IMG/VR virus record: IMGVR_UViG_3300048066_000291
Location: 1-64,000 of that record
Length of the DNA: 64,000 bases
Direction: 5' to 3' (one strand)
Origin: a virus
Made by a program: the position numbers and the translations under genes. The notes beneath the pieces are model-generated. The model was given only the letters and a program-made list of their open reading frames with translations. It was not told the DNA's origin and did no database searches. Shown in pieces: positions 1 through 64,000 of this stretch; the stretch's first letter is position 1; every line of letters starts with the position of its first letter.

Positions 1-45
1 ATGTTTAATAACTTCTGGTGGCAATTTTCCTCTTTGTTTAGGCAC
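1..45 (-). CDS. partial CDS, N-terminal 15 codons of an unknown gene
   Basis: A reading frame opens with GTG at 45-43, overlapping the TAA of the upstream gene, and runs off the window edge. It reads (M)PKQRGKLPPEVIKH. The stop/start overlap is the arrangement used by many neighbours. Too little is visible to name it. A TTG at 24-22 in the same frame, preceded by GAGG, is an alternative start. Confidence 0.4.
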   Translation of the reverse strand, partial: MPKQRGKLPPEVIKH

Positions 46-619
46 TTTGAGTTGACTTCGCTTTAGACTTCTTCTTTGTCGGTACTAATTCTTCAGCCAT
101 TTCTCTAAGTTGTTTTGCTTCTTTATACAAACGATCAGCGTCTGATCTATACTTAGCCGCTAAGGCAGCATCATCTAATACGTCAGACGAGCTAGTATCG
201 CTAGTTGGTACGTCACTCACTGATGCTAATGTTTCTGGACCTTTCATTGCTAAGTCTGCTACGCTAACACCTTTTTGTTGTGCAATTACTTCATTCAAAT
301 CAGACAACAAAATAGCTGAATTTGAATTAGGAACCATTTCAACATCAGATGTTTTAACTTTAACCATTTTACCTGTTTTATGGAATCTAGCTAACATAGT
401 GCTACCGTCTGATAATTTAGTTCTAGCCATTACTGTAGCAAGATCTTCAGCTTCTTGACCTGCTGGAGATTCTACTAACTTAATTAGCGAGTCGTGATCG
501 GCTGCTTCTAAATTTTCTGTAGTTACGACTACACAATGATCAGCATCATTAGGTAGAGTTTTATATGCAACTACGATTCTTCTTTTATTTTGGACCATTC
601 GTCCTACATGCTTTAACAT
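38..619 (-). CDS. conserved T4-like phage protein of unknown function
   Basis: 193 residues starting MLKHVGRM. The N-terminal 110 residues look like a folded domain. A Ser/Asp-rich linker (about 135-150) follows, then a helical, Lys-rich tail ending KKKSKAKS. I recognise the general look from T4-like marine myoviruses but know no function. The start lies one base after the stop of the upstream 80-residue gene, so the two are probably translationally coupled from the late-type promoter box near 900. Confidence 0.75.
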   Translation of the reverse strand: MLKHVGRMVQNKRRIVVAYKTLPNDADHCVVVTTENLEAADHDSLIKLVESPAGQEAEDLATVMARTKLSDGSTMLARFHKTGKMVKVKTSDVEMVPNSNSAILLSDLNEVIAQQKGVSVADLAMKGPETLASVSDVPTSDTSSSDVLDDAALAAKYRSDADRLYKEAKQLREMAEELVPTKKKSKAKSTQSA

Positions 620-620
620 A

Positions 621-863
621 TTATGCTCCTTGTGGGGGTTGCTGGTTTGCTGTTACAGCACCCAAAAATGCATCTAATTTGTTGTAAGTTTGACCAACTG
701 TCATCATTTCATTTGGCTTAAATGCTCCACGCTGACTTGCAACATCAATGATGCTTTTTAATGCTTGTAAATCAGTAACAGTTAAATCAGGTGCCTGTGC
801 CGCTTCAGCAGTTGCTTGATCTGGTGCTTCTGTTACTTCAGCGGTAGTTTGTTCATCGCTCAT
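621..863 (-). CDS. small conserved phage protein, acidic N-terminus
   Basis: 80 residues. An Ala/Glu/Thr-rich, probably disordered N-terminus (1-27) precedes a compact helical segment (about 28-70, with SQRGAFKPNEMMTVG). The segment resembles a small conserved protein of T4-like cyanophages. No function is known to me. AAGGAG lies upstream of the ATG, and an AATAAATA late-type box sits about 34 bases upstream, so late expression is likely. Confidence 0.75.
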   Translation of the reverse strand: MSDEQTTAEVTEAPDQATAEAAQAPDLTVTDLQALKSIIDVASQRGAFKPNEMMTVGQTYNKLDAFLGAVTANQQPPQGA

Positions 864-896
864 AATAATCTCCTTGTATAGTATATATGCGCATAT

Positions 897-904
897 TATT
901 TATT
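897..904 (-). promoter_or_regulatory. late-type promoter box AATAAATA
   Basis: The minus strand reads AATAAATA about 34 bases upstream of the ATG at 863, matching the T4 late -10 pattern (TATAAATA). It overlaps the end of the upstream gene. The first base differs from the GATAAATA form seen elsewhere in the window, so this is a weaker example. Confidence 0.45.
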
Positions 905-1181
905 TGTACTTCAAATGTGGACACGCTAACATGAAATAACTCATGTCTTTTCCGTCCTCAAAACCTATTGTAAGTACTTGGGTAAGTTTATTATCATCAT
1001 TAAGAATAATGTTTTTACCTACAAAGAATCTATTTTTTAAATGACCTTTAATCCATTTGCAAATAGAATCTTCTAAGTTATAAGATAGTGAAACGTCAAT
1101 ATATTCAAAGCACGTAGGAGGATGTTTTAACCTACGTACATTAAAAACTTCTAACGGATTTACTTTCTTTTCTTTTATCAT
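900..1181 (-). CDS. hypothetical protein
   Basis: 93 residues from an ATG one base after the stop of the VWA gene. A frame extension to 1217 exists but would overlap that gene by 35 bases, so the shorter start (MIKEKKVNPLEVF) is preferred. Basic and compact, with no recognised domain. It is the distal gene after the VWA/metallopeptidase gene and is probably cotranscribed with it. Confidence 0.6.
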   Translation of the reverse strand: MIKEKKVNPLEVFNVRRLKHPPTCFEYIDVSLSYNLEDSICKWIKGHLKNRFFVGKNIILNDDNKLTQVLTIGFEDGKDMSYFMLACPHLKYK

Positions 1182-1182
1182 T

Positions 1183-2493
1183 TTATGCCGATAAATCGTA
1201 GTGTGCAGTTTGACCAAATGGCGCTTGAATATTTTTGTCGTGGTTACTGTGAACTACAAAAATTGTATCACAGTAGTCTGGATCGCCCCAGCTATCCCAA
1301 GCATAACCATCAGTAAACATGATAAACTTTTTAGGCTCAATACCGTGTTCTTTCATATAAGACCAATTAGCCATAAAGTCAGTGCCGCCACCGCCTTTTA
1401 CTTCATAGTCTTCGATATTTTCACCATTGTCTGACGTAAAGTCAGCTTCGTTGTATACTTCAGTATCAAAGCACCATACTTTAATTTGGTAGTCTTGAAA
1501 CTCTTCCATAATGCCGTTAACTTCACTTAAAAAGTCTTTAGCTTGTTTGTCTCCAATTGAGCCGCTCATATCAATACTAACACAAATATCAATAGTATCT
1601 TGAAAGCTCATGCCAGGTAGTATTGCACCACTCATTTGTCCTTTACGTGACGGACGAGTAAATGTAAAGTCGCTTTTAATAGTTGATTGTATTTGCTGAC
1701 GAAGCAGTTGACGCCAGTTCATTTTTGGCTCTGTTAGCTCTTTAATAATACGTTGTACACCTGCAGGAGTATTACCAGCACCAGCACTCTGTGCGGCATT
1801 AATCATACTCTCTTTTATCTCGTCACGTATCTTTTTAAGTTCGTCTTTGGAGTATGAAGGACGCTTGTTTTCACCCTTGCCACCTTTTTGACCAGGCTTG
1901 CCGTCATCACTGTCACCTTCGTCACCATCACCTTCCCAGTCAATATGCTCATCAAGTAATTCGCCTAATTGCTCAAGCTGTTCTTGATCGTACTTTTCAA
2001 AAATATCATCGTATACTTCTTCAGATGACCAGCCTTCGTATTTAAAGTCTTGGAAGCAGTCAACTAGTTTTGGTATTTCACCAATACGATCTCTAACTAG
2101 TAAGTTATTAACAATGTAGTCAGCGGCAATATTAAATATCATTGCGTCACGATCTTCACGTCTTAGAAGGTGATCAAAGACACAGTGTAGTATTTCATGT
2201 GCAATAACAAACTCAATTTCTTTGTTTGACATTGCGTTAAAAAATTGTGTATTAAAATAAAGGTTGCGTCCGTCTACTGCGGCTGTTCCTAACCATTCAT
2301 CAGCTTCTACAATACGCAAACGTGTAGCCATATTACCAAAGAATGGATGACGCAATAGCAAGCCAATTCTAGCAACAATAATACGATCAAGTACTTCGAC
2401 ACGCATCTCTTCGAGTGCTTCGGGTGTAATATCTGGGTCGGGTTGCCAGCGTTTTTTGCCTTCTACGCTATATAGTACGTCTTGATTAAACAT
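1183..2493 (-). CDS. VWA-domain protein with N-terminal metallopeptidase-like domain (DUF2201 type)
   Basis: 436 residues. The N-terminal part carries a zinc-metallopeptidase signature HEILH (H99, E100, H103). A Gly/Asp/Lys-rich linker (about 186-215) leads to a C-terminal von Willebrand A-like domain with the MIDAS motif DMSGS (308-312). This layout matches the DUF2201/VWA-like family that partners MoxR-type AAA ATPases, and the next gene upstream is such an ATPase. The pair may remodel or process a protein complex; the target is unknown. A consensus sigma70-type promoter and AAGGAC ribosome site precede the ATG, and a terminator isolates it from the ATPase gene. Confidence 0.85.
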   Translation of the reverse strand: MFNQDVLYSVEGKKRWQPDPDITPEALEEMRVEVLDRIIVARIGLLLRHPFFGNMATRLRIVEADEWLGTAAVDGRNLYFNTQFFNAMSNKEIEFVIAHEILHCVFDHLLRREDRDAMIFNIAADYIVNNLLVRDRIGEIPKLVDCFQDFKYEGWSSEEVYDDIFEKYDQEQLEQLGELLDEHIDWEGDGDEGDSDDGKPGQKGGKGENKRPSYSKDELKKIRDEIKESMINAAQSAGAGNTPAGVQRIIKELTEPKMNWRQLLRQQIQSTIKSDFTFTRPSRKGQMSGAILPGMSFQDTIDICVSIDMSGSIGDKQAKDFLSEVNGIMEEFQDYQIKVWCFDTEVYNEADFTSDNGENIEDYEVKGGGGTDFMANWSYMKEHGIEPKKFIMFTDGYAWDSWGDPDYCDTIFVVHSNHDKNIQAPFGQTAHYDLSA

Positions 2494-2526
2494 TGTGCTA
2501 TGTCCTTTATTTCAGTTTATATGTAT

Positions 2527-2555
2527 ATTATACACGTATTTACAGAACTTGTCAA
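2527..2555 (-). promoter_or_regulatory. sigma70-type promoter, perfect consensus
   Basis: TTGACA (2555-2550), 17 bp spacer, TATAAT (2532-2527). It drives the VWA gene at 2493, leaving a short leader with AAGGAC. It sits immediately beyond the terminator of the upstream ATPase gene. Confidence 0.85.
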
Positions 2556-2557
2556 CC

Positions 2558-2594
2558 AAAAAAAAGGAGAACGAGCTCAAAGAACCCGTCCTCC
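2558..2594 (-). terminator. rho-independent terminator after the MoxR-like gene
   Basis: On the minus strand a GGAGGACGGG arm pairs with a CTCGTTCTCC arm (G-U wobbles allowed) around a short loop. A run of eight T residues follows. It begins 7 bases after the stop codon of the ATPase gene. Confidence 0.85.
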
Positions 2595-2600
2595 TAGCCA

Positions 2601-3692
2601 TTAATGGACTGTTTGAGCAGCCTTAATGTACTTTCCAAAACGTTCGTGGAACTCGTCAAAACAAGCCACTTCGTCTGGATCAATGGGTAACTGATACTGT
2701 GTTAGAGCGAGCTTAATGCCCATAACTACTAGCTCAGTTTCAAAGTTATCCATTGCAAATTGCAGGAAGTTATTGACTTTGTCATCAAACTTTTTATCAC
2801 CTTTGTCTGATGCTTCTTTCAATTCATAGCAAAGAGATACAGTTAAGGAATACATAGCACTGATTTCTTTCTGATGCATCTCCTTTACTTTACCTGCAAG
2901 TATGTCAGTAGGGTTAGGCATGCTCGACGCTACCTTGCGGTGAGCCATAAATTTGACAGCCAAACCTTCGCCTACTGCACCAGCTACAAGATCTGTAGTG
3001 GTATTCTCGTCAACACCGTCATCTAACAATTCGGACACAAATGCCCAGCTACGCGGAGTAGCAAAAGAACGACTAGATGATCTAGGATCAAAATCATAAA
3101 GATCCTTTTTGCTGAATGTTATGTAACCTAATACGTCTTGGTGTATCTTGTTATCAGCGGCCCACTGGAACCAATCGTCAAAAGATACAGCAAGTTCTAA
3201 GTGGATAAATCGGTTAGCTAACGGAGCAGGCATACGGTATGTAACACCTTTGTCAGCTTCACGGTTACCTGCCGCAACAATAAGAACATTGTCAGGTAAA
3301 CGATATTTACCTACTTTACGGTTAAGAATTAACTGGTATGCTGCCGCTTGAACACTAGGCGCTGCCGAGTTCATTTCATCTAAGAACAATACGACATAGT
3401 CGAACTGTGATGCAAATTCTTCTGTAGGAAGTTCTTCTGGTGCTCCCCAAACCATTTTATTAATATTACTATCGAAGTACGGAATGCCTTTAATATCTGT
3501 AGGCTCCCATAATGATAAGCGAATATCAATTAAGTGTGAGTTACCTAATCCGTCAGTAATTTGACGAACAATGTCAGACTTACCAATGCCTGGAGGTCCC
3601 CACAAAAAGATTGGACGTTGCTTTTTAAGCGCATGTCTAATTGCGCCTTTTGCGCCATTTGGTGTAACTGTACGAGTTGCTGTTGCTTCCAT
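2601..3692 (-). CDS. MoxR-family AAA+ ATPase
   Basis: 363 residues. The Walker A motif GPPGIGKS is at 32-39 and the Walker B motif VVLFLDEMNS near 100-110. Sensor-type motifs follow (VAAGNREADKG, then RMPAPLANRF). This is the MoxR/AAA_5 architecture, whose members act as chaperones for VWA-domain partners. The next gene downstream is a VWA/metallopeptidase protein, which makes the pairing convincing. The genes have separate promoters and a terminator lies between them, so their dosage can be set independently. The substrate in the infected cell is not evident. Confidence 0.9.
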   Translation of the reverse strand: MEATATRTVTPNGAKGAIRHALKKQRPIFLWGPPGIGKSDIVRQITDGLGNSHLIDIRLSLWEPTDIKGIPYFDSNINKMVWGAPEELPTEEFASQFDYVVLFLDEMNSAAPSVQAAAYQLILNRKVGKYRLPDNVLIVAAGNREADKGVTYRMPAPLANRFIHLELAVSFDDWFQWAADNKIHQDVLGYITFSKKDLYDFDPRSSSRSFATPRSWAFVSELLDDGVDENTTTDLVAGAVGEGLAVKFMAHRKVASSMPNPTDILAGKVKEMHQKEISAMYSLTVSLCYELKEASDKGDKKFDDKVNNFLQFAMDNFETELVVMGIKLALTQYQLPIDPDEVACFDEFHERFGKYIKAAQTVH

Positions 3693-3740
3693 GATGTATT
3701 CCTCTTTAAGTTGTCAGTGCTAATTTCTAACTATGTATAT

Positions 3741-3769
3741 AGTATAGCAAAGGATTACTATAAAGTCAA
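3741..3769 (-). promoter_or_regulatory. sigma70-type promoter
   Basis: TTGACT (3769-3764), 17 bp spacer, TATACT (3746-3741) upstream of the MoxR-like gene at 3692, whose ATG is preceded by AAGAGG. Confidence 0.8.
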
Positions 3770-3807
3770 CCGTTTTCTAAAAAAAGATATCGTTAATAAT
3801 CAATGAC

Positions 3808-4203
3808 TTAGGAATTTTCTTTGTTTTTCTTTTGACGAGACATTGCTTTTTGTAAGCCATATTTGCGTAAATCACCGGAAAATAACGATAATTCAACAGC
3901 TTTCTTTTGGTCTGTTACAGCAATACTTCTATTTGTGAGATAGTATGGACAATCGATAAATTGATCTAAAAAGATAGCAACTTGCGGAGTCATTGGCATT
4001 TCTTTAGGGTATGGTATATCATATGTTTCTAAATCAATTTCAGTTAATACATCAAACCCTGCTTCAGTAAGACGCAGTCCACCTGCATCTTTTGTTCGTG
4101 TATTTTGCCACCATAACGGCAAATATTCTTTTACATTGATGTCGTTTGAACTCTTACCAAGCTCTCTTAGAAAGACTTTGGTATACGTTTCTTTCCAGTT
4201 CAT
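3808..4203 (-). CDS. conserved T4-like marine phage protein of unknown function
   Basis: 131 residues with a Trp pair (LWWQNTRTKDAGGLRL) and a basic C-terminus (SRQKKNKENS). The pattern is familiar from T4-like marine phages but has no assigned function. The start overlaps the stop of the upstream gene as ATGA, so the two are coupled and read from the late-type box at 4517-4525. Confidence 0.75.
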   Translation of the reverse strand: MNWKETYTKVFLRELGKSSNDINVKEYLPLWWQNTRTKDAGGLRLTEAGFDVLTEIDLETYDIPYPKEMPMTPQVAIFLDQFIDCPYYLTNRSIAVTDQKKAVELSLFSGDLRKYGLQKAMSRQKKNKENS

Positions 4204-4487
4204 TCGGATACTTCTTCACCTGCAGTGAGTTTAACAACAGCAAATTCGTCACTTTTAAACATTTCATTTAATTTTTTTGCTAGATTGTGAGCATGTCCAG
4301 GATTAGAAAAACTTACTTTCTTATATTTTGGACCCGGGTAGTTAGTAATAGCATTTGCACTTTTTAAATTAAAAGGCTTGTCTTTATAAAATACTGCCCA
4401 AATAGCTTCGGCTTCTAATACTTGTTCACTTTTATAAGTTTTGTTGTTGATATGTTCTAAAAGAACATTTGGCTTGGGGCGACTCAT
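4200..4487 (-). CDS. conserved small phage protein
   Basis: 95 residues starting MSRPKPNVLLEH. It contains a NYPGPKYKKVSFSNPGHA segment that looks strongly conserved in T4-like marine phages. No catalytic motif is visible. It is the first gene after a late-type AGATAAATA box, with AAGGAT upstream of the ATG, and is coupled by ATGA to the next gene. Confidence 0.75.
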   Translation of the reverse strand: MSRPKPNVLLEHINNKTYKSEQVLEAEAIWAVFYKDKPFNLKSANAITNYPGPKYKKVSFSNPGHAHNLAKKLNEMFKSDEFAVVKLTAGEEVSE

Positions 4488-4516
4488 ATGCGTATCCTTA
4501 TTATTAACTACGCATA

Positions 4517-4525
4517 TATTTATCT
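4517..4525 (-). promoter_or_regulatory. late-type promoter box AGATAAATA
   Basis: AGATAAATA on the minus strand, about 30 bases upstream of the ATG at 4487 and in an intergenic gap. Same motif as upstream of the virion genes. Confidence 0.65.
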
Positions 4526-4551
4526 CTTTTGTAGGTTAACTACGTATTTTA

Positions 4552-5112
4552 TTATCTTACAAATTTAGCAAACGATGTAGTAATATATTTGGTATCGTTT
4601 GTAGCAGGCATGCCTCTGTGCCTATGCGTCCAATGTGCAGGAAAGAGTATTGTTAAACCTTTTTCAGAAGGAGTAGTTATATCTTGGTTATAAAAATAGG
4701 TTCCACCTTCGTCTTTGATATCGCAAAAGTAAGTCATTAAACTAAGATGCCGAGGCTCAACTTCGGGATCAGTTGATCCATCATTTTCACAATGTGGTCT
4801 TGAAAACGACTGCCCTGGCAAATACTTGTGAAACATAGGTGGAGTCATATGCCACGGTACAAGATCTTCATAACTAAACTTATACTTTTCTTTGTACAGC
4901 TCAATTACTGTAAACATTTGTTTAGAATAAGCCTCTACTAAATTTTGAGGTAATGCATGTATTGGTGTTACACCACAGAATACATACTCGTCATGTATAA
5001 AAAGATCAGGGTTTTTTTCAAAATAATCTACAATTTCATTACATAGATCATTATCTATATACCATCCTGCTATAAAATTATTAAGTTCATTACCTCGCCA
5101 TGGTACTAACAT
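4552..5112 (-). CDS. 2OG-Fe(II) oxygenase (prolyl-4-hydroxylase-like)
   Basis: 186 residues. The C-terminal half shows the double-stranded beta-helix dioxygenase signature: an HxE pair in RPHCEND as the first metal ligands, a GGTYFYNQ strand, and a distal HWTHRHRG segment with the last histidine ligand. These enzymes hydroxylate protein, nucleic acid or small-molecule substrates using 2-oxoglutarate and iron. The substrate is unknown. It is one of three such oxygenases in the window and is followed without a gap by small conserved phage genes. Confidence 0.8.
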   Translation of the reverse strand: MLVPWRGNELNNFIAGWYIDNDLCNEIVDYFEKNPDLFIHDEYVFCGVTPIHALPQNLVEAYSKQMFTVIELYKEKYKFSYEDLVPWHMTPPMFHKYLPGQSFSRPHCENDGSTDPEVEPRHLSLMTYFCDIKDEGGTYFYNQDITTPSEKGLTILFPAHWTHRHRGMPATNDTKYITTSFAKFVR

Positions 5113-5349
5113 TTATTTCCAATCACTTCCGCCGTTTAGTTCTACTGAAATTACTTCTTCGTTATTAACTTTAGATTCAGCAACAAGTTTTTCTAAATCA
5201 CCTTGCAGTCTAGACATAACTATGCCTAATGTAAATGCAAGATTTTTTGCTTGCTCTATATTTATCTTGATTTCTCTTGCCTTGCTTGCATCAGCGTTCT
5301 TAACCTGTGTAAGAAATTGCTGTATTGGCAAAGTATTAATTGGCTGCAC
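5113..5349 (-). CDS. small helical phage protein
   Basis: 78 residues, predicted all-helical (TQVKNADASKAREIKINIEQ followed by AKNLAFTLGIVMSRLQGDLE), with no catalytic motif. Its stop abuts the oxygenase start and its own start overlaps the upstream gene by 14 bases. Conserved in appearance, function unknown. Confidence 0.7.
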   Translation of the reverse strand: MQPINTLPIQQFLTQVKNADASKAREIKINIEQAKNLAFTLGIVMSRLQGDLEKLVAESKVNNEEVISVELNGGSDWK

Positions 5350-5812
5350 GGCTTAACTCCTGACGCATTTCAATTTCTGTTTTAAACGGACCTTTTGTTT
5401 CATAACGTTCAACAGTAATTAGTTTAGGGCAAAAGCTCTTTACCCAACCTTTGTCAAAGTGTATAATATAGTATCCTGCACAGTATAAACTTTTTGATTT
5501 TGCACTCTTAGTAAAAAGTGGTAATTTACGTTGTACATCATACATTTCATTGTAAGGCTTTACACTTGTAGGATAATTGTGTATTTTATATTCAGCCTTT
5601 GTTTCAACAGGTTCTGCGTCATCTTTATCACTAAAGATAAACTCCATACCAAACTTTTGTTTCATTTGACGTTTATTATCAAAGAAGCAAGTTTCTATAT
5701 TACTTGAAAACAAATAGCGATCATCGTTCCAACTAAGTGTTCCGACTTTCTCGCCATCACTTTCAACAATCCAAAATTTGTCCTTTAATACAGGTTTTGC
5801 TTTTAATGTCAT
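5336..5812 (-). CDS. conserved phage protein of unknown function
   Basis: 158 residues, mixed alpha/beta, with repeated aromatic/Lys segments (SLYCAGYYIIHFDKGWVKSF). It begins in an ATGA overlap with the exonuclease gene and is probably coexpressed with it from the promoter at 6825-6853. No domain is recognised beyond resemblance to T4-like marine phage hypotheticals. Confidence 0.75.
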   Translation of the reverse strand: MTLKAKPVLKDKFWIVESDGEKVGTLSWNDDRYLFSSNIETCFFDNKRQMKQKFGMEFIFSDKDDAEPVETKAEYKIHNYPTSVKPYNEMYDVQRKLPLFTKSAKSKSLYCAGYYIIHFDKGWVKSFCPKLITVERYETKGPFKTEIEMRQELSRAAN

Positions 5813-6795
5813 TTAGGGTATCTCGCTTGTAATGGTGTTGCATACTGTGCCGCTTGATCTGCAATACGTTGCATATCCCACTTAGCACAAAACTTCATAA
5901 GACGCATGCCTACTTGTGATATTTCTTTAGGTGTTGCATTCTCGGCAATTGTATTATTAATTATCTCTCTAATGTCTGTAGGTTGTGCAGTTAAATCACA
6001 TAATACTACATTACGATTGTAATCATCAAGTACACGATGCTCGTCACCGTTATGATCTGTCCAACGTTGTAGCATCATATTATTCCAGTTATAGCCTTTA
6101 GTGCCTTTGTCTTCAAATGCTTCAATAAGACCTACTTTGTTCTTAGTGCCTTTCTTACGCACACCTGGATATGCACTAAACACGTTGTCGCTAGTGTCGC
6201 CACGCATACACTTCTCAAACAACATAAATGCAGGATCGGGCGCAGGCTTAGCCTCTTTAGTTTTCTTATCTATAACAGGCTTGCCTTTGTCATCAAAGTA
6301 ACCTTCGTGCGTAATAGTAACATTCTGTATACCATTGTACTGTTTACAGTTAGGAGCAATAAGTTGTGCAAAGTCACCGTCAGTACTAATAATAACATGA
6401 TTGTCATTAGGGTGTGCTTGCACCCAACCTGCAATAAGATCATCTGCTTCTAATTGCGGATGACGCATAACAGTACAATTAGTCTTGTTAGTAACAAAGT
6501 CTTTAAACTCGTCAAAGATTTCCCAAAACAATGTATCTTCTTCTGCTTGTGCAGGAGTTAGTGCATCACGTGCCTCTTGTCTATTGCGCTTGTAAGGTTC
6601 GTAATAATCCTTGCGCCAGCTACGACCTTCTAAACAAAACACAACATGATCTGCATTAAAGTCAGTCCATGCTTTCTTAACACCGTTAAGAGTAATGTGT
6701 AGAGCCATACCTAGTTTAGTATCTAGGTCTCCACGTACAACATGTCGGGCACGGAAGAATGTGTTAGCTGTGTCTACTAGAATGTAAGTTGCCAT
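5809..6795 (-). CDS. rnh: 5'-3' exonuclease, T4 RNase H / FEN family
   Basis: 328 residues. FEN-superfamily acidic motifs are present: an N-terminal VDTANTFFRARH, then LEADDL, STDGDFAQL and RGDTSDNV, the last being the helix-hairpin-helix-side metal site. In T4 this enzyme removes RNA primers and short flaps from lagging-strand fragments alongside the clamp. Length and motif order fit T4 RNase H-like proteins. A perfect sigma70-type promoter lies just upstream with AAAGGC before the ATG. Confidence 0.9.
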   Translation of the reverse strand: MATYILVDTANTFFRARHVVRGDLDTKLGMALHITLNGVKKAWTDFNADHVVFCLEGRSWRKDYYEPYKRNRQEARDALTPAQAEEDTLFWEIFDEFKDFVTNKTNCTVMRHPQLEADDLIAGWVQAHPNDNHVIISTDGDFAQLIAPNCKQYNGIQNVTITHEGYFDDKGKPVIDKKTKEAKPAPDPAFMLFEKCMRGDTSDNVFSAYPGVRKKGTKNKVGLIEAFEDKGTKGYNWNNMMLQRWTDHNGDEHRVLDDYNRNVVLCDLTAQPTDIREIINNTIAENATPKEISQVGMRLMKFCAKWDMQRIADQAAQYATPLQARYPK

Positions 6796-6824
6796 TAGTT
6801 TGCCTTTGTGTAATTTATAGTACT

Positions 6825-6853
6825 ATTATAGCACCAGATCTGGCTTGTGTCAA
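6825..6853 (-). promoter_or_regulatory. sigma70-type promoter, perfect consensus
   Basis: TTGACA (6853-6848), 17 bp spacer, TATAAT (6830-6825), ahead of the 5'-3' exonuclease gene at 6795. Confidence 0.85.
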
Positions 6854-6856
6854 GCA

Positions 6857-7240
6857 TTATGATACTTCGCTACGTCCTTTTTCAATAGGCGTTACATTAA
6901 TATAACCAGCACCTCTATCAGTGTCTAGTCCTTGTTCTTCTAACATACCGTGTACAATATCTCTAAACCATCTGTCAACAATTTCTTCATCAGGATCATT
7001 ATCTACACCATAACCTGCTTGAATTAATTCTTGAATAAAATATTTGTTCCAATCAAGTTCAAAGAATCCGTTTCGGATATTATCTTTGTTTACTTTCATG
7101 TCAAGTACATTTACCCAAGGTTCTTTGCGCCTTGTGTGATATGCTTTAGGGTCACTCTTTTTAAGAACTTTCAATTCTTTTTCTTCTAGTTCTTTTTCTT
7201 TCTTTGTAATACCTGTTATATCTTTTAAAAACTTTTTCAT
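6857..7240 (-). CDS. conserved T4-like phage protein
   Basis: 127 residues. A charged N-terminal helix (KKEKELEEKELKVLKKS) precedes a compact domain with EPWVNVLDMKVN and NGFFELDWN. This looks conserved in T4-like marine phages, function unknown. A strong AGGAGG ribosome site precedes the ATG, which overlaps the stop of the tiny upstream gene as ATGA. Confidence 0.75.
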   Translation of the reverse strand: MKKFLKDITGITKKEKELEEKELKVLKKSDPKAYHTRRKEPWVNVLDMKVNKDNIRNGFFELDWNKYFIQELIQAGYGVDNDPDEEIVDRWFRDIVHGMLEEQGLDTDRGAGYINVTPIEKGRSEVS

Positions 7241-7347
7241 ATTAATCCTTTCCTCCTCATTTCTTCTGGGCTCATAGGTTGTTTAATTGGAGCTTTCATT
7301 GCTTTATCAAGTCTTTCTTGTTGCACTTGATCAAGTGCCCCACGCAT
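7237..7347 (-). CDS. tiny protein (36 aa) between queE and the next gene
   Basis: The peptide starts MRGALDQVQQERLDKAMKAP and ends MRRKGLI. Its ATG at 7347 lies inside the last codons of queE (17-base overlap) and its stop overlaps the next start as ATGA. The same frame stays open further upstream, but that extension lies wholly within queE and reads like a shadow, so the short form is preferred. Function unknown. Confidence 0.55.
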   Translation of the reverse strand: MRGALDQVQQERLDKAMKAPIKQPMSPEEMRRKGLI

Positions 7348-8287
7348 TTCCGAATAAGGATATGTGGAGTCTGGGTGTGAATCGCCACCCTTTTTCCATA
7401 CACGCTTCCGCCACGTCCTTAACGTTGAGGGCGTATTCTTCACTGCGTCCGCCCAACGGCATAAGGTATACCGGACATTGTACTCCGGCACTCTGATACT
7501 CATTAACAGCTTTTTCAACTTCTGCAAAGTCATCTTGAGTAGCGACAACAAACTTGAGATACATGTCACTACCGTTAACACTGTTATACTGACTAGCAAC
7601 AACAGGGAGTATAGCAGTATCCCAAGGTTCTCCGCTAACGCTAAGTTTTGGGGAACAACTCCAAGTAACTTCAAATCTGTCTTGAGATGTGAGATAATCG
7701 TAGAAATCGCTGTGTAAAGGTTGCGTAGTGTTTGTTTCAAATGTAACATTTTTTAAATCCTGCATACGTGGGTGTTCAAATAGCTCAATGTAAAGCCGTT
7801 GCCACGCTAACAACGGTTCACCGCCAGTCATGATTAAATGGACATCCTGTCCATTATCCTGCACCCACTTACCGTTAGGAGTGAGTGAAAGCAAATGTTC
7901 AACTACTTCGTCTACAGTTGCTTGTCTATTAAAGTGTTTAAACTCGGGATAGATACTTGCATATGTATCACATCCTGTGTGTATAATAGGTAAGTCTTCA
8001 AACTTTTCAGTTGTTTCATGTACCTTTGCATCAATCAAATCTTTTACTTCTTGATTGTATCGTTGTCCTTCTGCATGTAACTCTGTGCGATTCTTTTTAG
8101 TATCTACACCAAAGTTCATACAACGGAAGTTGCAACCAAAAGTGCGTAGGAATACACTGGGTACTCCTACAAACTTGCCTTCGCCTTGTACACTATAAAA
8201 TGCTTCTGAATATCTTAGTTTCATAGCTGGCTTTCTGTTAACTGCTTCATAAGAAGGATAACCTTTTTCAAATACTGGCGCTTCCAT
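7331..8287 (-). CDS. queE: 7-carboxy-7-deazaguanine synthase QueE (radical SAM)
   Basis: 318 residues. The QueE signature FYSVQGEGKFVGVPSVFLR is at 30-48. Radical-SAM cluster cysteines appear as GCNFRC (C52, C56), but the third cysteine is C106 in a GCDTYASIYPEF context. The canonical CX3CX2C is therefore split by an insert, giving CX3CX49C. A MTGGEPLL SAM-binding motif follows. QueE converts 6-carboxytetrahydropterin to 7-carboxy-7-deazaguanine (CDG). The start overlaps the folE stop (TAATG), placing both in one operon. With FolE, a QueD-like protein and DpdA nearby, the role is probably DNA base modification. The insert may be structural or may change reductant docking. Confidence 0.88.
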   Translation of the reverse strand: MEAPVFEKGYPSYEAVNRKPAMKLRYSEAFYSVQGEGKFVGVPSVFLRTFGCNFRCMNFGVDTKKNRTELHAEGQRYNQEVKDLIDAKVHETTEKFEDLPIIHTGCDTYASIYPEFKHFNRQATVDEVVEHLLSLTPNGKWVQDNGQDVHLIMTGGEPLLAWQRLYIELFEHPRMQDLKNVTFETNTTQPLHSDFYDYLTSQDRFEVTWSCSPKLSVSGEPWDTAILPVVASQYNSVNGSDMYLKFVVATQDDFAEVEKAVNEYQSAGVQCPVYLMPLGGRSEEYALNVKDVAEACMEKGWRFTPRLHISLFGNAWGT

Positions 8288-8970
8288 TAGCAGCTAAACT
8301 CCTGTTGTAGTTTAATGTTGTCAAAGAACTCTTTCTTTGTGCCTGCATCATCTTTAAACGCACCACGTAGCACTGTAGTTTGTGTTAAACTACTGTGTGC
8401 CATAATGCCACGGTTCTCACAACAGCCGTGTGTTGCTTGAATATACACACCTAAGTGTTCTGCACCTGTTGCACTTGCAATCTCACGTGCAATATCATTT
8501 GCAAGTTCTTCTTGTAGTGTTCCGCGCCTAGCACACCACTGTGCAATACGTGTGTATTTGCTAAGTCCAATCAGTTTGTCTGCGGCAATAATACCAATGT
8601 ATGCAATACCAGCTACTGGCTGATGGTGATGTGAACACATGCTTTTTAGTTCACTACGTACTACTAGCATACCTTCATAACGATCATCCGAATCATTAGG
8701 AAATGCTGTTGCACTAGGCATAGGATCATAACGACCTGCCATAATCTCATTAAAGTACATTTTTGCAAGACGTTTTGCTGTACCTTTAGAGTTAGGATCT
8801 GTATGTCGATCAATTAATAGTGCATCAAGCACACCTTCAAATGCTGTAGTTGCATCTTCAATAAGTTCTTCCTTATCGCCGTTCTGCAATACTTGTGAAA
8901 TATTGTCGCCGGCCCAATGACGAATGCCTAGATCTTCTAGACGGGCTTTTAATTGTTCTGCTTTGCTCAT
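8287..8970 (-). CDS. folE: GTP cyclohydrolase I
   Basis: 227 residues. It carries the FolE core SMCSHHHQPVAGIAYIGI, with zinc ligands C112, H115 and probably C183 of HGCCENRG. It converts GTP to dihydroneopterin triphosphate, the first step of both folate and 7-deazaguanine synthesis. Because it is fused translationally (TAATG) to queE, the deazaguanine role is likelier here than folate supply, although the phage also encodes DHFR and thymidylate synthase. A perfect sigma70-type promoter and CGGAGA ribosome site precede it. Confidence 0.92.
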   Translation of the reverse strand: MSKAEQLKARLEDLGIRHWAGDNISQVLQNGDKEELIEDATTAFEGVLDALLIDRHTDPNSKGTAKRLAKMYFNEIMAGRYDPMPSATAFPNDSDDRYEGMLVVRSELKSMCSHHHQPVAGIAYIGIIAADKLIGLSKYTRIAQWCARRGTLQEELANDIAREIASATGAEHLGVYIQATHGCCENRGIMAHSSLTQTTVLRGAFKDDAGTKKEFFDNIKLQQEFSC

Positions 8971-9025
8971 TTTATTCTCCGATGTTTAGGCAGTGGATTG
9001 CCGATATAATGTATAACATAATCTT

Positions 9026-9054
9026 ATTATACATGTTATTTAGGTTTTTGTCAA
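9026..9054 (-). promoter_or_regulatory. sigma70-type promoter, perfect consensus
   Basis: TTGACA (9054-9049), 17 bp spacer, TATAAT (9031-9026), driving folE-queE. Confidence 0.85.
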
Positions 9055-9068
9055 GTATAAAAAATATT

Positions 9069-9485
9069 TTAACCTGCTGATTTAACTGCAAGATTGTCCC
9101 AGTCAATATCATTAGATTTGTAATTACCTTTTTCAGGTATAACATTTCTAACTCCTCCTGTAGGATTTTCTGTGTCTTTATCACGCCTAAATATTAAATG
9201 TACATGTGGATACATGCACGTTTGACCTGCACTTGTTCCTACGTTCATTCCTACGTTAAAACCAGTGATGTTAGTCTTTTGAGAAACTACGTTTGCTTCG
9301 CCTGTTGCAATTGCAAATTGGAAACACTTTAACATAGATTCTAAATTATTTTCTTTTGGTACAACTAACAAATGTCCTTCTGTAACAGGATATTTGTCTT
9401 TGAATACAGTATATTCACGAGTATTAAGTTCAACATCTTGCCAAGGTGCTCTACCGTCTTTTTGCGCTTCGGCTAGTGTATCCAT
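9069..9485 (-). CDS. HIT-like (histidine triad) nucleotide-binding protein
   Basis: 138 residues. HIT fold features: FKDKYPVTEGHLLVVPK, then NVGMNVGTSAGQT followed by YPHVHLIFRR. The usual H-x-H-x-H triad reads Y-x-H-x-H, so the first histidine is replaced while the catalytic middle histidine is kept. HIT proteins hydrolyse or transfer nucleotides on phosphoester or phosphoramidate substrates. Its start overlaps the stop of the upstream coiled-coil gene (TAATG). The native substrate is unknown. Confidence 0.8.
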   Translation of the reverse strand: MDTLAEAQKDGRAPWQDVELNTREYTVFKDKYPVTEGHLLVVPKENNLESMLKCFQFAIATGEANVVSQKTNITGFNVGMNVGTSAGQTCMYPHVHLIFRRDKDTENPTGGVRNVIPEKGNYKSNDIDWDNLAVKSAG

Positions 9486-9676
9486 TATTCAACTCCTATG
9501 TCACGTTTAATTTTAGCAATTAATCGCTGTTGTCTATAAATGCTGTCTTTAGTGCCCTGCATATGTTGATATTTAATTTTTGCTGCTTGCATTTCTTTTA
9601 GTTCTTCTATTTTACGATTAACACTTTCTTCAAGTGCCTTAATATATCTTAATCGTTCTTCTCTATCGTGTGCCAT
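9485..9676 (-). CDS. small coiled-coil protein
   Basis: 63 residues, almost entirely charged helix (DREERLRYIKALEESVNRKI) with heptad-like spacing. Function unknown. It lies between the phosphoribosyltransferase and HIT genes with essentially no spacing. Confidence 0.65.
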   Translation of the reverse strand: MAHDREERLRYIKALEESVNRKIEELKEMQAAKIKYQHMQGTKDSIYRQQRLIAKIKRDIGVE

Positions 9677-10240
9677 TTAATATTCTCCTATATTTTCCCA
9701 AGGATACACTAACCAAACATCTTCTTCTGCTTTGTTAATTTCATGACAAGTATAACGCACATCGTCAAAATCACTTGCATCATTGTTTGTTAAGGTAGCA
9801 AAACGAACATTATTTTCCCACACAGTATCCCAAGCGTTCTCTTCGTTAGGTAAACAACTGCTCTGCCAGTCTTGTTTAATCCAGTTAAAAGTAGCGCCAG
9901 TATCGTTAATATCGTCTACAACCAAAATATTTTTACGCATAGCAGGATCCCAGCGACTTTTATACACTGGTCTATCTTCTTCAGCAACAATGCCAAATGC
10001 GTTATCCGCCATCCAACAGTTAGATTCGCTTTCTTCGCCTTCAGCACTGTCACGTAGACTAACTTTAAGTGCTTCGCAACGAATACCAGTCATGTTTGAA
10101 ATAATAGTAGCAGGAATATTTCCGCCTCTAGTAATACCTACAATATAATCAGGACGCCAGTTATCAATATACATCTGGTTTACAATTTGTACACACATCT
10201 TTTCTACGTCTTGCCAACTATAATAATGTTTCTTAATCAT
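9677..10240 (-). CDS. purine-type phosphoribosyltransferase
   Basis: 187 residues from ATG 10240, which has AAGGGG at good spacing; a GTG nine bases upstream is less likely. The type I PRTase fold shows VGITRGGNIPA and the PRPP-binding loop ILVVDDINDTGAT. The C-terminal WLVYPWE resembles Gpt-type purine PRTases. Such enzymes join a purine base to PRPP. In this deazaguanine-rich neighbourhood it might salvage guanine or xanthine, but nothing in the sequence shows the base specificity. Confidence 0.85.
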   Translation of the reverse strand: MIKKHYYSWQDVEKMCVQIVNQMYIDNWRPDYIVGITRGGNIPATIISNMTGIRCEALKVSLRDSAEGEESESNCWMADNAFGIVAEEDRPVYKSRWDPAMRKNILVVDDINDTGATFNWIKQDWQSSCLPNEENAWDTVWENNVRFATLTNNDASDFDDVRYTCHEINKAEEDVWLVYPWENIGEY

Positions 10241-10676
10241 GTTTAGCACCCCTTGCTAAGTAATCTTTATTGTGTATCCAAATACCATTCTTTAAAAAAC
10301 CCCAAGCGCCTGCTTTACGGCCCATAAAGAACAAACTCCAACATGGAATTTCATTGCCGTCTGCATCTTTGTCAAGTTCTAACCAATGTGTATCATTTGC
10401 TTTACGGTAACGGAAATGTCCAGGTCCTCTCCAAAAACGCCCGTCTGGAGTATTTTCCCAATAGCCGCCTTTGATAATAAATGTTGCATAACTCCAAGGA
10501 TGATCATGCAGTACAGGTTCATCACTTACAAGAACCTTGTGTAGTGTTATGTTAAAAGGAAAGTTCTTTCTGTCCTTTAGAAACACATAATATCGTACTA
10601 GGTAAGGCACATCGCTATCACGTTCTGTAATAACTCTACGCCTGCCAAGTTTGTCCATTAGTTTAGAAAAGATCAT
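10233..10676 (-). CDS. cupin-like protein
   Basis: 147 residues if started at ATG 10676 (MIFSKLMDKLGRRR). A longer frame to 10751 would overlap the upstream gene by 89 bases. The middle shows a cupin-type metal site with HDHPWSY and a downstream THWLEL histidine. This is a common fold for dioxygenases and isomerases but gives no substrate. It overlaps the PRTase start by 8 bases. Start choice is uncertain because no strong ribosome site is visible. Confidence 0.65.
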   Translation of the reverse strand: MIFSKLMDKLGRRRVITERDSDVPYLVRYYVFLKDRKNFPFNITLHKVLVSDEPVLHDHPWSYATFIIKGGYWENTPDGRFWRGPGHFRYRKANDTHWLELDKDADGNEIPCWSLFFMGRKAGAWGFLKNGIWIHNKDYLARGAKHD

Positions 10677-11028
10677 TATCTTGATGGTTCCCTTTATAAT
10701 CTTGTTCAACCATTTTGTAAACAGTTTTAAAATTTTCCAATGCTTTTTCAAGTGCAGGATAATGTTGACACATATCTTTCACTACACTCATAGCAGGCAA
10801 ATGATCTATCCATTCAGTACCAAAGCCTGTACTAACAGTTGATCCTGATATAATATTATCAATGTTAATAGTATCATCTAAAGTAAAAGTATAATCACTA
10901 TCTGTAATTGTTAAGCTATCAGTAGATATTGAGGTAGTTCCTGCCATGTTATCGTCAAATGTAATAGTATACGGATCACTAGATCCTGTAAGTATTACAA
11001 TGTCATTATCGTCTTTGGATTGTGTCAT
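10663..11028 (-). CDS. conserved phage protein with Thr/Asp-rich beta N-terminus
   Basis: 121 residues. The N-terminal 65 residues are Thr/Ser/Asp-rich, strand-forming and repetitive (TITFDDN, TSISTDSLTI). The C-terminal 50 residues form a helical domain (EWIDHLPAMSVVKDMCQHYP) that resembles small proteins of T4-like marine phages. It overlaps the glycosyltransferase gene by 23 bases. Function unknown. Confidence 0.7.
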   Translation of the reverse strand: MTQSKDDNDIVILTGSSDPYTITFDDNMAGTTSISTDSLTITDSDYTFTLDDTINIDNIISGSTVSTGFGTEWIDHLPAMSVVKDMCQHYPALEKALENFKTVYKMVEQDYKGNHQDNDLF

Positions 11029-12094
11029 ACAATGCTGCTCCGCTAAAAAACTCTTTGTTTAACTTTGTACGTTGTTTGTCTAAACTTACAAGATAGTCAT
11101 CATAGTTTTCCATATAATCACATATCTTTGCAACAACTTCGCCTCTGTGTTTTACATATGCAGAGTAGTCTTCAGTCCACTTGCTAGGATATGCAAACTC
11201 AGGTAATGCCATTTCACTGTAGCTGAGTCTGTCTGGCACCATAGGAATAGCATCTACTAATGCACCTTCGTACCAACTAATGCCAAGTGTTTCTTGCAAG
11301 TTAGCACTAAACACAATCTTTGCTTCACCTAACAAATTATGGTATTCATTTTTAGTAAGTTCACGTTCTTGACATACTACAAATTCATATTGCGGCAAAC
11401 GTGTTTGAAGATCTCTAAAGATATCAACTTGTTTCTCAGGAGCAACACGATGTGGGAACAAGATCAAGTCTCGCTTTTCCATACCCTTGTAACCATCTAA
11501 ACTACCTTTTAGATACTCCATAGGCCAACCTACACGATGTACTTTATCATCAAAATCTAATGCTTCTTGTGTTGTCCAGTGATCATTATTTTCTTTTTCT
11601 AAAATAGTGTCTGTAAACATATCAATGTGAAAGTCTGTAGCATAATAGTTATCATCAAAGCATTCATACATGCTACGTTCAGCATGTCTTACCCAAGGTT
11701 TATCGCCTATTAGCCTACCAAGGAAATCATGAGGATCATAACTACCAGCATGCCAAAGACCGCCGACTCTAATGTCGACCCCAAGGAGTTCAGCCATGTA
11801 ACGCAACTGGATAACAGTTGGGTTCCACGCATCCGTATATAAGAAATAATCTCCATCATTAACTTCTCCCTTACAGAACATTTCACCAATTTGTTCTAAT
11901 TGTTTTGATTTATAAACGTTAGTGCCACCAAAGTTTAAGAAAGCCCCAGGCGTTGTAGCCTGAGGTGTTTCTCCGCCGCTGATAACAACAACATTTTCAT
12001 TTGTAGCACGTTGAAGTTGCCGAGGCAAATAATCCTTCCACTGTTTAGTGTATCGAGTATCTACAGCTTCAATGTCTACAATATGAATTGTCAT
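11006..12094 (-). CDS. GT-B-type glycosyltransferase
   Basis: 362 residues. The C-terminal half resembles family 4 glycosyltransferases, with FPHRVAPEKQVDIFRDL, then FVVCQERELTKNEYHNLL and an acceptor/donor motif ANLQETLGISWYEGALVDAIP. Such enzymes transfer a sugar from a nucleotide donor. T4-like marine phages often carry a similar gene. The target could be a virion protein, host surface or modified base. A TAATG-type junction couples it to the small upstream gene. Confidence 0.75.
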   Translation of the reverse strand: MTIHIVDIEAVDTRYTKQWKDYLPRQLQRATNENVVVISGGETPQATTPGAFLNFGGTNVYKSKQLEQIGEMFCKGEVNDGDYFLYTDAWNPTVIQLRYMAELLGVDIRVGGLWHAGSYDPHDFLGRLIGDKPWVRHAERSMYECFDDNYYATDFHIDMFTDTILEKENNDHWTTQEALDFDDKVHRVGWPMEYLKGSLDGYKGMEKRDLILFPHRVAPEKQVDIFRDLQTRLPQYEFVVCQERELTKNEYHNLLGEAKIVFSANLQETLGISWYEGALVDAIPMVPDRLSYSEMALPEFAYPSKWTEDYSAYVKHRGEVVAKICDYMENYDDYLVSLDKQRTKLNKEFFSGAALYDTIQRR

Positions 12095-12291
12095 TAGGTT
12101 CTCCTGTTGCGATTTTGATTACGTGCTTTAGCTCGCAACCAACCTTGGTACTTTTGATAGGCAATCCAGTTAGGATCATCTTTTTTATAAAGTGCTGCCT
12201 CGTTGAACACTTTCCCTTCGGAACGGCAATAGTTACGATATGTATCCAAGTCATTAAAGATCTTGTTTACAGTTGGGTTTTTAATAGTCAT
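12094..12291 (-). CDS. small conserved T4-like phage protein
   Basis: 65 residues starting MTIKNPTVNKIFNDLDTYRN and ending in a basic tail (NQNRNRRT). The pattern is known to me from T4-like cyanophages without a function. It sits directly upstream of the glycosyltransferase. Confidence 0.7.
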   Translation of the reverse strand: MTIKNPTVNKIFNDLDTYRNYCRSEGKVFNEAALYKKDDPNWIAYQKYQGWLRAKARNQNRNRRT

Positions 12292-12308
12292 TGGATTGAT
12301 TCCTCTTA

Positions 12309-12707
12309 TTATGACTTAGGGTAAAAAATAGAACAGCCGTTTTCATTGTCTTCAGCGACACTAATCTCTACAAACCGGCCTGGATATTTGCGAGATATTT
12401 CTAAGTACAAGTCATCTGCAATCATTTCACATGACTTATGATTTAGTTGTAGTACTGCTGTAGAACTATCTACTTCAGCGTACAACCGTTCCATCCAGCG
12501 TTTAAACTGGATAAACTCAATATCGCGATCGTTATGAAACACTTCGATGCGAACTTTAAAGTGGAAAATATGACGATGTGGAATACCAAGGAATGATACA
12601 TCATCCCAATCGCCAGTTGCTAGTTTAGGATCAGTATCTGCGCCAGGGTACATATGTACACCTTCTTTATTAAAAGTTACCCAAATACTGCGTTCTGCGT
12701 TATCCAT
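12309..12707 (-). CDS. QueD-like T-fold protein lacking the catalytic Cys (possible CDG decarboxylase)
   Basis: 132 residues from ATG 12707, chosen because AGAGG precedes it and because the promoter at 12768-12796 would start RNA near 12761, making the longer 150-residue reading leaderless. It resembles 6-carboxytetrahydropterin synthase: zinc histidines in EGVHMYPG and HRHIFHF, then SCEMIAD and VAEDNENGC near the C-terminus with the conserved Glu. Between the first His and HRH there is no cysteine, and the Asp-His dyad of QueD is not evident. It may therefore be a repurposed paralogue. The published predicted CDG decarboxylase DpdL is, as I recall, QueD-related. A divergent true QueD is the alternative. 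Confidence 0.72.
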   Translation of the reverse strand: MDNAERSIWVTFNKEGVHMYPGADTDPKLATGDWDDVSFLGIPHRHIFHFKVRIEVFHNDRDIEFIQFKRWMERLYAEVDSSTAVLQLNHKSCEMIADDLYLEISRKYPGRFVEISVAEDNENGCSIFYPKS

Positions 12708-12767
12708 TCTATCCTCTTCTCTCATTCTGCGTTGCATGTATGCGTAATATCTTTCTTGCATATTATT

Positions 12768-12796
12768 AGTATACTTTCATTATTAAAAGTTGTCAA
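12768..12796 (-). promoter_or_regulatory. sigma70-type promoter
   Basis: TTGACA (12796-12791), 17 bp spacer, TATACT (12773-12768). The expected start of transcription is near 12761, which argues that the QueD-like protein begins at the internal ATG 12707. Confidence 0.8.
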
Positions 12797-12801
12797 CATT
12801 T

Positions 12802-13347
12802 TTATGGCAGGAAATTAAAACTAATAGTACACTTTGTACCAGTAGTTGGTCTTGTAGAAGCATGTAAAAATTTCCCGTCGAATAACACTAGTCTTCCTTT
12901 TTTAGGAGTAACTGTTGCTTGAACTTCAGTCCACATACTACCTGGGTCATCATACATTCTATCGTATATAATAGTATCACCGTCACTATCACATACATAA
13001 TAAATTGCAGTCATATGAGGTCTTGTCATATCTACATGTTCGTCGTCTTGTAAAACTTTTAGATTAGTTTGTGGTAATAGTGTGGCTTTTATTTGTAATA
13101 CTTTTGAAGGCTCAACAAAGAATTGTTGATTAGTTGTTAAAACATCAAAGTACGGATTTGGTATTTCCCAACCTTCTTGATAGATGGTATTAACGAATCC
13201 TGGTCTTTCAACATAGTCAATACTATTTGTATCTGGATTATGATTCATATCAGACTGATAGAACCAAGAAAATGCTTTACGCAACAATTTATCAAAGAGT
13301 TGATTCTGTAATTCTAAGGGAATACAATTGTCGTAAACTTGTACCAT
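12802..13347 (-). CDS. 2OG-Fe(II) oxygenase
   Basis: 181 residues. The metal site HVD in DEHVDMTRPHMTAIYYV and the distal H of GKFLHASTRPT, followed by an Arg/Lys-containing TKCTISFNF strand, are typical of 2OG-dependent dioxygenases. It lies between the QueD-like gene and the DpdA cluster and overlaps its upstream neighbour (TAATG). Its placement makes it a candidate for further oxidation of the deazaguanine base, but that is inference. T4-like phages carry many oxygenases of unknown target. Confidence 0.78.
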   Translation of the reverse strand: MVQVYDNCIPLELQNQLFDKLLRKAFSWFYQSDMNHNPDTNSIDYVERPGFVNTIYQEGWEIPNPYFDVLTTNQQFFVEPSKVLQIKATLLPQTNLKVLQDDEHVDMTRPHMTAIYYVCDSDGDTIIYDRMYDDPGSMWTEVQATVTPKKGRLVLFDGKFLHASTRPTTGTKCTISFNFLP

Positions 13348-13865
13348 TATAGTACCTTATCTTTTCCGTATTTAGACCAATCTGTAAATTTATCACGATC
13401 CATTAGATCATGTAAGCTATGACACCAAACGCCTGGATTACTTTCTTTAAAGCCTTTGTCATCAATCTTAACCATTGTGTTATAGTTCCACTGTGCAACA
13501 TAAGGTACTACAACACGTATTTGTGGAATGAAGTTATCATACTCAGTTAGTCCACCGTCTAAGAACCATTCCATATTAATTGTACTTGGAATGTCTAAAC
13601 TACATAGAATACCTTCTTTGACAAGCGGAAGTACCATTGCTTCCCATTCTTCAAAGTCTTCTGCTAGTTCAGGATTATAACTGTGGTTAGCACCAAAGAA
13701 CACATGTTCTACCTGTTCGTTTGCAATGTGCTGTTTAATTGTTATATAAGAATGTATGCCTGTAACAAATAATGTTTTCATTCCGTAAGCAGGAGTCTTT
13801 TCAACTTCTGTACCTACAAAGAACTCTACGTTATCTTTTACGCCTGTGTCATAATCACGTTTCAT
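13347..13865 (-). CDS. conserved phage protein of unknown function in the DNA-modification region
   Basis: 172 residues starting MKRDYDTGVKDNVEFFVGTE. Alternating beta and alpha segments (TLFVTGIHSY, HVFFGANHSY, GILCSLDIPS, IRVVVPYV) suggest a Rossmann- or TIM-like fold. I recognise the N-terminal FFVGTEVEKTPAYGMKTLFV style from marine T4-like phages but no function. Its position between dpdA and the QueD-like gene makes a pathway role possible. Confidence 0.75.
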   Translation of the reverse strand: MKRDYDTGVKDNVEFFVGTEVEKTPAYGMKTLFVTGIHSYITIKQHIANEQVEHVFFGANHSYNPELAEDFEEWEAMVLPLVKEGILCSLDIPSTINMEWFLDGGLTEYDNFIPQIRVVVPYVAQWNYNTMVKIDDKGFKESNPGVWCHSLHDLMDRDKFTDWSKYGKDKVL

Positions 13866-13989
13866 CTTTATCTTCTTTTATCCAAATATTAACATGAGCA
13901 ACTGCACTGTCTGAACGAGTAACTACATAATCTAAACCCGCCTCTTTTAAAGCAGTCCTAAGTTTTTCAAGATTTTTATTAGGTTTCAT
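13855..13989 (-). CDS. small protein (44 aa) in the dpdA operon
   Basis: ATG 13989 overlaps the upstream stop as ATGA, and the TGA at 13857-13855 overlaps the next gene by 11 bases. The peptide begins MKPNKNLEKLRTALKEAGLD and looks like a short alpha/beta unit (GLDYVVTRSDSAVAHVNIWI). Function unknown. The tight coupling and plausible composition support it as a gene. Confidence 0.6.
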   Translation of the reverse strand: MKPNKNLEKLRTALKEAGLDYVVTRSDSAVAHVNIWIKEDKDET

Positions 13990-14195
13990 TCTAAACCTTT
14001 TTGTACTAAGTAAGAATTAATTCTGTGCATTTCATCTTTTAGATAGAGCTTCATAGTTTTCATACGCCTAACTTCATCTGTTACTGTTATATTATTATAC
14101 TTTACTTCGAGCTCTGTGTCAAGTTCTTTATGCTTACGTTCTAATTCTGCATAATGAGCTCTAAGTTTATCTTCAGTAGATTCATAATTGCTCAT
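13986..14195 (-). CDS. DUF465/YdcH-like small coiled-coil protein
   Basis: 69 residues. Helical hairpin with HYAELERKHKELDTELE and a RMKTMKLYLKDEMHRI segment, matching the KLxLKDEI pattern of the YdcH/DUF465 family. Function of the family is unclear. It overlaps the dpdA start region by 14 bases. A perfect sigma70-type promoter lies inside its coding sequence. Confidence 0.7.
   Translation of the reverse strand: MSNYESTEDKLRAHYAELERKHKELDTELEVKYNNITVTDEVRRMKTMKLYLKDEMHRINSYLVQKGLE
14094..14122 (-). promoter_or_regulatory. intragenic sigma70-type promoter, perfect consensus
   Basis: TTGACA (14122-14117), 17 bp spacer, TATAAT (14099-14094), lying within the DUF465-like gene. It would transcribe the 44-residue gene, the unknown 172-residue gene and the oxygenase. 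Confidence 0.65.
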
Positions 14196-15792
14196 CCTCT
14201 AGTTCCTCCAACTTAGTTTCATCTAATTCGTCAACAGATTCAACAGTTTCTTCTACATCAAATAGTGCATCAAAGAATGTAGAACTGTTTACAGTCTTTT
14301 TACCAATAGCACCCCTAGTACCTGGAATTGCCATCCAAAACTTTGAATACTCATCAATAACTGCTAACGACTCTTCTTTTGTTGTCTTTGAAAATATTTC
14401 TTCTACAACATCTCTAAATGTAATTCTGTCAAACTTTTCTTGCACTAACATATTTGGAATTACACCAGCGTCATACTGTCTATTAGCTTCTTGTACAGCG
14501 TTTACGTGACTCCATACGTTGTGACCCATTTGTATAGCATAACTAAAGCTATCCCAGCTTGTAGAGTCTTTCTTGCGTACAATTTGATTACCGCTTGCAT
14601 CTAATACAGGATTATCGTTTTTATCTAGTTCAACTTCCCCTGCACTTACTTTAGGTACACCAATCTTATTGCGATCACCTTTTTTGTATGTACAGATATC
14701 GTTTACTAACAAACCGTCAGTAAGTGGACTATCTTCGAAGTTAGGAAAGATACCATCTTGTGTAGTTGCATCTTTAAAAGAACGTGTGTCACTTGCATAC
14801 TTTAGTTCGTCTACACTAGGAACCATTCTATATGTCCACTTGCCTCTATCAGGCGTTTCATTTTGAATGTATACTTGTCCATTAGCGGTTGCTAAGAAAG
14901 GCGAAGCACAATCAAATGTAAGCATCATAGTAGGGTTATAGTACTTGCGTATAGCACGTTGTAAGTCTGTTAACAAACAAGCCCACTCTAATTTACTAGT
15001 ACCTAAGAAGTGCATTACATCGTGTACACCGCTTTGTAGTAGTCCATCGTAGTGTAGTGTAACAATGCGTTTAAGAACCAAATGCACATCGCACATGTTC
15101 TGACCACCCATAGACCATCCATTAAAATGTGTGTCAGGATACTTAACTGGATCGCAGTAGTCTTTCATCTGCTCGTACCAGTCATCTGCGTCTGCGTGAT
15201 TCTCACCTTGTAGAACGTTTAGGAACTTACAAGCACCTGTACGATGTTTCATAAAGTAATCATTATTGATGCGTGTTGCTTTAACTGCTTCTGCGTATGT
15301 TGAAATGCCTGTTGCTTTTGCACCAGCTGGCGAACGTGCTACCCAGGCCGGAATATCAAGTATCATTCCGTAGTCCATGTAAGCGTCCATCCAACGCAAT
15401 ACACCATCTCTTTTCTTTTGTGCTTTAGGACAATTAGGATCTTTCCAATCGCCTTCCCAAACACCTTTACCAATTTGGAAGCCACCTGAGTCACCTAGTA
15501 ACCAAGTGTTTTCTCTATCTCTGTTACGCACCATATCTTCTTTAGGTACATGTTTAGTTGTATCTAAGTCAGCATGTCCTGCAGAATAGAGCGTCCATTT
15601 ATATTGAAACGCTCCTTCATTTTTATTGAGATAGTTTAATGTTTCAACACCGTTAGCAAAGTTACTAGGAATACGAGCTTTGTCGACATATTCATCATAC
15701 CGCTGTTTACCTACATAAGTTGCATAGAAGCCACTTAGCGCAGGAAGAAAGTGTGCATAATCATTTTGTGCGGCAGTTAAATCCTTATTCAT
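14182..15792 (-). CDS. dpdA: DpdA-type DNA guanine transglycosylase
   Basis: 536 residues from ATG 15792; a TTG one codon upstream is unlikely. Two hallmarks of the tRNA-guanine transglycosylase superfamily are intact: GDSGGFQ with catalytic Asp at 101, and the nucleophile motif FDCASPFLATANG with Asp at 294. A NGWSMGGQN substrate-loop motif lies between them. The C-terminal zinc site of tRNA enzymes (CxCxxC) is not visible, and the protein is longer than bacterial Tgt (about 375). These traits, plus folE, queE and a QueD-like gene, point to DpdA, which exchanges guanine in phage DNA for a 7-deazaguanine. I cannot assign the DpdA subfamily. The gene follows the sliding clamp gene directly. 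Confidence 0.85.
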   Translation of the reverse strand: MNKDLTAAQNDYAHFLPALSGFYATYVGKQRYDEYVDKARIPSNFANGVETLNYLNKNEGAFQYKWTLYSAGHADLDTTKHVPKEDMVRNRDRENTWLLGDSGGFQIGKGVWEGDWKDPNCPKAQKKRDGVLRWMDAYMDYGMILDIPAWVARSPAGAKATGISTYAEAVKATRINNDYFMKHRTGACKFLNVLQGENHADADDWYEQMKDYCDPVKYPDTHFNGWSMGGQNMCDVHLVLKRIVTLHYDGLLQSGVHDVMHFLGTSKLEWACLLTDLQRAIRKYYNPTMMLTFDCASPFLATANGQVYIQNETPDRGKWTYRMVPSVDELKYASDTRSFKDATTQDGIFPNFEDSPLTDGLLVNDICTYKKGDRNKIGVPKVSAGEVELDKNDNPVLDASGNQIVRKKDSTSWDSFSYAIQMGHNVWSHVNAVQEANRQYDAGVIPNMLVQEKFDRITFRDVVEEIFSKTTKEESLAVIDEYSKFWMAIPGTRGAIGKKTVNSSTFFDALFDVEETVESVDELDETKLEELEDEQL

Positions 15793-15795
15793 CAA

Positions 15796-16518
15796 TTACT
15801 TGCTCTGCGCTGGAAGAATGTAATCGTATGTTGCAATGCCACTGTCTACTGTAATTTTCATTGCACCTTGATCACTAATACTCATAGTTAAGTCGCCGTC
15901 TAAACTCAAAATGCTTTGTACTTGTGCTACTGGCCAACTCCATGTGTGCTGTAATGCACCTTCTACGCTGTGTTGGAATACAAACTCGCCAGCATGTGTA
16001 CTTGCATCACCAAAGCTAAAGATTAAGTTACTGTCTTTAGTTGTTACATTAAATGTAGGCTCTTCAGAATGTGCCGCACTCATTAATTTCATACGTGCAA
16101 TTGCTGCCTGTGTTGGAGCAATTTCTACATTCCAAGCCGCACCTTTGAATTTAACAGTTTTAAGTTTTTCTTCAATGATTGCTTTATTCATAAAGCGATA
16201 ATCATTTTCAAAGTCACCTGCTGCATTTTCAAAGTGAATGTGTGTTGGAATAGTTTCACCGTTACGATCTGCTTTTACAACATCAATTTTTGCATTTTCT
16301 TTGTATTCAGGATTTTTTAAGTGTAGTGCTAACTTATCTAAGTTAGGCATACCAAATGTACCGTCAGCTACACTGTGTTGCGAAGTTGCGTTAAGAATCA
16401 CACTTCGATCTTCTGCCATCGAGTCGATGACAGTGTCACTACCACCTGTTACTTTAACTAAGCTCAAGAAGCCTAGTGCGTGAGTATGTGCTACTACGTC
16501 TTGTAAGATATCTTTCAT
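15796..16518 (-). CDS. 45: DNA polymerase sliding clamp gp45
   Basis: 240 residues with the T4 gp45-type layout of repeated clamp domains (GFLSLVKVTGG, VILNATSQHSVADGTFGMPN, then SLDGDLTMSISDQGAMKITV). The trimeric clamp tethers gp43 and, in T4, activates late transcription with gp33/gp55. Late-type GATAAATA boxes in this window fit that role. Its ATG overlaps the epimerase stop (ATGA), and a perfect promoter sits in the end of that gene, so it can be made independently. Confidence 0.88.
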   Translation of the reverse strand: MKDILQDVVAHTHALGFLSLVKVTGGSDTVIDSMAEDRSVILNATSQHSVADGTFGMPNLDKLALHLKNPEYKENAKIDVVKADRNGETIPTHIHFENAAGDFENDYRFMNKAIIEEKLKTVKFKGAAWNVEIAPTQAAIARMKLMSAAHSEEPTFNVTTKDSNLIFSFGDASTHAGEFVFQHSVEGALQHTWSWPVAQVQSILSLDGDLTMSISDQGAMKITVDSGIATYDYILPAQSK

Positions 16519-17285
16519 GTTATTGTTTCTCCATCGAATAAGTTAATTATATTGCCTTTATTGCCATTTGTCAAGAACTTTTCTACCGAGTATTTAGGTT
16601 TAAAGCCTAGAGCTGACATTTTTTCTGTATTGGCGCAAGTAAATTCACGCTCTCCCGGGGTATTTAGACGAACTGGTAAGTTTGGTGCTAAGTCTCGGAT
16701 CCTAACAGGATTTCCCGTACCGATATCAATTGTACCTTTTATATATGTACTATTGATTAATAATTCAACAGCATCACATACATCTTGTACATGTATAAAA
16801 TCTCTGTAATGCCTTGTTACATAGTCTAATGTGCCGTTACGTAACTTGTTGAAAAACATATTTTCTCTTGGACAAATGTCTGAGTAAACTGTATGAAAAC
16901 GCATACCTAATGTATCTGGATAACGCTCTGCAAGTTCTTCTAATACATATTTTGATGCCGCATAAGGATTTAAGTCAGGCTCATATGCACTAGAAGAACT
17001 TGCGTACAGTATACGTGTATCTGCGTATGCTTCAAATAAACGCTTACTTGCTTCTACATTGTTAAACCAATATCCTGCAGGATCAGTTAAACTTTCACGT
17101 ACACCACTTTTACCTGCAAGGTGTATAACAAGATCAATATTCTTTGGCCACTGTGCAATGTTAAGTAAATCTTGTTCTTTACCGTTCTTTGAATCAATAC
17201 CAATTACTTCGTACTTCTTATTCAACAATCGATTGCCGAGTGCAGTACCAATAAATCCTAAATGTCCTGTAAGTAAAATACGCAT
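16515..17285 (-). CDS. NAD-dependent sugar-nucleotide epimerase/dehydratase (extended SDR)
   Basis: 256 residues from ATG 17285, where MRILLTGHLGFIGTAL starts immediately with the GxxGxxG dinucleotide site (7-13). The upstream frame extension to 17330 overlaps the next gene. The catalytic YxxxK is YAASK. Extended SDRs of this type epimerise, dehydrate or reduce nucleotide sugars. It overlaps the phosphomannomutase stop (TAATG), forming a sugar-nucleotide operon with that gene and the cytidylyltransferase. The sugar made cannot be read from sequence. Confidence 0.85.
   Translation of the reverse strand: MRILLTGHLGFIGTALGNRLLNKKYEVIGIDSKNGKEQDLLNIAQWPKNIDLVIHLAGKSGVRESLTDPAGYWFNNVEASKRLFEAYADTRILYASSSSAYEPDLNPYAASKYVLEELAERYPDTLGMRFHTVYSDICPRENMFFNKLRNGTLDYVTRHYRDFIHVQDVCDAVELLINSTYIKGTIDIGTGNPVRIRDLAPNLPVRLNTPGEREFTCANTEKMSALGFKPKYSVEKFLTNGNKGNIINLFDGETIT
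16546..16574 (-). promoter_or_regulatory. intragenic sigma70-type promoter for the clamp gene, perfect consensus
   Basis: TTGACA (16574-16569), 17 bp spacer, TATAAT (16551-16546), inside the 3' end of the epimerase gene and 28 bases upstream of the clamp ATG, which has GGAG before it. Confidence 0.8.
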
Positions 17286-18007
17286 TAGTTTGCAATCCTT
17301 TGCTCTTGGAACCACGTTAAGTATTCCCAAGTTTGCTTCCAGCTTGTTACAGCCCTTGGATGGCTGACTAGTTTTGAAAGTGAATAATCATTACCGCCTT
17401 CAAACATAGCATCGCCAAAGAAATAGATTCTATCATCTTTGTTAAAGTCTGTAATAATCTGACTTTTGTCTGCACCTTTTGGCGCAATGTCTATTCCTGT
17501 TTCTCCACCAATTGTTGCTTGTAAGTCTGGAAACATTGTGTTAAATGCAGTTGCAATTGTTTCACGTTCGTTTTCAAATGTATCGTATGCTACATACTTC
17601 GCACGTTGTTCTATAGTTGCATTGCGTCCTACAACACTAAAGTTAACCATACCTGGCCGTGCTTCAATGTGATTGCCTGTACGTATAGTAAATTCGCTTT
17701 CATACTCGCAATTAATTAAAAATGCTTTTGCTAAATCTGGAAGTGACCATTCACTTGTTTTTATATTTTGGCCTTTTTCATATATATCGTTACCTGAACA
17801 ATTATATAGTCTCTTTACAGCCATTACTATGTCATTGCCTACTTGTTCTACTGTTTTTGCATAATCGCTGCCTGTAACAAGATAGACGTTATTTGATTTA
17901 CAAAATGTTAGAAAAAACTCTTGGAATCTTTTATCTATTTTGCTTCTGCTAGGGGTTAGTGTACCGTCGACGTCAAATACAAATCTATTAATTGCTTCTT
18001 TTTTCAT
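17285..18007 (-). CDS. HAD-superfamily phosphomannomutase (eukaryotic PMM type)
   Basis: 240 residues. The HAD motif I FDVDGTLTPSR gives D12/D14. A RPGMVNFSVVGRNA segment matches the RNGMLNvSPIGR signature of eukaryotic-type phosphomannomutase, followed by GGETGIDIAPKGADKSQII and a FGDAMFEGGNDY metal motif. PMM interconverts mannose-6-phosphate and mannose-1-phosphate, feeding GDP-mannose-type sugars. Neighbouring epimerase and nucleotidyltransferase genes support sugar-nucleotide synthesis. A general HAD phosphatase is the alternative. Confidence 0.8.
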   Translation of the reverse strand: MKKEAINRFVFDVDGTLTPSRSKIDKRFQEFFLTFCKSNNVYLVTGSDYAKTVEQVGNDIVMAVKRLYNCSGNDIYEKGQNIKTSEWSLPDLAKAFLINCEYESEFTIRTGNHIEARPGMVNFSVVGRNATIEQRAKYVAYDTFENERETIATAFNTMFPDLQATIGGETGIDIAPKGADKSQIITDFNKDDRIYFFGDAMFEGGNDYSLSKLVSHPRAVTSWKQTWEYLTWFQEQRIAN

Positions 18008-18420
18008 GTGCGTTCTCTTTCTGCTATACGATTACGCAAATCACTGGACGAGAAGCGGTGATCTCTTTTGTTGAAGTGTAGCTGGATACCCCGCTTCTTG
18101 CAAATATCCTTGCCCGTAAAATCCTTTTCACGATACTCTTCACCTAATATTCTAACATCTATTTGATACATTGTCAAGATATCTTCTAGGTCTGCTTCAG
18201 TACCGTATGGAATAATTTCATCTACATATGCTATTGCTTTGAGTTGTGTGTAACGCTCAACAACAGTTTGTATAGGAGCGTTCTTTTCTGCTCTATCTAC
18301 ACTTGGATCAACTTGTAATCCACAGATAAGATAATCACATTGTTCTTTTGCTTCACGCAACATTTGTACATGTCCTGCGTGAAGTAAATCAAATGTACTA
18401 CAAGTGAACCCTACTCGCAT
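18004..18420 (-). CDS. glycerol-3-phosphate cytidylyltransferase-like nucleotidyltransferase
   Basis: 138 residues. The nucleotidyltransferase motif HAGH appears in CSTFDLLHAGHVQMLREAK, and the distal HRFSSSDLR replaces the usual ISTTxI signature. Cytidylyltransferases of this size activate glycerol-, ribitol- or sugar-phosphates as CDP derivatives. It overlaps the PMM start by four bases (ATGA). Substrate is unproven. Confidence 0.8.
   Translation of the reverse strand: MRVGFTCSTFDLLHAGHVQMLREAKEQCDYLICGLQVDPSVDRAEKNAPIQTVVERYTQLKAIAYVDEIIPYGTEADLEDILTMYQIDVRILGEEYREKDFTGKDICKKRGIQLHFNKRDHRFSSSDLRNRIAERERT
18149..18177 (-). promoter_or_regulatory. probable intragenic sigma70-type promoter
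   Basis: TTGACA (18177-18172), 17 bp spacer, TAGAAT (18154-18149), inside the cytidylyltransferase gene and about 140 bases upstream of the PMM gene. The -10 has one mismatch. Confidence 0.5.
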
Positions 18421-18524
18421 TCATCTTCCTCCTTGTATCTTATGCTTTCAATAATATCTAACAAAGATTGTATTTCTTCGCTGTCTCTTTCCGTATCCAA
18501 TTCTATTTCTAATTTAATCTTCAT
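18411..18524 (-). CDS. tiny acidic protein (37 aa)
   Basis: ATG 18524 overlaps the upstream stop as ATGA, and the TAG at 18413-18411 overlaps the next start by 10 bases. The peptide is a charged helix beginning MKIKLEIELDTERDSEEIQS. A TACAAGGAGGAAG run at its end supplies the ribosome site of the cytidylyltransferase, so its translation would couple to that gene. Confidence 0.5.
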   Translation of the reverse strand: MKIKLEIELDTERDSEEIQSLLDIIESIRYKEEDECE

Positions 18525-18925
18525 ATTTGTAATCCTTGGACCAAATTCATAGCAACTGCTGTGCCACTAATAGCTGATCCTATCATAATTGCTCTATCAC
18601 CCCACGTCATACCAACAAATACCCAACCGCATGAGCTAAGGACATATAGTGTTTGTCCGTAGAGTGTCCATCCTGCACTGAGTGCAAATACACCCAATAC
18701 TGCTAGTATCATACTAGCCCATTTAACGTACCAATCAAGTGTACCAGTTGGCGTAGTAGGAGTAAGATCCTCTACTTCTGCTTGTACCTGCGCAAGTTCC
18801 TCTTTGAGTCTTTTGCGTTCAATATTAAGTTCCATAGCCAACTTGCCTGCTTTAGACATTGTACTATCTTTATATCTATCAACAGTTTCTACATCAAGTT
18901 CAGTTTCAAGTGACTGATCGCTCAT
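18521..18925 (-). CDS. small membrane protein with coiled-coil N-terminus
   Basis: 134 residues from ATG 18925, one base after the polymerase stop and with GGAG upstream; the extension to 18943 lies inside the polymerase gene. An acidic helix and coiled coil (about 25-55) are followed by two or three hydrophobic segments (ASMILAVLGVFALSAGW, LYVLSSCGWVFVG, ISGTAVAMNLV). Probably an inner-membrane phage protein. Function unknown. Confidence 0.7.
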   Translation of the reverse strand: MSDQSLETELDVETVDRYKDSTMSKAGKLAMELNIERKRLKEELAQVQAEVEDLTPTTPTGTLDWYVKWASMILAVLGVFALSAGWTLYGQTLYVLSSCGWVFVGMTWGDRAIMIGSAISGTAVAMNLVQGLQI

Positions 18926-18926
18926 A

Positions 18927-21599
18927 TCAATCTCCAAAGTCAAACAAACTACTAAATGTATTGTGACGCTTAGTATCTTCTAGTGGATAGTTAAGCACAC
19001 CAATCAAATTATCTAATTTGTTGTCAATAATAGTTTCCGCCATAGCCGCATCGTCAAATGGCAATTCTTTAAACCACTCTGGAATACGCAGCTCATCTGT
19101 TGGATATGCTACACTAGTATAGCCTAGCGGATTCTGTTTTAGTTTACAAACAATAACTTTCATACCATCTACAATTTCTTGAGAATATTTATCACCGTTC
19201 ATACGCTTCAATGTATTCCAGTTGATGCTTGCTCTTACGTGCCCAGGCATGTTTGCTTTGCCTTGCTTTTGCTCAAGACGCTGATAGTGTCCAATTTTGT
19301 TTGCACGTTTGGGTGAACCTTTTTCCCAACCAGGACGTTCACTAAATTCCTTGCGGAACTCTGTAATACGTTCGAGCACATCTTCCTGCGGAACATCAGT
19401 AAGCACCATTAGTAATAGCTCTTTCAAAAAGTCTTGCATAAACACAGGCGTATCTGATCTACGCAAGTCTAAGCCCATTGCTTTTACTTTACCTGCTTTG
19501 CCGTCAATGTCAGTTCTAAAACCTTCATTGTCAATTACTAGTGCCGCATAACGCTTCTTAGTAATATACAAACCAGATTGTGCAATAATTTCTCTACCTG
19601 CCGCAATAACATCGCTACGTGACTTTGGACAATGAAATGCTTGCATCATAAAGTCTGGAAATGTTGTATTTGCTTGCTCACATACTTGATCCATCAGTGC
19701 AATACACTTTTCTTTAGACCATTCTAGTTTGCCAGCATCTACATCATCTTTGAGCAACGGCCAAGCACTAAAGTAACAAGAATCAGTATCACCATAGATC
19801 ATTGCTTTGCCTACGTGATCATATTCGCCTGTAATGCAGTTGTTTACTTCAGCACTCATATGCTTAACAATACTACGACCTGTTAGTGTAGTAGACTGAC
19901 CAATACGCTTATCATAAAAACGACACCCAGGATTGAGAATAGCGCCGTACAAGCTATTAAGATTAATTTTTTTAACAAGTTGTCTTTTATCCCAATATTC
20001 AATTTCTGCATCAAGATTTGCATCTTTTGCTTTTTTTAGTTTCTTTTGCAGTTCTTTACGTTCTGCATACCAACGTGTTAAGATACCTGGAATAACACCT
20101 TCAAACTCTGTTGTAAAGATTGTACCATTAGCACTAAGCATCCAAGGCATTTGACTGTCAAATATAAGTTGAAATATCTCTGCACCGCTTAGTACGTCTG
20201 TTCGGCCGTCTTCCCAGTCAACTGTAAGTGCAATATCTTTGCGTTGCGCCATAACTGCTTCGTATTCTTCTGTACTAAAGCGTCCTTCCCAACTGCCTGC
20301 AAAAGACTTTTTCTTTAGTGTCATATCTTCATGCACACGGGCTTCACTAATCTCAGGACGTATTTGTCCAATAATAGTTTCTGGAGCCATATTTAATGCA
20401 CGAATCACACTTGGATACAGACTGTTTAAGTCCATACTAGCAATCCACTTGTGCAAGCCTTTCTTAGGAAACGCAACATATGCACCAGCAGCCTGTGTGC
20501 TTTCACTATCGTCGCGCTTTGGTCTATTAGGAACTTGAAGTCCTCTATTGTGTGCTTCGTTAACAATACCTTGCTCTGTAACAGCAACAGCACCCATAGT
20601 AGTCTGTAGTAATACAGTGTTTTCATGTGCAATTGAATTACTAAGATCAATAAAGCGTAGCTTCTTGTCTAGTTTGTCAAGTAGTGCAGTATCTTGAATG
20701 TTATATTCAATAAACTTACGGAAGTCGTTGTTGTATAATTGATCAAGTGTACCTTCATATGGCACTTTGTTTTCACCAACTTCAATTTCACCAATAGCAT
20801 CTAATCGATATGTGTGACGTTCTTCATATGTATACTTACGATACAGTTCTAAACTGTCTAAATGTACACGACCTACTAAATCAAATGTAACTGCTTGCTT
20901 CCCATACTTTTCATATTCACGTTTCTTAGGCAATTGCCCCCACAAACAAAAACGTCTTGTGTCGTCTTTGCTTAGTACACGCATAGTTCTGTTTACAGTA
21001 TACGGAATATCATATCCCTCACTGTTCCAACCTGATAAAATATCAGCATCTTCAATTAGTGTTAAGAACGTGTCAATCATATCACCTTCACGTTCAAACA
21101 GCATTACATTGTCAATGCCTTCTAGTTCTTTTTCAGCTTGTTCCATTGTAAGTGTCTTAGGCGGAACTGCCAAACATACCATTGTTTCTAGCCACTGCAA
21201 ATACACAGAGATACTTGTAATAGGCATAAACGGATCTGCAGGATCAGCAAATCCTTTCTCTGGATCAAAGTCTGTCTCAATATCAAAGAAAGCAATGTTT
21301 AGTTTAGGAGCATCTTGATTAAGATAATTCTCACTTAAACATTGGAATATAGGATTAATGTCACTTTCAAACAAGTTCTTACCCTTGTTAATAGCAACTT
21401 CTTTGCGGAAGTCTTTTGTGTTTTTACACACAATACGACTTAGAGGATCACCGTACATACTTTTGTACTTGCCTCTTTGATCTTCATAATAAAAAGTGTA
21501 TTTTGCTTGATATTCACGGAAAGTTCTCTTTCCGTCTTTACGTTCGACTACTCGAATAATATCTTGATCGCGATCAAACATCGCATCAACGTATGGCAT
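18927..21599 (-). CDS. 43: family B DNA polymerase gp43
   Basis: 890 residues. The 3'-5' exonuclease motif FFDIETD (D106, E108) is near the N-terminus. Polymerase motifs SMDLNSLYPSVIR (A), KINLNSLYGAILN (B) and YGDTDS (C) occur in order. Size and order match T4 gp43. It replicates the phage genome with the gp45 clamp and gp44 loader found here. AAGGAG precedes the ATG. It seems intact. Confidence 0.97.
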   Translation of the reverse strand: MPYVDAMFDRDQDIIRVVERKDGKRTFREYQAKYTFYYEDQRGKYKSMYGDPLSRIVCKNTKDFRKEVAINKGKNLFESDINPIFQCLSENYLNQDAPKLNIAFFDIETDFDPEKGFADPADPFMPITSISVYLQWLETMVCLAVPPKTLTMEQAEKELEGIDNVMLFEREGDMIDTFLTLIEDADILSGWNSEGYDIPYTVNRTMRVLSKDDTRRFCLWGQLPKKREYEKYGKQAVTFDLVGRVHLDSLELYRKYTYEERHTYRLDAIGEIEVGENKVPYEGTLDQLYNNDFRKFIEYNIQDTALLDKLDKKLRFIDLSNSIAHENTVLLQTTMGAVAVTEQGIVNEAHNRGLQVPNRPKRDDSESTQAAGAYVAFPKKGLHKWIASMDLNSLYPSVIRALNMAPETIIGQIRPEISEARVHEDMTLKKKSFAGSWEGRFSTEEYEAVMAQRKDIALTVDWEDGRTDVLSGAEIFQLIFDSQMPWMLSANGTIFTTEFEGVIPGILTRWYAERKELQKKLKKAKDANLDAEIEYWDKRQLVKKINLNSLYGAILNPGCRFYDKRIGQSTTLTGRSIVKHMSAEVNNCITGEYDHVGKAMIYGDTDSCYFSAWPLLKDDVDAGKLEWSKEKCIALMDQVCEQANTTFPDFMMQAFHCPKSRSDVIAAGREIIAQSGLYITKKRYAALVIDNEGFRTDIDGKAGKVKAMGLDLRRSDTPVFMQDFLKELLLMVLTDVPQEDVLERITEFRKEFSERPGWEKGSPKRANKIGHYQRLEQKQGKANMPGHVRASINWNTLKRMNGDKYSQEIVDGMKVIVCKLKQNPLGYTSVAYPTDELRIPEWFKELPFDDAAMAETIIDNKLDNLIGVLNYPLEDTKRHNTFSSLFDFGD

Positions 21600-21666
21600 T
21601 CATTTCTCCTTGTTGTTTGTGGCCAACATAACCTTTAACCTGTTCGTAAGTGAACGACTCTAACAT
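21586..21666 (-). CDS. possible leader peptide (26 aa) upstream of gp43
   Basis: ATG 21666 opens a peptide beginning MLESFTYEQVKGYVGHKQQG whose TGA lies 14 bases inside the polymerase gene. It passes through the polymerase ribosome site (AAGGAG), so its translation could affect polymerase initiation. No clear ribosome site precedes it, hence low confidence. Confidence 0.3.
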   Translation of the reverse strand: MLESFTYEQVKGYVGHKQQGEMNAIR

Positions 21667-21676
21667 ATATATGCTA

Positions 21677-21958
21677 TCATATAAAAAATAGTTGATATAA
21701 TGAATATGCATTCATTGCTGTAAACCAACTACATAATACAATAACAAATGCTGCTTTTCTAATTACAGCACTTACAATACCTAGTATACTACCTATAAGA
21801 TACATTGGAACAAATGTCTTGGTAGCAGGATCTAAGATAGTAAAGGCCAAAACAGCACTTGCACCAATAAGCAATACTGCTTCGACCATTTCAGCGTAAA
21901 ACGCTACTGGACTAGTTTTATAACTTTCTTTAAAGAAATGTCCTATTGTTTTAATCAC
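21677..21958 (-). CDS. small membrane protein
   Basis: 93 residues. After an amphipathic N-terminus come three hydrophobic stretches (AVLLIGASAVLAFTIL, FVPMYLIGSILGIVSAVI, KAAFVIVLCSWFTAM). An integral membrane protein of the kind seen near gp43 in T4-like marine phages. It overlaps the DsbA-like gene by four bases (ATGA). Confidence 0.7.
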   Translation of the reverse strand: MIKTIGHFFKESYKTSPVAFYAEMVEAVLLIGASAVLAFTILDPATKTFVPMYLIGSILGIVSAVIRKAAFVIVLCSWFTAMNAYSLYQLFFI

Positions 21959-22215
21959 TTATCGTAACCTAATGTAGTAATAATTGTTTCTAGATCGTCA
22001 TATGCATCAGCATGTGAATCCCAATCACGTTTTTGTGCAATTTTAATTGCTTTGTTAATAAGACTTGGTTTGATATCCATTTCTTCTGCAACAGCTTTTA
22101 CTGTTTCTTTTAGACCTGTGTTTAGATCTTCTACTTCCTGCAATACTGTTACGCCTTCTTTGACAAGACGTTCTAGTTTTGCTTTTTCTTCTGCTCCGTA
22201 GGTGCGACTACCCAT
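21955..22215 (-). CDS. dsbA: DsbA-like double-stranded DNA-binding protein
   Basis: 86 residues, helical and charged, with EEKAKLERLVKEGVTVLQEV and TVKAVAEEMDIKPSLINKAI. This resembles the T4-like DsbA family of small DNA-binding proteins, which in T4 bind near late promoters. The match is judged by eye and is moderate. A perfect sigma70-type promoter and AGGAGA ribosome site precede it, and the membrane protein and polymerase genes follow. Confidence 0.65.
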   Translation of the reverse strand: MGSRTYGAEEKAKLERLVKEGVTVLQEVEDLNTGLKETVKAVAEEMDIKPSLINKAIKIAQKRDWDSHADAYDDLETIITTLGYDK

Positions 22216-22250
22216 TACTATTCTCCTATTAATAGTTTATATTAAGTTAT

Positions 22251-22279
22251 ATTATACGATATATTTAGAGGTTTGTCAA
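22251..22279 (-). promoter_or_regulatory. sigma70-type promoter, perfect consensus
   Basis: TTGACA (22279-22274), 17 bp spacer, TATAAT (22256-22251), for the dsbA-like, membrane-protein and gp43 genes. Confidence 0.85.
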
Positions 22280-22283
22280 GTGT

Positions 22284-22916
22284 TTAAAACACTTTTTTGT
22301 TATCAAAAGCACGTTCCCAGCCAAAAAATTGTGCTTTATAATCTGAATGATCATCGGAGCTTAGGTTCTCCCATTCATCTTTACGCTGGTATAAACGCAT
22401 TGCGCCGTCATACCAGTCTGTGTTATCTATGATTGCTTCTAAGCGTTCTTTTGCATCTAATGCTTCTTCTATATTATCGAAGTCTTGTTCGATATGAATC
22501 ACTTCCATTACTACATTGTGTGTAACATAGTCTAATGAAAAGTCAATACCCCATTTTGGTTTGATGTTTAGTAATTTTTGAAGTATTGGACGATTAACAC
22601 AAACTTCTTCTAATTGTTGTCTAGCTGCACCTGCAAATGCATAACGAGTTAGCAACATACAATGATCTAATACTAGCCCGTGTTCACTTTGTTCTGTATC
22701 GTGATACCATTCTTGCACAGGTGCTATATGATATTGTATTTCTCTATTAAGCTCGACACCGTTTTCTTCATAATGCAAATGTTCTAAAGGTGTTGGAACC
22801 TCATAACCATCTTTGTCAAAGTCTTTGAATGGAAGTGTTTCTACTAAATGGTTTTGTATAGGTTTGGTTAAGAAAGGTGTGTGAGTAAATGTTGGATTAA
22901 GATTTACTAATTGCAT
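22284..22916 (-). CDS. conserved marine phage protein of unknown function
   Basis: 210 residues. Contains WGIDFSLDYVTHNVVMEVIH and ends with an aromatic-rich KAQFFGWERAFDNKKVF. No catalytic motif is recognised. It overlaps the upstream tag-protein gene by 20 bases and is the last gene of the 22-28 kb cluster. Confidence 0.7.
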   Translation of the reverse strand: MQLVNLNPTFTHTPFLTKPIQNHLVETLPFKDFDKDGYEVPTPLEHLHYEENGVELNREIQYHIAPVQEWYHDTEQSEHGLVLDHCMLLTRYAFAGAARQQLEEVCVNRPILQKLLNIKPKWGIDFSLDYVTHNVVMEVIHIEQDFDNIEEALDAKERLEAIIDNTDWYDGAMRLYQRKDEWENLSSDDHSDYKAQFFGWERAFDNKKVF

Positions 22917-23493
22917 TTAACTTTGCCCATAACTCGTCTTTGATCGACTCAGTAGCATAGTTTGCTTTGTGTTTCATTTTGCCAGCTTTAGCATCTTTTT
23001 TCTTATCTTTGTGTGCGCCCATTGCTCCACTCTTACGCAAATCATTCATGTACTGTGCATTAGGATCACGAGCTTTAATAACTTTATCTTTAGTTGCTTC
23101 TGCTAACATTACTTCTAACTGTGCAACACGAGCTTCTAACTGTGCAATTCGGTCATCATCTTCGCCTACAAGTTTATCTTTTAACGGATGTTTAGTACGT
23201 CCAGGCTTTGCACTAGGCATTGGATCTTTACCCTTTGCCTGCCCTGCAGAACCTTTCTTTTGTGATTCAGTAAGTGCAACACCTGCTAGAGCAGCAAAGT
23301 CACCTAAACTGTAGTCACCTTCAACTGGCATAGTACCTTCTTTTACTTCAACACTTTCTTGCACATAATTTACAGTCTCTGCTACATTTCCCTGCGCCTG
23401 ACTGCTTGCCGACTCAGTTAGTTTGCGCAAGTCTTCTGCTGGATCAGTTGGATCTAGTGCAAATAGTTTATGTTGTAGTGCATTGTAGTCCAT
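22897..23493 (-). CDS. modular Lys-rich phage protein
   Basis: 198 residues in recognisable pieces: an N-terminal ALQHKLFALDPTDPAEDLRKL unit, a low-complexity linker, a short coiled coil (DRIAQLEARVAQLEVMLAEA), then a Lys-rich unit (DPNAQYMNDLRKSGAMGAHK followed by DKKKDAKAGKMKHK). It ends with an IKDELWAKLNAI helix. I recall similar units attached to other T4-like marine phage proteins, which suggests shared sorting or DNA/virion-association tags. No enzyme domain. Confidence 0.7.
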   Translation of the reverse strand: MDYNALQHKLFALDPTDPAEDLRKLTESASSQAQGNVAETVNYVQESVEVKEGTMPVEGDYSLGDFAALAGVALTESQKKGSAGQAKGKDPMPSAKPGRTKHPLKDKLVGEDDDRIAQLEARVAQLEVMLAEATKDKVIKARDPNAQYMNDLRKSGAMGAHKDKKKDAKAGKMKHKANYATESIKDELWAKLNAISKS

Positions 23494-23495
23494 GA

Positions 23496-24182
23496 TTAAT
23501 CACACTTGCACGAGCCAGGCTGGCCACGCGGTACTCCTGCTACTTTACGACAGCCTTTCCAGCACTTCTTATAGATTTTGCTGTTGCCGTGACGCTTGCC
23601 TTCTTCAAGATCTGCAAGTTCTTTCTTTTCAGAAGCAGTTAGCATTGCTTTGCCGCATTCGTTACAAGTTTGTTCAGACTCAGAAAGTTTTGATGCTAAT
23701 CTATCTTGGAGTGATTCTTTTCTAAGACTAGTTTTTTTCTTTTTGCCACTTGCTTTGCCGGCATGTACTGCTTTACGGTGTGCATCTGATTTAAACTTAC
23801 CTTCTTCAACCTTTGGGTCATTACAATTGCAATGCTCGCAATCTGCAGGACATTTACAGTCTTCTCTTTTAAGCTCTGCACCGCAACATTTATCTGAACA
23901 ATGAGTATCTTTCTTTGATTCTCCTAATTGCCCGCCGTCGTGTGCCATATCATAATCAAGTGAGTGATATACAGAACCTAAATAGTCTGCGGCTTTTGTA
24001 ATTTTAGCTTGTTGCCAACCTTCAATACCTTCAGCTTCAGAAACAGTTTTAAGCATTTCATGTAGTTTGATAGCATACTTTGCTAGTTTATAAAGATCGG
24101 CACGAGCCATTTGAACTTCATGGTCGCGTTCAGCAACGTCAGCTAGTTCGCCTAATCCTTCTTCAATTTCTTGTTTTCTCAT
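23496..24182 (-). CDS. Cys-rich modular protein, possibly metal-binding
   Basis: 228 residues. A helical N-terminal unit (AIKLHEMLKTVSE, then GWQQAKITKAADYLGSVYHS) is followed by a cluster of eight cysteines (C95, C99, C100, C109, C111, C115, C118, C120). A basic linker leads to a C-terminal module with CNEC and KKCWKGCRKVAGVPRGQPGS ending CKCD. Cys spacing suggests zinc or other metal binding. The family is unknown to me. It lies in the tag-protein cluster downstream of a late-type box. Confidence 0.7.
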   Translation of the reverse strand: MRKQEIEEGLGELADVAERDHEVQMARADLYKLAKYAIKLHEMLKTVSEAEGIEGWQQAKITKAADYLGSVYHSLDYDMAHDGGQLGESKKDTHCSDKCCGAELKREDCKCPADCEHCNCNDPKVEEGKFKSDAHRKAVHAGKASGKKKKTSLRKESLQDRLASKLSESEQTCNECGKAMLTASEKKELADLEEGKRHGNSKIYKKCWKGCRKVAGVPRGQPGSCKCD

Positions 24183-24193
24183 TGGTTGCTCCG

Positions 24194-24484
24194 TTATCTC
24201 TTAACCGCTTTTTTCTTTTTCTTTGACCCAGGCGCACGTTTAATAGTACCAACGCCACCGCCTACAAATCCATTACCTCCACCCATACTAGATGCTACAT
24301 CACCAGCAGTTGTTTCAGTTTTAACTTTAGTTTTTTTCTTTTGGTCTTTTTTATCTTTATCTTTTTCACCTGCGTCTTTCAACCCAGCCTTAAATGGAGA
24401 TACTACAGCATCACGATCGTTGTATTTCTTAAAGCCATGCTTTACAGAATCTACAAACCCTTCGTCAATTTCATGCATTTTCAT
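24194..24484 (-). CDS. small Lys/Gly-rich protein
   Basis: 96 residues starting MKMHEIDEGFVDSVKHGFKK, then a Lys/Asp run, a Gly-rich patch (SMGGGNGFVGGGVG) and a basic end (KKKKKAVKR). Probably disordered and nucleic-acid associated. A late-type AGATAAATA box and AAGGAG lie directly upstream. Confidence 0.65.
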   Translation of the reverse strand: MKMHEIDEGFVDSVKHGFKKYNDRDAVVSPFKAGLKDAGEKDKDKKDQKKKTKVKTETTAGDVASSMGGGNGFVGGGVGTIKRAPGSKKKKKAVKR

Positions 24485-24502
24485 AGTATACTCCTTATAG
24501 TA

Positions 24503-24511
24503 TATTTATCT
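24503..24511 (-). promoter_or_regulatory. late-type promoter box AGATAAATA
   Basis: AGATAAATA on the minus strand, about 20 bases upstream of the ATG at 24484. It overlaps the stop codon of the 58-residue gene. Confidence 0.65.
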
Positions 24512-24682
24512 AGTTAAGTTAACTTTGTAATTTTTCCAGTACTGGTTGCGTTCATTAGTACTTGTTGCATTTGCTTCGTGTTCTTTATATTTTTCAATAT
24601 AATGATCTAAATTATTTCTATTTTCATACTCTAACCATTCGCTACTATATCCAATTTGCTTATGACCAGAATCCCAAACCAC
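24506..24682 (-). CDS. small protein (58 aa) with GTG start
   Basis: GTG at 24682 shares its first base with the TAG of the upstream DUF6356 gene (TAGTG), a coupling arrangement. The peptide starts (M)VWDSGHKQIGYSSEWLEYE and is polar and Tyr/Asn-rich, ending KNYKVNLTR. It fills what would otherwise be a 200-base gap. Function unknown. Confidence 0.55.
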   Translation of the reverse strand: MVWDSGHKQIGYSSEWLEYENRNNLDHYIEKYKEHEANATSTNERNQYWKNYKVNLTR

Positions 24683-24873
24683 TATCTTTGATCCAATATG
24701 TTTTGCATTGTTTTAGTTGCTGTTTCAGTAAAGAAGCGTGGAGCAACACTGTGTACTACTAGTGCTGGTACAAGTAATTGCAATTTTACGGCTGTTGTTA
24801 ATGCAGCCTTCATATGTTCTAATCCTGTTTCACCTTTTTCATCTAGGTGTAATTTACATTGTTTACTAAACAT
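24682..24873 (-). CDS. DUF6356-like small membrane protein
   Basis: 63 residues starting MFSKQCKLHLDEKGETGLEH. The KQCKxHLxExG opening, a hydrophobic middle (KLQLLVPALVVHSVAPRFF) and TKTMQNILDQ end match the DUF6356 pattern found in alphaproteobacteria and marine phages. Function unknown; likely peripheral or single-pass membrane protein. Start coincides with the stop of the upstream gene (TAATG). Confidence 0.7.
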   Translation of the reverse strand: MFSKQCKLHLDEKGETGLEHMKAALTTAVKLQLLVPALVVHSVAPRFFTETATKTMQNILDQR

Positions 24874-25613
24874 TATTTCTTCTTTCTACCTGACTTCATA
24901 TTTGCACACCAGTGATACATTTTAGCCTTTTCACCACTTGCGTTCTTAGCACGTTTGCGTAGTGCTGTAACTGATCCATTGCAACTAGCACCAGACTTTT
25001 TTACTCTGCCTGGTCTGCTTTTGCCTTTTTTCTTACCGTCAGCAAAGTTTTCATCTACATGTGCATCATCACCTGGTTTATCAGCATCTTGTGTTTTGTA
25101 TCCTGCTTTTTTAAGACCTTTCTTAAGATGGTCTTTTTCTTTCTTACCACCAAACGGAACAATCATTACATCTGGTTCGTCTCTGTTGTCACTTTTCTTA
25201 GCATTTGATAAGTTAGAAATAGTTTTTCCTACTCTTAAAAAGTCATATGCAGTATCTGACTTTGATAAAAATGTGTTTTTTGGATTGTCAATAGCTTGTC
25301 CTTCGTCTAGTGTACGTGCATTTAAATGACCTAAATGTTCGTCAATATGTAGTGCAAGTTCGAAGTCAAGTTGTGTAAGACCACCTACATCGTGTGTGTA
25401 TACCATTAAGATAAGTTCGTTATAGAACACTCCAATATCAGCAAAATGATCTAGTTCAATCTGCGGGTCTTTAATCATTTGTAAAAATTCTAATGCTTGA
25501 TTATAATCATCAAACGCTACTTTTTTATATAAGTATTTTCCTTTACGTATCTCCCAATCAGGAGTAAACTTTGCACGTATTGGTTCTGCTTGTTTTATAT
25601 CTAACTTCTTCAT
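24873..25613 (-). CDS. pterin-4a-carbinolamine dehydratase domain fused to a Lys/Cys-rich C-terminal module
   Basis: 246 residues. Residues about 15-95 show the PCD/DCoH pattern: WEIRKGKYLYKKVAFDDYNQ, HFADIGVFYNELILMVYTHD and VGGLTQLDFELALHIDEHL. PCD dehydrates 4a-hydroxytetrahydropterin; its catalytic histidine region (usually HHP) here reads DHFAD, so activity is uncertain. After a linker the last about 60 residues form a basic module (GKKKGKSRPGRVKKSGAS, then KMYHWCANMKSGRKKK). That module looks like a tag, since similar ones end other T4-like marine phage proteins. The start is coupled as ATGA. Confidence 0.75.
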   Translation of the reverse strand: MKKLDIKQAEPIRAKFTPDWEIRKGKYLYKKVAFDDYNQALEFLQMIKDPQIELDHFADIGVFYNELILMVYTHDVGGLTQLDFELALHIDEHLGHLNARTLDEGQAIDNPKNTFLSKSDTAYDFLRVGKTISNLSNAKKSDNRDEPDVMIVPFGGKKEKDHLKKGLKKAGYKTQDADKPGDDAHVDENFADGKKKGKSRPGRVKKSGASCNGSVTALRKRAKNASGEKAKMYHWCANMKSGRKKK

Positions 25614-25810
25614 TTTACAAGCCCTAAATTAAATAGTACATTAGTACTTTTACCTTTAACTTTTTTACTTAGTGTAGGAGGACGTCCGTCTTTGTCTACT
25701 TTATTGCCAAACTTAGCAGCCTGTTTAGTAACTTCGTCGGGACCTACATCAACAGTTTGATTCTGTTTAGTAATACGTCCAACAGCTTCTAATAATTCAT
25801 TTACTTTCAT
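25610..25810 (-). CDS. small modular protein with QTVDVGPDE unit
   Basis: 66 residues from ATG 25810 (TAATG with the upstream stop). It starts MKVNELLEAVGRITKQ, followed by a QTVDVGPDEVTKQAAKFGNK unit and KDGRPPTLSKK. The central unit resembles a segment I recall from several cyanophage structural-type proteins. Function unknown. Confidence 0.65.
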   Translation of the reverse strand: MKVNELLEAVGRITKQNQTVDVGPDEVTKQAAKFGNKVDKDGRPPTLSKKVKGKSTNVLFNLGLVK

Positions 25811-26058
25811 TACCAAACCTTAATTACATGAAAATCAACAGGTTTTAAAAATTTAATTTCATTTCTACGTTGATTCAAGTCTATAAAAACAAAGTGCTTT
25901 GGGTTAGTTTTAATTAACTTCTTTGCTTTATATCTTTTTTCCTTCCAAGTTTCAGTTCTAGCACCATCTTGATGTACTGTTACTGTATCAGCTACCCAAA
26001 TAATAAGTTCGTATTCTTCGAGCCAAAACTCGTTCCACCACTTTTTTATTTTACTCAC
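25810..26058 (-). CDS. conserved small phage protein
   Basis: 82 residues starting MSKIKKWWNEFWLEEYELII. Trp-rich N-terminus followed by beta-type segments (KHFVFIDLNQRRNEIKFLKP). Appearance is of a conserved T4-like marine phage protein, function unknown. Coupled to both neighbours by short overlaps. Confidence 0.7.
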   Translation of the reverse strand: MSKIKKWWNEFWLEEYELIIWVADTVTVHQDGARTETWKEKRYKAKKLIKTNPKHFVFIDLNQRRNEIKFLKPVDFHVIKVW

Positions 26059-26267
26059 TTTTTATTACGTCCTCTAAAAGTATGTCCTGTCATATAAGGT
26101 TTTGAAAACCACAATTCAAACCATTCTTTGTCGCCCGGCTTAATATTATTTGCTTTTTCTTTTTTCTTTAGTTCTGTAGCAGTTTGGCTCATGTCTTCAA
26201 GAGTGTATTCTGTATACCCTTTAAATTCATTTACCCCTGCTAGTTGTTTAAGCCTTTCAATATCCAT
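26055..26267 (-). CDS. small modular protein
   Basis: 70 residues. The start MDIERLKQLAGVNEF is a short opening resembling those on other phage tag proteins. It is followed by a helical stretch and DKEWFELWFSKPYMTGHTF. Function unknown. ATGA-coupled to the next gene and adjacent to the nucleotidyltransferase. Confidence 0.65.
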   Translation of the reverse strand: MDIERLKQLAGVNEFKGYTEYTLEDMSQTATELKKKEKANNIKPGDKEWFELWFSKPYMTGHTFRGRNKK

Positions 26268-27007
26268 TATTTTTTAGCCATCTTAGTTGCAGTCGCATAC
26301 ATTACTGCGTCAGCATCTTTACCGTAACGCTTTTTAAATCCAGCCTTTCCTTTTTTCATACCTTTTACAATACGTTCTTTTTCTTTTTCTTCACCTTTGC
26401 TAAGTTCGCGCTCTGTTGTTGCAGGTTCAGCAACGCCCATACCTTTGCGTACTGCATCGTACATAGTTTTAGCAAGTCTCTTATCTGGAGCACCTTGTGC
26501 AAACGATTCTAAATCACCAGCGGCTGCTGCTGCTCTCATTTTACTTGCACTCATACCTTCAGCACCGTCAGCATCTGGATCACGCTCGCCTGCGCTTACT
26601 ACTTTAATTGAATTAAATTTAAAAGGAACATTACCTGCTTTATCAGGTTGTCCGTTGTAAGTGTCGAATAGTTTTTGGAAACTATCTACTCTATCACTGC
26701 CCGCAATAAACACAATATCAGTATAGCCTAGACTTTGTAGTTTCTCTAATGCTTGTATAGGTGTACGTACTGCCTGGTGTCCAATGTTAATGCCGGGGAA
26801 AAACTGCTTTGCTAACTTCATTTTAGTAGCAAAGTCTAATGGATCTGTTTTAGGTTTTTGTGTTTGTGACAAGAAAAGGTAGTGGTCACCGTCTTGTGAA
26901 GTTATAGCGTCGACTAATTTAGCATGACCAATTGTTGGAGGATTTAAACGTCCAAATGCAAGAACTGCCTTCTTTGTCGGTGCTTCAAACAGTTCTCTCA
27001 AAAACAT
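26267..27007 (-). CDS. nucleotidyltransferase with C-terminal phage module
   Basis: 246 residues. FGRLNPPTIGHAKLVDAI is the nucleotidyltransferase HxGH-type site (T-I-G-H), FIAGSDRVDSF lies mid-protein, and GMSASKMRAAAAAGDLESF replaces the ISTTxI motif. The closest analogues are NMN/pantetheine-phosphate adenylyltransferases and phage relatives. The last 45 residues (KERIVKGMKKGKAGFKKRYG, then MYATATKMAKK) form a basic module that I recall at the C-terminus of other marine phage proteins. Substrate unknown. Confidence 0.78.
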   Translation of the reverse strand: MFLRELFEAPTKKAVLAFGRLNPPTIGHAKLVDAITSQDGDHYLFLSQTQKPKTDPLDFATKMKLAKQFFPGINIGHQAVRTPIQALEKLQSLGYTDIVFIAGSDRVDSFQKLFDTYNGQPDKAGNVPFKFNSIKVVSAGERDPDADGAEGMSASKMRAAAAAGDLESFAQGAPDKRLAKTMYDAVRKGMGVAEPATTERELSKGEEKEKERIVKGMKKGKAGFKKRYGKDADAVMYATATKMAKK

Positions 27008-27336
27008 TAGTATGCTCCATCTTTGATTTGCTTCATTTCCTCGCCGTATAATTTGTTCATAATTAACTGCTTATCTTCTGGCTTAAAAACGTTTTCAGGA
27101 GAACCTAATTTAAATTTTTTACAATAAGAGTTCATTCCCTCTGAACAAGTGCTTTCCAAACAACTACTTTCATTAGGTGTTTCACCTCGATCATACGAGT
27201 CTTTCATTTTCATAATTGCTGGAAATAAACTTTTACGATAGAACATAGGATCGTTACGCATGTAAATGCATACATCATCAACTACATCAAATGGTAATCG
27301 GTCATCCATAGGCTTTGCAAATTCATCAATACGCAT
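27007..27336 (-). CDS. conserved phage protein
   Basis: 109 residues from ATG 27336 (MRIDEFAKPM), with AGGAAG upstream and one base after the upstream stop; the extension to 27393 lies in the upstream gene. A FDVVDDVCIYMRNDPMFYRK segment appears conserved, followed by four cysteines (SSCLESTCSEGMNSYC). Function unknown. Confidence 0.7.
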   Translation of the reverse strand: MRIDEFAKPMDDRLPFDVVDDVCIYMRNDPMFYRKSLFPAIMKMKDSYDRGETPNESSCLESTCSEGMNSYCKKFKLGSPENVFKPEDKQLIMNKLYGEEMKQIKDGAY

Positions 27337-27337
27337 A

Positions 27338-27928
27338 TTACCACTTCCTACATGACCAGTAACGTGCCTTTGTGCGTGGTCCTGGATTATCACAGTTGTG
27401 TCTTGCTCTAAAGCTCTTACGTCTTTTGGGATTATTTTTCTTAATGCTCATTGCTTTGCCTTTAACACTTGAGCCACCGTGTCCAAAGTTTACTTTCTTT
27501 ACGTTACCTGTTTTAGGATCTTTTACATATACCTTAAACTTCTTAACGTCACCTTGCATAGGCTTGCCTAGTTTAACTTTGCGACCTTGATACTCTGCTT
27601 CGTCCATCGGATCATCATCTAAGTTGTAATGTAGCATACCATATGCTTCAAAAAACTCATCATCGTCATCATATGTTTCTTCATCAACATAAGATCCTTC
27701 TGATCCCATCTCAATATCAAAATCTTCGTAACCATTTTCAAACATAACATTTGCTAATCGATTAGCATATTCGTCTGCTTCTGATTCTGTTAATTCACGA
27801 GGCAATTCAAATTGAAATACAGTACAGTCTTGTGCTGTTTCATATATTTCCTGTGAAGGAAAGATGCTTTCATCTAATTTAGATGCACCTTCTACCTTAT
27901 CCATTACTACTCTTACAAAATACTCCAT
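27338..27928 (-). CDS. modular protein ending in an RKSFRARHNC-type basic tag
   Basis: 196 residues. The N-terminal ferredoxin-like alpha/beta part (MEYFVRVVMD, VFQFELPRELTESEADEYAN) is followed by an acidic patch (EETYDDDDEFFEA). The C-terminal 80-residue module starts YQGRKVKLGKPMQGDVKKFK and ends RRKSFRARHNCDN then ARYWSCRKW. That C-terminal module recurs, in my recollection, on several T4-like marine phage proteins. Function may be targeting rather than catalysis. Confidence 0.7.
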   Translation of the reverse strand: MEYFVRVVMDKVEGASKLDESIFPSQEIYETAQDCTVFQFELPRELTESEADEYANRLANVMFENGYEDFDIEMGSEGSYVDEETYDDDDEFFEAYGMLHYNLDDDPMDEAEYQGRKVKLGKPMQGDVKKFKVYVKDPKTGNVKKVNFGHGGSSVKGKAMSIKKNNPKRRKSFRARHNCDNPGPRTKARYWSCRKW

Positions 27929-27937
27929 TTTAAATCC

Positions 27938-28306
27938 TCAATGATTAAGTTGTATTGAATTTACTGTACCGTCTGACCAGCTACTTATAACAACTCTTAC
28001 CCATACATAGTTCCCTGTAAAGTTCTTTATGTGCGAGCCAGTTGCTATTGCACTGTCGTTTGCAAATCCAATAGTTTCATGTTCTGTTGCGTCAAGTGTA
28101 AACCAATCAGCATCTACAGGATTAGTTGCAAGAGTTGCTTGCATTTTAATCTTACCCTGAAACCCAGTTATGTTGTACTGTACGGTATGAAATCCGTCAC
28201 TACGACCATAATAGCCGTCACCTTTAAACTTCTCTCCAGTTACAGATTCAATTGTACTGTCCCCTGGATGAGTTTGTGCTGTTAATATTGTTTCACTCTG
28301 TGCCAT
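27938..28306 (-). CDS. beta-rich virion-type protein
   Basis: 122 residues starting MAQSETILTAQTHPGDSTIE, with GEKFKGDGYYGRSDGFHTVQ and regular beta strands throughout. Looks like a small structural or decoration protein of T4-like marine phages. An AGATAAATA box ends only 5 bases upstream of the ATG, so its role as a promoter is doubtful. Confidence 0.6.
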   Translation of the reverse strand: MAQSETILTAQTHPGDSTIESVTGEKFKGDGYYGRSDGFHTVQYNITGFQGKIKMQATLATNPVDADWFTLDATEHETIGFANDSAIATGSHIKNFTGNYVWVRVVISSWSDGTVNSIQLNH

Positions 28307-28310
28307 ATAA

Positions 28311-29021
28311 CTATTTATCTATATTGCTATTGTAAACTAATTTGTCGATTCGACGTATAGAAGAACCAGCCAGCATATACACAAGTTGCATTACACGTTC
28401 ATCTCTAATATACATATAATAGCCATTTAGATGTCCGTCATTTACTAAATAGTCTAATGCTTTATCGCCTATACGTGCTTTGTCTTTATTAGCTTCTATC
28501 CAATCCACAAAGCCACTAGGAACTCTATTAGTATTGAACCATACTTTTAATGGAAACTGTGGAGCAGTGTCAACAATTACAATATTTTCTTCTTTCTTTA
28601 GCAACTCAATTTCTTCTGAACGCGGCTCCCAAAATTCTTCAGCACTAACACGCATTTTGTTTATTATCTTTACTAATAAACTGCGATCGTTGGTGTAAAG
28701 AATAAGAGTCATGTAAGGAGAAACTCTTATTTTATAGTTATTTGCAAGTTTTAAACATGAATATACATCTTTAGCATCTAGATAATCGTCAATATCTAAT
28801 TGTATTTCTGTTCTAAATGCTTTACGAGTAAGAGGAATATTATTTCTATATTTTTCTGTTAGAATATCCAGTTGTTCTCTAACATGTGATAGCTTACCAT
28901 TCTTTTGTAATTCACTCCTAAACATAGTACAAAGAGGATTGTGGAGTACTAGTTTATACAAGTACTCCCCATAGTGCAGTTTGCGAGTGTCATGCAGTTT
29001 CAGTTGTTTTTGTGGATTCAT
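28311..29021 (-). CDS. conserved marine phage protein of unknown function
   Basis: 236 residues. A Tyr/Leu-rich N-terminal helix (HYGEYLYKLVLHNPLCTMF) is followed by mixed alpha/beta with VSPYMTLILYTNDRSLLVKI and ends RRIDKLVYNSNIDK. I recognise no domain. It overlaps the ClpA-like gene by 32 bases, suggesting coupled expression. Confidence 0.7.
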   Translation of the reverse strand: MNPQKQLKLHDTRKLHYGEYLYKLVLHNPLCTMFRSELQKNGKLSHVREQLDILTEKYRNNIPLTRKAFRTEIQLDIDDYLDAKDVYSCLKLANNYKIRVSPYMTLILYTNDRSLLVKIINKMRVSAEEFWEPRSEEIELLKKEENIVIVDTAPQFPLKVWFNTNRVPSGFVDWIEANKDKARIGDKALDYLVNDGHLNGYYMYIRDERVMQLVYMLAGSSIRRIDKLVYNSNIDK

Positions 29022-31239
29022 TTAACACTTCTAACTTTAAACTATTATCAACAAAGTTAATATTTATAGTGCCACCATTCTTCAAATCACCAAATAGTAT
29101 TTGTCTAGACAATGGACGTTTAATTTCTTTGTCAATCACACGCTGTAATGGACGAGCTCCGTTTTTAGGATCAAATCCTTTCTCTACCAAGTAATCAAGT
29201 GCTTCGTCAGTAACAGTAATATCGATATTTTTATCAATAACCATATTTTTAAGTTCAAGCAAGAACTTACCAACGATTTTCATCATTACTTCTTTACCTA
29301 ATTTAGCAAACGTAATCACACCGTCAAGTCTATTTCTAAACTCTGGCGCAAAGAAACGTTTAAATTCAGTATCTTCGTATGTAAATTCTTCTTCTTCACC
29401 AAAGCCAATAGCATTTTTCTCTGCTTGTTTAGCACCTAAGTTAGTTGTAAGAATTAGTGTACAGTTACGTGCATCAGCTTCTTTACCGTTACTACCAGTA
29501 ACCATGCCATTGTCCATTAACTGTAACAAAATTTGTGAAACATCAGGATGTGCCTTTTCAATTTCATCTAAAAGCAATACACAATTAGGATTTTCTTGCA
29601 ATCGAGTAATTAACTGTCCTGCATTATCTTCATGACCAACATATCCTGGAGGAGAACCAATCAACTTGGCAACACTATGCTTCTCCATGTATTCACTCAT
29701 ATCAAAACGTACAAGTTTAACACCTAGATTAGATGCAAGTGCTTTTGCAGTTTCAGTTTTACCTGTGCCTGTTGGGCCCATAAACACAAATGCACCTACT
29801 GGTTTATCATCTGGCTTTAGTCCTGCTTGACTAACAAGAATTTTATCTACAATACTTTCAAGTGCTTCGTCCTGACCATATACAACTTTCTTTAGATTGT
29901 CTTCAAGGTGCATAAGATTTTCACTTTCTTTCTCGGCAACTTGTTCTGCAGGCATATTAATGATATTAGCAAGCTCATATTGTATATTTGCTTCAGCAAC
30001 AATTTTTTCACCTTCGTGATTATCGTTCAATTTGAATCTAGAACAAGCAATATCAATTAAGTCAATTGCCTTATCTGGCAACTTCTTATCTGATTGATAC
30101 TTTACACTTAGTTTAACGGCAGCATCAATTGCTTCCTCGCTAATAGTTGTACCATGATATTCTTCATAATACTTTTTAAGACCATTCAAGATATCTTTAG
30201 TTACTTCAGGTGTTGGCTCGTCAATAGTAACACGCTGGAATCGACGCATTAATGCACGATCCTTTTCAAAGTACTTGCGATATTCTTCCCAAGTAGTGGA
30301 TGCAACAACTTTCAAGTCACCTTTAGTAAGTGCAGGCTTTAACATATTTGCTAAGTCATTTGAATTGCCTTGTCCGCCAGCACCGGCACCATTCATCATG
30401 TGTGCTTCGTCGATGAACATAATAGTTTTTCCTTGCTTTGTAAGAGCCTGTAGAACTAATTTAAAGCGTTCTTCAAAGTCTCCACGATATTTACTACCAG
30501 CAAGCATAGCACCAATGTCTAAGTTATATACTTTATATTCTTTTAAGAAGTTAGGTACATCATCTTGTTCAATTTTAAATGCAAGTCCTTCAGCAATAGC
30601 AGTTTTACCAACACCTGGATCACCTACCATAAGTACATTGTTCTTTGCTCGACGTCCTAATGCTAATGCTAGTTTTTCTAGTTCATCTGAACGTCCAATA
30701 ATAGGATCAACTTTGCCACGCTTTACTTGATCGTTTAGATTAGTAGTAAATGCACGTAATGCTCTACGTGCTTCGCTTGAAATCTCTTCACTTTCAGTTT
30801 CTAGCTCAACTTCGTTGTCAATAAACGATGCAAACTTAGCTTTCTCTACTCCGCCTTTTTCTAAGAAATAAACAGCAATACTTTTCTTTTCAGATAGTAC
30901 AGCAAGTAACACGTCAGCAAGTTCAATGTGACTACGTCCGGCAAATAAAACTTGTGTAAATGCTCTGTTCAATACACGTTCTACTGTAGAAGTCTTCTTT
31001 GGCTTAAACTTATCAGCGTCAGTCTTGATATCATCACAATTAGTTTTAAGATGATGTTCAAGGTTAGCTTTTACATAATCAACATCGGCACCGTACATAT
31101 TCATTACATTTGTAAAGTTTTCTTCACAGAACATTGCATATAACAGATGTTCTAATGTTACATATTCGTGCTTTAATTTTTGTGCGTCTTTAATACTCTT
31201 ATCAAATACAAGTTTTAATTCGCTACTTGGCTCGACCAT
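28990..31239 (-). CDS. clpA: ClpA-like AAA+ unfoldase (Hsp100)
   Basis: 749 residues. ClpA-type N domain (about 1-140), first AAA module with Walker A GDPGVGKT (206-213) and FIDEAH, second with GPTGTGKT (488-495), then the C-terminal small domain. There is no ClpB middle domain. A loop at 611-613 reads IGF, in the position of the ClpA IGL/ClpX IGF tripeptide that docks onto ClpP, so it probably feeds substrates to host ClpP. Likely role: redirecting host proteolysis or processing phage proteins. It follows dnaJ with one base between them. Confidence 0.92.
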   Translation of the reverse strand: MVEPSSELKLVFDKSIKDAQKLKHEYVTLEHLLYAMFCEENFTNVMNMYGADVDYVKANLEHHLKTNCDDIKTDADKFKPKKTSTVERVLNRAFTQVLFAGRSHIELADVLLAVLSEKKSIAVYFLEKGGVEKAKFASFIDNEVELETESEEISSEARRALRAFTTNLNDQVKRGKVDPIIGRSDELEKLALALGRRAKNNVLMVGDPGVGKTAIAEGLAFKIEQDDVPNFLKEYKVYNLDIGAMLAGSKYRGDFEERFKLVLQALTKQGKTIMFIDEAHMMNGAGAGGQGNSNDLANMLKPALTKGDLKVVASTTWEEYRKYFEKDRALMRRFQRVTIDEPTPEVTKDILNGLKKYYEEYHGTTISEEAIDAAVKLSVKYQSDKKLPDKAIDLIDIACSRFKLNDNHEGEKIVAEANIQYELANIINMPAEQVAEKESENLMHLEDNLKKVVYGQDEALESIVDKILVSQAGLKPDDKPVGAFVFMGPTGTGKTETAKALASNLGVKLVRFDMSEYMEKHSVAKLIGSPPGYVGHEDNAGQLITRLQENPNCVLLLDEIEKAHPDVSQILLQLMDNGMVTGSNGKEADARNCTLILTTNLGAKQAEKNAIGFGEEEEFTYEDTEFKRFFAPEFRNRLDGVITFAKLGKEVMMKIVGKFLLELKNMVIDKNIDITVTDEALDYLVEKGFDPKNGARPLQRVIDKEIKRPLSRQILFGDLKNGGTININFVDNSLKLEVLNESTKTTETA

Positions 31240-31240
31240 A

Positions 31241-32086
31241 CTATAAATCCTTTAATTCGTTTTTCAGTTGTGTTACTTTTTGTATAAGACCTTCGTCTTT
31301 TATTATTGGAATGTGTGCATTAACTGTAATGTAAACATTTCCTCTTTTGCCTGTTTGTAGGTTCGGTACTCCGTAACCTGGTATATTAAACGTTTGACCT
31401 GGTTGTGTGCCTTTTGGTATTTTTAATTCTAACTCTTTTTTATCTAACGTTTTAACTATTATAGCACCTCCTGTTAAAAAGTCAAATACATTTGTGTCTA
31501 TTTTGGCAATTAAATTGTCACCATCTCTAGCCCACTGACGATGTTTGTTTATATGCATACGTACATTTAAGTCACCTCTTGGAAAACGTGGATCTCCATT
31601 ATCGCCTAACCCTTGATATTTTATAGTATCTCCATGTCTTGCACCAGGTGGTACGTCTACAGTAACAGTTTCTAAATTTCTATTTGACAATGTGTACTGT
31701 ATAATTAAATTTTTGCCTAATAATACTTCTTCTAGATCAATCTTTGCCTGTAATGTTATGTCTCTATTTCTTGGTGTCGGTCCTCGTCCGTGTTGCCCTG
31801 CAGGATTACGTCCAAATATGTCTTCAAATGGCGTTCCTGCAAATGGATTACGACCTTGTTGAAAATGTTGTGAATTAAATGAAAAATCTGGACCAGGATT
31901 ATCGTATTGTTGACGCTTTTGATTATCACGCAACGTTTGGTATGCTTCGTTTACCTTTTTAAATTCTTCCTCATTGCCTCCGCGGTCAGGATGATGTAGC
32001 ATACTTTTCTTTTTGTATGCTTTGCGTATATCTTGTTCGGATGCATTTTTAGGAATTCCTAAAATAGAATAATAGTCCATACACAT
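31241..32086 (-). CDS. dnaJ: DnaJ/CbpA-type co-chaperone
   Basis: 281 residues (279 if started at the second ATG, 32080). J domain with HPD at 32-34, Gly/Phe-rich region (about 65-105), then two C-terminal substrate-binding beta domains and no zinc fingers, so class B/CbpA-like. It would deliver clients to host DnaK. It is directly followed by the ClpA-like gene, forming a protein-quality module. The start codon region lies in a perfect inverted repeat (see 32071-32105). Confidence 0.9.
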   Translation of the reverse strand: MCMDYYSILGIPKNASEQDIRKAYKKKSMLHHPDRGGNEEEFKKVNEAYQTLRDNQKRQQYDNPGPDFSFNSQHFQQGRNPFAGTPFEDIFGRNPAGQHGRGPTPRNRDITLQAKIDLEEVLLGKNLIIQYTLSNRNLETVTVDVPPGARHGDTIKYQGLGDNGDPRFPRGDLNVRMHINKHRQWARDGDNLIAKIDTNVFDFLTGGAIIVKTLDKKELELKIPKGTQPGQTFNIPGYGVPNLQTGKRGNVYITVNAHIPIIKDEGLIQKVTQLKNELKDL

Positions 32087-32105
32087 ACTTATCGCATGGA
32101 CTATT
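32071..32105 (-). repeat. perfect inverted repeat over the dnaJ start
   Basis: AATAGTCCAT (32105-32096 on the minus strand) and ATGGACTATT (32080-32071) form a 10-bp perfect stem with a 15-base loop. The stem's 3' arm contains the second in-frame ATG of dnaJ, and the first ATG is in the loop. Confidence 0.75.
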
Positions 32106-32123
32106 ACATACAGTTAGTACTGG

Positions 32124-32456
32124 TTATTTTTTAGATGAAAATGCCTGTCCACCAAAGAACGCTGCTACAATTGCTGCAACGGATACAAAATATGTTGCTG
32201 CCATGTCACCTAGTATCTTTGATGCTTGTTCAAGTCCGATCATAACTGCTAATACAACAGCAAACGGATATAGTAGCATACCAAATAGTGCAAACCAAGC
32301 CATATTACGCTGTGCATCACGCATAGCATCTGCGTCTTCTAACTCTTTACGTTTGAACTCCATGTACATTGCATGTTCTTCATTAGATACTTTGCCATCG
32401 CCGTTTGTATCTGCTGGATGATGCCCTGATTTTTTAATCTCTTCTTCTGCCATCAC
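32124..32456 (-). CDS. EF-hand-like two-helix membrane protein, candidate holin
   Basis: 110 residues. A DTNGDGKVSNEE EF-hand-type loop (about 17-28) is followed by a charged helix and two hydrophobic helices (MAWFALFGMLLYPFAVVLAV, YFVSVAAIVAAFFGGQAF). It resembles a conserved T4-like marine phage protein. Its place at the end of the lysis cassette makes it a holin candidate, but that is inference. ATGA overlap with the upstream small membrane gene. Confidence 0.7.
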   Translation of the reverse strand: MMAEEEIKKSGHHPADTNGDGKVSNEEHAMYMEFKRKELEDADAMRDAQRNMAWFALFGMLLYPFAVVLAVMIGLEQASKILGDMAATYFVSVAAIVAAFFGGQAFSSKK

Positions 32457-32731
32457 TTTTTCCCCTCTAGCTTTTTAATGCGAGCCTCTAGCTCATCAAT
32501 CTTTTTTGTTACATATGGATACTTTTTACGCCACGCATCTACTGGTTGTTCAAACCATGTAAGGCCCCAACGTTCTACTAGCCAGTCTAAAAACATATCG
32601 AATTTAGCATAGCACCAAAGACCTGCTCGTGTGTTTCTAAAGTACGCTAAAAAAGCCGCACCCAAAAGTGCTCCAATAATACTTGTGTAGATCCACAGTG
32701 TGTCACTTAACATACTATCTATAAGTTGCAT
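32453..32731 (-). CDS. small membrane protein in the lysis cassette
   Basis: 92 residues. One N-terminal hydrophobic segment (LWIYTSIIGALLGAAFLAYF), then a Trp-rich amphipathic part and a C-terminal Lys-rich coiled coil (ITKKIDELEARIKKLE-like). Possibly a holin accessory or antiholin; unproven. Preceded by a CGATAAATA late box 20 bases upstream. Confidence 0.65.
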   Translation of the reverse strand: MQLIDSMLSDTLWIYTSIIGALLGAAFLAYFRNTRAGLWCYAKFDMFLDWLVERWGLTWFEQPVDAWRKKYPYVTKKIDELEARIKKLEGKK

Positions 32732-32750
32732 GTGTATTCTCCTACAACTA

Positions 32751-32759
32751 TATTTATCG
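32751..32759 (-). promoter_or_regulatory. late-type promoter box CGATAAATA
   Basis: CGATAAATA on the minus strand in the gap upstream of the small membrane protein gene at 32731. Confidence 0.75.
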
Positions 32760-32763
32760 TAAT

Positions 32764-33243
32764 TTAGTCGTTAAATGGGTTCAGTCTATCTACTAATGAA
32801 GTATTGCCCTGTGCCGCTTCTGCTGCATCTTTTGCTTCTTCTTGTTGTCTTGATATTTCTGCATTATCTAATGCAGTATTTGCAGCTTTGTAATAATTTT
32901 CATATGCTAGTATAATAGCTTGCTGTTGTTGTACTAATGCACGTACATCACTAAAGTTTAAACCTAAATTTTCATAACCTTTTGCAGTAAGAGCAAAGAT
33001 TGCTAATGGCTTACCACCGGATGTCCACTTAGCAAGTTCCTCTTCCATGTTATCTTCGGTAAGGATAATCCACTCAATTTTACGCATGTTGACAGTATCA
33101 ACACTTGGAAGAATTAGCTCAGGCTTAGTAACAGGTTTGCTTGATACTTCAATCCTCTGTGGCGCTGTTGAGCATGCCGCGAGACTTATAAGTATCATAA
33201 AGCCAAGGACATTCGTTATTAAAACTTTTATCCGTCTTTGCAT
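32764..33243 (-). CDS. o-spanin-like outer membrane lipoprotein (Rz1 analogue)
   Basis: 159 residues. Signal peptide MQRRIKVLITNVLGFMILIS with lipobox LAAC (Cys24), then a mature domain with Pro-rich and helical stretches. Its start lies within the upstream gene in another frame (95-base overlap), the classic Rz/Rz1 arrangement. It would be the outer-membrane subunit of a spanin pair that fuses membranes at lysis. Longer than typical Rz1, so the match is structural rather than by sequence. Confidence 0.75.
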   Translation of the reverse strand: MQRRIKVLITNVLGFMILISLAACSTAPQRIEVSSKPVTKPELILPSVDTVNMRKIEWIILTEDNMEEELAKWTSGGKPLAIFALTAKGYENLGLNFSDVRALVQQQQAIILAYENYYKAANTALDNAEISRQQEEAKDAAEAAQGNTSLVDRLNPFND

Positions 33244-33625
33244 TTTTCTCTTTCTCCGTTAAAGGTGATCCTGATAGTAATTCAAAACATCTACCTGCAT
33301 TTTTAGAACCACCATTGATTAATCTTTGCACTGACCTTGGTCTAGCAGCAGCAGTTAATTCTAAATCGTGTTCTTGCAACTTAGATGCAAGCTGATTATT
33401 TTGTTCTCTTGTAGCAGCAAATTCTGCATTAGTTTTTTTAAGTTCTTCATTGGCGGCAGCAAAATCCGCCGCCATTGTTTTTATAGTTTCTTCATTAGTT
33501 GCAACTGCTAAGTTTAATTTTGCATTATTTGCAGTTAATACGGCGATAGTGTTTTGGGTATCAGTATAATACCAATAACCTATTCCGCTCATCATTATAA
33601 TGATTCCTATCATAATTTTTGCCAT
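33149..33625 (-). CDS. i-spanin-like inner membrane protein (Rz analogue)
   Basis: 158 residues. A short N-terminal transmembrane helix (IMIGIIIMMSGIGYWYY) precedes a long periplasmic coiled coil (about 25-95) and a C-terminal domain with NAGRCFELLSGSPLTEKEKN. The topology and partial overlap with the lipoprotein gene identify a spanin. It follows the endolysin gene, and CGGAGA precedes the ATG. Confidence 0.8.
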   Translation of the reverse strand: MAKIMIGIIIMMSGIGYWYYTDTQNTIAVLTANNAKLNLAVATNEETIKTMAADFAAANEELKKTNAEFAATREQNNQLASKLQEHDLELTAAARPRSVQRLINGGSKNAGRCFELLSGSPLTEKEKNAKTDKSFNNECPWLYDTYKSRGMLNSATED

Positions 33626-33654
33626 ATATTTCTCCGAGCAATTGCTCTGTTATT

Positions 33655-34509
33655 TTATCCCAATAATTTACCTAATGTAGCAGGACCTGCAACACCATCA
33701 GCATCCAAGCCGTTTTCAGCTTGCCATTCTTTAAGTTTTGCTTCTGTTCCTGCACCAAAAATACCATCAGCGCCAACGCCTAATGCTTCTTGCATCATTT
33801 TTACGCCGTCGCCTCTTGCACCTTTTCTTAGTACACCAATATCGTCTAAATCAAAACTATCGTCTTCATCGTCACCGTGGTGTGTTTCTACATCTTCACC
33901 TAGTGCTTCTAAACACATTTCCCAATGATGAATACGATCCTCAAGGCCAATATAGCCGCCGTTGATACGCTTAGTAAGAGTTTTAATATCCCCACTATCT
34001 GCGTAACGATTTAATTTGTTTGAATTCCAATACCAAATAGCACTCATTAGTGCTACTTCTTTATCTTCACTTACCATGTCTGGATTATTAACTGCGTCTA
34101 CGTCCATATCATCGGAAAATTTTGCGTAGTTGTGCTTACCAGTTAGTTGGATAGGACCACGGCCGCGATAACGCCACCCATCACCAGATGCTGTATCACC
34201 ATTATCCATGCGATTAGCATACACCACATTTGCAATTTTTTCTGGCTGTCTTGCATAATCTTCAGCATCACGTCCTGCTCTCTTAAAATATTTGCCAAAA
34301 ACCGCATCAAGTGCCTTTGCACTATAATTTAGGTTCTCGCTAAATGTTCTCCAACCCCCAGATTCATGTCCGCATTGTGCTAAAAACGCTGCAACCCGGC
34401 GATTGGTATTAATTTCATACTTCGGAAATACTTCGTTCATTGCATCAACCCAACCATCGGGGTCGCTACACCTCGGAAATAAATCCGCAAATTGTCCTGC
34501 TGTTAACAT
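33655..34509 (-). CDS. endolysin, GH19 chitinase-like with C-terminal peptidoglycan-binding domain
   Basis: 284 residues. GH19 domain (1-200) with AAFLAQCGHESGGW (catalytic Glu49) and YRGRGPIQLTG. An acidic linker (about 206-222) leads to a PG_binding_1 domain with VLRKGARGDGVKMMQEAL and DGIFGAGTEAKLKEWQ. GH19 endolysins cleave the glycan backbone of peptidoglycan. No signal peptide is evident, so release needs a holin. First gene of the lysis cassette. Confidence 0.9.
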   Translation of the reverse strand: MLTAGQFADLFPRCSDPDGWVDAMNEVFPKYEINTNRRVAAFLAQCGHESGGWRTFSENLNYSAKALDAVFGKYFKRAGRDAEDYARQPEKIANVVYANRMDNGDTASGDGWRYRGRGPIQLTGKHNYAKFSDDMDVDAVNNPDMVSEDKEVALMSAIWYWNSNKLNRYADSGDIKTLTKRINGGYIGLEDRIHHWEMCLEALGEDVETHHGDDEDDSFDLDDIGVLRKGARGDGVKMMQEALGVGADGIFGAGTEAKLKEWQAENGLDADGVAGPATLGKLLG

Positions 34510-34519
34510 TCTATATCCT

Positions 34520-35254
34520 TTACAACATTATTCGTTCGAGTACTAATGTTTCACCATCGTTATCAAAAGTTAATTTAGTACCGTACTTGGTGATATTATA
34601 GTCACCTAAGTACTTAGTTAAAAATATAATTTCTGAGAAGTCATTTGGGTTGAAACTTTCTTCGATATTGTTGATCGTTTTTTCAGTTGGTCCAAAGTCT
34701 ATAAATTGAAATGCTACAGGATCAGCATAAGTCTTCTTTAATGTAATCATGTTACTCCACATGTTTACATTTTCTAACATACTTTTATTAAAAAAGTTTG
34801 TATAGTTATTTTTTGATTCAGTCATATCTGTTAATATATCTGAATCAACACCGTACAGTTCCGGATCATTTGGCACTGCTCTATTTAATTCTTCTACAGT
34901 TAACGGCATACTGCGGAATTGTTTATGGTAACGGAATCTAAAATCTTTTTCACCTGTAAGATTTACTACTCCGTTAGCAAGTTCCATAATGTTTTCACTA
35001 ACTGTCGAGTCTCTTTCTAGTTCTACAAATACTTTGTATGTTCCGTCTGACTGTTCTCCAGCTGTAACATCGGCATCTAATACGTATTCATAACCTCTTT
35101 CAATAAATCCTGCTAAATCTTTTGCACTTTCTTTTGTTGTTGTGCTAAATGATAAGGTTACAATATCACGATCCTCGCCCATTTTACTTGCATACGAGTC
35201 TATTTCAATGATGTGATCAACTGTGTCAATTAAGTCTTCTTTTTGTAATCCCAT
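34520..35254 (-). CDS. conserved T4-like phage protein of unknown function
   Basis: 244 residues starting MGLQKEDLIDTVDHIIEIDS, with KMGEDRDIVTLSF and YVLDADVTAGEQSDGTYKVF segments that seem conserved in T4-like marine phages. Two ferredoxin-like alpha/beta halves are possible. Shares a TAATG junction with the gene upstream and is expressed from the late box at 35808-35816. Confidence 0.75.
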   Translation of the reverse strand: MGLQKEDLIDTVDHIIEIDSYASKMGEDRDIVTLSFSTTTKESAKDLAGFIERGYEYVLDADVTAGEQSDGTYKVFVELERDSTVSENIMELANGVVNLTGEKDFRFRYHKQFRSMPLTVEELNRAVPNDPELYGVDSDILTDMTESKNNYTNFFNKSMLENVNMWSNMITLKKTYADPVAFQFIDFGPTEKTINNIEESFNPNDFSEIIFLTKYLGDYNITKYGTKLTFDNDGETLVLERIML

Positions 35255-35781
35255 TATGCTTGCTCCAGCTCTGTTTCTGCTGCTGAACCTGCATCTGCTG
35301 CTGCATCTACTGGAGATGCTTCTGGTGACGGCTCAGGAGTTTGTGTTGGATCAATGTATGCTGATTCAATGTATCCTGAATAAATGTCTGCTATTAGTTT
35401 TTTAGGCATTTTAATTTCAACTACCCAAATAGGACGTCTATCCAATTTGCCCTTTTTAGTACCAGGACGAATGTCGTCTTGTTTTTCAATTTTACGTGGT
35501 TCTACAATATATGTTTTAGTATAGTTAACTTTGCAGTCATAGTCAAGTAAACGTTTGCCACCCATTGGGTCTGGCATTTTATCTTTGTCCCAGAAAAAAC
35601 TACATGTTACCCAATGTCTATCTATATTAGGTCCTTCACAGACTTCGCCATCTGCCCAATTTTTATAGACATAGATATCTAATTCGTCTAATACTCTTTC
35701 AAAGTCTTTAAGTACATTGAAGGCAGTATTTGAATCGTATATAGATTCTATGTTTTTAATAATATCTAAGACATCTTTCAT
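35254..35781 (-). CDS. conserved T4-like phage protein with Pro/Ala-rich tail
   Basis: 175 residues from ATG 35781. The longer frame to 35853 begins upstream of the CGATAAATA box and so is rejected. Contains WADGEVCEGPNIDRHWVTCS and RRPIWVVEIKMPKKLIADIY, then a low-complexity TPEPSPEASPVDAAADAG tail. Function unknown; late expression suggests a virion or assembly role. Confidence 0.75.
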   Translation of the reverse strand: MKDVLDIIKNIESIYDSNTAFNVLKDFERVLDELDIYVYKNWADGEVCEGPNIDRHWVTCSFFWDKDKMPDPMGGKRLLDYDCKVNYTKTYIVEPRKIEKQDDIRPGTKKGKLDRRPIWVVEIKMPKKLIADIYSGYIESAYIDPTQTPEPSPEASPVDAAADAGSAAETELEQA

Positions 35782-35807
35782 ATTAGTAATCCATTCTTTG
35801 CTATACT

Positions 35808-35816
35808 TATTTATCG
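35808..35816 (-). promoter_or_regulatory. late-type promoter box CGATAAATA (minus)
   Basis: CGATAAATA on the minus strand, 27 bases upstream of ATG 35781. It points away from the plus-strand box at 35858. Confidence 0.75.
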
Positions 35817-35857
35817 GAGTTAGATCGTTAAGTACATTTATTTTTGGCTGCAAATTG

Positions 35858-35866
35858 CGATAAATA
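35858..35866 (+). promoter_or_regulatory. late-type promoter box CGATAAATA (plus, phoH)
   Basis: CGATAAATA on the plus strand about 70 bases upstream of phoH. The leader that follows holds a 9-bp perfect inverted repeat (35869-35877 with 35902-35910) and ends in AAAGGAGGAC. Confidence 0.75.
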
Positions 35867-35935
35867 TCTTTGTAAGGGAGAATTTGCCTTGCAGATTACG
35901 TCCTTACAAACTATCAACCCAAAGGAGGACACTTA

Positions 35936-36658
35936 ATGGGTGCTAAAAGAAAGACTGCTAACAAGCAAAATTTTAACAGCTACGACAATGTAGTGAATAT
36001 TAAACCTTTCAACAAAAAACAAGAAGTAACAATACTTCCTAGAAACAAAAATCAAGAATCATATGTATTAAAACTGTTAGATGACACCAAAGATATTGTC
36101 TTTGGAATCGGTCCTGCAGGTACGGGCAAAACATTACTTGCAGTACAGGTCGCAGTTAAGCTCTTTAAAGAGGGTGCAGTTGATAAGATTATTGTTACTC
36201 GTCCAGCTGTAAGTGTGGACGAAGATTTAGGATTCTTACCAGGAACGTTAGAACAAAAAATGGCGCCTTGGACAAGACCTATATTTGATGTACTACGTGA
36301 GTACTTTGATGCAAAACAAATCGAAGGTATGATCGAAGAAGGTATAATTGAAATTGCGCCTTTAGCATATATGCGTGGACGAACATTTAAAAAATCGTTC
36401 ATTTTAGCGGATGAAATGCAAAACGCTACACCTAATCAAATGAAGATGCTTCTAACACGACTAGGTGAAGAAAGTCAAATGGCTGTAACTGGTGATTTGG
36501 CACAAGCAGACCGCATTAAGGATAACGGTTTAATAGACTTTACAGACCGTTTAGTACAATCTAACTCAGCACATATCGACATAGTCAACTTTGGTCAAGG
36601 AGATATTGAAAGACACAATGCAGTAAAAGAAGTTCTTAAAGTTTATGGTGATGAATAA
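35936..36658 (+). CDS. phoH: PhoH-family ATPase
   Basis: 240 residues. Walker A GPAGTGKT in FGIGPAGTGKTLLAVQVAVK, Walker B FILADEMQNATPNQMKMLL, plus the IVTRPAVSVDEDLGFLPG signature of PhoH. This is the nucleotide-binding domain common in marine phages, linked by regulation to phosphate stress in bacteria, though the phage role is unclear. The only plus-strand gene in the window. Its 3' end overlaps the convergent dCMP deaminase gene by 23 bases. Confidence 0.92.
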   Translation: MGAKRKTANKQNFNSYDNVVNIKPFNKKQEVTILPRNKNQESYVLKLLDDTKDIVFGIGPAGTGKTLLAVQVAVKLFKEGAVDKIIVTRPAVSVDEDLGFLPGTLEQKMAPWTRPIFDVLREYFDAKQIEGMIEEGIIEIAPLAYMRGRTFKKSFILADEMQNATPNQMKMLLTRLGEESQMAVTGDLAQADRIKDNGLIDFTDRLVQSNSAHIDIVNFGQGDIERHNAVKEVLKVYGDE

Positions 36659-37076
36659 CTTCAACACCTGATTTATTAAGGAATTCTAAACCCTGTGTAC
36701 TACGATATTCATTTTTGTAGTACACAGTGGTTATTCCGCTTTGATAGACTAATTTGGCACAGTCTATACAAGGTGCATGTGTAACAAACATTGTTGCACC
36801 CAGGCCACTTTCTCCGCTTTTTGCTAATTTAGCAATAGCATTAGTTTCTGCATGTAAAACTTCTGCTTTAGATACAGTAGTAGATGTTCCTAGTTCATGA
36901 TGTTGTATAGTATGTTCGCAACAATTATCCCATCCTGTAGGCATACCGTTATATCCAATGCTAATAATACGATCATCTTTTACAATTATTGAACCTACTT
37001 GTAATCGTTCGGCATGACTTAGTTGTGCAAATCGTTCTGCAACATCCATATATGCATCTATAAATTTAGTTTTCAT
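36636..37076 (-). CDS. cd: dCMP deaminase
   Basis: 146 residues. Zinc and catalytic motif HAE (75-77) and APCIDCAK (C103, C106), with the N-terminal AERLQVGSIIVKDDRIISIG substrate strand. It deaminates dCMP to dUMP, feeding the thymidylate synthase encoded two genes upstream. ATGA overlap with the preceding gene and convergent overlap with phoH. Confidence 0.92.
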   Translation of the reverse strand: MKTKFIDAYMDVAERFAQLSHAERLQVGSIIVKDDRIISIGYNGMPTGWDNCCEHTIQHHELGTSTTVSKAEVLHAETNAIAKLAKSGESGLGATMFVTHAPCIDCAKLVYQSGITTVYYKNEYRSTQGLEFLNKSGVEVIHHHKL

Positions 37077-37288
37077 TTTAATTGCTCTAGAAGAAATTCA
37101 TTCTTTGTATAAATGTAAATCCAACTGGGTCCTTTGATAGGCGGCTTACCGTTATCGTCATAATATGTGTGTTGGACATAATATTTGCTTAACCAGATGC
37201 GTTTGTTTGAACCACTACGAACGGGTAACCAAGCATATTTTTCCTCTATAGAACGCTGCGGATCTTGTTGCCAGTTTATTCCTATCAT
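37073..37288 (-). CDS. small conserved phage protein
   Basis: 71 residues with many aromatic residues (WLPVRSGSNKRIWLSKYYVQ) and a C-terminal YIYTKNEFLLEQLK. It sits between thymidylate synthase and dCMP deaminase with ATGA overlaps on both sides, so it is coexpressed with them. Function unknown. Confidence 0.65.
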   Translation of the reverse strand: MIGINWQQDPQRSIEEKYAWLPVRSGSNKRIWLSKYYVQHTYYDDNGKPPIKGPSWIYIYTKNEFLLEQLK

Positions 37289-38151
37289 ACAGCCATAGGC
37301 GCCTTGATTGAATCCATTGGAGTATATCCGATAAGTTTATAATCACTAGGAGTAGTTTTTACTAGTTCGTTTAAATCTTTAAACACAGGCATTTCTAGTG
37401 TAGGTCCTGTAACAGGCGTTCTAATAATTTGTTGTTGCACTTGTTCAAAGTGATTTTGATAGATATGGCAATCTCCGCCAGTCCATATGAAGTCACCTAC
37501 TTTAAGATCAAGCAGTTGTGCAAACATATGTGTCAACAAACTATAACTAGCAATGTTAAAAGGAACACCTAAGAACATATCAGCACTACGCTGATACAAT
37601 TGGCAACTTAGCTCGCCATCTTGTATGTGAAATTGAAACATAGTATGACATGGCGGAAGTGCCATTACGTTTACTCTGTCAGCATTCCATGCACTAACAA
37701 TGTGTCTACGACTATCCGGATTATAGTACATATTTTCTAACACTTCTGCAATTTGATCTACAAACCCAAGTTGTGCATCCCAACTGCGCCATTGATGACC
37801 GTATACAGGACCTAAATCTTTTGTTGTATCGTCATTAACATAACCTAGTTGCTTGCCTTGGTTGTCAGCATTAGCAGTCCAAATAGTTGTTTTGCCTACT
37901 AGTTCTTCTCTAGGCTTGCCGTAGTGTATTTCAGCAAGTCTACGTTCGTCACTAGATCCTTCTAGCATCCATAGCAGTTCACTTACAACACTTTTCCATG
38001 CAAGTTTCTTTGTAGTTACAGCAGGAAATTCATTACGTAAATCAAAACGCATTTGATAACCAAATACGCTACGTGTGCCTACGCCTGTTCTGTCATCGCG
38101 GTCCTTGCCGTGTAATAAAATGTGATGTAATGCGTCTAAATATTGCTTCAT
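37285..38151 (-). CDS. thyA: thymidylate synthase ThyA
   Basis: 288 residues from ATG 38151, which overlaps the DHFR stop as ATGA; the upstream extension lies in the DHFR gene. Catalytic Cys168 in ALPPCHTMFQF. The conserved RTGVGTRSVFG and GPVYGHQWRSW motifs are present. Methylates dUMP to dTMP with methylenetetrahydrofolate. Forms a dTMP operon with DHFR and dCMP deaminase. Confidence 0.95.
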   Translation of the reverse strand: MKQYLDALHHILLHGKDRDDRTGVGTRSVFGYQMRFDLRNEFPAVTTKKLAWKSVVSELLWMLEGSSDERRLAEIHYGKPREELVGKTTIWTANADNQGKQLGYVNDDTTKDLGPVYGHQWRSWDAQLGFVDQIAEVLENMYYNPDSRRHIVSAWNADRVNVMALPPCHTMFQFHIQDGELSCQLYQRSADMFLGVPFNIASYSLLTHMFAQLLDLKVGDFIWTGGDCHIYQNHFEQVQQQIIRTPVTGPTLEMPVFKDLNELVKTTPSDYKLIGYTPMDSIKAPMAV

Positions 38152-38642
38152 ACTGTTTTCCGTTTTTTCCAAATCTCAAATGTAACTGCATCGTGGCTCT
38201 CTGTCCACGTTTTTTCAAATAACGATTCAATCTTTCTAAGTGGTAAAAATGTATCACAAGCATATGCGCCAGGAATACGACTTAAAAAGAATTCATCAAT
38301 AACACCTAATGTTTGCTCTATGATCTTTGGACCACCAATCACCCAAGTAATAACACCTTCGTTTTCATGTTCAATCTGTTTTACTTCACTGTTTAAATCA
38401 CCACTAATATACATATCTGCACCCGGGTAATCATCCTTGCGTGAAGTTGCTAGTACATTAGTACGCTTAGGCAACGGACGCGGCATATGCGGATCATCCC
38501 AAGTAGTAGATCCCATTATAACAATGTGTCCTGCTGTGTTATCTTTGAACCATCTAAGGTCTGTTGGATTGTTAGGCCAGGGTAAAGTGCCATTTTTACT
38601 TACGCCACCGTAGTCGTCACATGCTAGTATTGCCTTGATCAT
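38148..38642 (-). CDS. frd: dihydrofolate reductase
   Basis: 164 residues. DHFR features: AILACDDYGGVSKNGTLPWP, DLRWFKDNTAGHIVIMGSTTW and WVIGGPKIIEQTL. It regenerates tetrahydrofolate consumed by the adjacent thymidylate synthase. Shares a TAATG-type junction with the ferredoxin gene upstream. Confidence 0.9.
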   Translation of the reverse strand: MIKAILACDDYGGVSKNGTLPWPNNPTDLRWFKDNTAGHIVIMGSTTWDDPHMPRPLPKRTNVLATSRKDDYPGADMYISGDLNSEVKQIEHENEGVITWVIGGPKIIEQTLGVIDEFFLSRIPGAYACDTFLPLRKIESLFEKTWTESHDAVTFEIWKKRKTV

Positions 38643-38989
38643 TACATATCTCCTTCACCCGGCTGTCCTGATAGCATTGGTAGTTTATTGGGTACTCCGT
38701 CCCATTCTTCGTGATCGGGTAGAGCACCTTTTGACTCTGTAATTACAGGCCAAACTTCACTATACTTTTGATTTATCTCTGTCCACTTAATAAGTTCTTG
38801 CTCGTCAAGTGTATGGTCTGGTACAATAGCATCAATAGGACACTCTGGTTCACATACTCCGCAATCAATACATTCATCGGGATTAATTACCAAGAAGTTT
38901 TCACCCTCATAAAAACAATCTACTGGACACACTTCAACGCATGTAGTGTGCTTACATTTGATACAATTTTCTGTAACTAAGTACGTCAT
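38642..38989 (-). CDS. 7Fe (FdxA-type) ferredoxin
   Basis: 115 residues. N-terminal cysteines C9, C12, C17, C21 and C25 ([17 protein letters not shown]) and a second [12 protein letters not shown] motif match bacterial [3Fe-4S][4Fe-4S] ferredoxins such as FdxA, including length and C-terminal extension. It carries low-potential electrons. Phage ferredoxins are usually the plant-type PetF of cyanophages, so this type is notable. It could feed the radical-SAM QueE, an oxygenase or host metabolism; nothing here decides which. Confidence 0.88.
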
Positions 38990-39655
38990 TTATAACTCTC
39001 CAAAAACATTTGTGTTTACACTAATTATAACTCTATCTTCAGCACCATTATACTTTGTGGCTTCGTGCGGTATCCAAGCAGGAAATATAAAAACAGTTCC
39101 TTCTTCAGGCTCTGCGTCTAAAAACATATGCTGTTCCCACCATTGACTTCCTAAGTCATTTGCACCAGCAACTGTGTTCATATTATAGAACCTATTTATA
39201 CCGTTAGATGTTCTTGTTGAACATTCTGATGATTGTAAATAAAAAATAGCACCCCAACTATATCCTGGATGTATATGAAATCCGTGACTACCGTTGTCGT
39301 TTGTAATATGATACCAACTTTCTTTAATCTGTACTGCCGGTTTTACATTTTGATCTAAATTGAATAAACCAGTACTGGAAAGCCCGTGAGTCATTATATT
39401 GCTAATACAGTTATTAAAGAATAATTTTAGATCTTGCACCTCAGGTGTCTGCGTTTCTAAAAAGTTAAATTTACTTTCTTTTAAATTAGACTTAAGACTA
39501 GCTGAAACACCACTATCAATATCTTCATTTTGTTTATTAGACATATCGTAAATTAAGTCTAATAGTTTATCCTTATTTTGTTGATAGTTTTTATACTTAT
39601 AACTGAAAAAAAGAGTAGGCCAAGCCGCTGTCATTGTTTGCGGTTCAAAATTCAC
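38990..39655 (-). CDS. putative 2OG-Fe(II) oxygenase (TIGR02466-like)
   Basis: 221 residues, probably from GTG 39655, whose overlap with the gp44 stop is GTGA; ATG seven codons in is possible. IKESWYHITNDNGSHGFHIH then PGYSWGAIFYLQ and VFIFPAWIPHEATKY match the TIGR02466 putative oxygenase pattern of marine phages, with HIH and PHE supplying metal ligands. Third oxygenase of the window. Target unknown. Confidence 0.75.
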   Translation of the reverse strand: MNFEPQTMTAAWPTLFFSYKYKNYQQNKDKLLDLIYDMSNKQNEDIDSGVSASLKSNLKESKFNFLETQTPEVQDLKLFFNNCISNIMTHGLSSTGLFNLDQNVKPAVQIKESWYHITNDNGSHGFHIHPGYSWGAIFYLQSSECSTRTSNGINRFYNMNTVAGANDLGSQWWEQHMFLDAEPEEGTVFIFPAWIPHEATKYNGAEDRVIISVNTNVFGEL

Positions 39656-40566
39656 AATCTTGCCAATCTAATAAGTGTAGCTGCCAAATTAACTTCTGGA
39701 TCAACAACCAATGTATGATCTACCATTCCTTGTTTGATTGTTAGTACTGCTTGATCTTGTTGTTCTGCATCACCAAATAGTTCAATATTGTCATATAGCC
39801 AACGATACACTTCTTCCATCTCTTCTGGACGAATTGCGCCACACAATAATTTACGTGCTTCTTGAATCTTACCTGCTTTAAACAGTTCAACCATTTCAAG
39901 TTTCCAGTCACTCTCGCCTGTGTCGCCTTCGTTGGGTTTATTCAATACACCGTCAACACTATTCATTTGTACTGTGTTGATACATTTGCGCAAGTCTGGA
40001 TATGTGCCTTTTACGTAGGTATCCAACGTATCCAAATCAGGAGTAACACCTTCAGTGATAAGGATTTCAGCGACTCTAGCCGTGAACTCAGTTTGGTCAA
40101 TCTTAGCAATGTGGAAACCTTGACACCTACTATGCAAAGCGGGTATAACACGATTTGGATAGTTACAAGTAAGAATGAAACGAGCAGTAGTATGATACTC
40201 CTCCATAACCCCACGGAGAGCTGCTTGAGCGTTTGGTGATAAGTAATCTGCTTCATCTAGTAATACAACCTTAAAGTCCCCAAATGGGATCATCTGTACA
40301 AAGTTAACAATTTTATCTCGTACATCGTCAACTGAGTTTGTTCGCGATGCGTTAATTTCTAGAATGTCTAGATCATTAATATCTAGTTCGTTAAACAATA
40401 GTTTAGCAAGTGTTGTCTTACCAATGCCTGCATTACCACTAAACAACAAGTGCGGAATAGTTTTATCTTTAATCCAAGTCTGCACTTGTGCTCGTTGTGC
40501 TTCGTCTCTAAATACGTATCCATCTACTGTTTTCGGACGATACTTTTCTACCCATAATTCTTTCAT
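39652..40566 (-). CDS. 44: clamp-loader ATPase subunit gp44
   Basis: 304 residues. Opens LWVEKYRPKTVDGYVF, with Walker A SGNAGIGKTT, Walker B VVLLDEADYL and the arginine-finger SRC motif (HSRCQGF), as in T4 gp44 and RFC small subunits. It loads the gp45 clamp at primer ends with gp62, which I could not identify in this window. The downstream oxygenase gene starts inside its stop. Confidence 0.93.
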   Translation of the reverse strand: MKELWVEKYRPKTVDGYVFRDEAQRAQVQTWIKDKTIPHLLFSGNAGIGKTTLAKLLFNELDINDLDILEINASRTNSVDDVRDKIVNFVQMIPFGDFKVVLLDEADYLSPNAQAALRGVMEEYHTTARFILTCNYPNRVIPALHSRCQGFHIAKIDQTEFTARVAEILITEGVTPDLDTLDTYVKGTYPDLRKCINTVQMNSVDGVLNKPNEGDTGESDWKLEMVELFKAGKIQEARKLLCGAIRPEEMEEVYRWLYDNIELFGDAEQQDQAVLTIKQGMVDHTLVVDPEVNLAATLIRLARL

Positions 40567-40724
40567 CTATTTTCCTGCTCTAATCTAAAATTACAATACC
40601 AGTTCCAGCCAAACTCATATAATACATACGCTATTATAGCACCAAATACAGGTATTGTAAAGAAAGAAGTTGCCAATACATCTGCCATTAAAAATGCTGC
40701 TGGATAATCATACCATCTTATCAT
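40563..40724 (-). CDS. small membrane protein
   Basis: 53 residues from ATG 40724 (MIRWYDYPAAFLMADVLATS), with GGGA upstream. The longer frame to 40775 lies in the upstream gene. One or two hydrophobic stretches (VLATSFFTIPVFGAIIAYVLY). Function unknown. Confidence 0.6.
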   Translation of the reverse strand: MIRWYDYPAAFLMADVLATSFFTIPVFGAIIAYVLYEFGWNWYCNFRLEQENR

Positions 40725-40728
40725 CCTA

Positions 40729-41346
40729 TTAATCCCATAAGCTCTCAAAGTACTTTCCAAAGAGTCGGAACCCATTACTTATTCTTTCTTGTTCTGCTTT
40801 CATACCTTCCATATCCCAATCGTTATAACTGTAGTAGTATGATTGCCAATCGTCTTTGTTCTTTTGCTCAAAGGCGTGGATCATTTCATCCATAACCCAA
40901 TCCCAACGTTCAAAGTGTTTAGGATCTACATCGCCACCTTTGGCGTATTTGTTTAGTTGTGCTTTTGTAGCACGTAGTTCTTTTGGTACATCTTCCATGT
41001 CAACATTAGGAGCACCATGCTTAGTTTCTTTCAACTGTTTTAGCATAGGCAAGATGATAGGAGCAAGGGTATGATCCATACTCCAAGTGTCCCAGCGGTC
41101 TATGCGTACTTTTACTTTCTGTGTACGTCTGTCAAACCATATCCAGTTAAACACGTTGTATACGCTTTGTATAGCGTCCTCAAGTCCTTCTAAGAACGCT
41201 TCTTTAAACGGCGGATGCTTACCCGGCCCTAATCCTTTGCTGGGCTCGTAAACAGGCCAATCAACAATGCCATACTTACGATCCATATAACGTGTATGGA
41301 TACGGCACGTTAGTCTGCTTGGATACTTACCAATCTTAACCTTCAT
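40729..41346 (-). CDS. conserved marine phage protein of unknown function
   Basis: 205 residues starting MKVKIGKYPSRLTCRIHTRY. Strongly patterned and Trp-rich (YNVFNWIWFDRRTQKVKVRI, DTWSMDHTLAPIILPMLKQL, then HFERWDWVMDEMIHAFE). I recall the family from many marine myoviruses without any assigned function. The start overlaps the upstream gene by 11 bases. Confidence 0.75.
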   Translation of the reverse strand: MKVKIGKYPSRLTCRIHTRYMDRKYGIVDWPVYEPSKGLGPGKHPPFKEAFLEGLEDAIQSVYNVFNWIWFDRRTQKVKVRIDRWDTWSMDHTLAPIILPMLKQLKETKHGAPNVDMEDVPKELRATKAQLNKYAKGGDVDPKHFERWDWVMDEMIHAFEQKNKDDWQSYYYSYNDWDMEGMKAEQERISNGFRLFGKYFESLWD

Positions 41347-41554
41347 AGTTCACTACCGTTACGTTTTCTTCTTTGCCCGGAAGCGCAAATGTTCCTGCAT
41401 ATGCTATCGCTTCGTTGATGTCATCAAACAACACAGGTTGTAAGTTAAACATATCGCATTTGCCGTTGTCTTCTGTTACAAAGATCCAGTCATCTTCTTC
41501 TTTGTTTAGGCAAACCATTACTGCCCACTTTGAGTCTGACTTGTCTTCAACCAT
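41336..41554 (-). CDS. small conserved phage protein
   Basis: 72 residues from ATG 41554 (MVEDKSDSKWAVMVCLNKEE), with AGAGG upstream; the longer frame to 41581 lies in the neighbouring gene. A compact beta-rich domain is likely (WIFVTED, PVLFDDINEAIAYAGTF). Function unknown. Confidence 0.65.
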   Translation of the reverse strand: MVEDKSDSKWAVMVCLNKEEDDWIFVTEDNGKCDMFNLQPVLFDDINEAIAYAGTFALPGKEENVTVVNYEG

Positions 41555-41807
41555 AATCTTCTCGCCTCTGTTCATATTCATATAGTAACATAGTTAGCTC
41601 ATCAATCTTGTTGCCAGTCTCGATTACTTCTGGACACTTGGTTGCCATTAAATCTAGGTGATAGTTTCCTGGATAGTGTCGCAAACAACCTCTTGCTGTA
41701 TTCCTAATCTCTCGTGGTACACGAGGTGTCTTTTTAGGATCACATAGATCCATCAAAAAACGTTCCGTATATTTAATAGCGTTGTAACGCTCACAAGGTA
41801 ATGTCAT
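41547..41807 (-). CDS. BPSL0761-family protein
   Basis: 86 residues. MTLPCERYNAIKYTERFLMD, LCDPKKTPRVPREIRNTARG and CLRHYPGNYHLD match the bacterial BPSL0761 family (TPRVPxxVR, LLRHYP). The family has no known function and is mainly proteobacterial, which hints at host range. ATGA overlap with the gene upstream. Confidence 0.75.
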   Translation of the reverse strand: MTLPCERYNAIKYTERFLMDLCDPKKTPRVPREIRNTARGCLRHYPGNYHLDLMATKCPEVIETGNKIDELTMLLYEYEQRREDYG

Positions 41808-42184
41808 GCTAGGTCCGTTATTAGTTTATATTTGTCCCACGCTTTCTGTTGTGCAGGATTCATTTCTTCTGGCGGTACAAAACACTCTAGCCAGTAATAA
41901 GGCATACGGGGCGGATGTGCTTTGAACTGTCTTGGTTGATGTAGTTTTCCTGAGTCATACAACTCTACGAGCAAATCATGCATAGCTTTTTGTCTATCTT
42001 CTAATCCTGCCCATTCAGGGTTGCTTAAACCACCGTATAGATAACCTTCCCAAAGACTAGTCCAGTGACTGTCATTATATGGGTCTACATCTGTGCGAGC
42101 AACGATTACTAGCACATCTTTGATGTCTACACGCTCTTCTAGTATATCACGCATACAGCGAGAAAGGCTTAGTCCTATTTTCAT
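41804..42184 (-). CDS. conserved phage protein
   Basis: 126 residues starting MKIGLSLSRCMRDILEERVD. Contains VLVIVARTDVDPYNDSHW and GKLHQPRQFKAHPPRMPYYW, a pattern I have seen in marine phages. Function unknown. It overlaps the DexA-like gene by ATGA. Confidence 0.7.
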   Translation of the reverse strand: MKIGLSLSRCMRDILEERVDIKDVLVIVARTDVDPYNDSHWTSLWEGYLYGGLSNPEWAGLEDRQKAMHDLLVELYDSGKLHQPRQFKAHPPRMPYYWLECFVPPEEMNPAQQKAWDKYKLITDLA

Positions 42185-42705
42185 ATAACTCCTAGTTCTT
42201 TATAAACCATTTGCACACCCTTTGCTTGAAAGTATGCATCTGCTAGTGCATTATGCAAATCTGTTTGCATTGCTTTGCGTGGATCTACTTTTGCTAGTGC
42301 AAATAATGTTCGACTATCACGTACTTGCCAAAACTGCCACGGAATAGGTTTACTACACTGTCGCAACATGTCTTCCATAATAGTTACATCAAACCCATAA
42401 CCGTGTCCCCACAGTACATCAACACCTACCATCCATTTTGGTAAACTATCTAAAAATGTTTCCATTGATACTCGGTTTGCTGAACTAAATGCTTCTTCCT
42501 GCACTTTCGGATCTTGTCGTCCCCACCAAGCAATTGTATCATCACTAACATCTCTGTTTTGACTATCAATATCAAGTTTAAAATAAAACTCACTGTGTGG
42601 TTCTGAACTGTCAAACGGATTAAATTTTACACCACCTACTGTAAGTACAGTAGCTTGTGGAGTAGTATGAAGTGTTTCTAAGTCTATCATTGCATGAATA
42701 GCCAT
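42181..42705 (-). CDS. dexA: DexA-like 3'-5' exonuclease (DEDD/RNase T superfamily)
   Basis: 174 residues. First motif MIDLETLHT (D8, E10), middle WGHGYGFDVTIMEDML, last HNALADAYFQAK with His and Asp. This is the DEDDh exonuclease pattern, closest to T4 DexA-type phage exonucleases. Likely role: trimming or degrading DNA. It begins two bases after the stop of the 53-residue gene. Confidence 0.85.
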   Translation of the reverse strand: MAIHAMIDLETLHTTPQATVLTVGGVKFNPFDSSEPHSEFYFKLDIDSQNRDVSDDTIAWWGRQDPKVQEEAFSSANRVSMETFLDSLPKWMVGVDVLWGHGYGFDVTIMEDMLRQCSKPIPWQFWQVRDSRTLFALAKVDPRKAMQTDLHNALADAYFQAKGVQMVYKELGVI

Positions 42706-42707
42706 GT

Positions 42708-42869
42708 TTAGCCCTTCCTATTTTCTTGTCCAATGCCTGAGATAATAAGGAATACATACAGCAAAGGCCAAGCCCATCCTGTTAAATATCCTGTTGTGTG
42801 TAAGATTAATAAAGCAATGCCTGTAGCACCTGTTGTGCCTACGCCTGCTGTTTGTGGTGTAATTTTCAT
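42708..42869 (-). CDS. small hydrophobic protein (53 aa)
   Basis: ATG 42869 with AAGGAG five bases upstream; stop at 42710-42708. Two hydrophobic segments (ATGIALLILHTTGYLTGWAW, PLLYVFLIISGIG) suggest a small membrane protein. A sigma70-type promoter lies just upstream. It leads the operon of the DexA-like, 126-residue and BPSL0761 genes. Confidence 0.75.
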   Translation of the reverse strand: MKITPQTAGVGTTGATGIALLILHTTGYLTGWAWPLLYVFLIISGIGQENRKG

Positions 42870-42873
42870 GAAA

Positions 42874-42918
42874 ACTCCTTAGCTTTATACATATTATAAC
42901 GCATAAATGCTAAGGAGT
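42874..42918 (-). repeat. 10-bp inverted repeat spanning promoter and ribosome site
   Basis: ACTCCTTAGC (42918-42909, minus strand) and GCTAAGGAGT (42883-42874) are perfect complements. One arm overlaps the -35 side, the other contains the AAGGAG ribosome site of the 53-residue gene. Could be an operator. Confidence 0.6.
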
Positions 42919-42921
42919 CAA
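42893..42921 (-). promoter_or_regulatory. sigma70-type promoter
   Basis: TTGACT (42921-42916), 17 bp spacer, TATAAT (42898-42893), upstream of the 53-residue membrane protein and DexA-like operon. Confidence 0.8.
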
Positions 42922-42930
42922 GTATTATTT

Positions 42931-43308
42931 TTAGTTATTTTCTACAAATTTTCTTAAATCTGGTGCAGTCCAACCATCAGGTTTTAGAACTTTTCCGTCT
43001 TCACGTTTACGCACCATGCCAGTTTCTGGATCAATCTTAGCCATGTTTGTACGCATAACTTCGTTCCATGCACCTTCTGCGTCTACGCCTAAACTATTCA
43101 TAGCACCGATACTAACAACAATAATATCAAGTAATGCATCTAATTGTTCTACAAGATCGTTATCCTTGATTGCGTCAGCAAGTTCGGCACCTTCTTCTTG
43201 AATTAATTTAAGATACATTCCGTATTGTTCAAAGTTTAAGCCGTCGCCCGTAACTGTCTGGTCACAGGCTTCCATAAAGTCTTTTTGATCTTTAAATGGG
43301 TTTGTCAT
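42931..43308 (-). CDS. MazG-like nucleotide pyrophosphohydrolase
   Basis: 125 residues. Helical with the metal motif QEEGAELADA and DALLDIIVV, as in the all-alpha NTP pyrophosphatase (MazG/HisE-like) superfamily. It may hydrolyse dNTPs, NTPs or ppGpp-like nucleotides; substrate not readable. It is separated from the next gene by the inverted-repeat promoter. Confidence 0.85.
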   Translation of the reverse strand: MTNPFKDQKDFMEACDQTVTGDGLNFEQYGMYLKLIQEEGAELADAIKDNDLVEQLDALLDIIVVSIGAMNSLGVDAEGAWNEVMRTNMAKIDPETGMVRKREDGKVLKPDGWTAPDLRKFVENN

Positions 43309-43317
43309 ATTTTCCTC

Positions 43318-43548
43318 TTAGAGTTTGATTGCGATTAGTATTAATATTGCAACTAATAAGATATTAGTAAATGCTATTTCAATGGCTAGTATAGTGTGAT
43401 ACCAAATCCATCTAGTTTTGTAAGCGTTTTCAATTGTAACTTCTTCTGGATCAACGTCATCTTTCATCATATCAATGACGACTGTTTCCTTTTTTATTTC
43501 TACATTGTCTTCTTTCTTAACTTTGACTAGATTCTTTAGCCATTCCAT
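43318..43548 (-). CDS. single-pass membrane protein
   Basis: 76 residues. Charged N-terminal half (VKKEDNVEIKKETVVIDMMK) and a C-terminal transmembrane helix (LAIEIAFTNILLVAILILIAI) close to the end, so a tail-anchored topology. Function unknown. Confidence 0.65.
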   Translation of the reverse strand: MEWLKNLVKVKKEDNVEIKKETVVIDMMKDDVDPEEVTIENAYKTRWIWYHTILAIEIAFTNILLVAILILIAIKL

Positions 43549-43559
43549 TACTTTACCTT

Positions 43560-43961
43560 TTAATTAACGAATGATGATGGATCAATAGTTGCATGTTGAC
43601 CATCTGAATATTCTGCACCAATTGACACACTTTCTGGTTTTTCATCTGAGAAAGCAAGAACGCAATCAGCGTCAACCATTCTAACTTCAATCTCACCTTC
43701 TTCAGCCTCTAATAACATCGAACGAGTCCATCGACCGTGTTCGATTAAAATCCATTGGCCAACATCATATTGATCTTTATTTAACGGACCCTTTGAGTAA
43801 ACTTTAGCCCAGCGTGGGTAAATTCCTCTAGTTTTTCCGTCATCATTACCTAAAATAATTCCGCCTTTAGTAACTTGTTCACCAAAGTGCATATCTGTTA
43901 CTAATACACGATCGCTAACAGCACGAGGCGTGCCTTTAATTGGTTTTAAATTCTGAGCCAT
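43560..43961 (-). CDS. GroES-like co-chaperonin (gp31-type candidate)
   Basis: 133 residues. The first half resembles the GroES beta-barrel: RAVSDRVLVTDMHFGEQVTK, GGIILGNDDGKTRGIYP (mobile-loop position) and KVYSKGPLNKDQYDVGQWIL. In T4, gp31 replaces GroES for folding the capsid protein. The match is by pattern only. Expressed just after a small basic conserved protein. Confidence 0.7.
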   Translation of the reverse strand: MAQNLKPIKGTPRAVSDRVLVTDMHFGEQVTKGGIILGNDDGKTRGIYPRWAKVYSKGPLNKDQYDVGQWILIEHGRWTRSMLLEAEEGEIEVRMVDADCVLAFSDEKPESVSIGAEYSDGQHATIDPSSFVN

Positions 43962-44375
43962 TTATTCACCTTTTGGTACGAAGTTTCCGTCTTTATCCTC
44001 AACCCAACCATCATCAAATTCTGCATCTAATGCAGCTACTTCTGGTTCAACTACAGGCTCAGGATCTTTCTTGCGTGTTACAGTTTTCTTTGCTGGTGCT
44101 TCAACAACAGTTTCAACAACATCTTCTGGTGCTTCTGTTTGAACACCTCTGCTAGATGAGTCTCTAACACTTCCTGCTACTGCATAGTGTTCAGCAATTA
44201 CATCTTCACGCTTTTTAATAATTTTACCGCCAGCACCTAACTGATCGCCCCGAGCGTTAACTCTAGCATTACCAACTGCTGGTGTAAGTTCGTTGCGCTT
44301 ACGCAACATATCCATATCAACATTCTTTCCCCGCATACTGCGATACTGTTTTCTTTGTGGACTTTGCTTAGACAT
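43962..44375 (-). CDS. conserved T4-like phage protein with disordered middle
   Basis: 137 residues starting MSKQSPQRKQYRSMRGKNVD. A basic conserved N-terminal part (MLRKRNELTPAVGNARVNAR, GGKIIKKREDVIAEHYA) is followed by a Pro/Glu/Val/Lys low-complexity stretch and an acidic end (DDGWVEDKDGNFVPKGE). Known to me as a conserved protein of T4-like marine phages. Late box AGATAAATA and AAGGAGG upstream. Confidence 0.75.
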   Translation of the reverse strand: MSKQSPQRKQYRSMRGKNVDMDMLRKRNELTPAVGNARVNARGDQLGAGGKIIKKREDVIAEHYAVAGSVRDSSSRGVQTEAPEDVVETVVEAPAKKTVTRKKDPEPVVEPEVAALDAEFDDGWVEDKDGNFVPKGE

Positions 44376-44408
44376 ATTATTTTGCCTCCTTATAATGTAC
44401 GTATATTT

Positions 44409-44417
44409 TATTTATCT
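44409..44417 (-). promoter_or_regulatory. late-type promoter box AGATAAATA
   Basis: AGATAAATA on the minus strand, 34 bases upstream of ATG 44375. Overlaps the stop of the DnaE-like fragment gene. Confidence 0.65.
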
Positions 44418-44936
44418 TAAGAACTCTCTCCAATCCAGGCCAAACTGGATTGAATCTATTTTATGCACACCTATTAAATACAGCACATAACTTGCTACAG
44501 AGCTACCTCTGCCTACACCCCATACAATATCGTTTTCACGCATAAAGTCTACAAGATAGATCATATAGCGTAGTAAGTTGTTCATACCTCGTACTTTAAA
44601 TTGTGCAAGTTCTTCTTCAACTCTTTCTAATTCTGCTAAATCATCACCTGCTTTGTTCATTACAAATGTATAAACATCAAGTTCTTTATATTCTTGTGGC
44701 ATAAACCATTCACTTTGACATACACTGTCAAAAGTCTTTTGATCTACATCTAATGGAATATACTTTTGTAGTTTGTCTAGACCTTGTTCTTCCATTGCTG
44801 CATTGAACTTGTCTACATCATCGCTCGGGTCACAAAGAACTATATGGCACTTATCTATATTGCCACTGTAGATCATATTGATTAGATCCTTGTTAGAGAA
44901 TCGTGGAATACCTAGTTCATCTGTTTTCATAAGCAT
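44412..44936 (-). CDS. truncated DnaE-like protein (DNA polymerase III alpha fragment)
   Basis: 174 residues ending with WGVGRGSSVASYVLYLIGVH, then KIDSIQFGLDWREFLR. That matches the DnaE/PolC palm entry motif (GRGSAAGSLVAYxLGITDIDP, then L-FERFLN). The protein stops just before the catalytic PDIDIDF aspartates, so it cannot be a polymerase. Whether it mimics or binds a host replisome part is open. A TTGACA-17-TAAAAT promoter lies directly upstream and would make the first ATG nearly leaderless, so the exact start is uncertain. Confidence 0.72.
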   Translation of the reverse strand: MLMKTDELGIPRFSNKDLINMIYSGNIDKCHIVLCDPSDDVDKFNAAMEEQGLDKLQKYIPLDVDQKTFDSVCQSEWFMPQEYKELDVYTFVMNKAGDDLAELERVEEELAQFKVRGMNNLLRYMIYLVDFMRENDIVWGVGRGSSVASYVLYLIGVHKIDSIQFGLDWREFLR

Positions 44937-44942
44937 ACTTGT

Positions 44943-44971
44943 ATTTTATGATACTTTGATTAAATTGTCAA
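44943..44971 (-). promoter_or_regulatory. sigma70-type promoter
   Basis: TTGACA (44971-44966), 17 bp spacer, TAAAAT (44948-44943), overlapping the end of the 80-residue gene and directing the DnaE-like fragment. Confidence 0.6.
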
Positions 44972-45188
44972 GAGAATTATCGCCATCTTGTTGATTATCT
45001 CTTTGACGTTGTGCATCGATACGATGCCGGGTTTGAATTTGTTCTCTATAAATGTCTATTATAACTGATATTTGAGATTGAACACTAGGATTGTTTGTTA
45101 GAAAGTACTTACGTTGGAGTTCAATAACTTTATCTTCCAACTCATTAATAGATAGATTATCTAAATTATCAACGTAAGGATGTAACAT
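44946..45188 (-). CDS. conserved small phage protein
   Basis: 80 residues starting MLHPYVDNLDNLSINELEDK, then a helical coiled region (QSQISVIIDIYREQIQTRHR). Resembles a small protein found next to structural genes in T4-like marine phages. Begins in a TAATG junction with the virion gene upstream. Confidence 0.75.
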   Translation of the reverse strand: MLHPYVDNLDNLSINELEDKVIELQRKYFLTNNPSVQSQISVIIDIYREQIQTRHRIDAQRQRDNQQDGDNSLDNLIKVS

Positions 45189-45784
45189 TATGCAGAAAAT
45201 TGTCCTTTATAATCTGCGTATACTGTTGTGCCTTGATTATAAGACCAAAACTCAATAATATAAGGATCTGTACTACTGTCTACACTAAGTGTTGCAGCGC
45301 CACTGCCGCCAGTTCTTGGATAGCCTGGTCCATACTTAATTGTTCCGCCGGCTGCTACTGAAAATGACACATTAACAGGACTATCATTGCCAAATAACTG
45401 TACAGTAATTTTTGATAGGTTATCTCTAGCTGGCCAATCTGCAAGTGCAAAATTAATAGTAGTAGTACCTTCAGGTAAGTTAAGAGAAGCAGTTTGATAC
45501 CTACCATTTAGCAAGCTAATATTTTGTCCTGATATAACAGTTCCGATACCATGATATTGATCAGTTGCTAAATTAAAGTTTGCATCATTAATATTAGTGC
45601 CGTTAAAATCATTACCGGCATTAAGTTTTGCAGTACTATTTTGCAGTGTGGTTATTTCTCCGGCTGCTGTAGATAATCCTGATTTAATGATAGTAAAGTT
45701 ATCACGGAAGCCTTGAGTGTCGTTATCAACTCCTGCTACCGGATATGCTCCGTCAATTGTGTCGCTTACAATGTTACTGGCCAT
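45188..45784 (-). CDS. small virion/tail-fibre protein
   Basis: 198 residues. The N-terminus (VDNDTQGFRDNFTIIKSGLS) resembles the docking-type N-termini of neighbouring fibre proteins. The rest is beta-rich and Gly/Ser/Thr-rich. Preceded by a CGATAAATA box 19 bases upstream. Probably a tail or fibre component. Confidence 0.7.
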   Translation of the reverse strand: MASNIVSDTIDGAYPVAGVDNDTQGFRDNFTIIKSGLSTAAGEITTLQNSTAKLNAGNDFNGTNINDANFNLATDQYHGIGTVISGQNISLLNGRYQTASLNLPEGTTTINFALADWPARDNLSKITVQLFGNDSPVNVSFSVAAGGTIKYGPGYPRTGGSGAATLSVDSSTDPYIIEFWSYNQGTTVYADYKGQFSA

Positions 45785-45802
45785 GTTGTTTCCTCTTTAA
45801 TA

Positions 45803-45811
45803 TATTTATCG
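45803..45811 (-). promoter_or_regulatory. late-type promoter box CGATAAATA
   Basis: CGATAAATA on the minus strand, 19 bases upstream of ATG 45784, in the gap between virion genes. Confidence 0.8.
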
Positions 45812-45814
45812 TTG

Positions 45815-48800
45815 TTAAACATTGAACTGGTAATTTGCGAACAGTATATAGCTTTCATTTGTACTATTTTCTGAACTCTTTATTATATATCTATCAATGT
45901 CATATGTTATTATTTTAGGATCAAAACCCGAATTATTAATATTGTTAATAATATCATCACTTTGTCCTGCTTTACAGTAAGCAATTGGAATTGCTGTAAT
46001 AAAGTCTAATTCTTGAAAGCCGTCTTGTGCTGTACGCATCCATAACGGCAAATAATTTCTTTCTTCGTCACCAATTTGTTTAATGTTTAATCTCATGTGA
46101 TCTACACTAGAAATATACTTTATTGAATCGGTACTTTGACTTACGTTAATTGCAGTATTATCTGTTTTAATTGTATTAGTGTCTGGCCTAAATCTAAACG
46201 GTTCACTATCGCCTTTTTGTAATACAACTTCAATGTCGCCACTGTCTCTAACAGTCACTTCAAAATCTGCATCATCAACATTAACATCTTGATCACCTGC
46301 TCCTCTAGTTTCAACTATTATTTCATCTGTTTCACTGAATACAAATTTAACAATTGTTCTAGTATACACAGGCAATTCAGTGTAACCTGCACCTGTGCGT
46401 GTTACATCATCTAATATTGCATATTGCATTTGATCAATAGTTAATTTTTTTGAATTCTTAGCGTTAAAACTTGCTGCTGTAACCTTTCTATCAGGAGCGT
46501 TAGCAGGATCAATAACATCTATATACACAACTTCGTATACTGTATCACCTAGTGCAGTATCCTTTGCAATAGCAGATTTAATTTCACCTAAGATATAAGT
46601 TTTTCTTTTATGATTTTTTGCTGCTGCTGCGGTAAAATGTTCAAGGTCTTTTGCTTCAGCTCCTGCAAATACAAGCATGTCTAATTTAGACTGTAACCCA
46701 AACGTAGGATCACCTGGACGGTAAATTTTGCTTGGAGTAAATATATCAGGATTACTTATAAATTCTTGGAAGTATTTACGCTGTACTTGTGGTAACATTG
46801 GACGCATATAAACATCAGTGTATCTAGTATTATTAAAATCTTCAACTGTTAAAGTAAATTCTTGTTCAATTGCAGTGTAATTAAATCGATCTCTTGCTTG
46901 AACTGTAAATTTGTAATCTCTATCAAATGATGTAATTCCGGGGTTTGCTCCATCCCATGTAATTGTTTTGTTTTCAAATATAGTTAATCCTGGCTCATCT
47001 ACAGTACCAAACTGTCTTGCAGAACCAATAATTTCACCATCATAATTAAGTACTAGTCCAAAAGGTAGTTTGCCTGACTTTAATGAATAAATCATTTTAG
47101 TATCAGGAACTGTTGTTTGTGCTTCTACTTTTAGAGTGCTAGTAAAGTTGGCATTAATACTACCTAAATCAGCAGGAGTTAACCATTTTATTTCAGAGTC
47201 AATTTCACCTATTACATTAACTTCAAATGTTTTAGCTGTACTTGGAATATCTTGTATATCGTTTGATGCAACAATAATATTTTTAAAGAATGCGTCATTT
47301 CTAAATAGTGCAATACCTATGTTACGTCCTTGTTCTATTTGTGAAGATAAATTTACATCAAATTTTACTTTATCTTCATTGTCTCTAAGAAGTTTAGCTT
47401 TTATTTCAGTGCTATCCGGACCTATAAAAAAGTTCTGTATGTTTGATTTTATTCTTGATGTAGCTGTACTCGGAATTAATAATTTCCATGTTGTGTCATT
47501 AACTACAGTAATATGTGCATCATCACCATATTCTGCTTTTAATGCTTGACTTGTAGCAGTTAATCTATCAGCTAAACTTAAACCAGCAATAGTTTCTGCA
47601 ACTTCTAACCAGTTTCCGCTTTCAAAGTCAATTTGTATAATACCGTTAACTTCAATCGAGATACCATCAATGTCAGTTTGAGGAATAGTATTGTGTGCAG
47701 TTGTACATTTGTATATTTTTCCATCGCCACCTGTTGCTGTTCCGTTAATTACATAGTCGCCTACATAATAGTTTGCACTTAATTCAATCAGTCTCGGAGC
47801 ATTTGCAGGAAGTATTGGATCATTACTTGGATTTGCTTGTGATATTTCCCATTCAATATACGGTGTAATTGTATTAATTTTGTATTGTTCGTTTTCACTA
47901 AATTTTAGTGTTCTGCCTGCATACTTTTCTTTTTCAGATTCTTTTAGTCTACTCACAAACATATAATCTGTACTTACTGTTGCAGTTCTAGATAAAATTA
48001 AACTAATACTAGGTGCAAGTGTGTCGGCCAAGTATAAAATATCATAGTCACGATTTCTATCGTCTACGTTTGTAACTTTATATTGTCTGTTTCCTAATAA
48101 TACATTTCTATTAACTAGTTCGAATAAGTCATTGACTCCGTCTAAGTTACCAGTTAAATCTATTTTATAAATTTTTACACTATTTTTACCTAACAATACA
48201 TCTTCATAAAAATTACCAACAATTGATACTGTTTCTAAGTCAGTAGTTAATCGTGTTGCTCTTACTGTAAATTTATAATTTTGTGTAATTGCAGGCTGAT
48301 AAGGTATACGTCCTGTTACTTCACCGTTCTGGCTATCAAGCGACATGCCTGGAGGGAGCTCACTTACGCTTCCGTCATCATTTACATCTTCAAGTGTATA
48401 AACTACAACACCTTCTAGTGTCCAGTTATCAATAATATCTAAGTATAACGTAGTATAGTTAGATGCTCGTTTATATCCTAAATCTCTAGGTGTAATCCAA
48501 GTTGGTGTTCTTACATTTGTTACATCAGCTGTAAATACACCTGTGCTTGACTGCATCAGCGTATTGTCTGCTTTTAAATAATCATCACCAACTAAATAAA
48601 TTTTAAATTCTCTACGCACAAAACTATCACCATCAGTTACAGTAACAGCAAATGGATAATAACGATTTAATTTACGTGGATTAGAAGTAGGCTCATTATA
48701 ACCGTAGTCAACTGTGTCATAATAAAAACTAGCATACCCGTTTGAACTTAGTGCAGCATAATCCATTGGCAATCCTGCAAACGGAGACGTATCATATCCT

Positions 48801-49327
48801 CCACCTACATAACGTTTGTCTAGACTAAGAAGGGGTTCTGTAGTTCCTGTTATCCTACCTGAATCACTCATTGTAATTCCTGGAGGTAATACTCCGTCAC
48901 CGTCTGCAATAAAGTATGTTAATTCGTCTCCTGCACTTAGATCTGTGTCAGTAGCACTTAATTGGAAATCAATTTGTTCGCTATCTAGAATAAACAGCGC
49001 ATTATTAGATCCTACATTTAATAAACCTTCGGCAGTTGCCCAAAGAGGATCATCAGGCCCGGTAACAACAAACTCGATAGTACAATCTTGCCATTCATAA
49101 TCAGTTGAAGCTCTAAGTACTACGGTAAAAGTAGTATCGTATGCAACTTCAAAAACAGTACCTGTTATATAATTACCTTCTAAACGAGTGCCAGTTGGCA
49201 ACCCTCCACTAATTAGTTCTAGCTCAATATTAGCTACAGATGAAAGTGGAAGAAGTATATTTACTGTACTGCGTTCTACTAGTACACGGTACCTAGTACC
49301 TGTTGGTATATTCCATAATTTAGCCAT
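45815..49327 (-). CDS. large virion protein with putative Ig-like (He_PIG) repeats
   Basis: 1170 residues. At least three copies of a putative Ig-type unit, recognisable by LPPGITMSDSGRITGTT, LPPGMSLDSQNGEVTGRIPY and LPFGLVLNYDGEIIGSARQF, separated by long beta-rich segments. The He_PIG-type pattern is common in phage tail and baseplate adhesins. No enzymatic motif. Late box CGATAAATA upstream. Probably a tail fibre or baseplate-associated host-binding protein. Confidence 0.8.
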   Translation of the reverse strand: MAKLWNIPTGTRYRVLVERSTVNILLPLSSVANIELELISGGLPTGTRLEGNYITGTVFEVAYDTTFTVVLRASTDYEWQDCTIEFVVTGPDDPLWATAEGLLNVGSNNALFILDSEQIDFQLSATDTDLSAGDELTYFIADGDGVLPPGITMSDSGRITGTTEPLLSLDKRYVGGGYDTSPFAGLPMDYAALSSNGYASFYYDTVDYGYNEPTSNPRKLNRYYPFAVTVTDGDSFVRREFKIYLVGDDYLKADNTLMQSSTGVFTADVTNVRTPTWITPRDLGYKRASNYTTLYLDIIDNWTLEGVVVYTLEDVNDDGSVSELPPGMSLDSQNGEVTGRIPYQPAITQNYKFTVRATRLTTDLETVSIVGNFYEDVLLGKNSVKIYKIDLTGNLDGVNDLFELVNRNVLLGNRQYKVTNVDDRNRDYDILYLADTLAPSISLILSRTATVSTDYMFVSRLKESEKEKYAGRTLKFSENEQYKINTITPYIEWEISQANPSNDPILPANAPRLIELSANYYVGDYVINGTATGGDGKIYKCTTAHNTIPQTDIDGISIEVNGIIQIDFESGNWLEVAETIAGLSLADRLTATSQALKAEYGDDAHITVVNDTTWKLLIPSTATSRIKSNIQNFFIGPDSTEIKAKLLRDNEDKVKFDVNLSSQIEQGRNIGIALFRNDAFFKNIIVASNDIQDIPSTAKTFEVNVIGEIDSEIKWLTPADLGSINANFTSTLKVEAQTTVPDTKMIYSLKSGKLPFGLVLNYDGEIIGSARQFGTVDEPGLTIFENKTITWDGANPGITSFDRDYKFTVQARDRFNYTAIEQEFTLTVEDFNNTRYTDVYMRPMLPQVQRKYFQEFISNPDIFTPSKIYRPGDPTFGLQSKLDMLVFAGAEAKDLEHFTAAAAKNHKRKTYILGEIKSAIAKDTALGDTVYEVVYIDVIDPANAPDRKVTAASFNAKNSKKLTIDQMQYAILDDVTRTGAGYTELPVYTRTIVKFVFSETDEIIVETRGAGDQDVNVDDADFEVTVRDSGDIEVVLQKGDSEPFRFRPDTNTIKTDNTAINVSQSTDSIKYISSVDHMRLNIKQIGDEERNYLPLWMRTAQDGFQELDFITAIPIAYCKAGQSDDIINNINNSGFDPKIITYDIDRYIIKSSENSTNESYILFANYQFNV

Positions 49328-49350
49328 TAATTAACTTCCTTAATACTAAG

Positions 49351-49359
49351 TATTTATCG
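49351..49359 (-). promoter_or_regulatory. late-type promoter box CGATAAATA
   Basis: CGATAAATA on the minus strand, 24 bases upstream of ATG 49327. Confidence 0.8.
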
Positions 49360-49364
49360 GAAGT

Positions 49365-50162
49365 TTACAATGCGCCACCATCCAAAGATGTCGCTGCTGG
49401 TGCAGTTATTGTACCAAAATCAACATCAGAATTAAAAATTATAAATTCAAGTGCGTTATTTGCTATAGAGTCAAGGCCGCCGAAGTCCCCAGTTCCAGGT
49501 GCAAAGTATTGGTTATACAATGCTTCTACATCTACACCTCTAACGTTACCATACAAATTTCCTCTAACATCACCAGTATGAAATCCTACAGTAGCACCTA
49601 CATGTTCGCCTTTAAACTGTAAGGCTTCAACGTCTCCTGCTACAGTAACTTCAGATAGTCCTGATATACCAAAACCGTTTGCATCTAGATTATTACTTAA
49701 TTGAGGAGTTAGGTCACTTGCTAAATCAGACGCACCAGTATAATCAATTGTTAATGTGCCTGGAACATCTTGGCCGTTATCTACTAGTGTAGTTGTAATA
49801 TCTGCACCACCGACTACATTAAGTCCGCCTTGTGCAAAAACTGTTATTGAATTATTTCCGTCACCTAAGCTAACTGATTCAACACCAATACTAGGAACAT
49901 TTACATTTATATGATTTCCTTCTGCGTCAGCAGTTATAGTAACATTAGGACCTGGCGCTATTTTTTTAAATTGCAAATCGTAATTTAAACGTTGTACAAA
50001 TAATCCTTGACCACTATCGCCTAAGTTACTAGCAGTTGTTTTTTCATCATCACGTAAATCTAATTCTTCAAAGTTAGAATTAGCTTTGATAAATGCTTCT
50101 CTTAAATCGTCGCCAGTTCCGTCATTTGCGATATTACCAATATTGATTAATTGTATTGCCAT
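49365..50162 (-). CDS. tail-fibre-type virion protein
   Basis: 265 residues. The N-terminal unit AIQLINIGNIANDGTGDDLR then EAFIKANSNFEEL matches the opening of another fibre protein in this window (gene starting at 57819), suggesting a common docking segment. The rest is beta-rich with VEALQFKGEHVGA. Virion role inferred from composition and neighbours. Confidence 0.75.
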   Translation of the reverse strand: MAIQLINIGNIANDGTGDDLREAFIKANSNFEELDLRDDEKTTASNLGDSGQGLFVQRLNYDLQFKKIAPGPNVTITADAEGNHINVNVPSIGVESVSLGDGNNSITVFAQGGLNVVGGADITTTLVDNGQDVPGTLTIDYTGASDLASDLTPQLSNNLDANGFGISGLSEVTVAGDVEALQFKGEHVGATVGFHTGDVRGNLYGNVRGVDVEALYNQYFAPGTGDFGGLDSIANNALEFIIFNSDVDFGTITAPAATSLDGGAL

Positions 50163-50174
50163 TCTTTTTTCCTA

Positions 50175-53100
50175 TTATACTACGTTAATTGTGCCAACCA
50201 TTGAACCGTGGTATTGACAGATGTAATAGAATGTGCCAGTACCGCCAACTATCCATCTAACTGTACCGTTTTGTGTACCGCCATTAGTTACGCCAGTTGC
50301 TTGACTTCCTGTGCCTGTAACAGCAGCAGTCTTAATCCAAAACGGGTGTCCACTAGCATTAACATTAAAGTCAACAATATCGCCATTATTGAAGTTTAAT
50401 CCTGGGTCAGTTCCATTTACTACACCACTTCTATCAGTTCCACTTAGTGTATAATCACTTGAATTACTTGCTGTAACAGTAATTGTATAATCTGCTGCAG
50501 GTGTTGTGCTAGTATCATTAATAGTAACAGTTGTTGTAGCTTCACCATTGTCTAATGCTAATTGTAATGTTTCTGAACCTTCTGTTGTTTGGTCAGCTGT
50601 AATTGGCAATACAAGTGACGCAGTGTCACTATTAACTGTAAAGTTACCTGTTAATAAATTATCATCAATATCAGCTGGAAGTACGCCAGTAATTGTATAT
50701 GGTACAGTTGTTGAATCAGATACGTTTGTAGTTGTTAGTGTAATAGTTAACGTCTCTCCTTCATTAACAGTGTTTGCACTATTTGCCAATGCATATGTAG
50801 CAGCAGGCGCAATACTTGTATCGTTAACAATAATATCAATACTATCTTGTCCGTTATCTAATGCAAGCGTCATAGTTTCTGTGCCTTCAGTTGTAACGTC
50901 TTCAGCAAATGTAAATACCAATGTATCTGTATTTGACGTAATAGTAAAGTTGCCTGTAATACTTCCTGCTGTTAGATCGTTTGAGTCAATACCAGTAATT
51001 GTATATGGTACAGTTGTTGCATCATCTGTTGCTGTAGTAGTTAACGTAATTGAAACTGTTCCACCTTCGTTAACTGCACTAACATCACCCGACAGTGCAA
51101 AAGTTGGAGCTGCTGCTGTGCTTGTATCATTAATAGTAATGTCAATGTTATCTTGTCCATTGTTTAGTGCAATGTTTAATGTTTCTGGACCTTCTGTAGT
51201 TACATCGTTTGCTAGTGTAAGTACAAGGTTTGCAGTATTACTATTAATTGTAAAGTTACCAGTTAAACTCTCTCCACCAATATCAGCAGATGTAACACCA
51301 GTAATAGTGTAAGCTGCTGTTGTAGCATCGTCAACGTTTGTAGTTGTTAGTGTAATAGTTACACTGTCGCCTTCGTCTACTGCTGTTGCGCTTGATGATA
51401 ATGTATACGATACTGCTCCTGCTACACTTGTATCATTAATATTTACATTAACTGAGCTTTCACCGTTGTCTAGGGCAATAGTCATTGTCTCTAACCCTTC
51501 AGTTGCAGCATCTGATGTAATTGGAAGTATTAAGGTTGCAGTATTGCTAGTAACTGTAAAGTTGCCTGTTAGTGCATTGCCGCCTATGTCAGCTGTTGTA
51601 ATTCCTGTGCCACTAATTGTATAAGGTACTGTTGTATCATCAGGAACGTTTACAGTTGTTAGTGTAACAGTAAGATCTGAACCTTCGTTAATACTTGCAA
51701 CACCGCCTAAGTCAAGTGTATAACTTTGTACTGGAGTTGTGCTTGTATCGCCAATTGTTACAACTACACTTTCACTAATATTAGTTAGTGACAATGTAAA
51801 TGTTTCTACACCTTCTGTAGTTAAATCTTCTGTAACAGTAAATGTTTTAGTTGCTGTGTTATTACTAATAGTTAATAGTCCTGATAACTGCTCGTCACCA
51901 ATGTCAGCACTTGATACGCCGCTAATTGTATATGGTATAGCTGTACCAGTTGAAACATTTGTTGTTGTTAGAGTTACTGTGAACGATTCGCCTTCATCAA
52001 CTCCATTATTGTCAACTGTTAATGCATATGTTGCTGGAACAAGTTCTGTTGTTTCAGTTGTTTGACCAATAGTCATTTGCGTTGCACTATTAAATTTATT
52101 ATATGCAAATCTATTGTTACCGCCTAAAATGCTTCTTGAATCATCATAGTCATTGTCAAGGCTTGTTGTGTAAATTTTAGAAGCGCCTGCATTTGTATTA
52201 ATAAAGGACAAACCTTGTGCAGGTGTTGCGCCTGGATTAATTTGTGTATACAGAGCTAATGCACCTGCAACATTTGGCGCTGCCATTGACGTACCACTAA
52301 TATTTGTTATAAGGAAAGAACTGTTACTTGGATACGGTCCATCACCGGCACCCCATCTATTAATATTACTTGTGGTACTCATAATGTTTGTACCAGGAGC
52401 GTATACAGTAACACCTGGACCTGTTTCAGAACTACTTGCTTTTTGCTCTAATCCGTCTGGATGAATATCAGCATCGATGTTACCAACAATATGTGCTTGT
52501 GTTGAAAACGGTGAGCCGCCTCTATTATAATAGTATTCTGTAGTACCAGTTGATGTTTTAGTAAAATAGTTATCGTAATCAAGACCTCCGTCAACATCAA
52601 TTTTTTGTCTTGAATTACCAGCTGCAATAACAACGTGTACTCCGGCATCAATTAATTCTTGCACATCAACGTCAACAGAAGCAACTCTAGATACATACCT
52701 ATAACCAATTCCTGTAAATGAACCTACCATTCCGTAGTCTGGACGTCTTGCTGCTCCAGCCCAAGGTGTGCCTCGATACGAGCCACCTGAGATACCAGTA
52801 AAGTAACCACCGTATCCCCAACTCATATTAACAATAGTAGGACGCTTCTTGCCTGTTGCTGGATCAACGGGCTTATTATTGTGCCAACCCTTGATTACAT
52901 CAAAGCAGTCAGTAACACTAATCCCTGTACCGGAGTCGCCTGAACCTTCTAAGCCGCTTACTTTTACCGCATAAATTTTAGCACCTTTAGCCCAGCCATA
53001 TGTTAATCCTGCTGCAATACCTGCAACGTGTGTTCCGTGACCGTCATAATCTCTATAGTGATCGATATTTTGTGATCCTGATAATCCGCTTGCTGCATAC

Positions 53101-53597
53101 CAATCAATTTCCTGTACGCGGCTTGCACCATTATAATCATAAAAGTCTGGATGATCAACTTGTACACCACTATCTTGTATAACGATATCTACACCAGTTC
53201 CGTCTAACGTATAATCATATCCACCTGTAACATTAGGACCAGTATATGGATTTGATAACGTGTTCATTCGACGTAATCCCCAGTTGACAAAATCTCCTCT
53301 GTCAAGTGTAGTTTTTGTAAAGTCGCCTGTTTGTGTTGCAGTACGTACTAAATCAATATCATCACGCAAGTCAGGACGCAATTCAACTGCTAAAACTCTA
53401 GTATCACTACTTAGTTTTGCTGCTTCTTCGTCAGTTAACATATAGTGCGTATTACGCTGTGACAAAGGTCTTGCATTAGCAACGTCAACTGAGCGTCCAG
53501 GAATATCACCGCCTCCTGTGGAAGCAATCATTTCTTGATTGAACGCTTCGTAGTTTACACCTTTGTTTAAACTTACAATATATTCTTTTTCACTCAT
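50175..53597 (-). CDS. subtilisin-like protease with five Calx-beta-like repeats and a cupredoxin-like domain
   Basis: 1140 residues. Peptidase S8 domain (about 125-500) with Asp142 (IVIQDSGV), His187 (GHGTHVAGIAAG), oxyanion Asn328 (AAGNS) and Ser437 (SGTSMAAPNVAGAL). Next come five repeats of about 100 residues (521-1034), each with an (V/I)(D/N)EG core, TLTTTNV strand and ETxTLxLxN ending, like Calx-beta domains. The last 106 residues resemble a cupredoxin: His1084 (ASGHPFW) and the Cys1127, His1130, Met1133 cluster (YICQYHGSM) are apt type-1 copper ligands. The protease could mature virion proteins or digest host surface proteins. It lies among fibre genes with a late box upstream. Confidence 0.88.
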   Translation of the reverse strand: MSEKEYIVSLNKGVNYEAFNQEMIASTGGGDIPGRSVDVANARPLSQRNTHYMLTDEEAAKLSSDTRVLAVELRPDLRDDIDLVRTATQTGDFTKTTLDRGDFVNWGLRRMNTLSNPYTGPNVTGGYDYTLDGTGVDIVIQDSGVQVDHPDFYDYNGASRVQEIDWYAASGLSGSQNIDHYRDYDGHGTHVAGIAAGLTYGWAKGAKIYAVKVSGLEGSGDSGTGISVTDCFDVIKGWHNNKPVDPATGKKRPTIVNMSWGYGGYFTGISGGSYRGTPWAGAARRPDYGMVGSFTGIGYRYVSRVASVDVDVQELIDAGVHVVIAAGNSRQKIDVDGGLDYDNYFTKTSTGTTEYYYNRGGSPFSTQAHIVGNIDADIHPDGLEQKASSSETGPGVTVYAPGTNIMSTTSNINRWGAGDGPYPSNSSFLITNISGTSMAAPNVAGALALYTQINPGATPAQGLSFINTNAGASKIYTTSLDNDYDDSRSILGGNNRFAYNKFNSATQMTIGQTTETTELVPATYALTVDNNGVDEGESFTVTLTTTNVSTGTAIPYTISGVSSADIGDEQLSGLLTISNNTATKTFTVTEDLTTEGVETFTLSLTNISESVVVTIGDTSTTPVQSYTLDLGGVASINEGSDLTVTLTTVNVPDDTTVPYTISGTGITTADIGGNALTGNFTVTSNTATLILPITSDAATEGLETMTIALDNGESSVNVNINDTSVAGAVSYTLSSSATAVDEGDSVTITLTTTNVDDATTAAYTITGVTSADIGGESLTGNFTINSNTANLVLTLANDVTTEGPETLNIALNNGQDNIDITINDTSTAAAPTFALSGDVSAVNEGGTVSITLTTTATDDATTVPYTITGIDSNDLTAGSITGNFTITSNTDTLVFTFAEDVTTEGTETMTLALDNGQDSIDIIVNDTSIAPAATYALANSANTVNEGETLTITLTTTNVSDSTTVPYTITGVLPADIDDNLLTGNFTVNSDTASLVLPITADQTTEGSETLQLALDNGEATTTVTINDTSTTPAADYTITVTASNSSDYTLSGTDRSGVVNGTDPGLNFNNGDIVDFNVNASGHPFWIKTAAVTGTGSQATGVTNGGTQNGTVRWIVGGTGTFYYICQYHGSMVGTINVV

Positions 53598-53620
53598 TTG
53601 TCATTTCCTAATGTTTTATA

Positions 53621-53629
53621 TATTTATCG
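53621..53629 (-). promoter_or_regulatory. late-type promoter box CGATAAATA
   Basis: CGATAAATA on the minus strand, 24 bases upstream of the protease ATG at 53597. Confidence 0.8.
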
Positions 53630-56600
53630 TTATGGGTTCAGGTCAAAGGATTGTCCAGCTATAATCATCCACCCATTTGTAGTATACAACAACGTTACAC
53701 AATCGTTTGCTGCATTTAATGTTACTGCTGTACCGTTTGCAAAAGTATCTGGCTCAATTGTTGCATCGCCTCCGTGTGCTAACAGAACAATATGTTTCAT
53801 TTGTCCTATTGTTCCGTCTGCTATTGAAAATGCATCTGCACCAGTAGTTGTAATTTCAGTTGAAAGTGTGTCTATACTTATAGCACCAGGTCCTGTAATA
53901 GACTCCATATCACCAACAATTGTGCTTATTGGCCCTAAAACTTTACCAGCGACACCATCAACTATTACAGTTGAGTCATCTGCTACAATACTACCTTTAA
54001 CATCACCAACAATTGAACCTTCTATAGTTCCTACAAGCGTACCATAAACTGTTGCATTATATACTTCTACAACTTGATTTCTTGTTGATGTTGGAGTACC
54101 AATTCTCACATCACCTTCATTTGTTCCTGCGTTAATTGCAACTCTTGCATAGTCAGTTGGGTCAGCTGGGTTACCTGGTTCTGTTTTTAATTCTATATGG
54201 TTAATACCCTGTTTGTCCAGTTGAATATTTGATACGCCGGCATCTGTGTCGCCGCCATATATATTCAAGAAGCCAGCCGCTGTTAAATCTAAAGTAGTAC
54301 CAGTATTGTTAACAATAGTATCTGCTTTAAATGCTTGTCCATGTATATTTACAGAATCAATATCTCCAACAAGTTTACTGTCTAGCCCATTAACTAGCAT
54401 AGCAGAGTCGTCGCCAAACACACTACCTGTTAAATCACCTTCAAGACCACCTACTGCTTTAATGTTGTCAGTTACTGGTGTTCCAAATAAACGCAATGCG
54501 TCTGCGGTAATATTTACACTTGTGTCTGTGCCTTGCGGATTAAGTGTAATACCGTTGTTAGCACCAACTGCTGTAGTAATTTGTATACTGTCGTCAGCTG
54601 TTATGTTATTTGCAACTAGTGCAGTTGAAAAACTAACAGTGCCGTCAATAGTAGTTGTACTACCTGAATTACCAATATTAATTGCTGTTGCTGTTGTTGC
54701 ACCAATATTTACTGTTGTTTGGTCTATGTTTGCTGCTAGTGTTGTTATTGCGTCTGTGTATGTAACTTCGCCTGTTGTATCATCGTATGTTAATAGTGTA
54801 TTACTTTCTGCATTTCTAATTGGCTTAATTACTAAACTACTTACTGTGGTATTTTCTAATGCAACGCCAGTTGCGTTTATTACAATTGAGTTTGTGGCTT
54901 GGTTAGTTCGGCCTGCATCATATCCAATTGCTACTGCATTAGCACCTTGACCAGTGTATCCAGCATTATATCCAATTCCAACTGCACCGTCACCTCCGCC
55001 AGTAAATTGAGCTCTACGTCCTAATGCAACAGCATTATTACCTTGTGTAGTTTGACCTGCGGAGTCACCCATCGCTACTGAACTGTATCCTTGAGTAGTT
55101 TGACCTGCACCGCTACCAATTGCTATTGAAGCAGTACCTTGACTTGTTTGACCTGCATCTTCACCAAGTGCAATTTTTGATTCACTTGTTCTTAAACTTG
55201 CTGTTTCAATATCACCTATAATTTTAGCATTTACACCGTCTACTAATATACCCGAATCGTCAGCATATACACTACCAGTCATGTCGCCATCAAATGTACC
55301 TGTGTGCGCACCTGCGGCATTACCTGTTACGTCACCAACAACTGGTCCAGTATGTGTGCCTGCTGTATCACCTGTTATACTACCTGTAACGTTACCTTCA
55401 AATGTTGCTGCAACCAGTGTTTCTATACCTAATGTCCATTTGTCAGTTGCTTCGTCCCATACAAATGTTTTGTTAGCTTCTGTTCCTCGTTCGACTTCAA
55501 TACCAGATGTGCCTAATGTTACACCAGCAGCAGTTTCACCTTTGTTTAATACAATAACATTATCTGTAATTGCAGTATTAGTTGTTTCAATTTCTGTAGT
55601 ATCGCCAGTAATAGTTAAGTCACCTGCAATTACAACATCATTAAAGTTTGATGTTCCTGCTGTTGCTTCTACATTACCGTTTACATCCTTCCATGCACCA
55701 TTTTGGTACATAATAACTTTGTTAGTTGTTGAGTTATAAATTAAGTCGCCGTTTTCAGCTGCAATCGCAGGTAAATTAGTGCTGCTAACTTCTGATATTC
55801 TAAAAGGAACATTGCCGTTTATTTTTACTCTATTACCTGCTGTAATTTCAAGATCAGTTGCTGCTGTCATTTCAGCAATACCTAGCCCTGTACCGTAATT
55901 AAGTGTATTAGTTACAACGGATTGAGAAGTCATTGAATTAAAATGACCTTCACCAAAAGGATTAGTTACAGTACCTACTGATCTAGTATCAGCAACATCT
56001 GGATAAATGTCGCCTGTTGCTTTTGTATTTCCTAAGTCAACAGTTGTAGTAGCACTAATAACAATATTACTTGCCCCTGTGATACTTCCTGCGCCAGTGA
56101 ATTCAGTATCGCCGCGTATTTTGCCAGCAACACCATCAACTATTACAGTTGAGTCATCACCAAAAACACTGCCTTTAATATCTGATTCAAAAGGTACGCC
56201 TTCATCAAATAATGCAGCTAACGATGTATCTAAATCTTCTGTTCTTAAATATCCTACATCATCTGAAAATTCTGATAAGTATTGCGGAGCGCCTTGCAGT
56301 GATGCATAACTTACTTTACCTGTTGTAGCATCAAAAACAATTTCTTCATTGTAAGATACTAAATTACCTTTTAACGTAGTACCAACGATTTCATTAAACT
56401 TGTTAGTTTCTGTACCTATATTTCCTACGCCTGCAACACTAGGAATAATTGCACTATCAACATTAATAGTGTCAATATCAATACTACCTAAGTCGCTTAG
56501 TGGTCTAAATTCTAAACCAGTTGCTGCTGAATTAACTTTAACAAAATAATTGTTTGATCCTGAAAACGTACTAGGAGTGTCAGTAAGATCAGCAAACTGT

Positions 56601-56779
56601 TGTGCTACTAGTTTTTGCCCGTCAACTTTTATTACAGTTGCATCGATTGTTCCTAATGACGTTATGTCTTGTACGTTAACAATTGAATTAGTACGCAAGT
56701 CGAGATTGTCGGAATCTGGTAGTTCCTTAATTTTATTGCCATCTGTAGTATCAAGTACTAGGGGGAATCTATTTGCCAT
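53630..56779 (-). CDS. tail-fibre-like protein with YadA-head-type repeats
   Basis: 1049 residues, beta-rich. A central stretch of Ala/Gly repeats (SIAIGSGAGQTTQG, SVAMGDSAGQTTQG, AVALGRRAQFTGGG, AVGIGYNAG) resembles the trimeric YadA/Hia head repeat. Four copies of a module with the core GSVFGDDSTVIVDGVAGKI recur along the protein. It probably forms a trimeric fibre. Late CGATAAATA box upstream. Confidence 0.8.
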   Translation of the reverse strand: MANRFPLVLDTTDGNKIKELPDSDNLDLRTNSIVNVQDITSLGTIDATVIKVDGQKLVAQQFADLTDTPSTFSGSNNYFVKVNSAATGLEFRPLSDLGSIDIDTINVDSAIIPSVAGVGNIGTETNKFNEIVGTTLKGNLVSYNEEIVFDATTGKVSYASLQGAPQYLSEFSDDVGYLRTEDLDTSLAALFDEGVPFESDIKGSVFGDDSTVIVDGVAGKIRGDTEFTGAGSITGASNIVISATTTVDLGNTKATGDIYPDVADTRSVGTVTNPFGEGHFNSMTSQSVVTNTLNYGTGLGIAEMTAATDLEITAGNRVKINGNVPFRISEVSSTNLPAIAAENGDLIYNSTTNKVIMYQNGAWKDVNGNVEATAGTSNFNDVVIAGDLTITGDTTEIETTNTAITDNVIVLNKGETAAGVTLGTSGIEVERGTEANKTFVWDEATDKWTLGIETLVAATFEGNVTGSITGDTAGTHTGPVVGDVTGNAAGAHTGTFDGDMTGSVYADDSGILVDGVNAKIIGDIETASLRTSESKIALGEDAGQTSQGTASIAIGSGAGQTTQGYSSVAMGDSAGQTTQGNNAVALGRRAQFTGGGDGAVGIGYNAGYTGQGANAVAIGYDAGRTNQATNSIVINATGVALENTTVSSLVIKPIRNAESNTLLTYDDTTGEVTYTDAITTLAANIDQTTVNIGATTATAINIGNSGSTTTIDGTVSFSTALVANNITADDSIQITTAVGANNGITLNPQGTDTSVNITADALRLFGTPVTDNIKAVGGLEGDLTGSVFGDDSAMLVNGLDSKLVGDIDSVNIHGQAFKADTIVNNTGTTLDLTAAGFLNIYGGDTDAGVSNIQLDKQGINHIELKTEPGNPADPTDYARVAINAGTNEGDVRIGTPTSTRNQVVEVYNATVYGTLVGTIEGSIVGDVKGSIVADDSTVIVDGVAGKVLGPISTIVGDMESITGPGAISIDTLSTEITTTGADAFSIADGTIGQMKHIVLLAHGGDATIEPDTFANGTAVTLNAANDCVTLLYTTNGWMIIAGQSFDLNP

Positions 56780-56803
56780 TCTTAATAATCCTATTGTTAT
56801 ACA

Positions 56804-56812
56804 TATTTATCG
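56804..56812 (-). promoter_or_regulatory. late-type promoter box CGATAAATA
   Basis: CGATAAATA on the minus strand, 25 bases upstream of ATG 56779. Confidence 0.8.
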
Positions 56813-56820
56813 TAATCAAC

Positions 56821-57819
56821 TTATACGCCAGCAACTGCAATTTGGCGCCAAGCACCATTCAGATATACCACCATAGTTTGTGCAGCATTTAACATTGGAT
56901 CCCAACTTGTACCATCTGCAACTGCAACCATTCCGTTTACTGGACTACTAGGTTCTGCTGCCAGCACTGCTAAATTTAGTGTGCTAGATAAAGCTGCACT
57001 GTTAAATGTTACATCGTTAGTTGTATTCAAATCTTGATCAAATGAGGCGCCGCCGCCGTCTGTAATTCCGTAACCTGCTAGTGTAGTCGGCTTGCCTGTT
57101 AAACTTGCAAACGCTCCATCAAATAATGCTGTATCACCTGCTAGTGCTGTTGTTGCTGTTGTACCCAATGCCAATGCATCAGTAATACCATAACCTGCTA
57201 TTGTAGTCGGAGTTACTGTCAAGTCTGCAAATGCTACACTTGTTAAAAACCCACTCAGGTCAACCGTGTTACCACTTGATATTGATAAGTCTGTACCAAC
57301 TAATGATAGTTCTTGGCTATCTGTTTCACTAGTAATATATCCTGCATTTTCTAATGTAGTAACACGAGTTGCAAGTGCAGTATCGTCATAGTGTGCTAAA
57401 TCTGTAATTTGTGATTCTGTAATACTAAGTGCTGCTTGATGCGTTGTAACATCTGACTCTGTAACTGTATAACTTGTTAGATACCCTGCTGTGCTATGAT
57501 TACCCCAGCCAAATGCTGTGTTCCAATTTGCTTCATTAGTACCATCTGCATATCCTGCTGTGCTATGATTGCCCCAACCAAATGCTGTGTCCCAGTTTGT
57601 GCTATCTTCAATATTTGCTTTTGGAATTGAACTGTTAACGCCGTCTACAAGTAAAGTACTATCGTCTCCAAATACACTACCTCTTAGGTCTTGTGGTACT
57701 ATTGGGGATCCTGTATACAACTCTGTGAAGTTGTCGTTGATTTTTTGAAAAGCTAAACGTAATGGATCTCCGTCGCCTTTGTTTGCACTTGTACCTGTAT
57801 TAATTAGTTTTTGTGTCAT
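56821..57819 (-). CDS. tail-fibre protein with FGWGNHSTAGY repeats
   Basis: 332 residues from ATG 57819, with GGAG nine bases upstream; the frame extends to 57834 but lacks a ribosome site there. It opens QKLINTGTSANKGDGDPLR then LAFQKINDNFTELY, a docking-type segment. One GSVFGDDSTLLVDGV module follows, then two NWxTAFGWGNHSTAGY repeats and two AGYGITD repeats, typical of phage fibre shafts. Host-adhesion role inferred. Confidence 0.8.
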   Translation of the reverse strand: MTQKLINTGTSANKGDGDPLRLAFQKINDNFTELYTGSPIVPQDLRGSVFGDDSTLLVDGVNSSIPKANIEDSTNWDTAFGWGNHSTAGYADGTNEANWNTAFGWGNHSTAGYLTSYTVTESDVTTHQAALSITESQITDLAHYDDTALATRVTTLENAGYITSETDSQELSLVGTDLSISSGNTVDLSGFLTSVAFADLTVTPTTIAGYGITDALALGTTATTALAGDTALFDGAFASLTGKPTTLAGYGITDGGGASFDQDLNTTNDVTFNSAALSSTLNLAVLAAEPSSPVNGMVAVADGTSWDPMLNAAQTMVVYLNGAWRQIAVAGV

Positions 57820-57949
57820 TATTTCTTGCTCCAACTTCGACTCTTAGTTTACCAGCAGTAGCGAGCACACGCCTAGGCTGCGGGGATCTAGTATCAACAG
57901 CTGCCTTTACTCCGCTTTTTACTAGTTTATTAGTTTGTGTTTTATCCAT
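57800..57949 (-). CDS. small basic protein (49 aa) between fibre genes
   Basis: ATG 57949 overlaps the stop of the giant fibre gene (TAATG), and the TAA at 57802-57800 overlaps the next gene by 20 bases. The peptide starts MDKTQTNKLVKSGVKAAVDT and continues RSPQPRRVLATAGKLRVEVG. It accounts for an otherwise unexplained 130-base gap. Function unknown. Confidence 0.55.
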   Translation of the reverse strand: MDKTQTNKLVKSGVKAAVDTRSPQPRRVLATAGKLRVEVGARNNDTKTN

Positions 57950-60900
57950 TAGTGTTTACCTACCACAACTTCAATAACGCCTTTGTCATTGTCTGTTTTA
58001 TTTTCAAGTGCCTTACCAACAATTCTGCCCGGTGCTGCATTATTGTTAACAATAGCAAACCCTGGAATTGCACTTGTTACAAGCATATCACCTTTAGCAA
58101 CTTTACCAATTACTTTACAAGGAACTCTACCTTGCATTGCAACTGGGCAAACAAATTCTGCTTCTTGGTGTGAGTTCATCAAGTATGCAGGATTAGTAGA
58201 AACAACACCTGCTACTCTATGATCGTTATGCGTGTCAGTCATTGCAACTTCTTTGGACCCTCCAAATACAAGTACAGTACCTGGCTCATATCCTGCATCA
58301 GCTTCATAGTTTTCTGCCAAGTCAGCATAGTATGCTTCAGTAGCTGTACCACGGAAGTATGTTGCATACACATTTGAATATTTTAGTGTAGATGTACCAA
58401 TATTGTAAGTATCATCTAAGTCTGGCTTTGCTCCACTTGAATCAAAAATCATTGGAGCAACACTAGAACTTGTTCCACTGTTAGCAACAACTATACCAAT
58501 CTGACCAGTTGTTGTTTTACCTGTGTTTGCACCAATTGCTATTCCTGTACTTGCTGAACCTTTTTCACCTGGTGCTTCAATAAAGCTACTGTACATCCAA
58601 TCAACACCAAGTACTTTTTCACCATTAAAGTTAGAAGTACTTTGTAAGGAACTTTCAGTAATATTAGTGCCGCCAATACCTACACTACCTTTTATTAGCA
58701 TATCAGGATATGTTGCAGTTGGTGTTCCTGCGCCTGAACCGCCTACTGCTGTAAAAATTAAACCCTGTGATGGTGTTTTAACATTTAGTGTTAGTGTGTC
58801 TAAACTTAATACTTCATAACTTGCATCACCGCCTAGTATTAACGAGTTGGCTTGCAAACTACCACTTGCATCAGTTTTAGCAATACTATTAACCTCACCA
58901 GTTGAAGTTACGTTAGAAACACTGTATGCTCCTGCACCAGTTTTAATTAGTGCTTGACCAGGATCAGCAACTGCTGTTAGTTCAGCACCAAAGTCTGCGT
59001 CTACAAGTCCAGTACCTTCAACAACTACAGTATTAAATGAAATTGCACTAACTGCACCTGTACCAGCATCATCTCGTCCTATTACACTGTCAGTATCAAT
59101 TTGTTCAATGTCAGCTAGAGCAACTGCACCACCTTTGAGTGTTACCCAACCATCTGTAACTTCAAATTTAGCATCATCAAATGCTGCACTACCTAAGTCT
59201 GCTTGGGCAATACCTGTTGCATTGACTCTTGTGCTTGCAGGATTTAAATTTAATTTACTTTGTGCAATTTGTGCTGTGCCAGATACATCACTGTTAACAA
59301 TACTTCCCGGAGTAATTTGTAAGTTGAATACTGTTTTACGATGAGTTGCAAAACCGTCATCTGATTGTCTAGATACAGACGCAGTAATATCACTTGCTGC
59401 ATTCCAAACACCGTTAGCCCATTCATCTACTGGACCATCAATAATTTGACCTTGCTTGCCACCGAGTGCTGTAATAACATCAGCTGCAGGCCCGCTTGCA
59501 GGTTTCCCATCACTAAATACTCCACTAGTTGGTGTATATATGATTTCAACAATGTCACCTTCAATACCTACAATACCGTCTTTGTAATCTACAATAGAAC
59601 CAGTTGCTCCTGATATTGATCCTGTAATTATATCTCCAATAGCAAAGCCGCCGCCTACAATAGACCCAGCACTTATGATAATTTTCTTATATCCTGTTGT
59701 AACTAAAACTTGTGCTTCTGCAATATCGTTGTGTTCGTTATCTCTTAAATCAGGAAGCGTGTCTGTATTACCGCCTACTGAATCAACGTATGCTTTTGTT
59801 GCTGCATCTGAAGCACTAGTTGGTAATGCTAAGTTAGTAATTGTGTTGTTTGCTGCGTTCAAATCGTCTGTCATTGGAACAGCACCGTTAGGAGCAAGTA
59901 CACCTGGCCCTAATTTATTAGCTACAGGAGCACCTGTTACATCGTAACCTAAGCGTCTGTTTACATAACCACGTATTGCACTTTCTGTTGGTACAGTATC
60001 TGATGCATTATCAGTCATTGCTGTGTCTGTACTAAATTCAGTAATAACAACACCACGTTTAAAGCCTAGTCCATCAACATCACTAAGTGCAAGTGATGCA
60101 CTAAATGTAACTGTACCAGTACCTTGGTCTACACTAAAGAATCTACCAACTCTAAAGATACCGTTTTGGTCTGTACTTACATAGAACACACGACCTTTGC
60201 CTTTTTCAACAACTTCGTTAGCTTCTTTCTTTTCAGCTGGTTCACCAAAAATAACATTTGGATAGTTACTTGCATTAAATCCGCCTGTACCAATATCAAG
60301 GAAGTCATGTCCTGTTGCACGACAAGTTGAAATATTAACTGTAACTTGTCCAGTTGCACCATTTTTCAAACCACCTCTAAGTGTAACAAGTTCAGAGCCT
60401 AATACAACTGTACTATTAATCCCTGGTGCATTAGTTGGGTTAATTGTTTCATAATCAACTAAGTCAACAATAGCATAATCATTTGATTCATTGGGCTCAA
60501 CAACTGCATTGCCTTCAACGCCTCTGTAGTTAAACACATAATGCTTTTTACCATCCCACGTAAGGATTGGAGCTTCAGTTGTTAAACTGTCAACAGTCCA
60601 ACCTGCAGGTCTATTTGCTGTAGCTGTTCTTTGGTTATTGTTAAGTCTAAAGATTTCATTTGCATCACAAGGTTTAACAGCAATTGTAGTATCGCCTGCT
60701 GTGTTACCTTTTGTAGTACCACCAGTTAGTGCTACGCCGCCGCTAGTAGTTACTCCAATAGCTTCTTGTGCTTTAGCACTATCAATTGTTAATCTTATAA
60801 AGTCAAAAGTGCTATCAAGACCTGCTTGTGAAGTGTTAGCAGGTAAATCTTCACCAATACTATCACTTGTTAAGAAACTAATACTTCTGTAAACAAAGTT

Positions 60901-63900
60901 TGGATTCTCATCAAATGTTAATGCTGTACTTGGACGAATTGTTAACACGTCTGGGCGAGCCAAGTCACTAATAATATGTGTTTGGTTTCTATAATAAATT
61001 ACATTTGTGTTAAACGGTACAATTTCTAATAGTCCGTTTGCACTAAATTGTGCATCCGATGTACTAAAGTTTAACTTGTATACTTGTCCGCTGTTTGCTG
61101 GCGTACTATCTTCAACTGCTATTGTACCAGTTACACTAAACGTTTCAATTACGCCTGTAACTGCTGTTACTGAGTCTACTGCAACTGTTGCATCGTTTGC
61201 AGGAGTAGCACCACCTAGTTCAGTACCAGGTACTACAAAAGTATCACCTACTTCATAATTTGAAGTTGCTGCTAGTTGTGCTGCTGTTGCTGATACTTGA
61301 TATCCGCCATTAACTGTTTTTGTAAGAGTAAAGTCAAATCCAGTAGCAGCAGGATCACTTACTGTTTGAATTGCATCGCCGTCAATGTCTGGATACTGTG
61401 CAACTACGTGTTGTACAACTTCAACGTTAGCAACTTCGTAACGTGCAAACGCAGGGCGAGCAGGATGATAAATGTTAACTTCTGATCTATTTGAAGGTAC
61501 ATCTTTTGAATCATAAACGTATACTGCTAGTTTTTCAACTGAGTTATCGTAGCCGTTTGAGTCAACTGATAGTGGAACACTATTTGCGCCTAACGCACCA
61601 CTTACGCTTCCTGTAATTTGGTTTGTTGTATCAAATGCTGCTGTAATATCTGTTATATATACAACTTTATTTTGCGTAGTTACAGCAACTTTACCAGTTG
61701 CACCGCTTGCAGCCTGCGTTAGTGTTTCACCTTCTTGTACAGATACATTTCCTGTTGTAAACAAAATTGCATCAACATCAAACGCTCGCATCGGTTGCGT
61801 CATATCTTCATACAATGAAATTGCATCTGGAATCTCGTTTGGATCAGCACCTTCAGCAACTAGACCAAACTCACCATAACAACTTGATCCTGTTAGTGAT
61901 CTAATCTCAGCACCATTCTTTGAATAGTAACTAGCATGACAGTAGTATGTAAACATACTAACCATCTCTGATAGCGCACCATTACTTGCAACCAAGCCGT
62001 AACCTAAATCGTTAACTTGTGTAAAGTCGTTACCTAGTATACTTCTATTACCAGCTGTTTGTAATGTAATAGGCAATGGCGCCGGAACACTTTGTACTGT
62101 TGCATTAACAATTAACTTTCTGTTGTTATTAATATCATCATGTGCGTCTCTTAGTTCTGCACTTACGCCTAATGTATCTACTGCTGGGAAAATTGTATCA
62201 GGAACAGCATTAAGGTTTGCATTTTCAGCAGTTAATTTAATAATGTTAATCAAACTATTTGTAATAGCAGTTTCAGTTGCTGTTGCTGCGCTTCCAGAAG
62301 CGTCTTGAACTTCAGTGTTGCCTGTGGTAGGGGTTACTGTTGGTGTTGCAGTTACATCTGTAAGAACTGTTGCAACCACTGATGCTAAATGCACATATGC
62401 CGCTGCTGTTGCTGCTCGTTGTGCTACTGGAAGTTGTGCTACAGCACCATCTAAGTATGCACGAGCATTAGTTACTGTACCACTGTTACCACCATAAAGT
62501 ATATCGTATGTTAGTGCATCAACAATGTATCTTACATCTCTAGCACACTTTGCACTGTCATATCCTGCCGGCGGCGTGTTAGCATTTACAAATGCAACAA
62601 CTTCTGCACCTAAGAACGTTTTGTTATTTTGTAATCTTGTTGCAGCATCGTCAGCATTTGTAGTTGGAAGTACAGCCGGAGCAGGGAATGTTAATGCATC
62701 TGCAACTCCGTCACCTGGCTCACTTACACTGACTGTGCCATTTTGTATAATATCAACAACTTCGTCAAATCCTGCTGTAACTCTAGTTTCAGCTGTAACA
62801 CTATCATCAACTTGTGCTAGTGCAAGTACTTGTCCTTTTGCAAATGCAATTGCATTTGTTGTTTGGCTTTGTTGATTGCTTTGTACGTAATCACCTGTTG
62901 CTCTTTGATAAGCAAGACCGTTATATACACTATTATAGTTTGTACCTAACGCTACATCTTTTGCAATACCATCTAAAATATATCCGGTGTCTCTAGCACA
63001 CTTTACAGTATCAAATTCAAACGTTCCTACTGAGTCTAAGTCAATGCCTGTTGCTAATGCACTTGTTACACCTGTGAAACCAACACCGCCGTTTGAGTTA
63101 GGATCTAATATTAGTTCTGCTGTACCATTTGCTTTATCGTAATTAGTAACAGCGTTAACTTGGAAACGTCTACCATCTACATAAAATGCACTTGGTGTTT
63201 CAGGACGTCTTACAAATAACCCCTGTGGTTCTGCTTGTGATCCTAAACTTTGGATTGCTAATCTAAATGCACTTCCGTCAACTTTTTCTACGACTCGTAC
63301 TGCTGAGTTACCAACAAACGCATCAACAAACAATCCGCCTCTAAATGCTTGTTTGTTTGCAGATGCTGAGAAACTTGAACCTGTTTGTACATATGGAGAT
63401 TTAGTAAGTACTTGTCCTTCTGGATCAAGTACAAGCATAAAGCCACCGTGTCCTTGTACTGTCATGTTACGCAAAATTGTAGCATCGTTCATTAAGAACG
63501 CATCCATCTCTGTATTTCTTAATGGCGGATTGTAATCGTTATTGAATGCAAACTTAACTGTGTTAATTAAGTTTTGTAATACAGTATCCGGTCCATCAAT
63601 TATTCTCCAGTTTGCTGAAATTTCAGCTGCGTCAAAGTTTGAGCTAGATGTATGTTCTTTAACAGGAGTGTAGTATGTTGTTACATTCAATCCAGTTGTA
63701 AATTTAATAACATTACCTAGTCGATATAGCGTTCCAGCTGACCACTGTGCTGGTTCGCCTGAACCATTATATAAGTCTGCTGCATATTCTCTATCAGATA
63801 CACCGCCTCCTGCTTCGTTGTAAAGTGTATCCGGATTTTGTCCTTGAATTAGCTTGCTTGCTATAGTATAGATATGTTGTATACCTGCAACCGTTTCATC

Positions 63901-64000
63901 TTCTGTTCCTACTTCAACAGCACCTGCATAGTATTCGCCTTGTGCTTCGAGTGAAAATTCATTACCACCATTGCGGAAATCTTTAACAAGTGCATCAACA
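57949..64000 (-). CDS. giant tail-fibre protein, 5'-truncated by the window
   Basis: At least 2016 residues are open; the frame continues past 63690 (a TTG there is internal) to the window edge, so the N-terminus is missing. Long beta-rich, Ala/Thr/Val-rich repeats fill the body, with paired DxxKCARDxxYIxDxxxxD motifs (for example CARDVRYIVDALTYDILYGG). The C-terminus (about the last 140 residues: AYYADLAENYEADAGYEPGT, DHRVAGVVSTNPAYLMN) resembles the peptidase-G2/chaperone-like end domain of T4-like phage fibres. Probably the main adhesion fibre. Confidence 0.85.
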   Translation of the reverse strand, partial: VDALVKDFRNGGNEFSLEAQGEYYAGAVEVGTEDETVAGIQHIYTIASKLIQGQNPDTLYNEAGGGVSDREYAADLYNGSGEPAQWSAGTLYRLGNVIKFTTGLNVTTYYTPVKEHTSSSNFDAAEISANWRIIDGPDTVLQNLINTVKFAFNNDYNPPLRNTEMDAFLMNDATILRNMTVQGHGGFMLVLDPEGQVLTKSPYVQTGSSFSASANKQAFRGGLFVDAFVGNSAVRVVEKVDGSAFRLAIQSLGSQAEPQGLFVRRPETPSAFYVDGRRFQVNAVTNYDKANGTAELILDPNSNGGVGFTGVTSALATGIDLDSVGTFEFDTVKCARDTGYILDGIAKDVALGTNYNSVYNGLAYQRATGDYVQSNQQSQTTNAIAFAKGQVLALAQVDDSVTAETRVTAGFDEVVDIIQNGTVSVSEPGDGVADALTFPAPAVLPTTNADDAATRLQNNKTFLGAEVVAFVNANTPPAGYDSAKCARDVRYIVDALTYDILYGGNSGTVTNARAYLDGAVAQLPVAQRAATAAAYVHLASVVATVLTDVTATPTVTPTTGNTEVQDASGSAATATETAITNSLINIIKLTAENANLNAVPDTIFPAVDTLGVSAELRDAHDDINNNRKLIVNATVQSVPAPLPITLQTAGNRSILGNDFTQVNDLGYGLVASNGALSEMVSMFTYYCHASYYSKNGAEIRSLTGSSCYGEFGLVAEGADPNEIPDAISLYEDMTQPMRAFDVDAILFTTGNVSVQEGETLTQAASGATGKVAVTTQNKVVYITDITAAFDTTNQITGSVSGALGANSVPLSVDSNGYDNSVEKLAVYVYDSKDVPSNRSEVNIYHPARPAFARYEVANVEVVQHVVAQYPDIDGDAIQTVSDPAATGFDFTLTKTVNGGYQVSATAAQLAATSNYEVGDTFVVPGTELGGATPANDATVAVDSVTAVTGVIETFSVTGTIAVEDSTPANSGQVYKLNFSTSDAQFSANGLLEIVPFNTNVIYYRNQTHIISDLARPDVLTIRPSTALTFDENPNFVYRSISFLTSDSIGEDLPANTSQAGLDSTFDFIRLTIDSAKAQEAIGVTTSGGVALTGGTTKGNTAGDTTIAVKPCDANEIFRLNNNQRTATANRPAGWTVDSLTTEAPILTWDGKKHYVFNYRGVEGNAVVEPNESNDYAIVDLVDYETINPTNAPGINSTVVLGSELVTLRGGLKNGATGQVTVNISTCRATGHDFLDIGTGGFNASNYPNVIFGEPAEKKEANEVVEKGKGRVFYVSTDQNGIFRVGRFFSVDQGTGTVTFSASLALSDVDGLGFKRGVVITEFSTDTAMTDNASDTVPTESAIRGYVNRRLGYDVTGAPVANKLGPGVLAPNGAVPMTDDLNAANNTITNLALPTSASDAATKAYVDSVGGNTDTLPDLRDNEHNDIAEAQVLVTTGYKKIIISAGSIVGGGFAIGDIITGSISGATGSIVDYKDGIVGIEGDIVEIIYTPTSGVFSDGKPASGPAADVITALGGKQGQIIDGPVDEWANGVWNAASDITASVSRQSDDGFATHRKTVFNLQITPGSIVNSDVSGTAQIAQSKLNLNPASTRVNATGIAQADLGSAAFDDAKFEVTDGWVTLKGGAVALADIEQIDTDSVIGRDDAGTGAVSAISFNTVVVEGTGLVDADFGAELTAVADPGQALIKTGAGAYSVSNVTSTGEVNSIAKTDASGSLQANSLILGGDASYEVLSLDTLTLNVKTPSQGLIFTAVGGSGAGTPTATYPDMLIKGSVGIGGTNITESSLQSTSNFNGEKVLGVDWMYSSFIEAPGEKGSASTGIAIGANTGKTTTGQIGIVVANSGTSSSVAPMIFDSSGAKPDLDDTYNIGTSTLKYSNVYATYFRGTATEAYYADLAENYEADAGYEPGTVLVFGGSKEVAMTDTHNDHRVAGVVSTNPAYLMNSHQEAEFVCPVAMQGRVPCKVIGKVAKGDMLVTSAIPGFAIVNNNAAPGRIVGKALENKTDNDKGVIEVVVGKH

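Follow-up and report, generated by a model that had tools for sequence, protein, structure and literature searches.

The 7-deazaguanines known from DNA carry small groups at C7. Phage systems that lack QueC and have dCDG or dDG, with DpdA3 and DpdL, were reportedly described by Cui et al. in 2023, and we take phiST to belong to the Cellulophaga phages in which these bases were studied. PreQ0/archaeosine-type phage systems with DpdA2 are exemplified by Vibrio phage nt-1, and phages without DpdA have been proposed to raise queuosine (Q) (PMC6884629). The locus studied here lies in a window of 64,000 nucleotides belonging to an 83,141-base virus record, in which QueE, FolE and a DpdA-type protein with a tRNA-guanine transglycosylase (TGT) fold are present and QueC is absent. 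Like the DpdA2 system of nt-1, it combines FolE, QueD and QueE with a predicted TGT-family DNA transglycosylase, itself a profile relative of DpdA2; unlike nt-1, where QueC lies beside DpdA2, it carries no QueC but a divergent QueD paralogue (QD2) and a GT4-type glycosyltransferase (GT). It shares the loss of QueC with the dCDG/dDG systems and phiST carries a QD2 relative (31%), but in place of the long DpdA that phage has a short protein showing TGT-like motifs, and it has no GT. Sequence, fold and context all speak for the original prediction, a DpdA-type set for 7-deazaguanine DNA modification that lacks QueC, and it is very likely that the module modifies DNA with a deazaguanine. With somewhat better than even confidence, we read the whole as a QueC-less deazaguanine DNA hypermodification module with QD2, DpdA and GT.

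The radical SAM protein QueE (7331..8287, minus strand; phrog_2076, E 3e-51), a predicted CDG synthase, and FolE, a GTP cyclohydrolase I (8287..8970, minus strand; PF01227, E 1.6e-37), were both correctly named in the original prediction. Five NCBIfam QueE models match the former, every one below its cut-off, and its three Fe-S cysteines (C52-x3-C56-x49-C106) are present in alignment A8, with the third (Cys106) displaced. Outside the window, a check of the record for other deazaguanine genes revealed a true QueD at 72627-73073 (PF01242, E 5.5e-15); the nine true QueDs of alignment A7 have C29, H33, D72, H73, E107 and E138 in common. Together with FolE and QueE, this QueD, encoded 72.6 kb into the record, would convert GTP to 7-carboxy-7-deazaguanine (CDG). 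The A7 profile found QueD in only 7/24 large IMG/VR relatives, so that the host or unseen parts of these genomes must sometimes supply it.

The lack of QueC that had been remarked on for the window extends to the full 83 kb of the record, possibly itself a fragment: PF06508 gave no match in it, and the control matched 12/14. QueC was also found in none of the ten cultured phage lineages bearing QD2, after the motifs of the X1 and D479 matches had been read. PF06508 scored 32.8 bits in D479, 34.7 in G020, 16.2 in X1 and 15.4 in each of G014 and G015, compared with 172 bits for the real QueC of Vibrio phage 2.275.O; the motif reading covered D479, G020 and X1, the matches in G014 and G015 being below the cut-off. 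D479 and G020 were rejected as QueC carriers, since in neither does the vicinity of the match hold an ORF of at least 120 aa that contains SGGxDS or the zinc motif, as was X1, where SGGVDS is present and the zinc motif absent. Because QueC is absent, CDG would not become preQ0 in the phage pathway, and the possible bases are dCDG, dDG or preQ0 made with the QueC of the host. Of these, preQ0 made by the host seems to us the least probable, since in two DpdA families, judging from few members, QD2 and GT appear to stand in for QueC: phage 2.275.O, which has a long DpdA, carries QueC and lacks both QD2 and GT, and nt-1, by tblastn, also lacks both, whereas the DpdA2 relatives ACP17, X1 and BUCT-ZZ01 have QD2 and GT but no QueC, one QueC-bearing member having been checked per DpdA family. 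Host supply alone would also not explain why all ten QD2-bearing cultured lineages are without a QueC of their own.

QD2 (12309..12761, minus strand) was first described as QueD-like; its relation to the QueD superfamily stands, on moderate profile similarity alone (hhalign 76.9% against QueD, 15 unrelated control profiles at most 1.6%), but it is not a QueD. In alignment A9 (20 sequences), H36, H62, H64, H76, R79, E82, S110, C111 and E112 are invariant; the His-x-His pair and Glu residues are kept, but there is no Cys ahead of His-x-His, where the QueD catalytic residue is lost, and the Asp-His pair conserved in true QueDs is absent. The best PDB profile match was PH0634 (2dj6), with an E of only 0.072, and searches for plasmid, NCBIfam or meaningful Pfam matches gave none. 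A PADLOC restriction enzyme model matched QD2 at E 0.0065, which we took as chance; the other nine of the ten proteins submitted to PADLOC were unmatched. QD2 probably acts in place of QueC. It would then use CDG as its substrate, and the activity that suggests itself most readily is decarboxylation to 7-deazaguanine, an assignment for which we put the chances a little short of even. The parts of the literature searched report no chemistry for any QD2-bearing phage, and the passages obtained from the Paride paper contain neither 'deazaguanine' nor 'QueE', their two mentions of 'modification' being on other matters.

If QD2 were the CDG decarboxylase known as DpdL, a candidate identity for it, the locus could be a plain dCDG/dDG system, with GT linked but separate, serving for example a host or virion glycan. 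The gene content of phiST (QD2, FolE, QueD and QueE, without QueC or GT) is consistent with this, as are the confinement of the upstream sugar genes to the window's clade and a QD2-QueD-FolE locus in a Streptomyces genome that includes no member of these DpdA and GT families and resembles a free-base pathway; the QueE profile gave no match in that genome, in a search without a positive control. We nevertheless regard a plain dCDG/dDG system as rather unlikely, since GT adjoins or lies near QD2 in phages with two DpdA families and in bacterial DpdA blocks.

The long TGT-family protein announced in the original prediction is encoded at 14182..15795 on the minus strand, from a TTG start (the 536-aa version starts at the ATG at 15792). 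It has no match in Pfam, PHROG or NCBIfam, and PF01702 matches nowhere in the record. Its AlphaFold2 model (pLDDT 85.4) points to a TGT fold: the best Foldseek matches are tRNA-guanine transglycosylases (E 1e-6), the solved DpdA 7ui4 is also among the matches (E 4.4e-5), and VIA gave a Z of 18.8 over 304 residues against the TGT fold. The motifs that provide the catalytic aspartates and bind the base in TGTs are retained as DSGGFQ (D102), LDIP (D147), LQG (Q196) and FDCAS (D295), and these four residues align motif for motif with a Magnetospirillum tRNA TGT; the three aspartates are invariant in alignment A1 and Q196 is conserved in at least 90%. As had been noticed, no tRNA-type zinc site is visible, with no TGT-type Cys cluster and C368 as the sole conserved Cys of the region; in two bacterial DpdA relatives (L244 and L248), cysteines do cluster close to where the TGT zinc site would be. 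By profile comparison the long DpdA is a distant relative of DpdA2 (93.3%, E 2.8e-7; 11 controls at most 0.6%), the one described subfamily to which it was compared. A tblastn search with the long DpdA did not pick up phage nt-1, and neither a single-protein scan with the PA5oct DpdA nor a PDB profile search with DpdA gave matches.

We infer that the long DpdA acts on DNA and not tRNA. The set might instead raise queuosine precursors, with the TGT-fold protein working on host tRNA; tRNA TGTs are indeed its best structural matches, and raising Q is the role suggested for phages without DpdA (see above). Such a tRNA-directed pathway is very unlikely, however: without QueC there would be no phage-made preQ0, the protein lacks the TGT Cys cluster and is a profile relative of DpdA2, and both of the block-bearing Magnetospirillum-type genomes that were searched already own a separate tRNA TGT, as well as QueC. 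Furthermore, dpdA has a replication context, being close to the DNA polymerase gene and adjoining that of the sliding clamp (15796..16518, minus strand), which is directly upstream in transcription order and lies upstream of DpdA in 73/74 placements; the clamp has no Pfam match but its profile matches a Phosso gene annotated as sliding clamp.

The DNA-directed DpdA would exchange guanine for the QD2-derived base, and the guanine thus displaced is probably salvaged by a phosphoribosyltransferase (PRTase; 9677..10249, minus strand; PF00156, E 4.2e-8). This protein resembles xanthine/guanine PRTases (NCBIfam NF006613, E 9.8e-10, below cut-off), which would fit salvage better than the new base chemistry originally proposed for it. 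It is present in 22/22 placements and in the PA5oct and BUCT-ZZ01 loci, and a HIT-domain protein (9069..9485, minus strand; PF01230, E 2.2e-8) occurs downstream of DpdA in 19/22. Counts of this kind would also suit a nucleotide-level route in which the PRTase makes a deazaguanine nucleotide for incorporation by the phage polymerase, DpdA being secondary, but this is highly improbable given the TGT catalytic motifs kept in DpdA, the likeness of the PRTase to salvage enzymes and the fact that no PRTase came to light at the loci of ACP17, X1 and Phosso. A cupin-like protein (10233..10751, minus strand; phrog_4786, E 3e-36, named 'cysteine dioxygenase' in PHROG) is found in 17/22 placements.

The order clamp>DpdA>X172>QD2>GT>...>FolE>QueE is repeated in IMG/VR relatives, which places the gene set beyond chance. 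Among placements from close relatives, with contigs shared between sets, linkage from DpdA reached 42/42 for QD2 and 29/29 for GT, GT adjoined QD2 in 57/57 testable cases, and the links from QD2 to DpdA and to FolE held in 59/60 and 35/38. X172 (13347..13865, minus strand) is likewise a conserved member (51/51), with a relative in ACP17 between the FolE and DpdA2 genes of that phage. Of the interleaved genes earlier suggested to extend the chemistry, GT is a member of the module; the 2OG-Fe(II) oxygenase-like protein (12802..13347, minus strand; PF13640, E 2.5e-5, below cut-off) is an irregular companion found in 3/29 placements.

GT (11006..12094, minus strand) is predicted from its AlphaFold2 model (pLDDT 83.3) to have a GT-B fold of the GT4 type over the whole chain, with a best Foldseek E of 6.2e-10 and 7.0e-10 for BshA, and Z values in VIA of 24.2 and 23.8, the latter for BshA over 302 residues. 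GT4 enzymes are recognised by an E-x7-E motif and a donor-phosphate Arg/Lys; GT has QETLGISWYE (E268, E276) and HRVAPEKQ, and R216, E220 and E276 are invariant in alignments A3 and A5. It has the conserved Arg/Glu and Glu motif residues in common with BshA, from which it differs in being only 11% identical and in belonging to a DNA-base module as opposed to a pathway for thiols or glycans. The same slot is filled by either of two GT types that are about 21% alike, and in type b an Asp replaces the first Glu of the motif. Relatives occur in PA5oct, Phosso, ACP17, X1 and BUCT-ZZ01 and in at least 374 IMG/VR stretches; a single-protein scan with the ACP17 GT returned one contig, identical over GT. 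Five different groups of cultured phages have GT close to QD2, but GT is missing from 5/10 QD2-bearing cultured lineages, so QD2 can act without it.

Beyond CDG, we infer every step, including the substrates of QD2, DpdA and GT. GT probably adds a sugar, and there is a nearly even chance that it acts on deazaguanine, either on the base or on a precursor of it. A 7-deazaguanine product would offer a sugar no evident oxygen or nitrogen at C7 for attachment, and decarboxylation and glycosylation are then hard to reconcile, except through a C-C bond or a different activity of QD2. We tentatively propose, with less than even confidence, a sugar-bearing 7-deazaguanine in DNA, for which QD2 prepares the base, DpdA inserts it and the sugar comes from an exchangeable GT4 enzyme; the GT-QD2-DpdA unit would also mark bacterial DNA in Magnetospirillum-type genomes. 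In tRNA, queuosine occurs in glycosylated forms (manQ/galQ), and the proposed product would likewise be a nucleic acid base of the 7-deazaguanine kind with a sugar, but in DNA, the likeness being one of analogy; searches of the open literature available to us turned up no report of such a glycosylated base in phage DNA. If this proposal is true, a QueD paralogue and a GT at the place of QueC would show how deazaguanine DNA bases grow larger and more varied, with a QD2 and GT unit that occurs with two DpdA families and also in bacterial genomes. DNA with such a base might withstand restriction enzymes and further nucleases.

In the window's clade, three genes upstream of the clamp may help to make the sugar donor: those for an NAD-dependent epimerase/GDP-mannose dehydratase-like protein (16515..17330; PF01370, E 5.6e-26; 141/165 IMG/VR loci), a phosphomannomutase-like HAD protein (17285..18007; PF03332, E 2.7e-28; 122/156) and a cytidylyltransferase-like protein, the candidate nucleotidyltransferase (18004..18420; PF01467, E 1.2e-15; 140/146), all on the minus strand. 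None was found in any named phage stretch fetched, GT-bearing ones included. In the Magnetospirillum-type loci, the GT-QD2-DpdA blocks are followed by QueD in 5/6; a CoiA-like nuclease nearby was dismissed as a restriction partner, being present in two loci only (L245 and L246). In phiST, D479 and Ahp1, the short protein encoded near QD2 is not claimed as a TGT, its TGT-like motifs being visible by eye only and its hhalign values low: 5.5% for the long DpdA, 0.6% for DpdA2 and 0.3% for a TGT. It also occurs away from QD2, in Bakedbeans and RHph_I1_18.

Our analysis showed that the 7-deazaguanine gene set in the window is real, with QueE (7331-8287), FolE (8287-8970) and a DpdA-type protein of predicted TGT fold all present. 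These genes belong to a row on the minus strand that is headed by a sliding clamp (15796-16518) and continues, in order of transcription, with the TGT-superfamily protein directly downstream (long DpdA, 14182-15795), X172 (13347-13865), which has no known family, a 2OG-Fe(II) oxygenase-like protein (12802-13347), the QueD-superfamily protein QD2 (12309-12761), a GT4-type glycosyltransferase (GT, 11006-12094), a 121-aa protein of no assigned family, a cupin, a phosphoribosyltransferase (PRTase) of the xanthine/guanine type, a HIT protein, FolE and QueE. Upstream of the clamp lie an epimerase/GDP-mannose dehydratase-like, a phosphomannomutase (PMM)-like and a cytidylyltransferase-like gene. The window forms part of a virus record of 83,141 bases, and a search of this whole record found no QueC, so that the absence noted in the original prediction extends to the rest of the record. 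It is established that FolE, QueD and QueE lead to 7-carboxy-7-deazaguanine (CDG), and QueC from there to preQ0 (PMC13329287). The DNA-modification reading of this locus is likely correct, and modification of DNA by 7-deazaguanines is of a known kind; the more interesting point, at which the original prediction only hinted, is the presence of QD2 and a glycosyltransferase in the place of QueC.

QD2 is probably the protein previously described as QueD-like. Its relation to QueD was supported by a profile match of 76.9%, with 15 unrelated control profiles at no more than 1.6%, and its best PDB profile match (E 0.072) was PH0634, a PTPS-type protein, in an alignment running through the His-x-His motif. 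Residues H36, H62, H64, H76, R79, E82, S110, C111 and E112 are invariant in 20 QD2 sequences, but the catalytic Cys and the Asp-His pair of QueD occur in none of the 20. Because these are absent, QD2 is, as judged by its sequence, a QueD paralogue with an altered active site and not a CPH4 synthase. The real QueD, with the Cys and Asp-His pair invariant in true QueDs, lies at 72627-73073 of the record.

Sequence libraries gave no match for the long DpdA, and PF01702 was silent in the record. An AlphaFold2 model built from 32 aligned sequences (pLDDT 85.4) gave 19 best Foldseek rows that were all TGT-family chains, the solved DpdA 7ui4 among them, and VIA matched it to the T. maritima TGT over 304 residues with a Z of 18.8, rows up to 1 Z apart from this value counting as tied. 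When profiles were aligned, its motifs paired with those of two Magnetospirillum tRNA TGTs as follows: DSGGFQ with DSGGFQ, LDIP with FDEC, LQG with VQG, GWSMGG with GYAIGG and FDCAS with FDCVM. The overall probability of this alignment was low (30.5%, E 5.3e-4), compared to no more than 0.3% for four control profiles set against TGT. The catalytic motifs of TGT are kept without its zinc-type Cys cluster, as had been predicted; C368 is the single conserved Cys of the cluster region in the window protein, and several cysteines lie in this region in the bacterial relatives at L244 and L248. The DpdA2 profile (nt-1, ACP17, X1 and BUCT-ZZ01) matched the long DpdA at 93.3% (E 2.8e-7), compared to no more than 0.6% for 11 control profiles and 0.1% and 1.3% for two more, and on these profiles the long DpdA is therefore a relative of DpdA2, albeit a distant one only.

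By tblastn, QD2 was found in 25 phage records, which we grouped by organism name into 10 lineages, with one record per lineage searched whole. No genuine QueC was found in any of these 10 records. QueE lies near QD2 in nine lineages (weakly in RHph_I1_18, at 34.3 bits) and elsewhere in the record in D479; FolE is nearby in nine, with none seen in the PA5oct stretch, and matches to PF01242 (QueD type) occur in 9/10. A TGT-family protein was confirmed in five lineages, of the long type in PA5oct and Phosso and of the DpdA2 type in ACP17, X1 and BUCT-ZZ01, and these same five are the ones with GT; in the remaining five, TGT-like motifs were recognized, by eye only, in a short protein. Among phages with the long DpdA, Vibrio phage 2.275.O carries QueC (172 bits) but lacks QD2 and GT, whereas PA5oct, Phosso and our record lack QueC and carry both of the other genes. 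In the DpdA2 family, QueC adjoins DpdA2 in nt-1, where tblastn found neither QD2 nor GT, whereas ACP17, X1 and BUCT-ZZ01 have both and lack QueC. Mainly because this exchange recurs in two DpdA families, in a comparison with one QueC-bearing member for each, we infer that QD2, together with GT, fills the post-QueE role held elsewhere by QueC. An acceptable QueC was likewise found in none of 24 large IMG/VR relatives: the one match above the cut-off (G020) was rejected on reading, as QueC motifs were absent, and two more relatives gave matches below the cut-off. In PA5oct (L001, 3608-8834), the DNA polymerase gene is split by a gene annotated as a Hef-like homing endonuclease, directly upstream of the clamp and DpdA.

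Three IMG/VR scans yielded at least 599 relatives of DpdA, at least 600 of QD2 and 374 of GT, and neighbours were placed in the closest 80 loci of each, in sets that share contigs and so are not independent. Counting only loci with sufficient flanking DNA, which left no testable locus for FolE or QueE around DpdA, the relatives of DpdA were accompanied by QD2 (42/42), GT (29/29) and PRTase (22/22), and by the 2OG oxygenase in only 3/29. GT was accompanied by QD2 (57/57) and FolE (48/48), and QD2 by GT (57/57), DpdA (59/60) and FolE (35/38). X172, present in 51/51 placements around DpdA and also in ACP17, may be an unrecognised enzyme of the module. Among the pooled loci of the three scans, the upstream sugar genes were found in 141/165 (epimerase), 122/156 (PMM) and 140/146 (cytidylyltransferase) cases, and in none of the named phage stretches compared.

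The AlphaFold2 model of GT (pLDDT 83.3, 27 aligned sequences) matched GT4 enzymes along its entire chain in Foldseek (E 6.2e-10 and 7.0e-10), and VIA gave a Z of 24.2 with sucrose-phosphate synthase and 23.8 with BshA; R216, E220 and E276 are invariant. Among 219 GT sequences, 213 are nearer the window type and six nearer a second type that shares 20-23% identity with the first. Five of the six accompany QD2 and a long DpdA (L168, L224, L239, L240 and L241) and one accompanies DpdA2 (BUCT-ZZ01). Such an exchange at a fixed place would be expected if GT determined the displayed sugar. A distant GT relative (26%) in the jumbo Xanthomonas phage PhiXhv-12 (L252, 4669-7903) adjoins genes annotated as a glucosamine-phosphate synthase type aminotransferase and a GlcNAc-malate deacetylase, and together these may make up a pathway for amino-sugar transfer.

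DpdA of phage CAjan is essential for insertion, and base exchange is discussed as its most likely mode of action (PMC6884629). In our scheme, CDG would be synthesized by FolE, QueD and QueE and converted by QD2. DpdA would put the product into DNA, and the PRTase would take up guanine. The simplest idea is that QD2 would act as a decarboxylase, like the CDG decarboxylase named DpdL, and the GT-less phiST is consistent with it. In the boldest reading, GT would glycosylate the base, perhaps at C7; if the QD2 product were plain 7-deazaguanine, this step would require a C-glycosidic bond, which would be unusual for GT4 enzymes. We know of no sugar-bearing 7-deazaguanine DNA base in the open literature, leaving aside an important 2023 study, and such a product would be new if true.

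When GTDB was scanned once with the QD2 profile, 14 loci were retrieved, of which 11 contain GT and 11 the long DpdA. Five of these are phage-like contigs with a clamp (L238-L242). A GT-QD2-DpdA block is found in four Magnetospirillum loci, one from Rhodospirillaceae (in which the contig breaks off within GT) and one from Verrucomicrobia, and QueD comes next in 5/6, the contig of the sixth (L248) ending 375 bases past DpdA. A histidine kinase lies upstream of the unit in all four Magnetospirillum loci (L244, L245, L246 and L247), and HEPN and CoiA-nuclease proteins are near it in two of the four. A Phage_integrase gene is close to the L245 block, and an ORF in L248 resembles one by eye. Both Magnetospirillum genomes searched have their own QueC and tRNA TGT. 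It is possible that the Magnetospirillum unit is a bacterial DNA-marking or defence island. In Streptomyces sp. NEAU-Y11 (L250, 9965-13611), genes for a deaminase and an FAD enzyme adjoin those of QD2, QueD and FolE in what looks like a deazapurine natural-product cluster; the locus contains no GT or DpdA of the families studied, as if QD2 acted here on a free base. An aminotransferase and a dTDP-sugar epimerase are close by.

In the window QueE, the third Fe-S Cys lies 49 residues past the CX3C pair (C52, C56, C106), and the same alignment has the compact CX3CX2C form in ACP17 and Phosso. Elsewhere, the record encodes a pair of proteins, each some 420 aa long, that carry haem-type CxxCH motifs and have no Pfam match (67455-69951), a UV-damage endonuclease UvdE (70775-71902; PF03851, E 1.5e-38) and, amid other long repetitive proteins, an 1140-aa protein with a subtilase domain (50175-53597; PF00082, E 2.3e-31).
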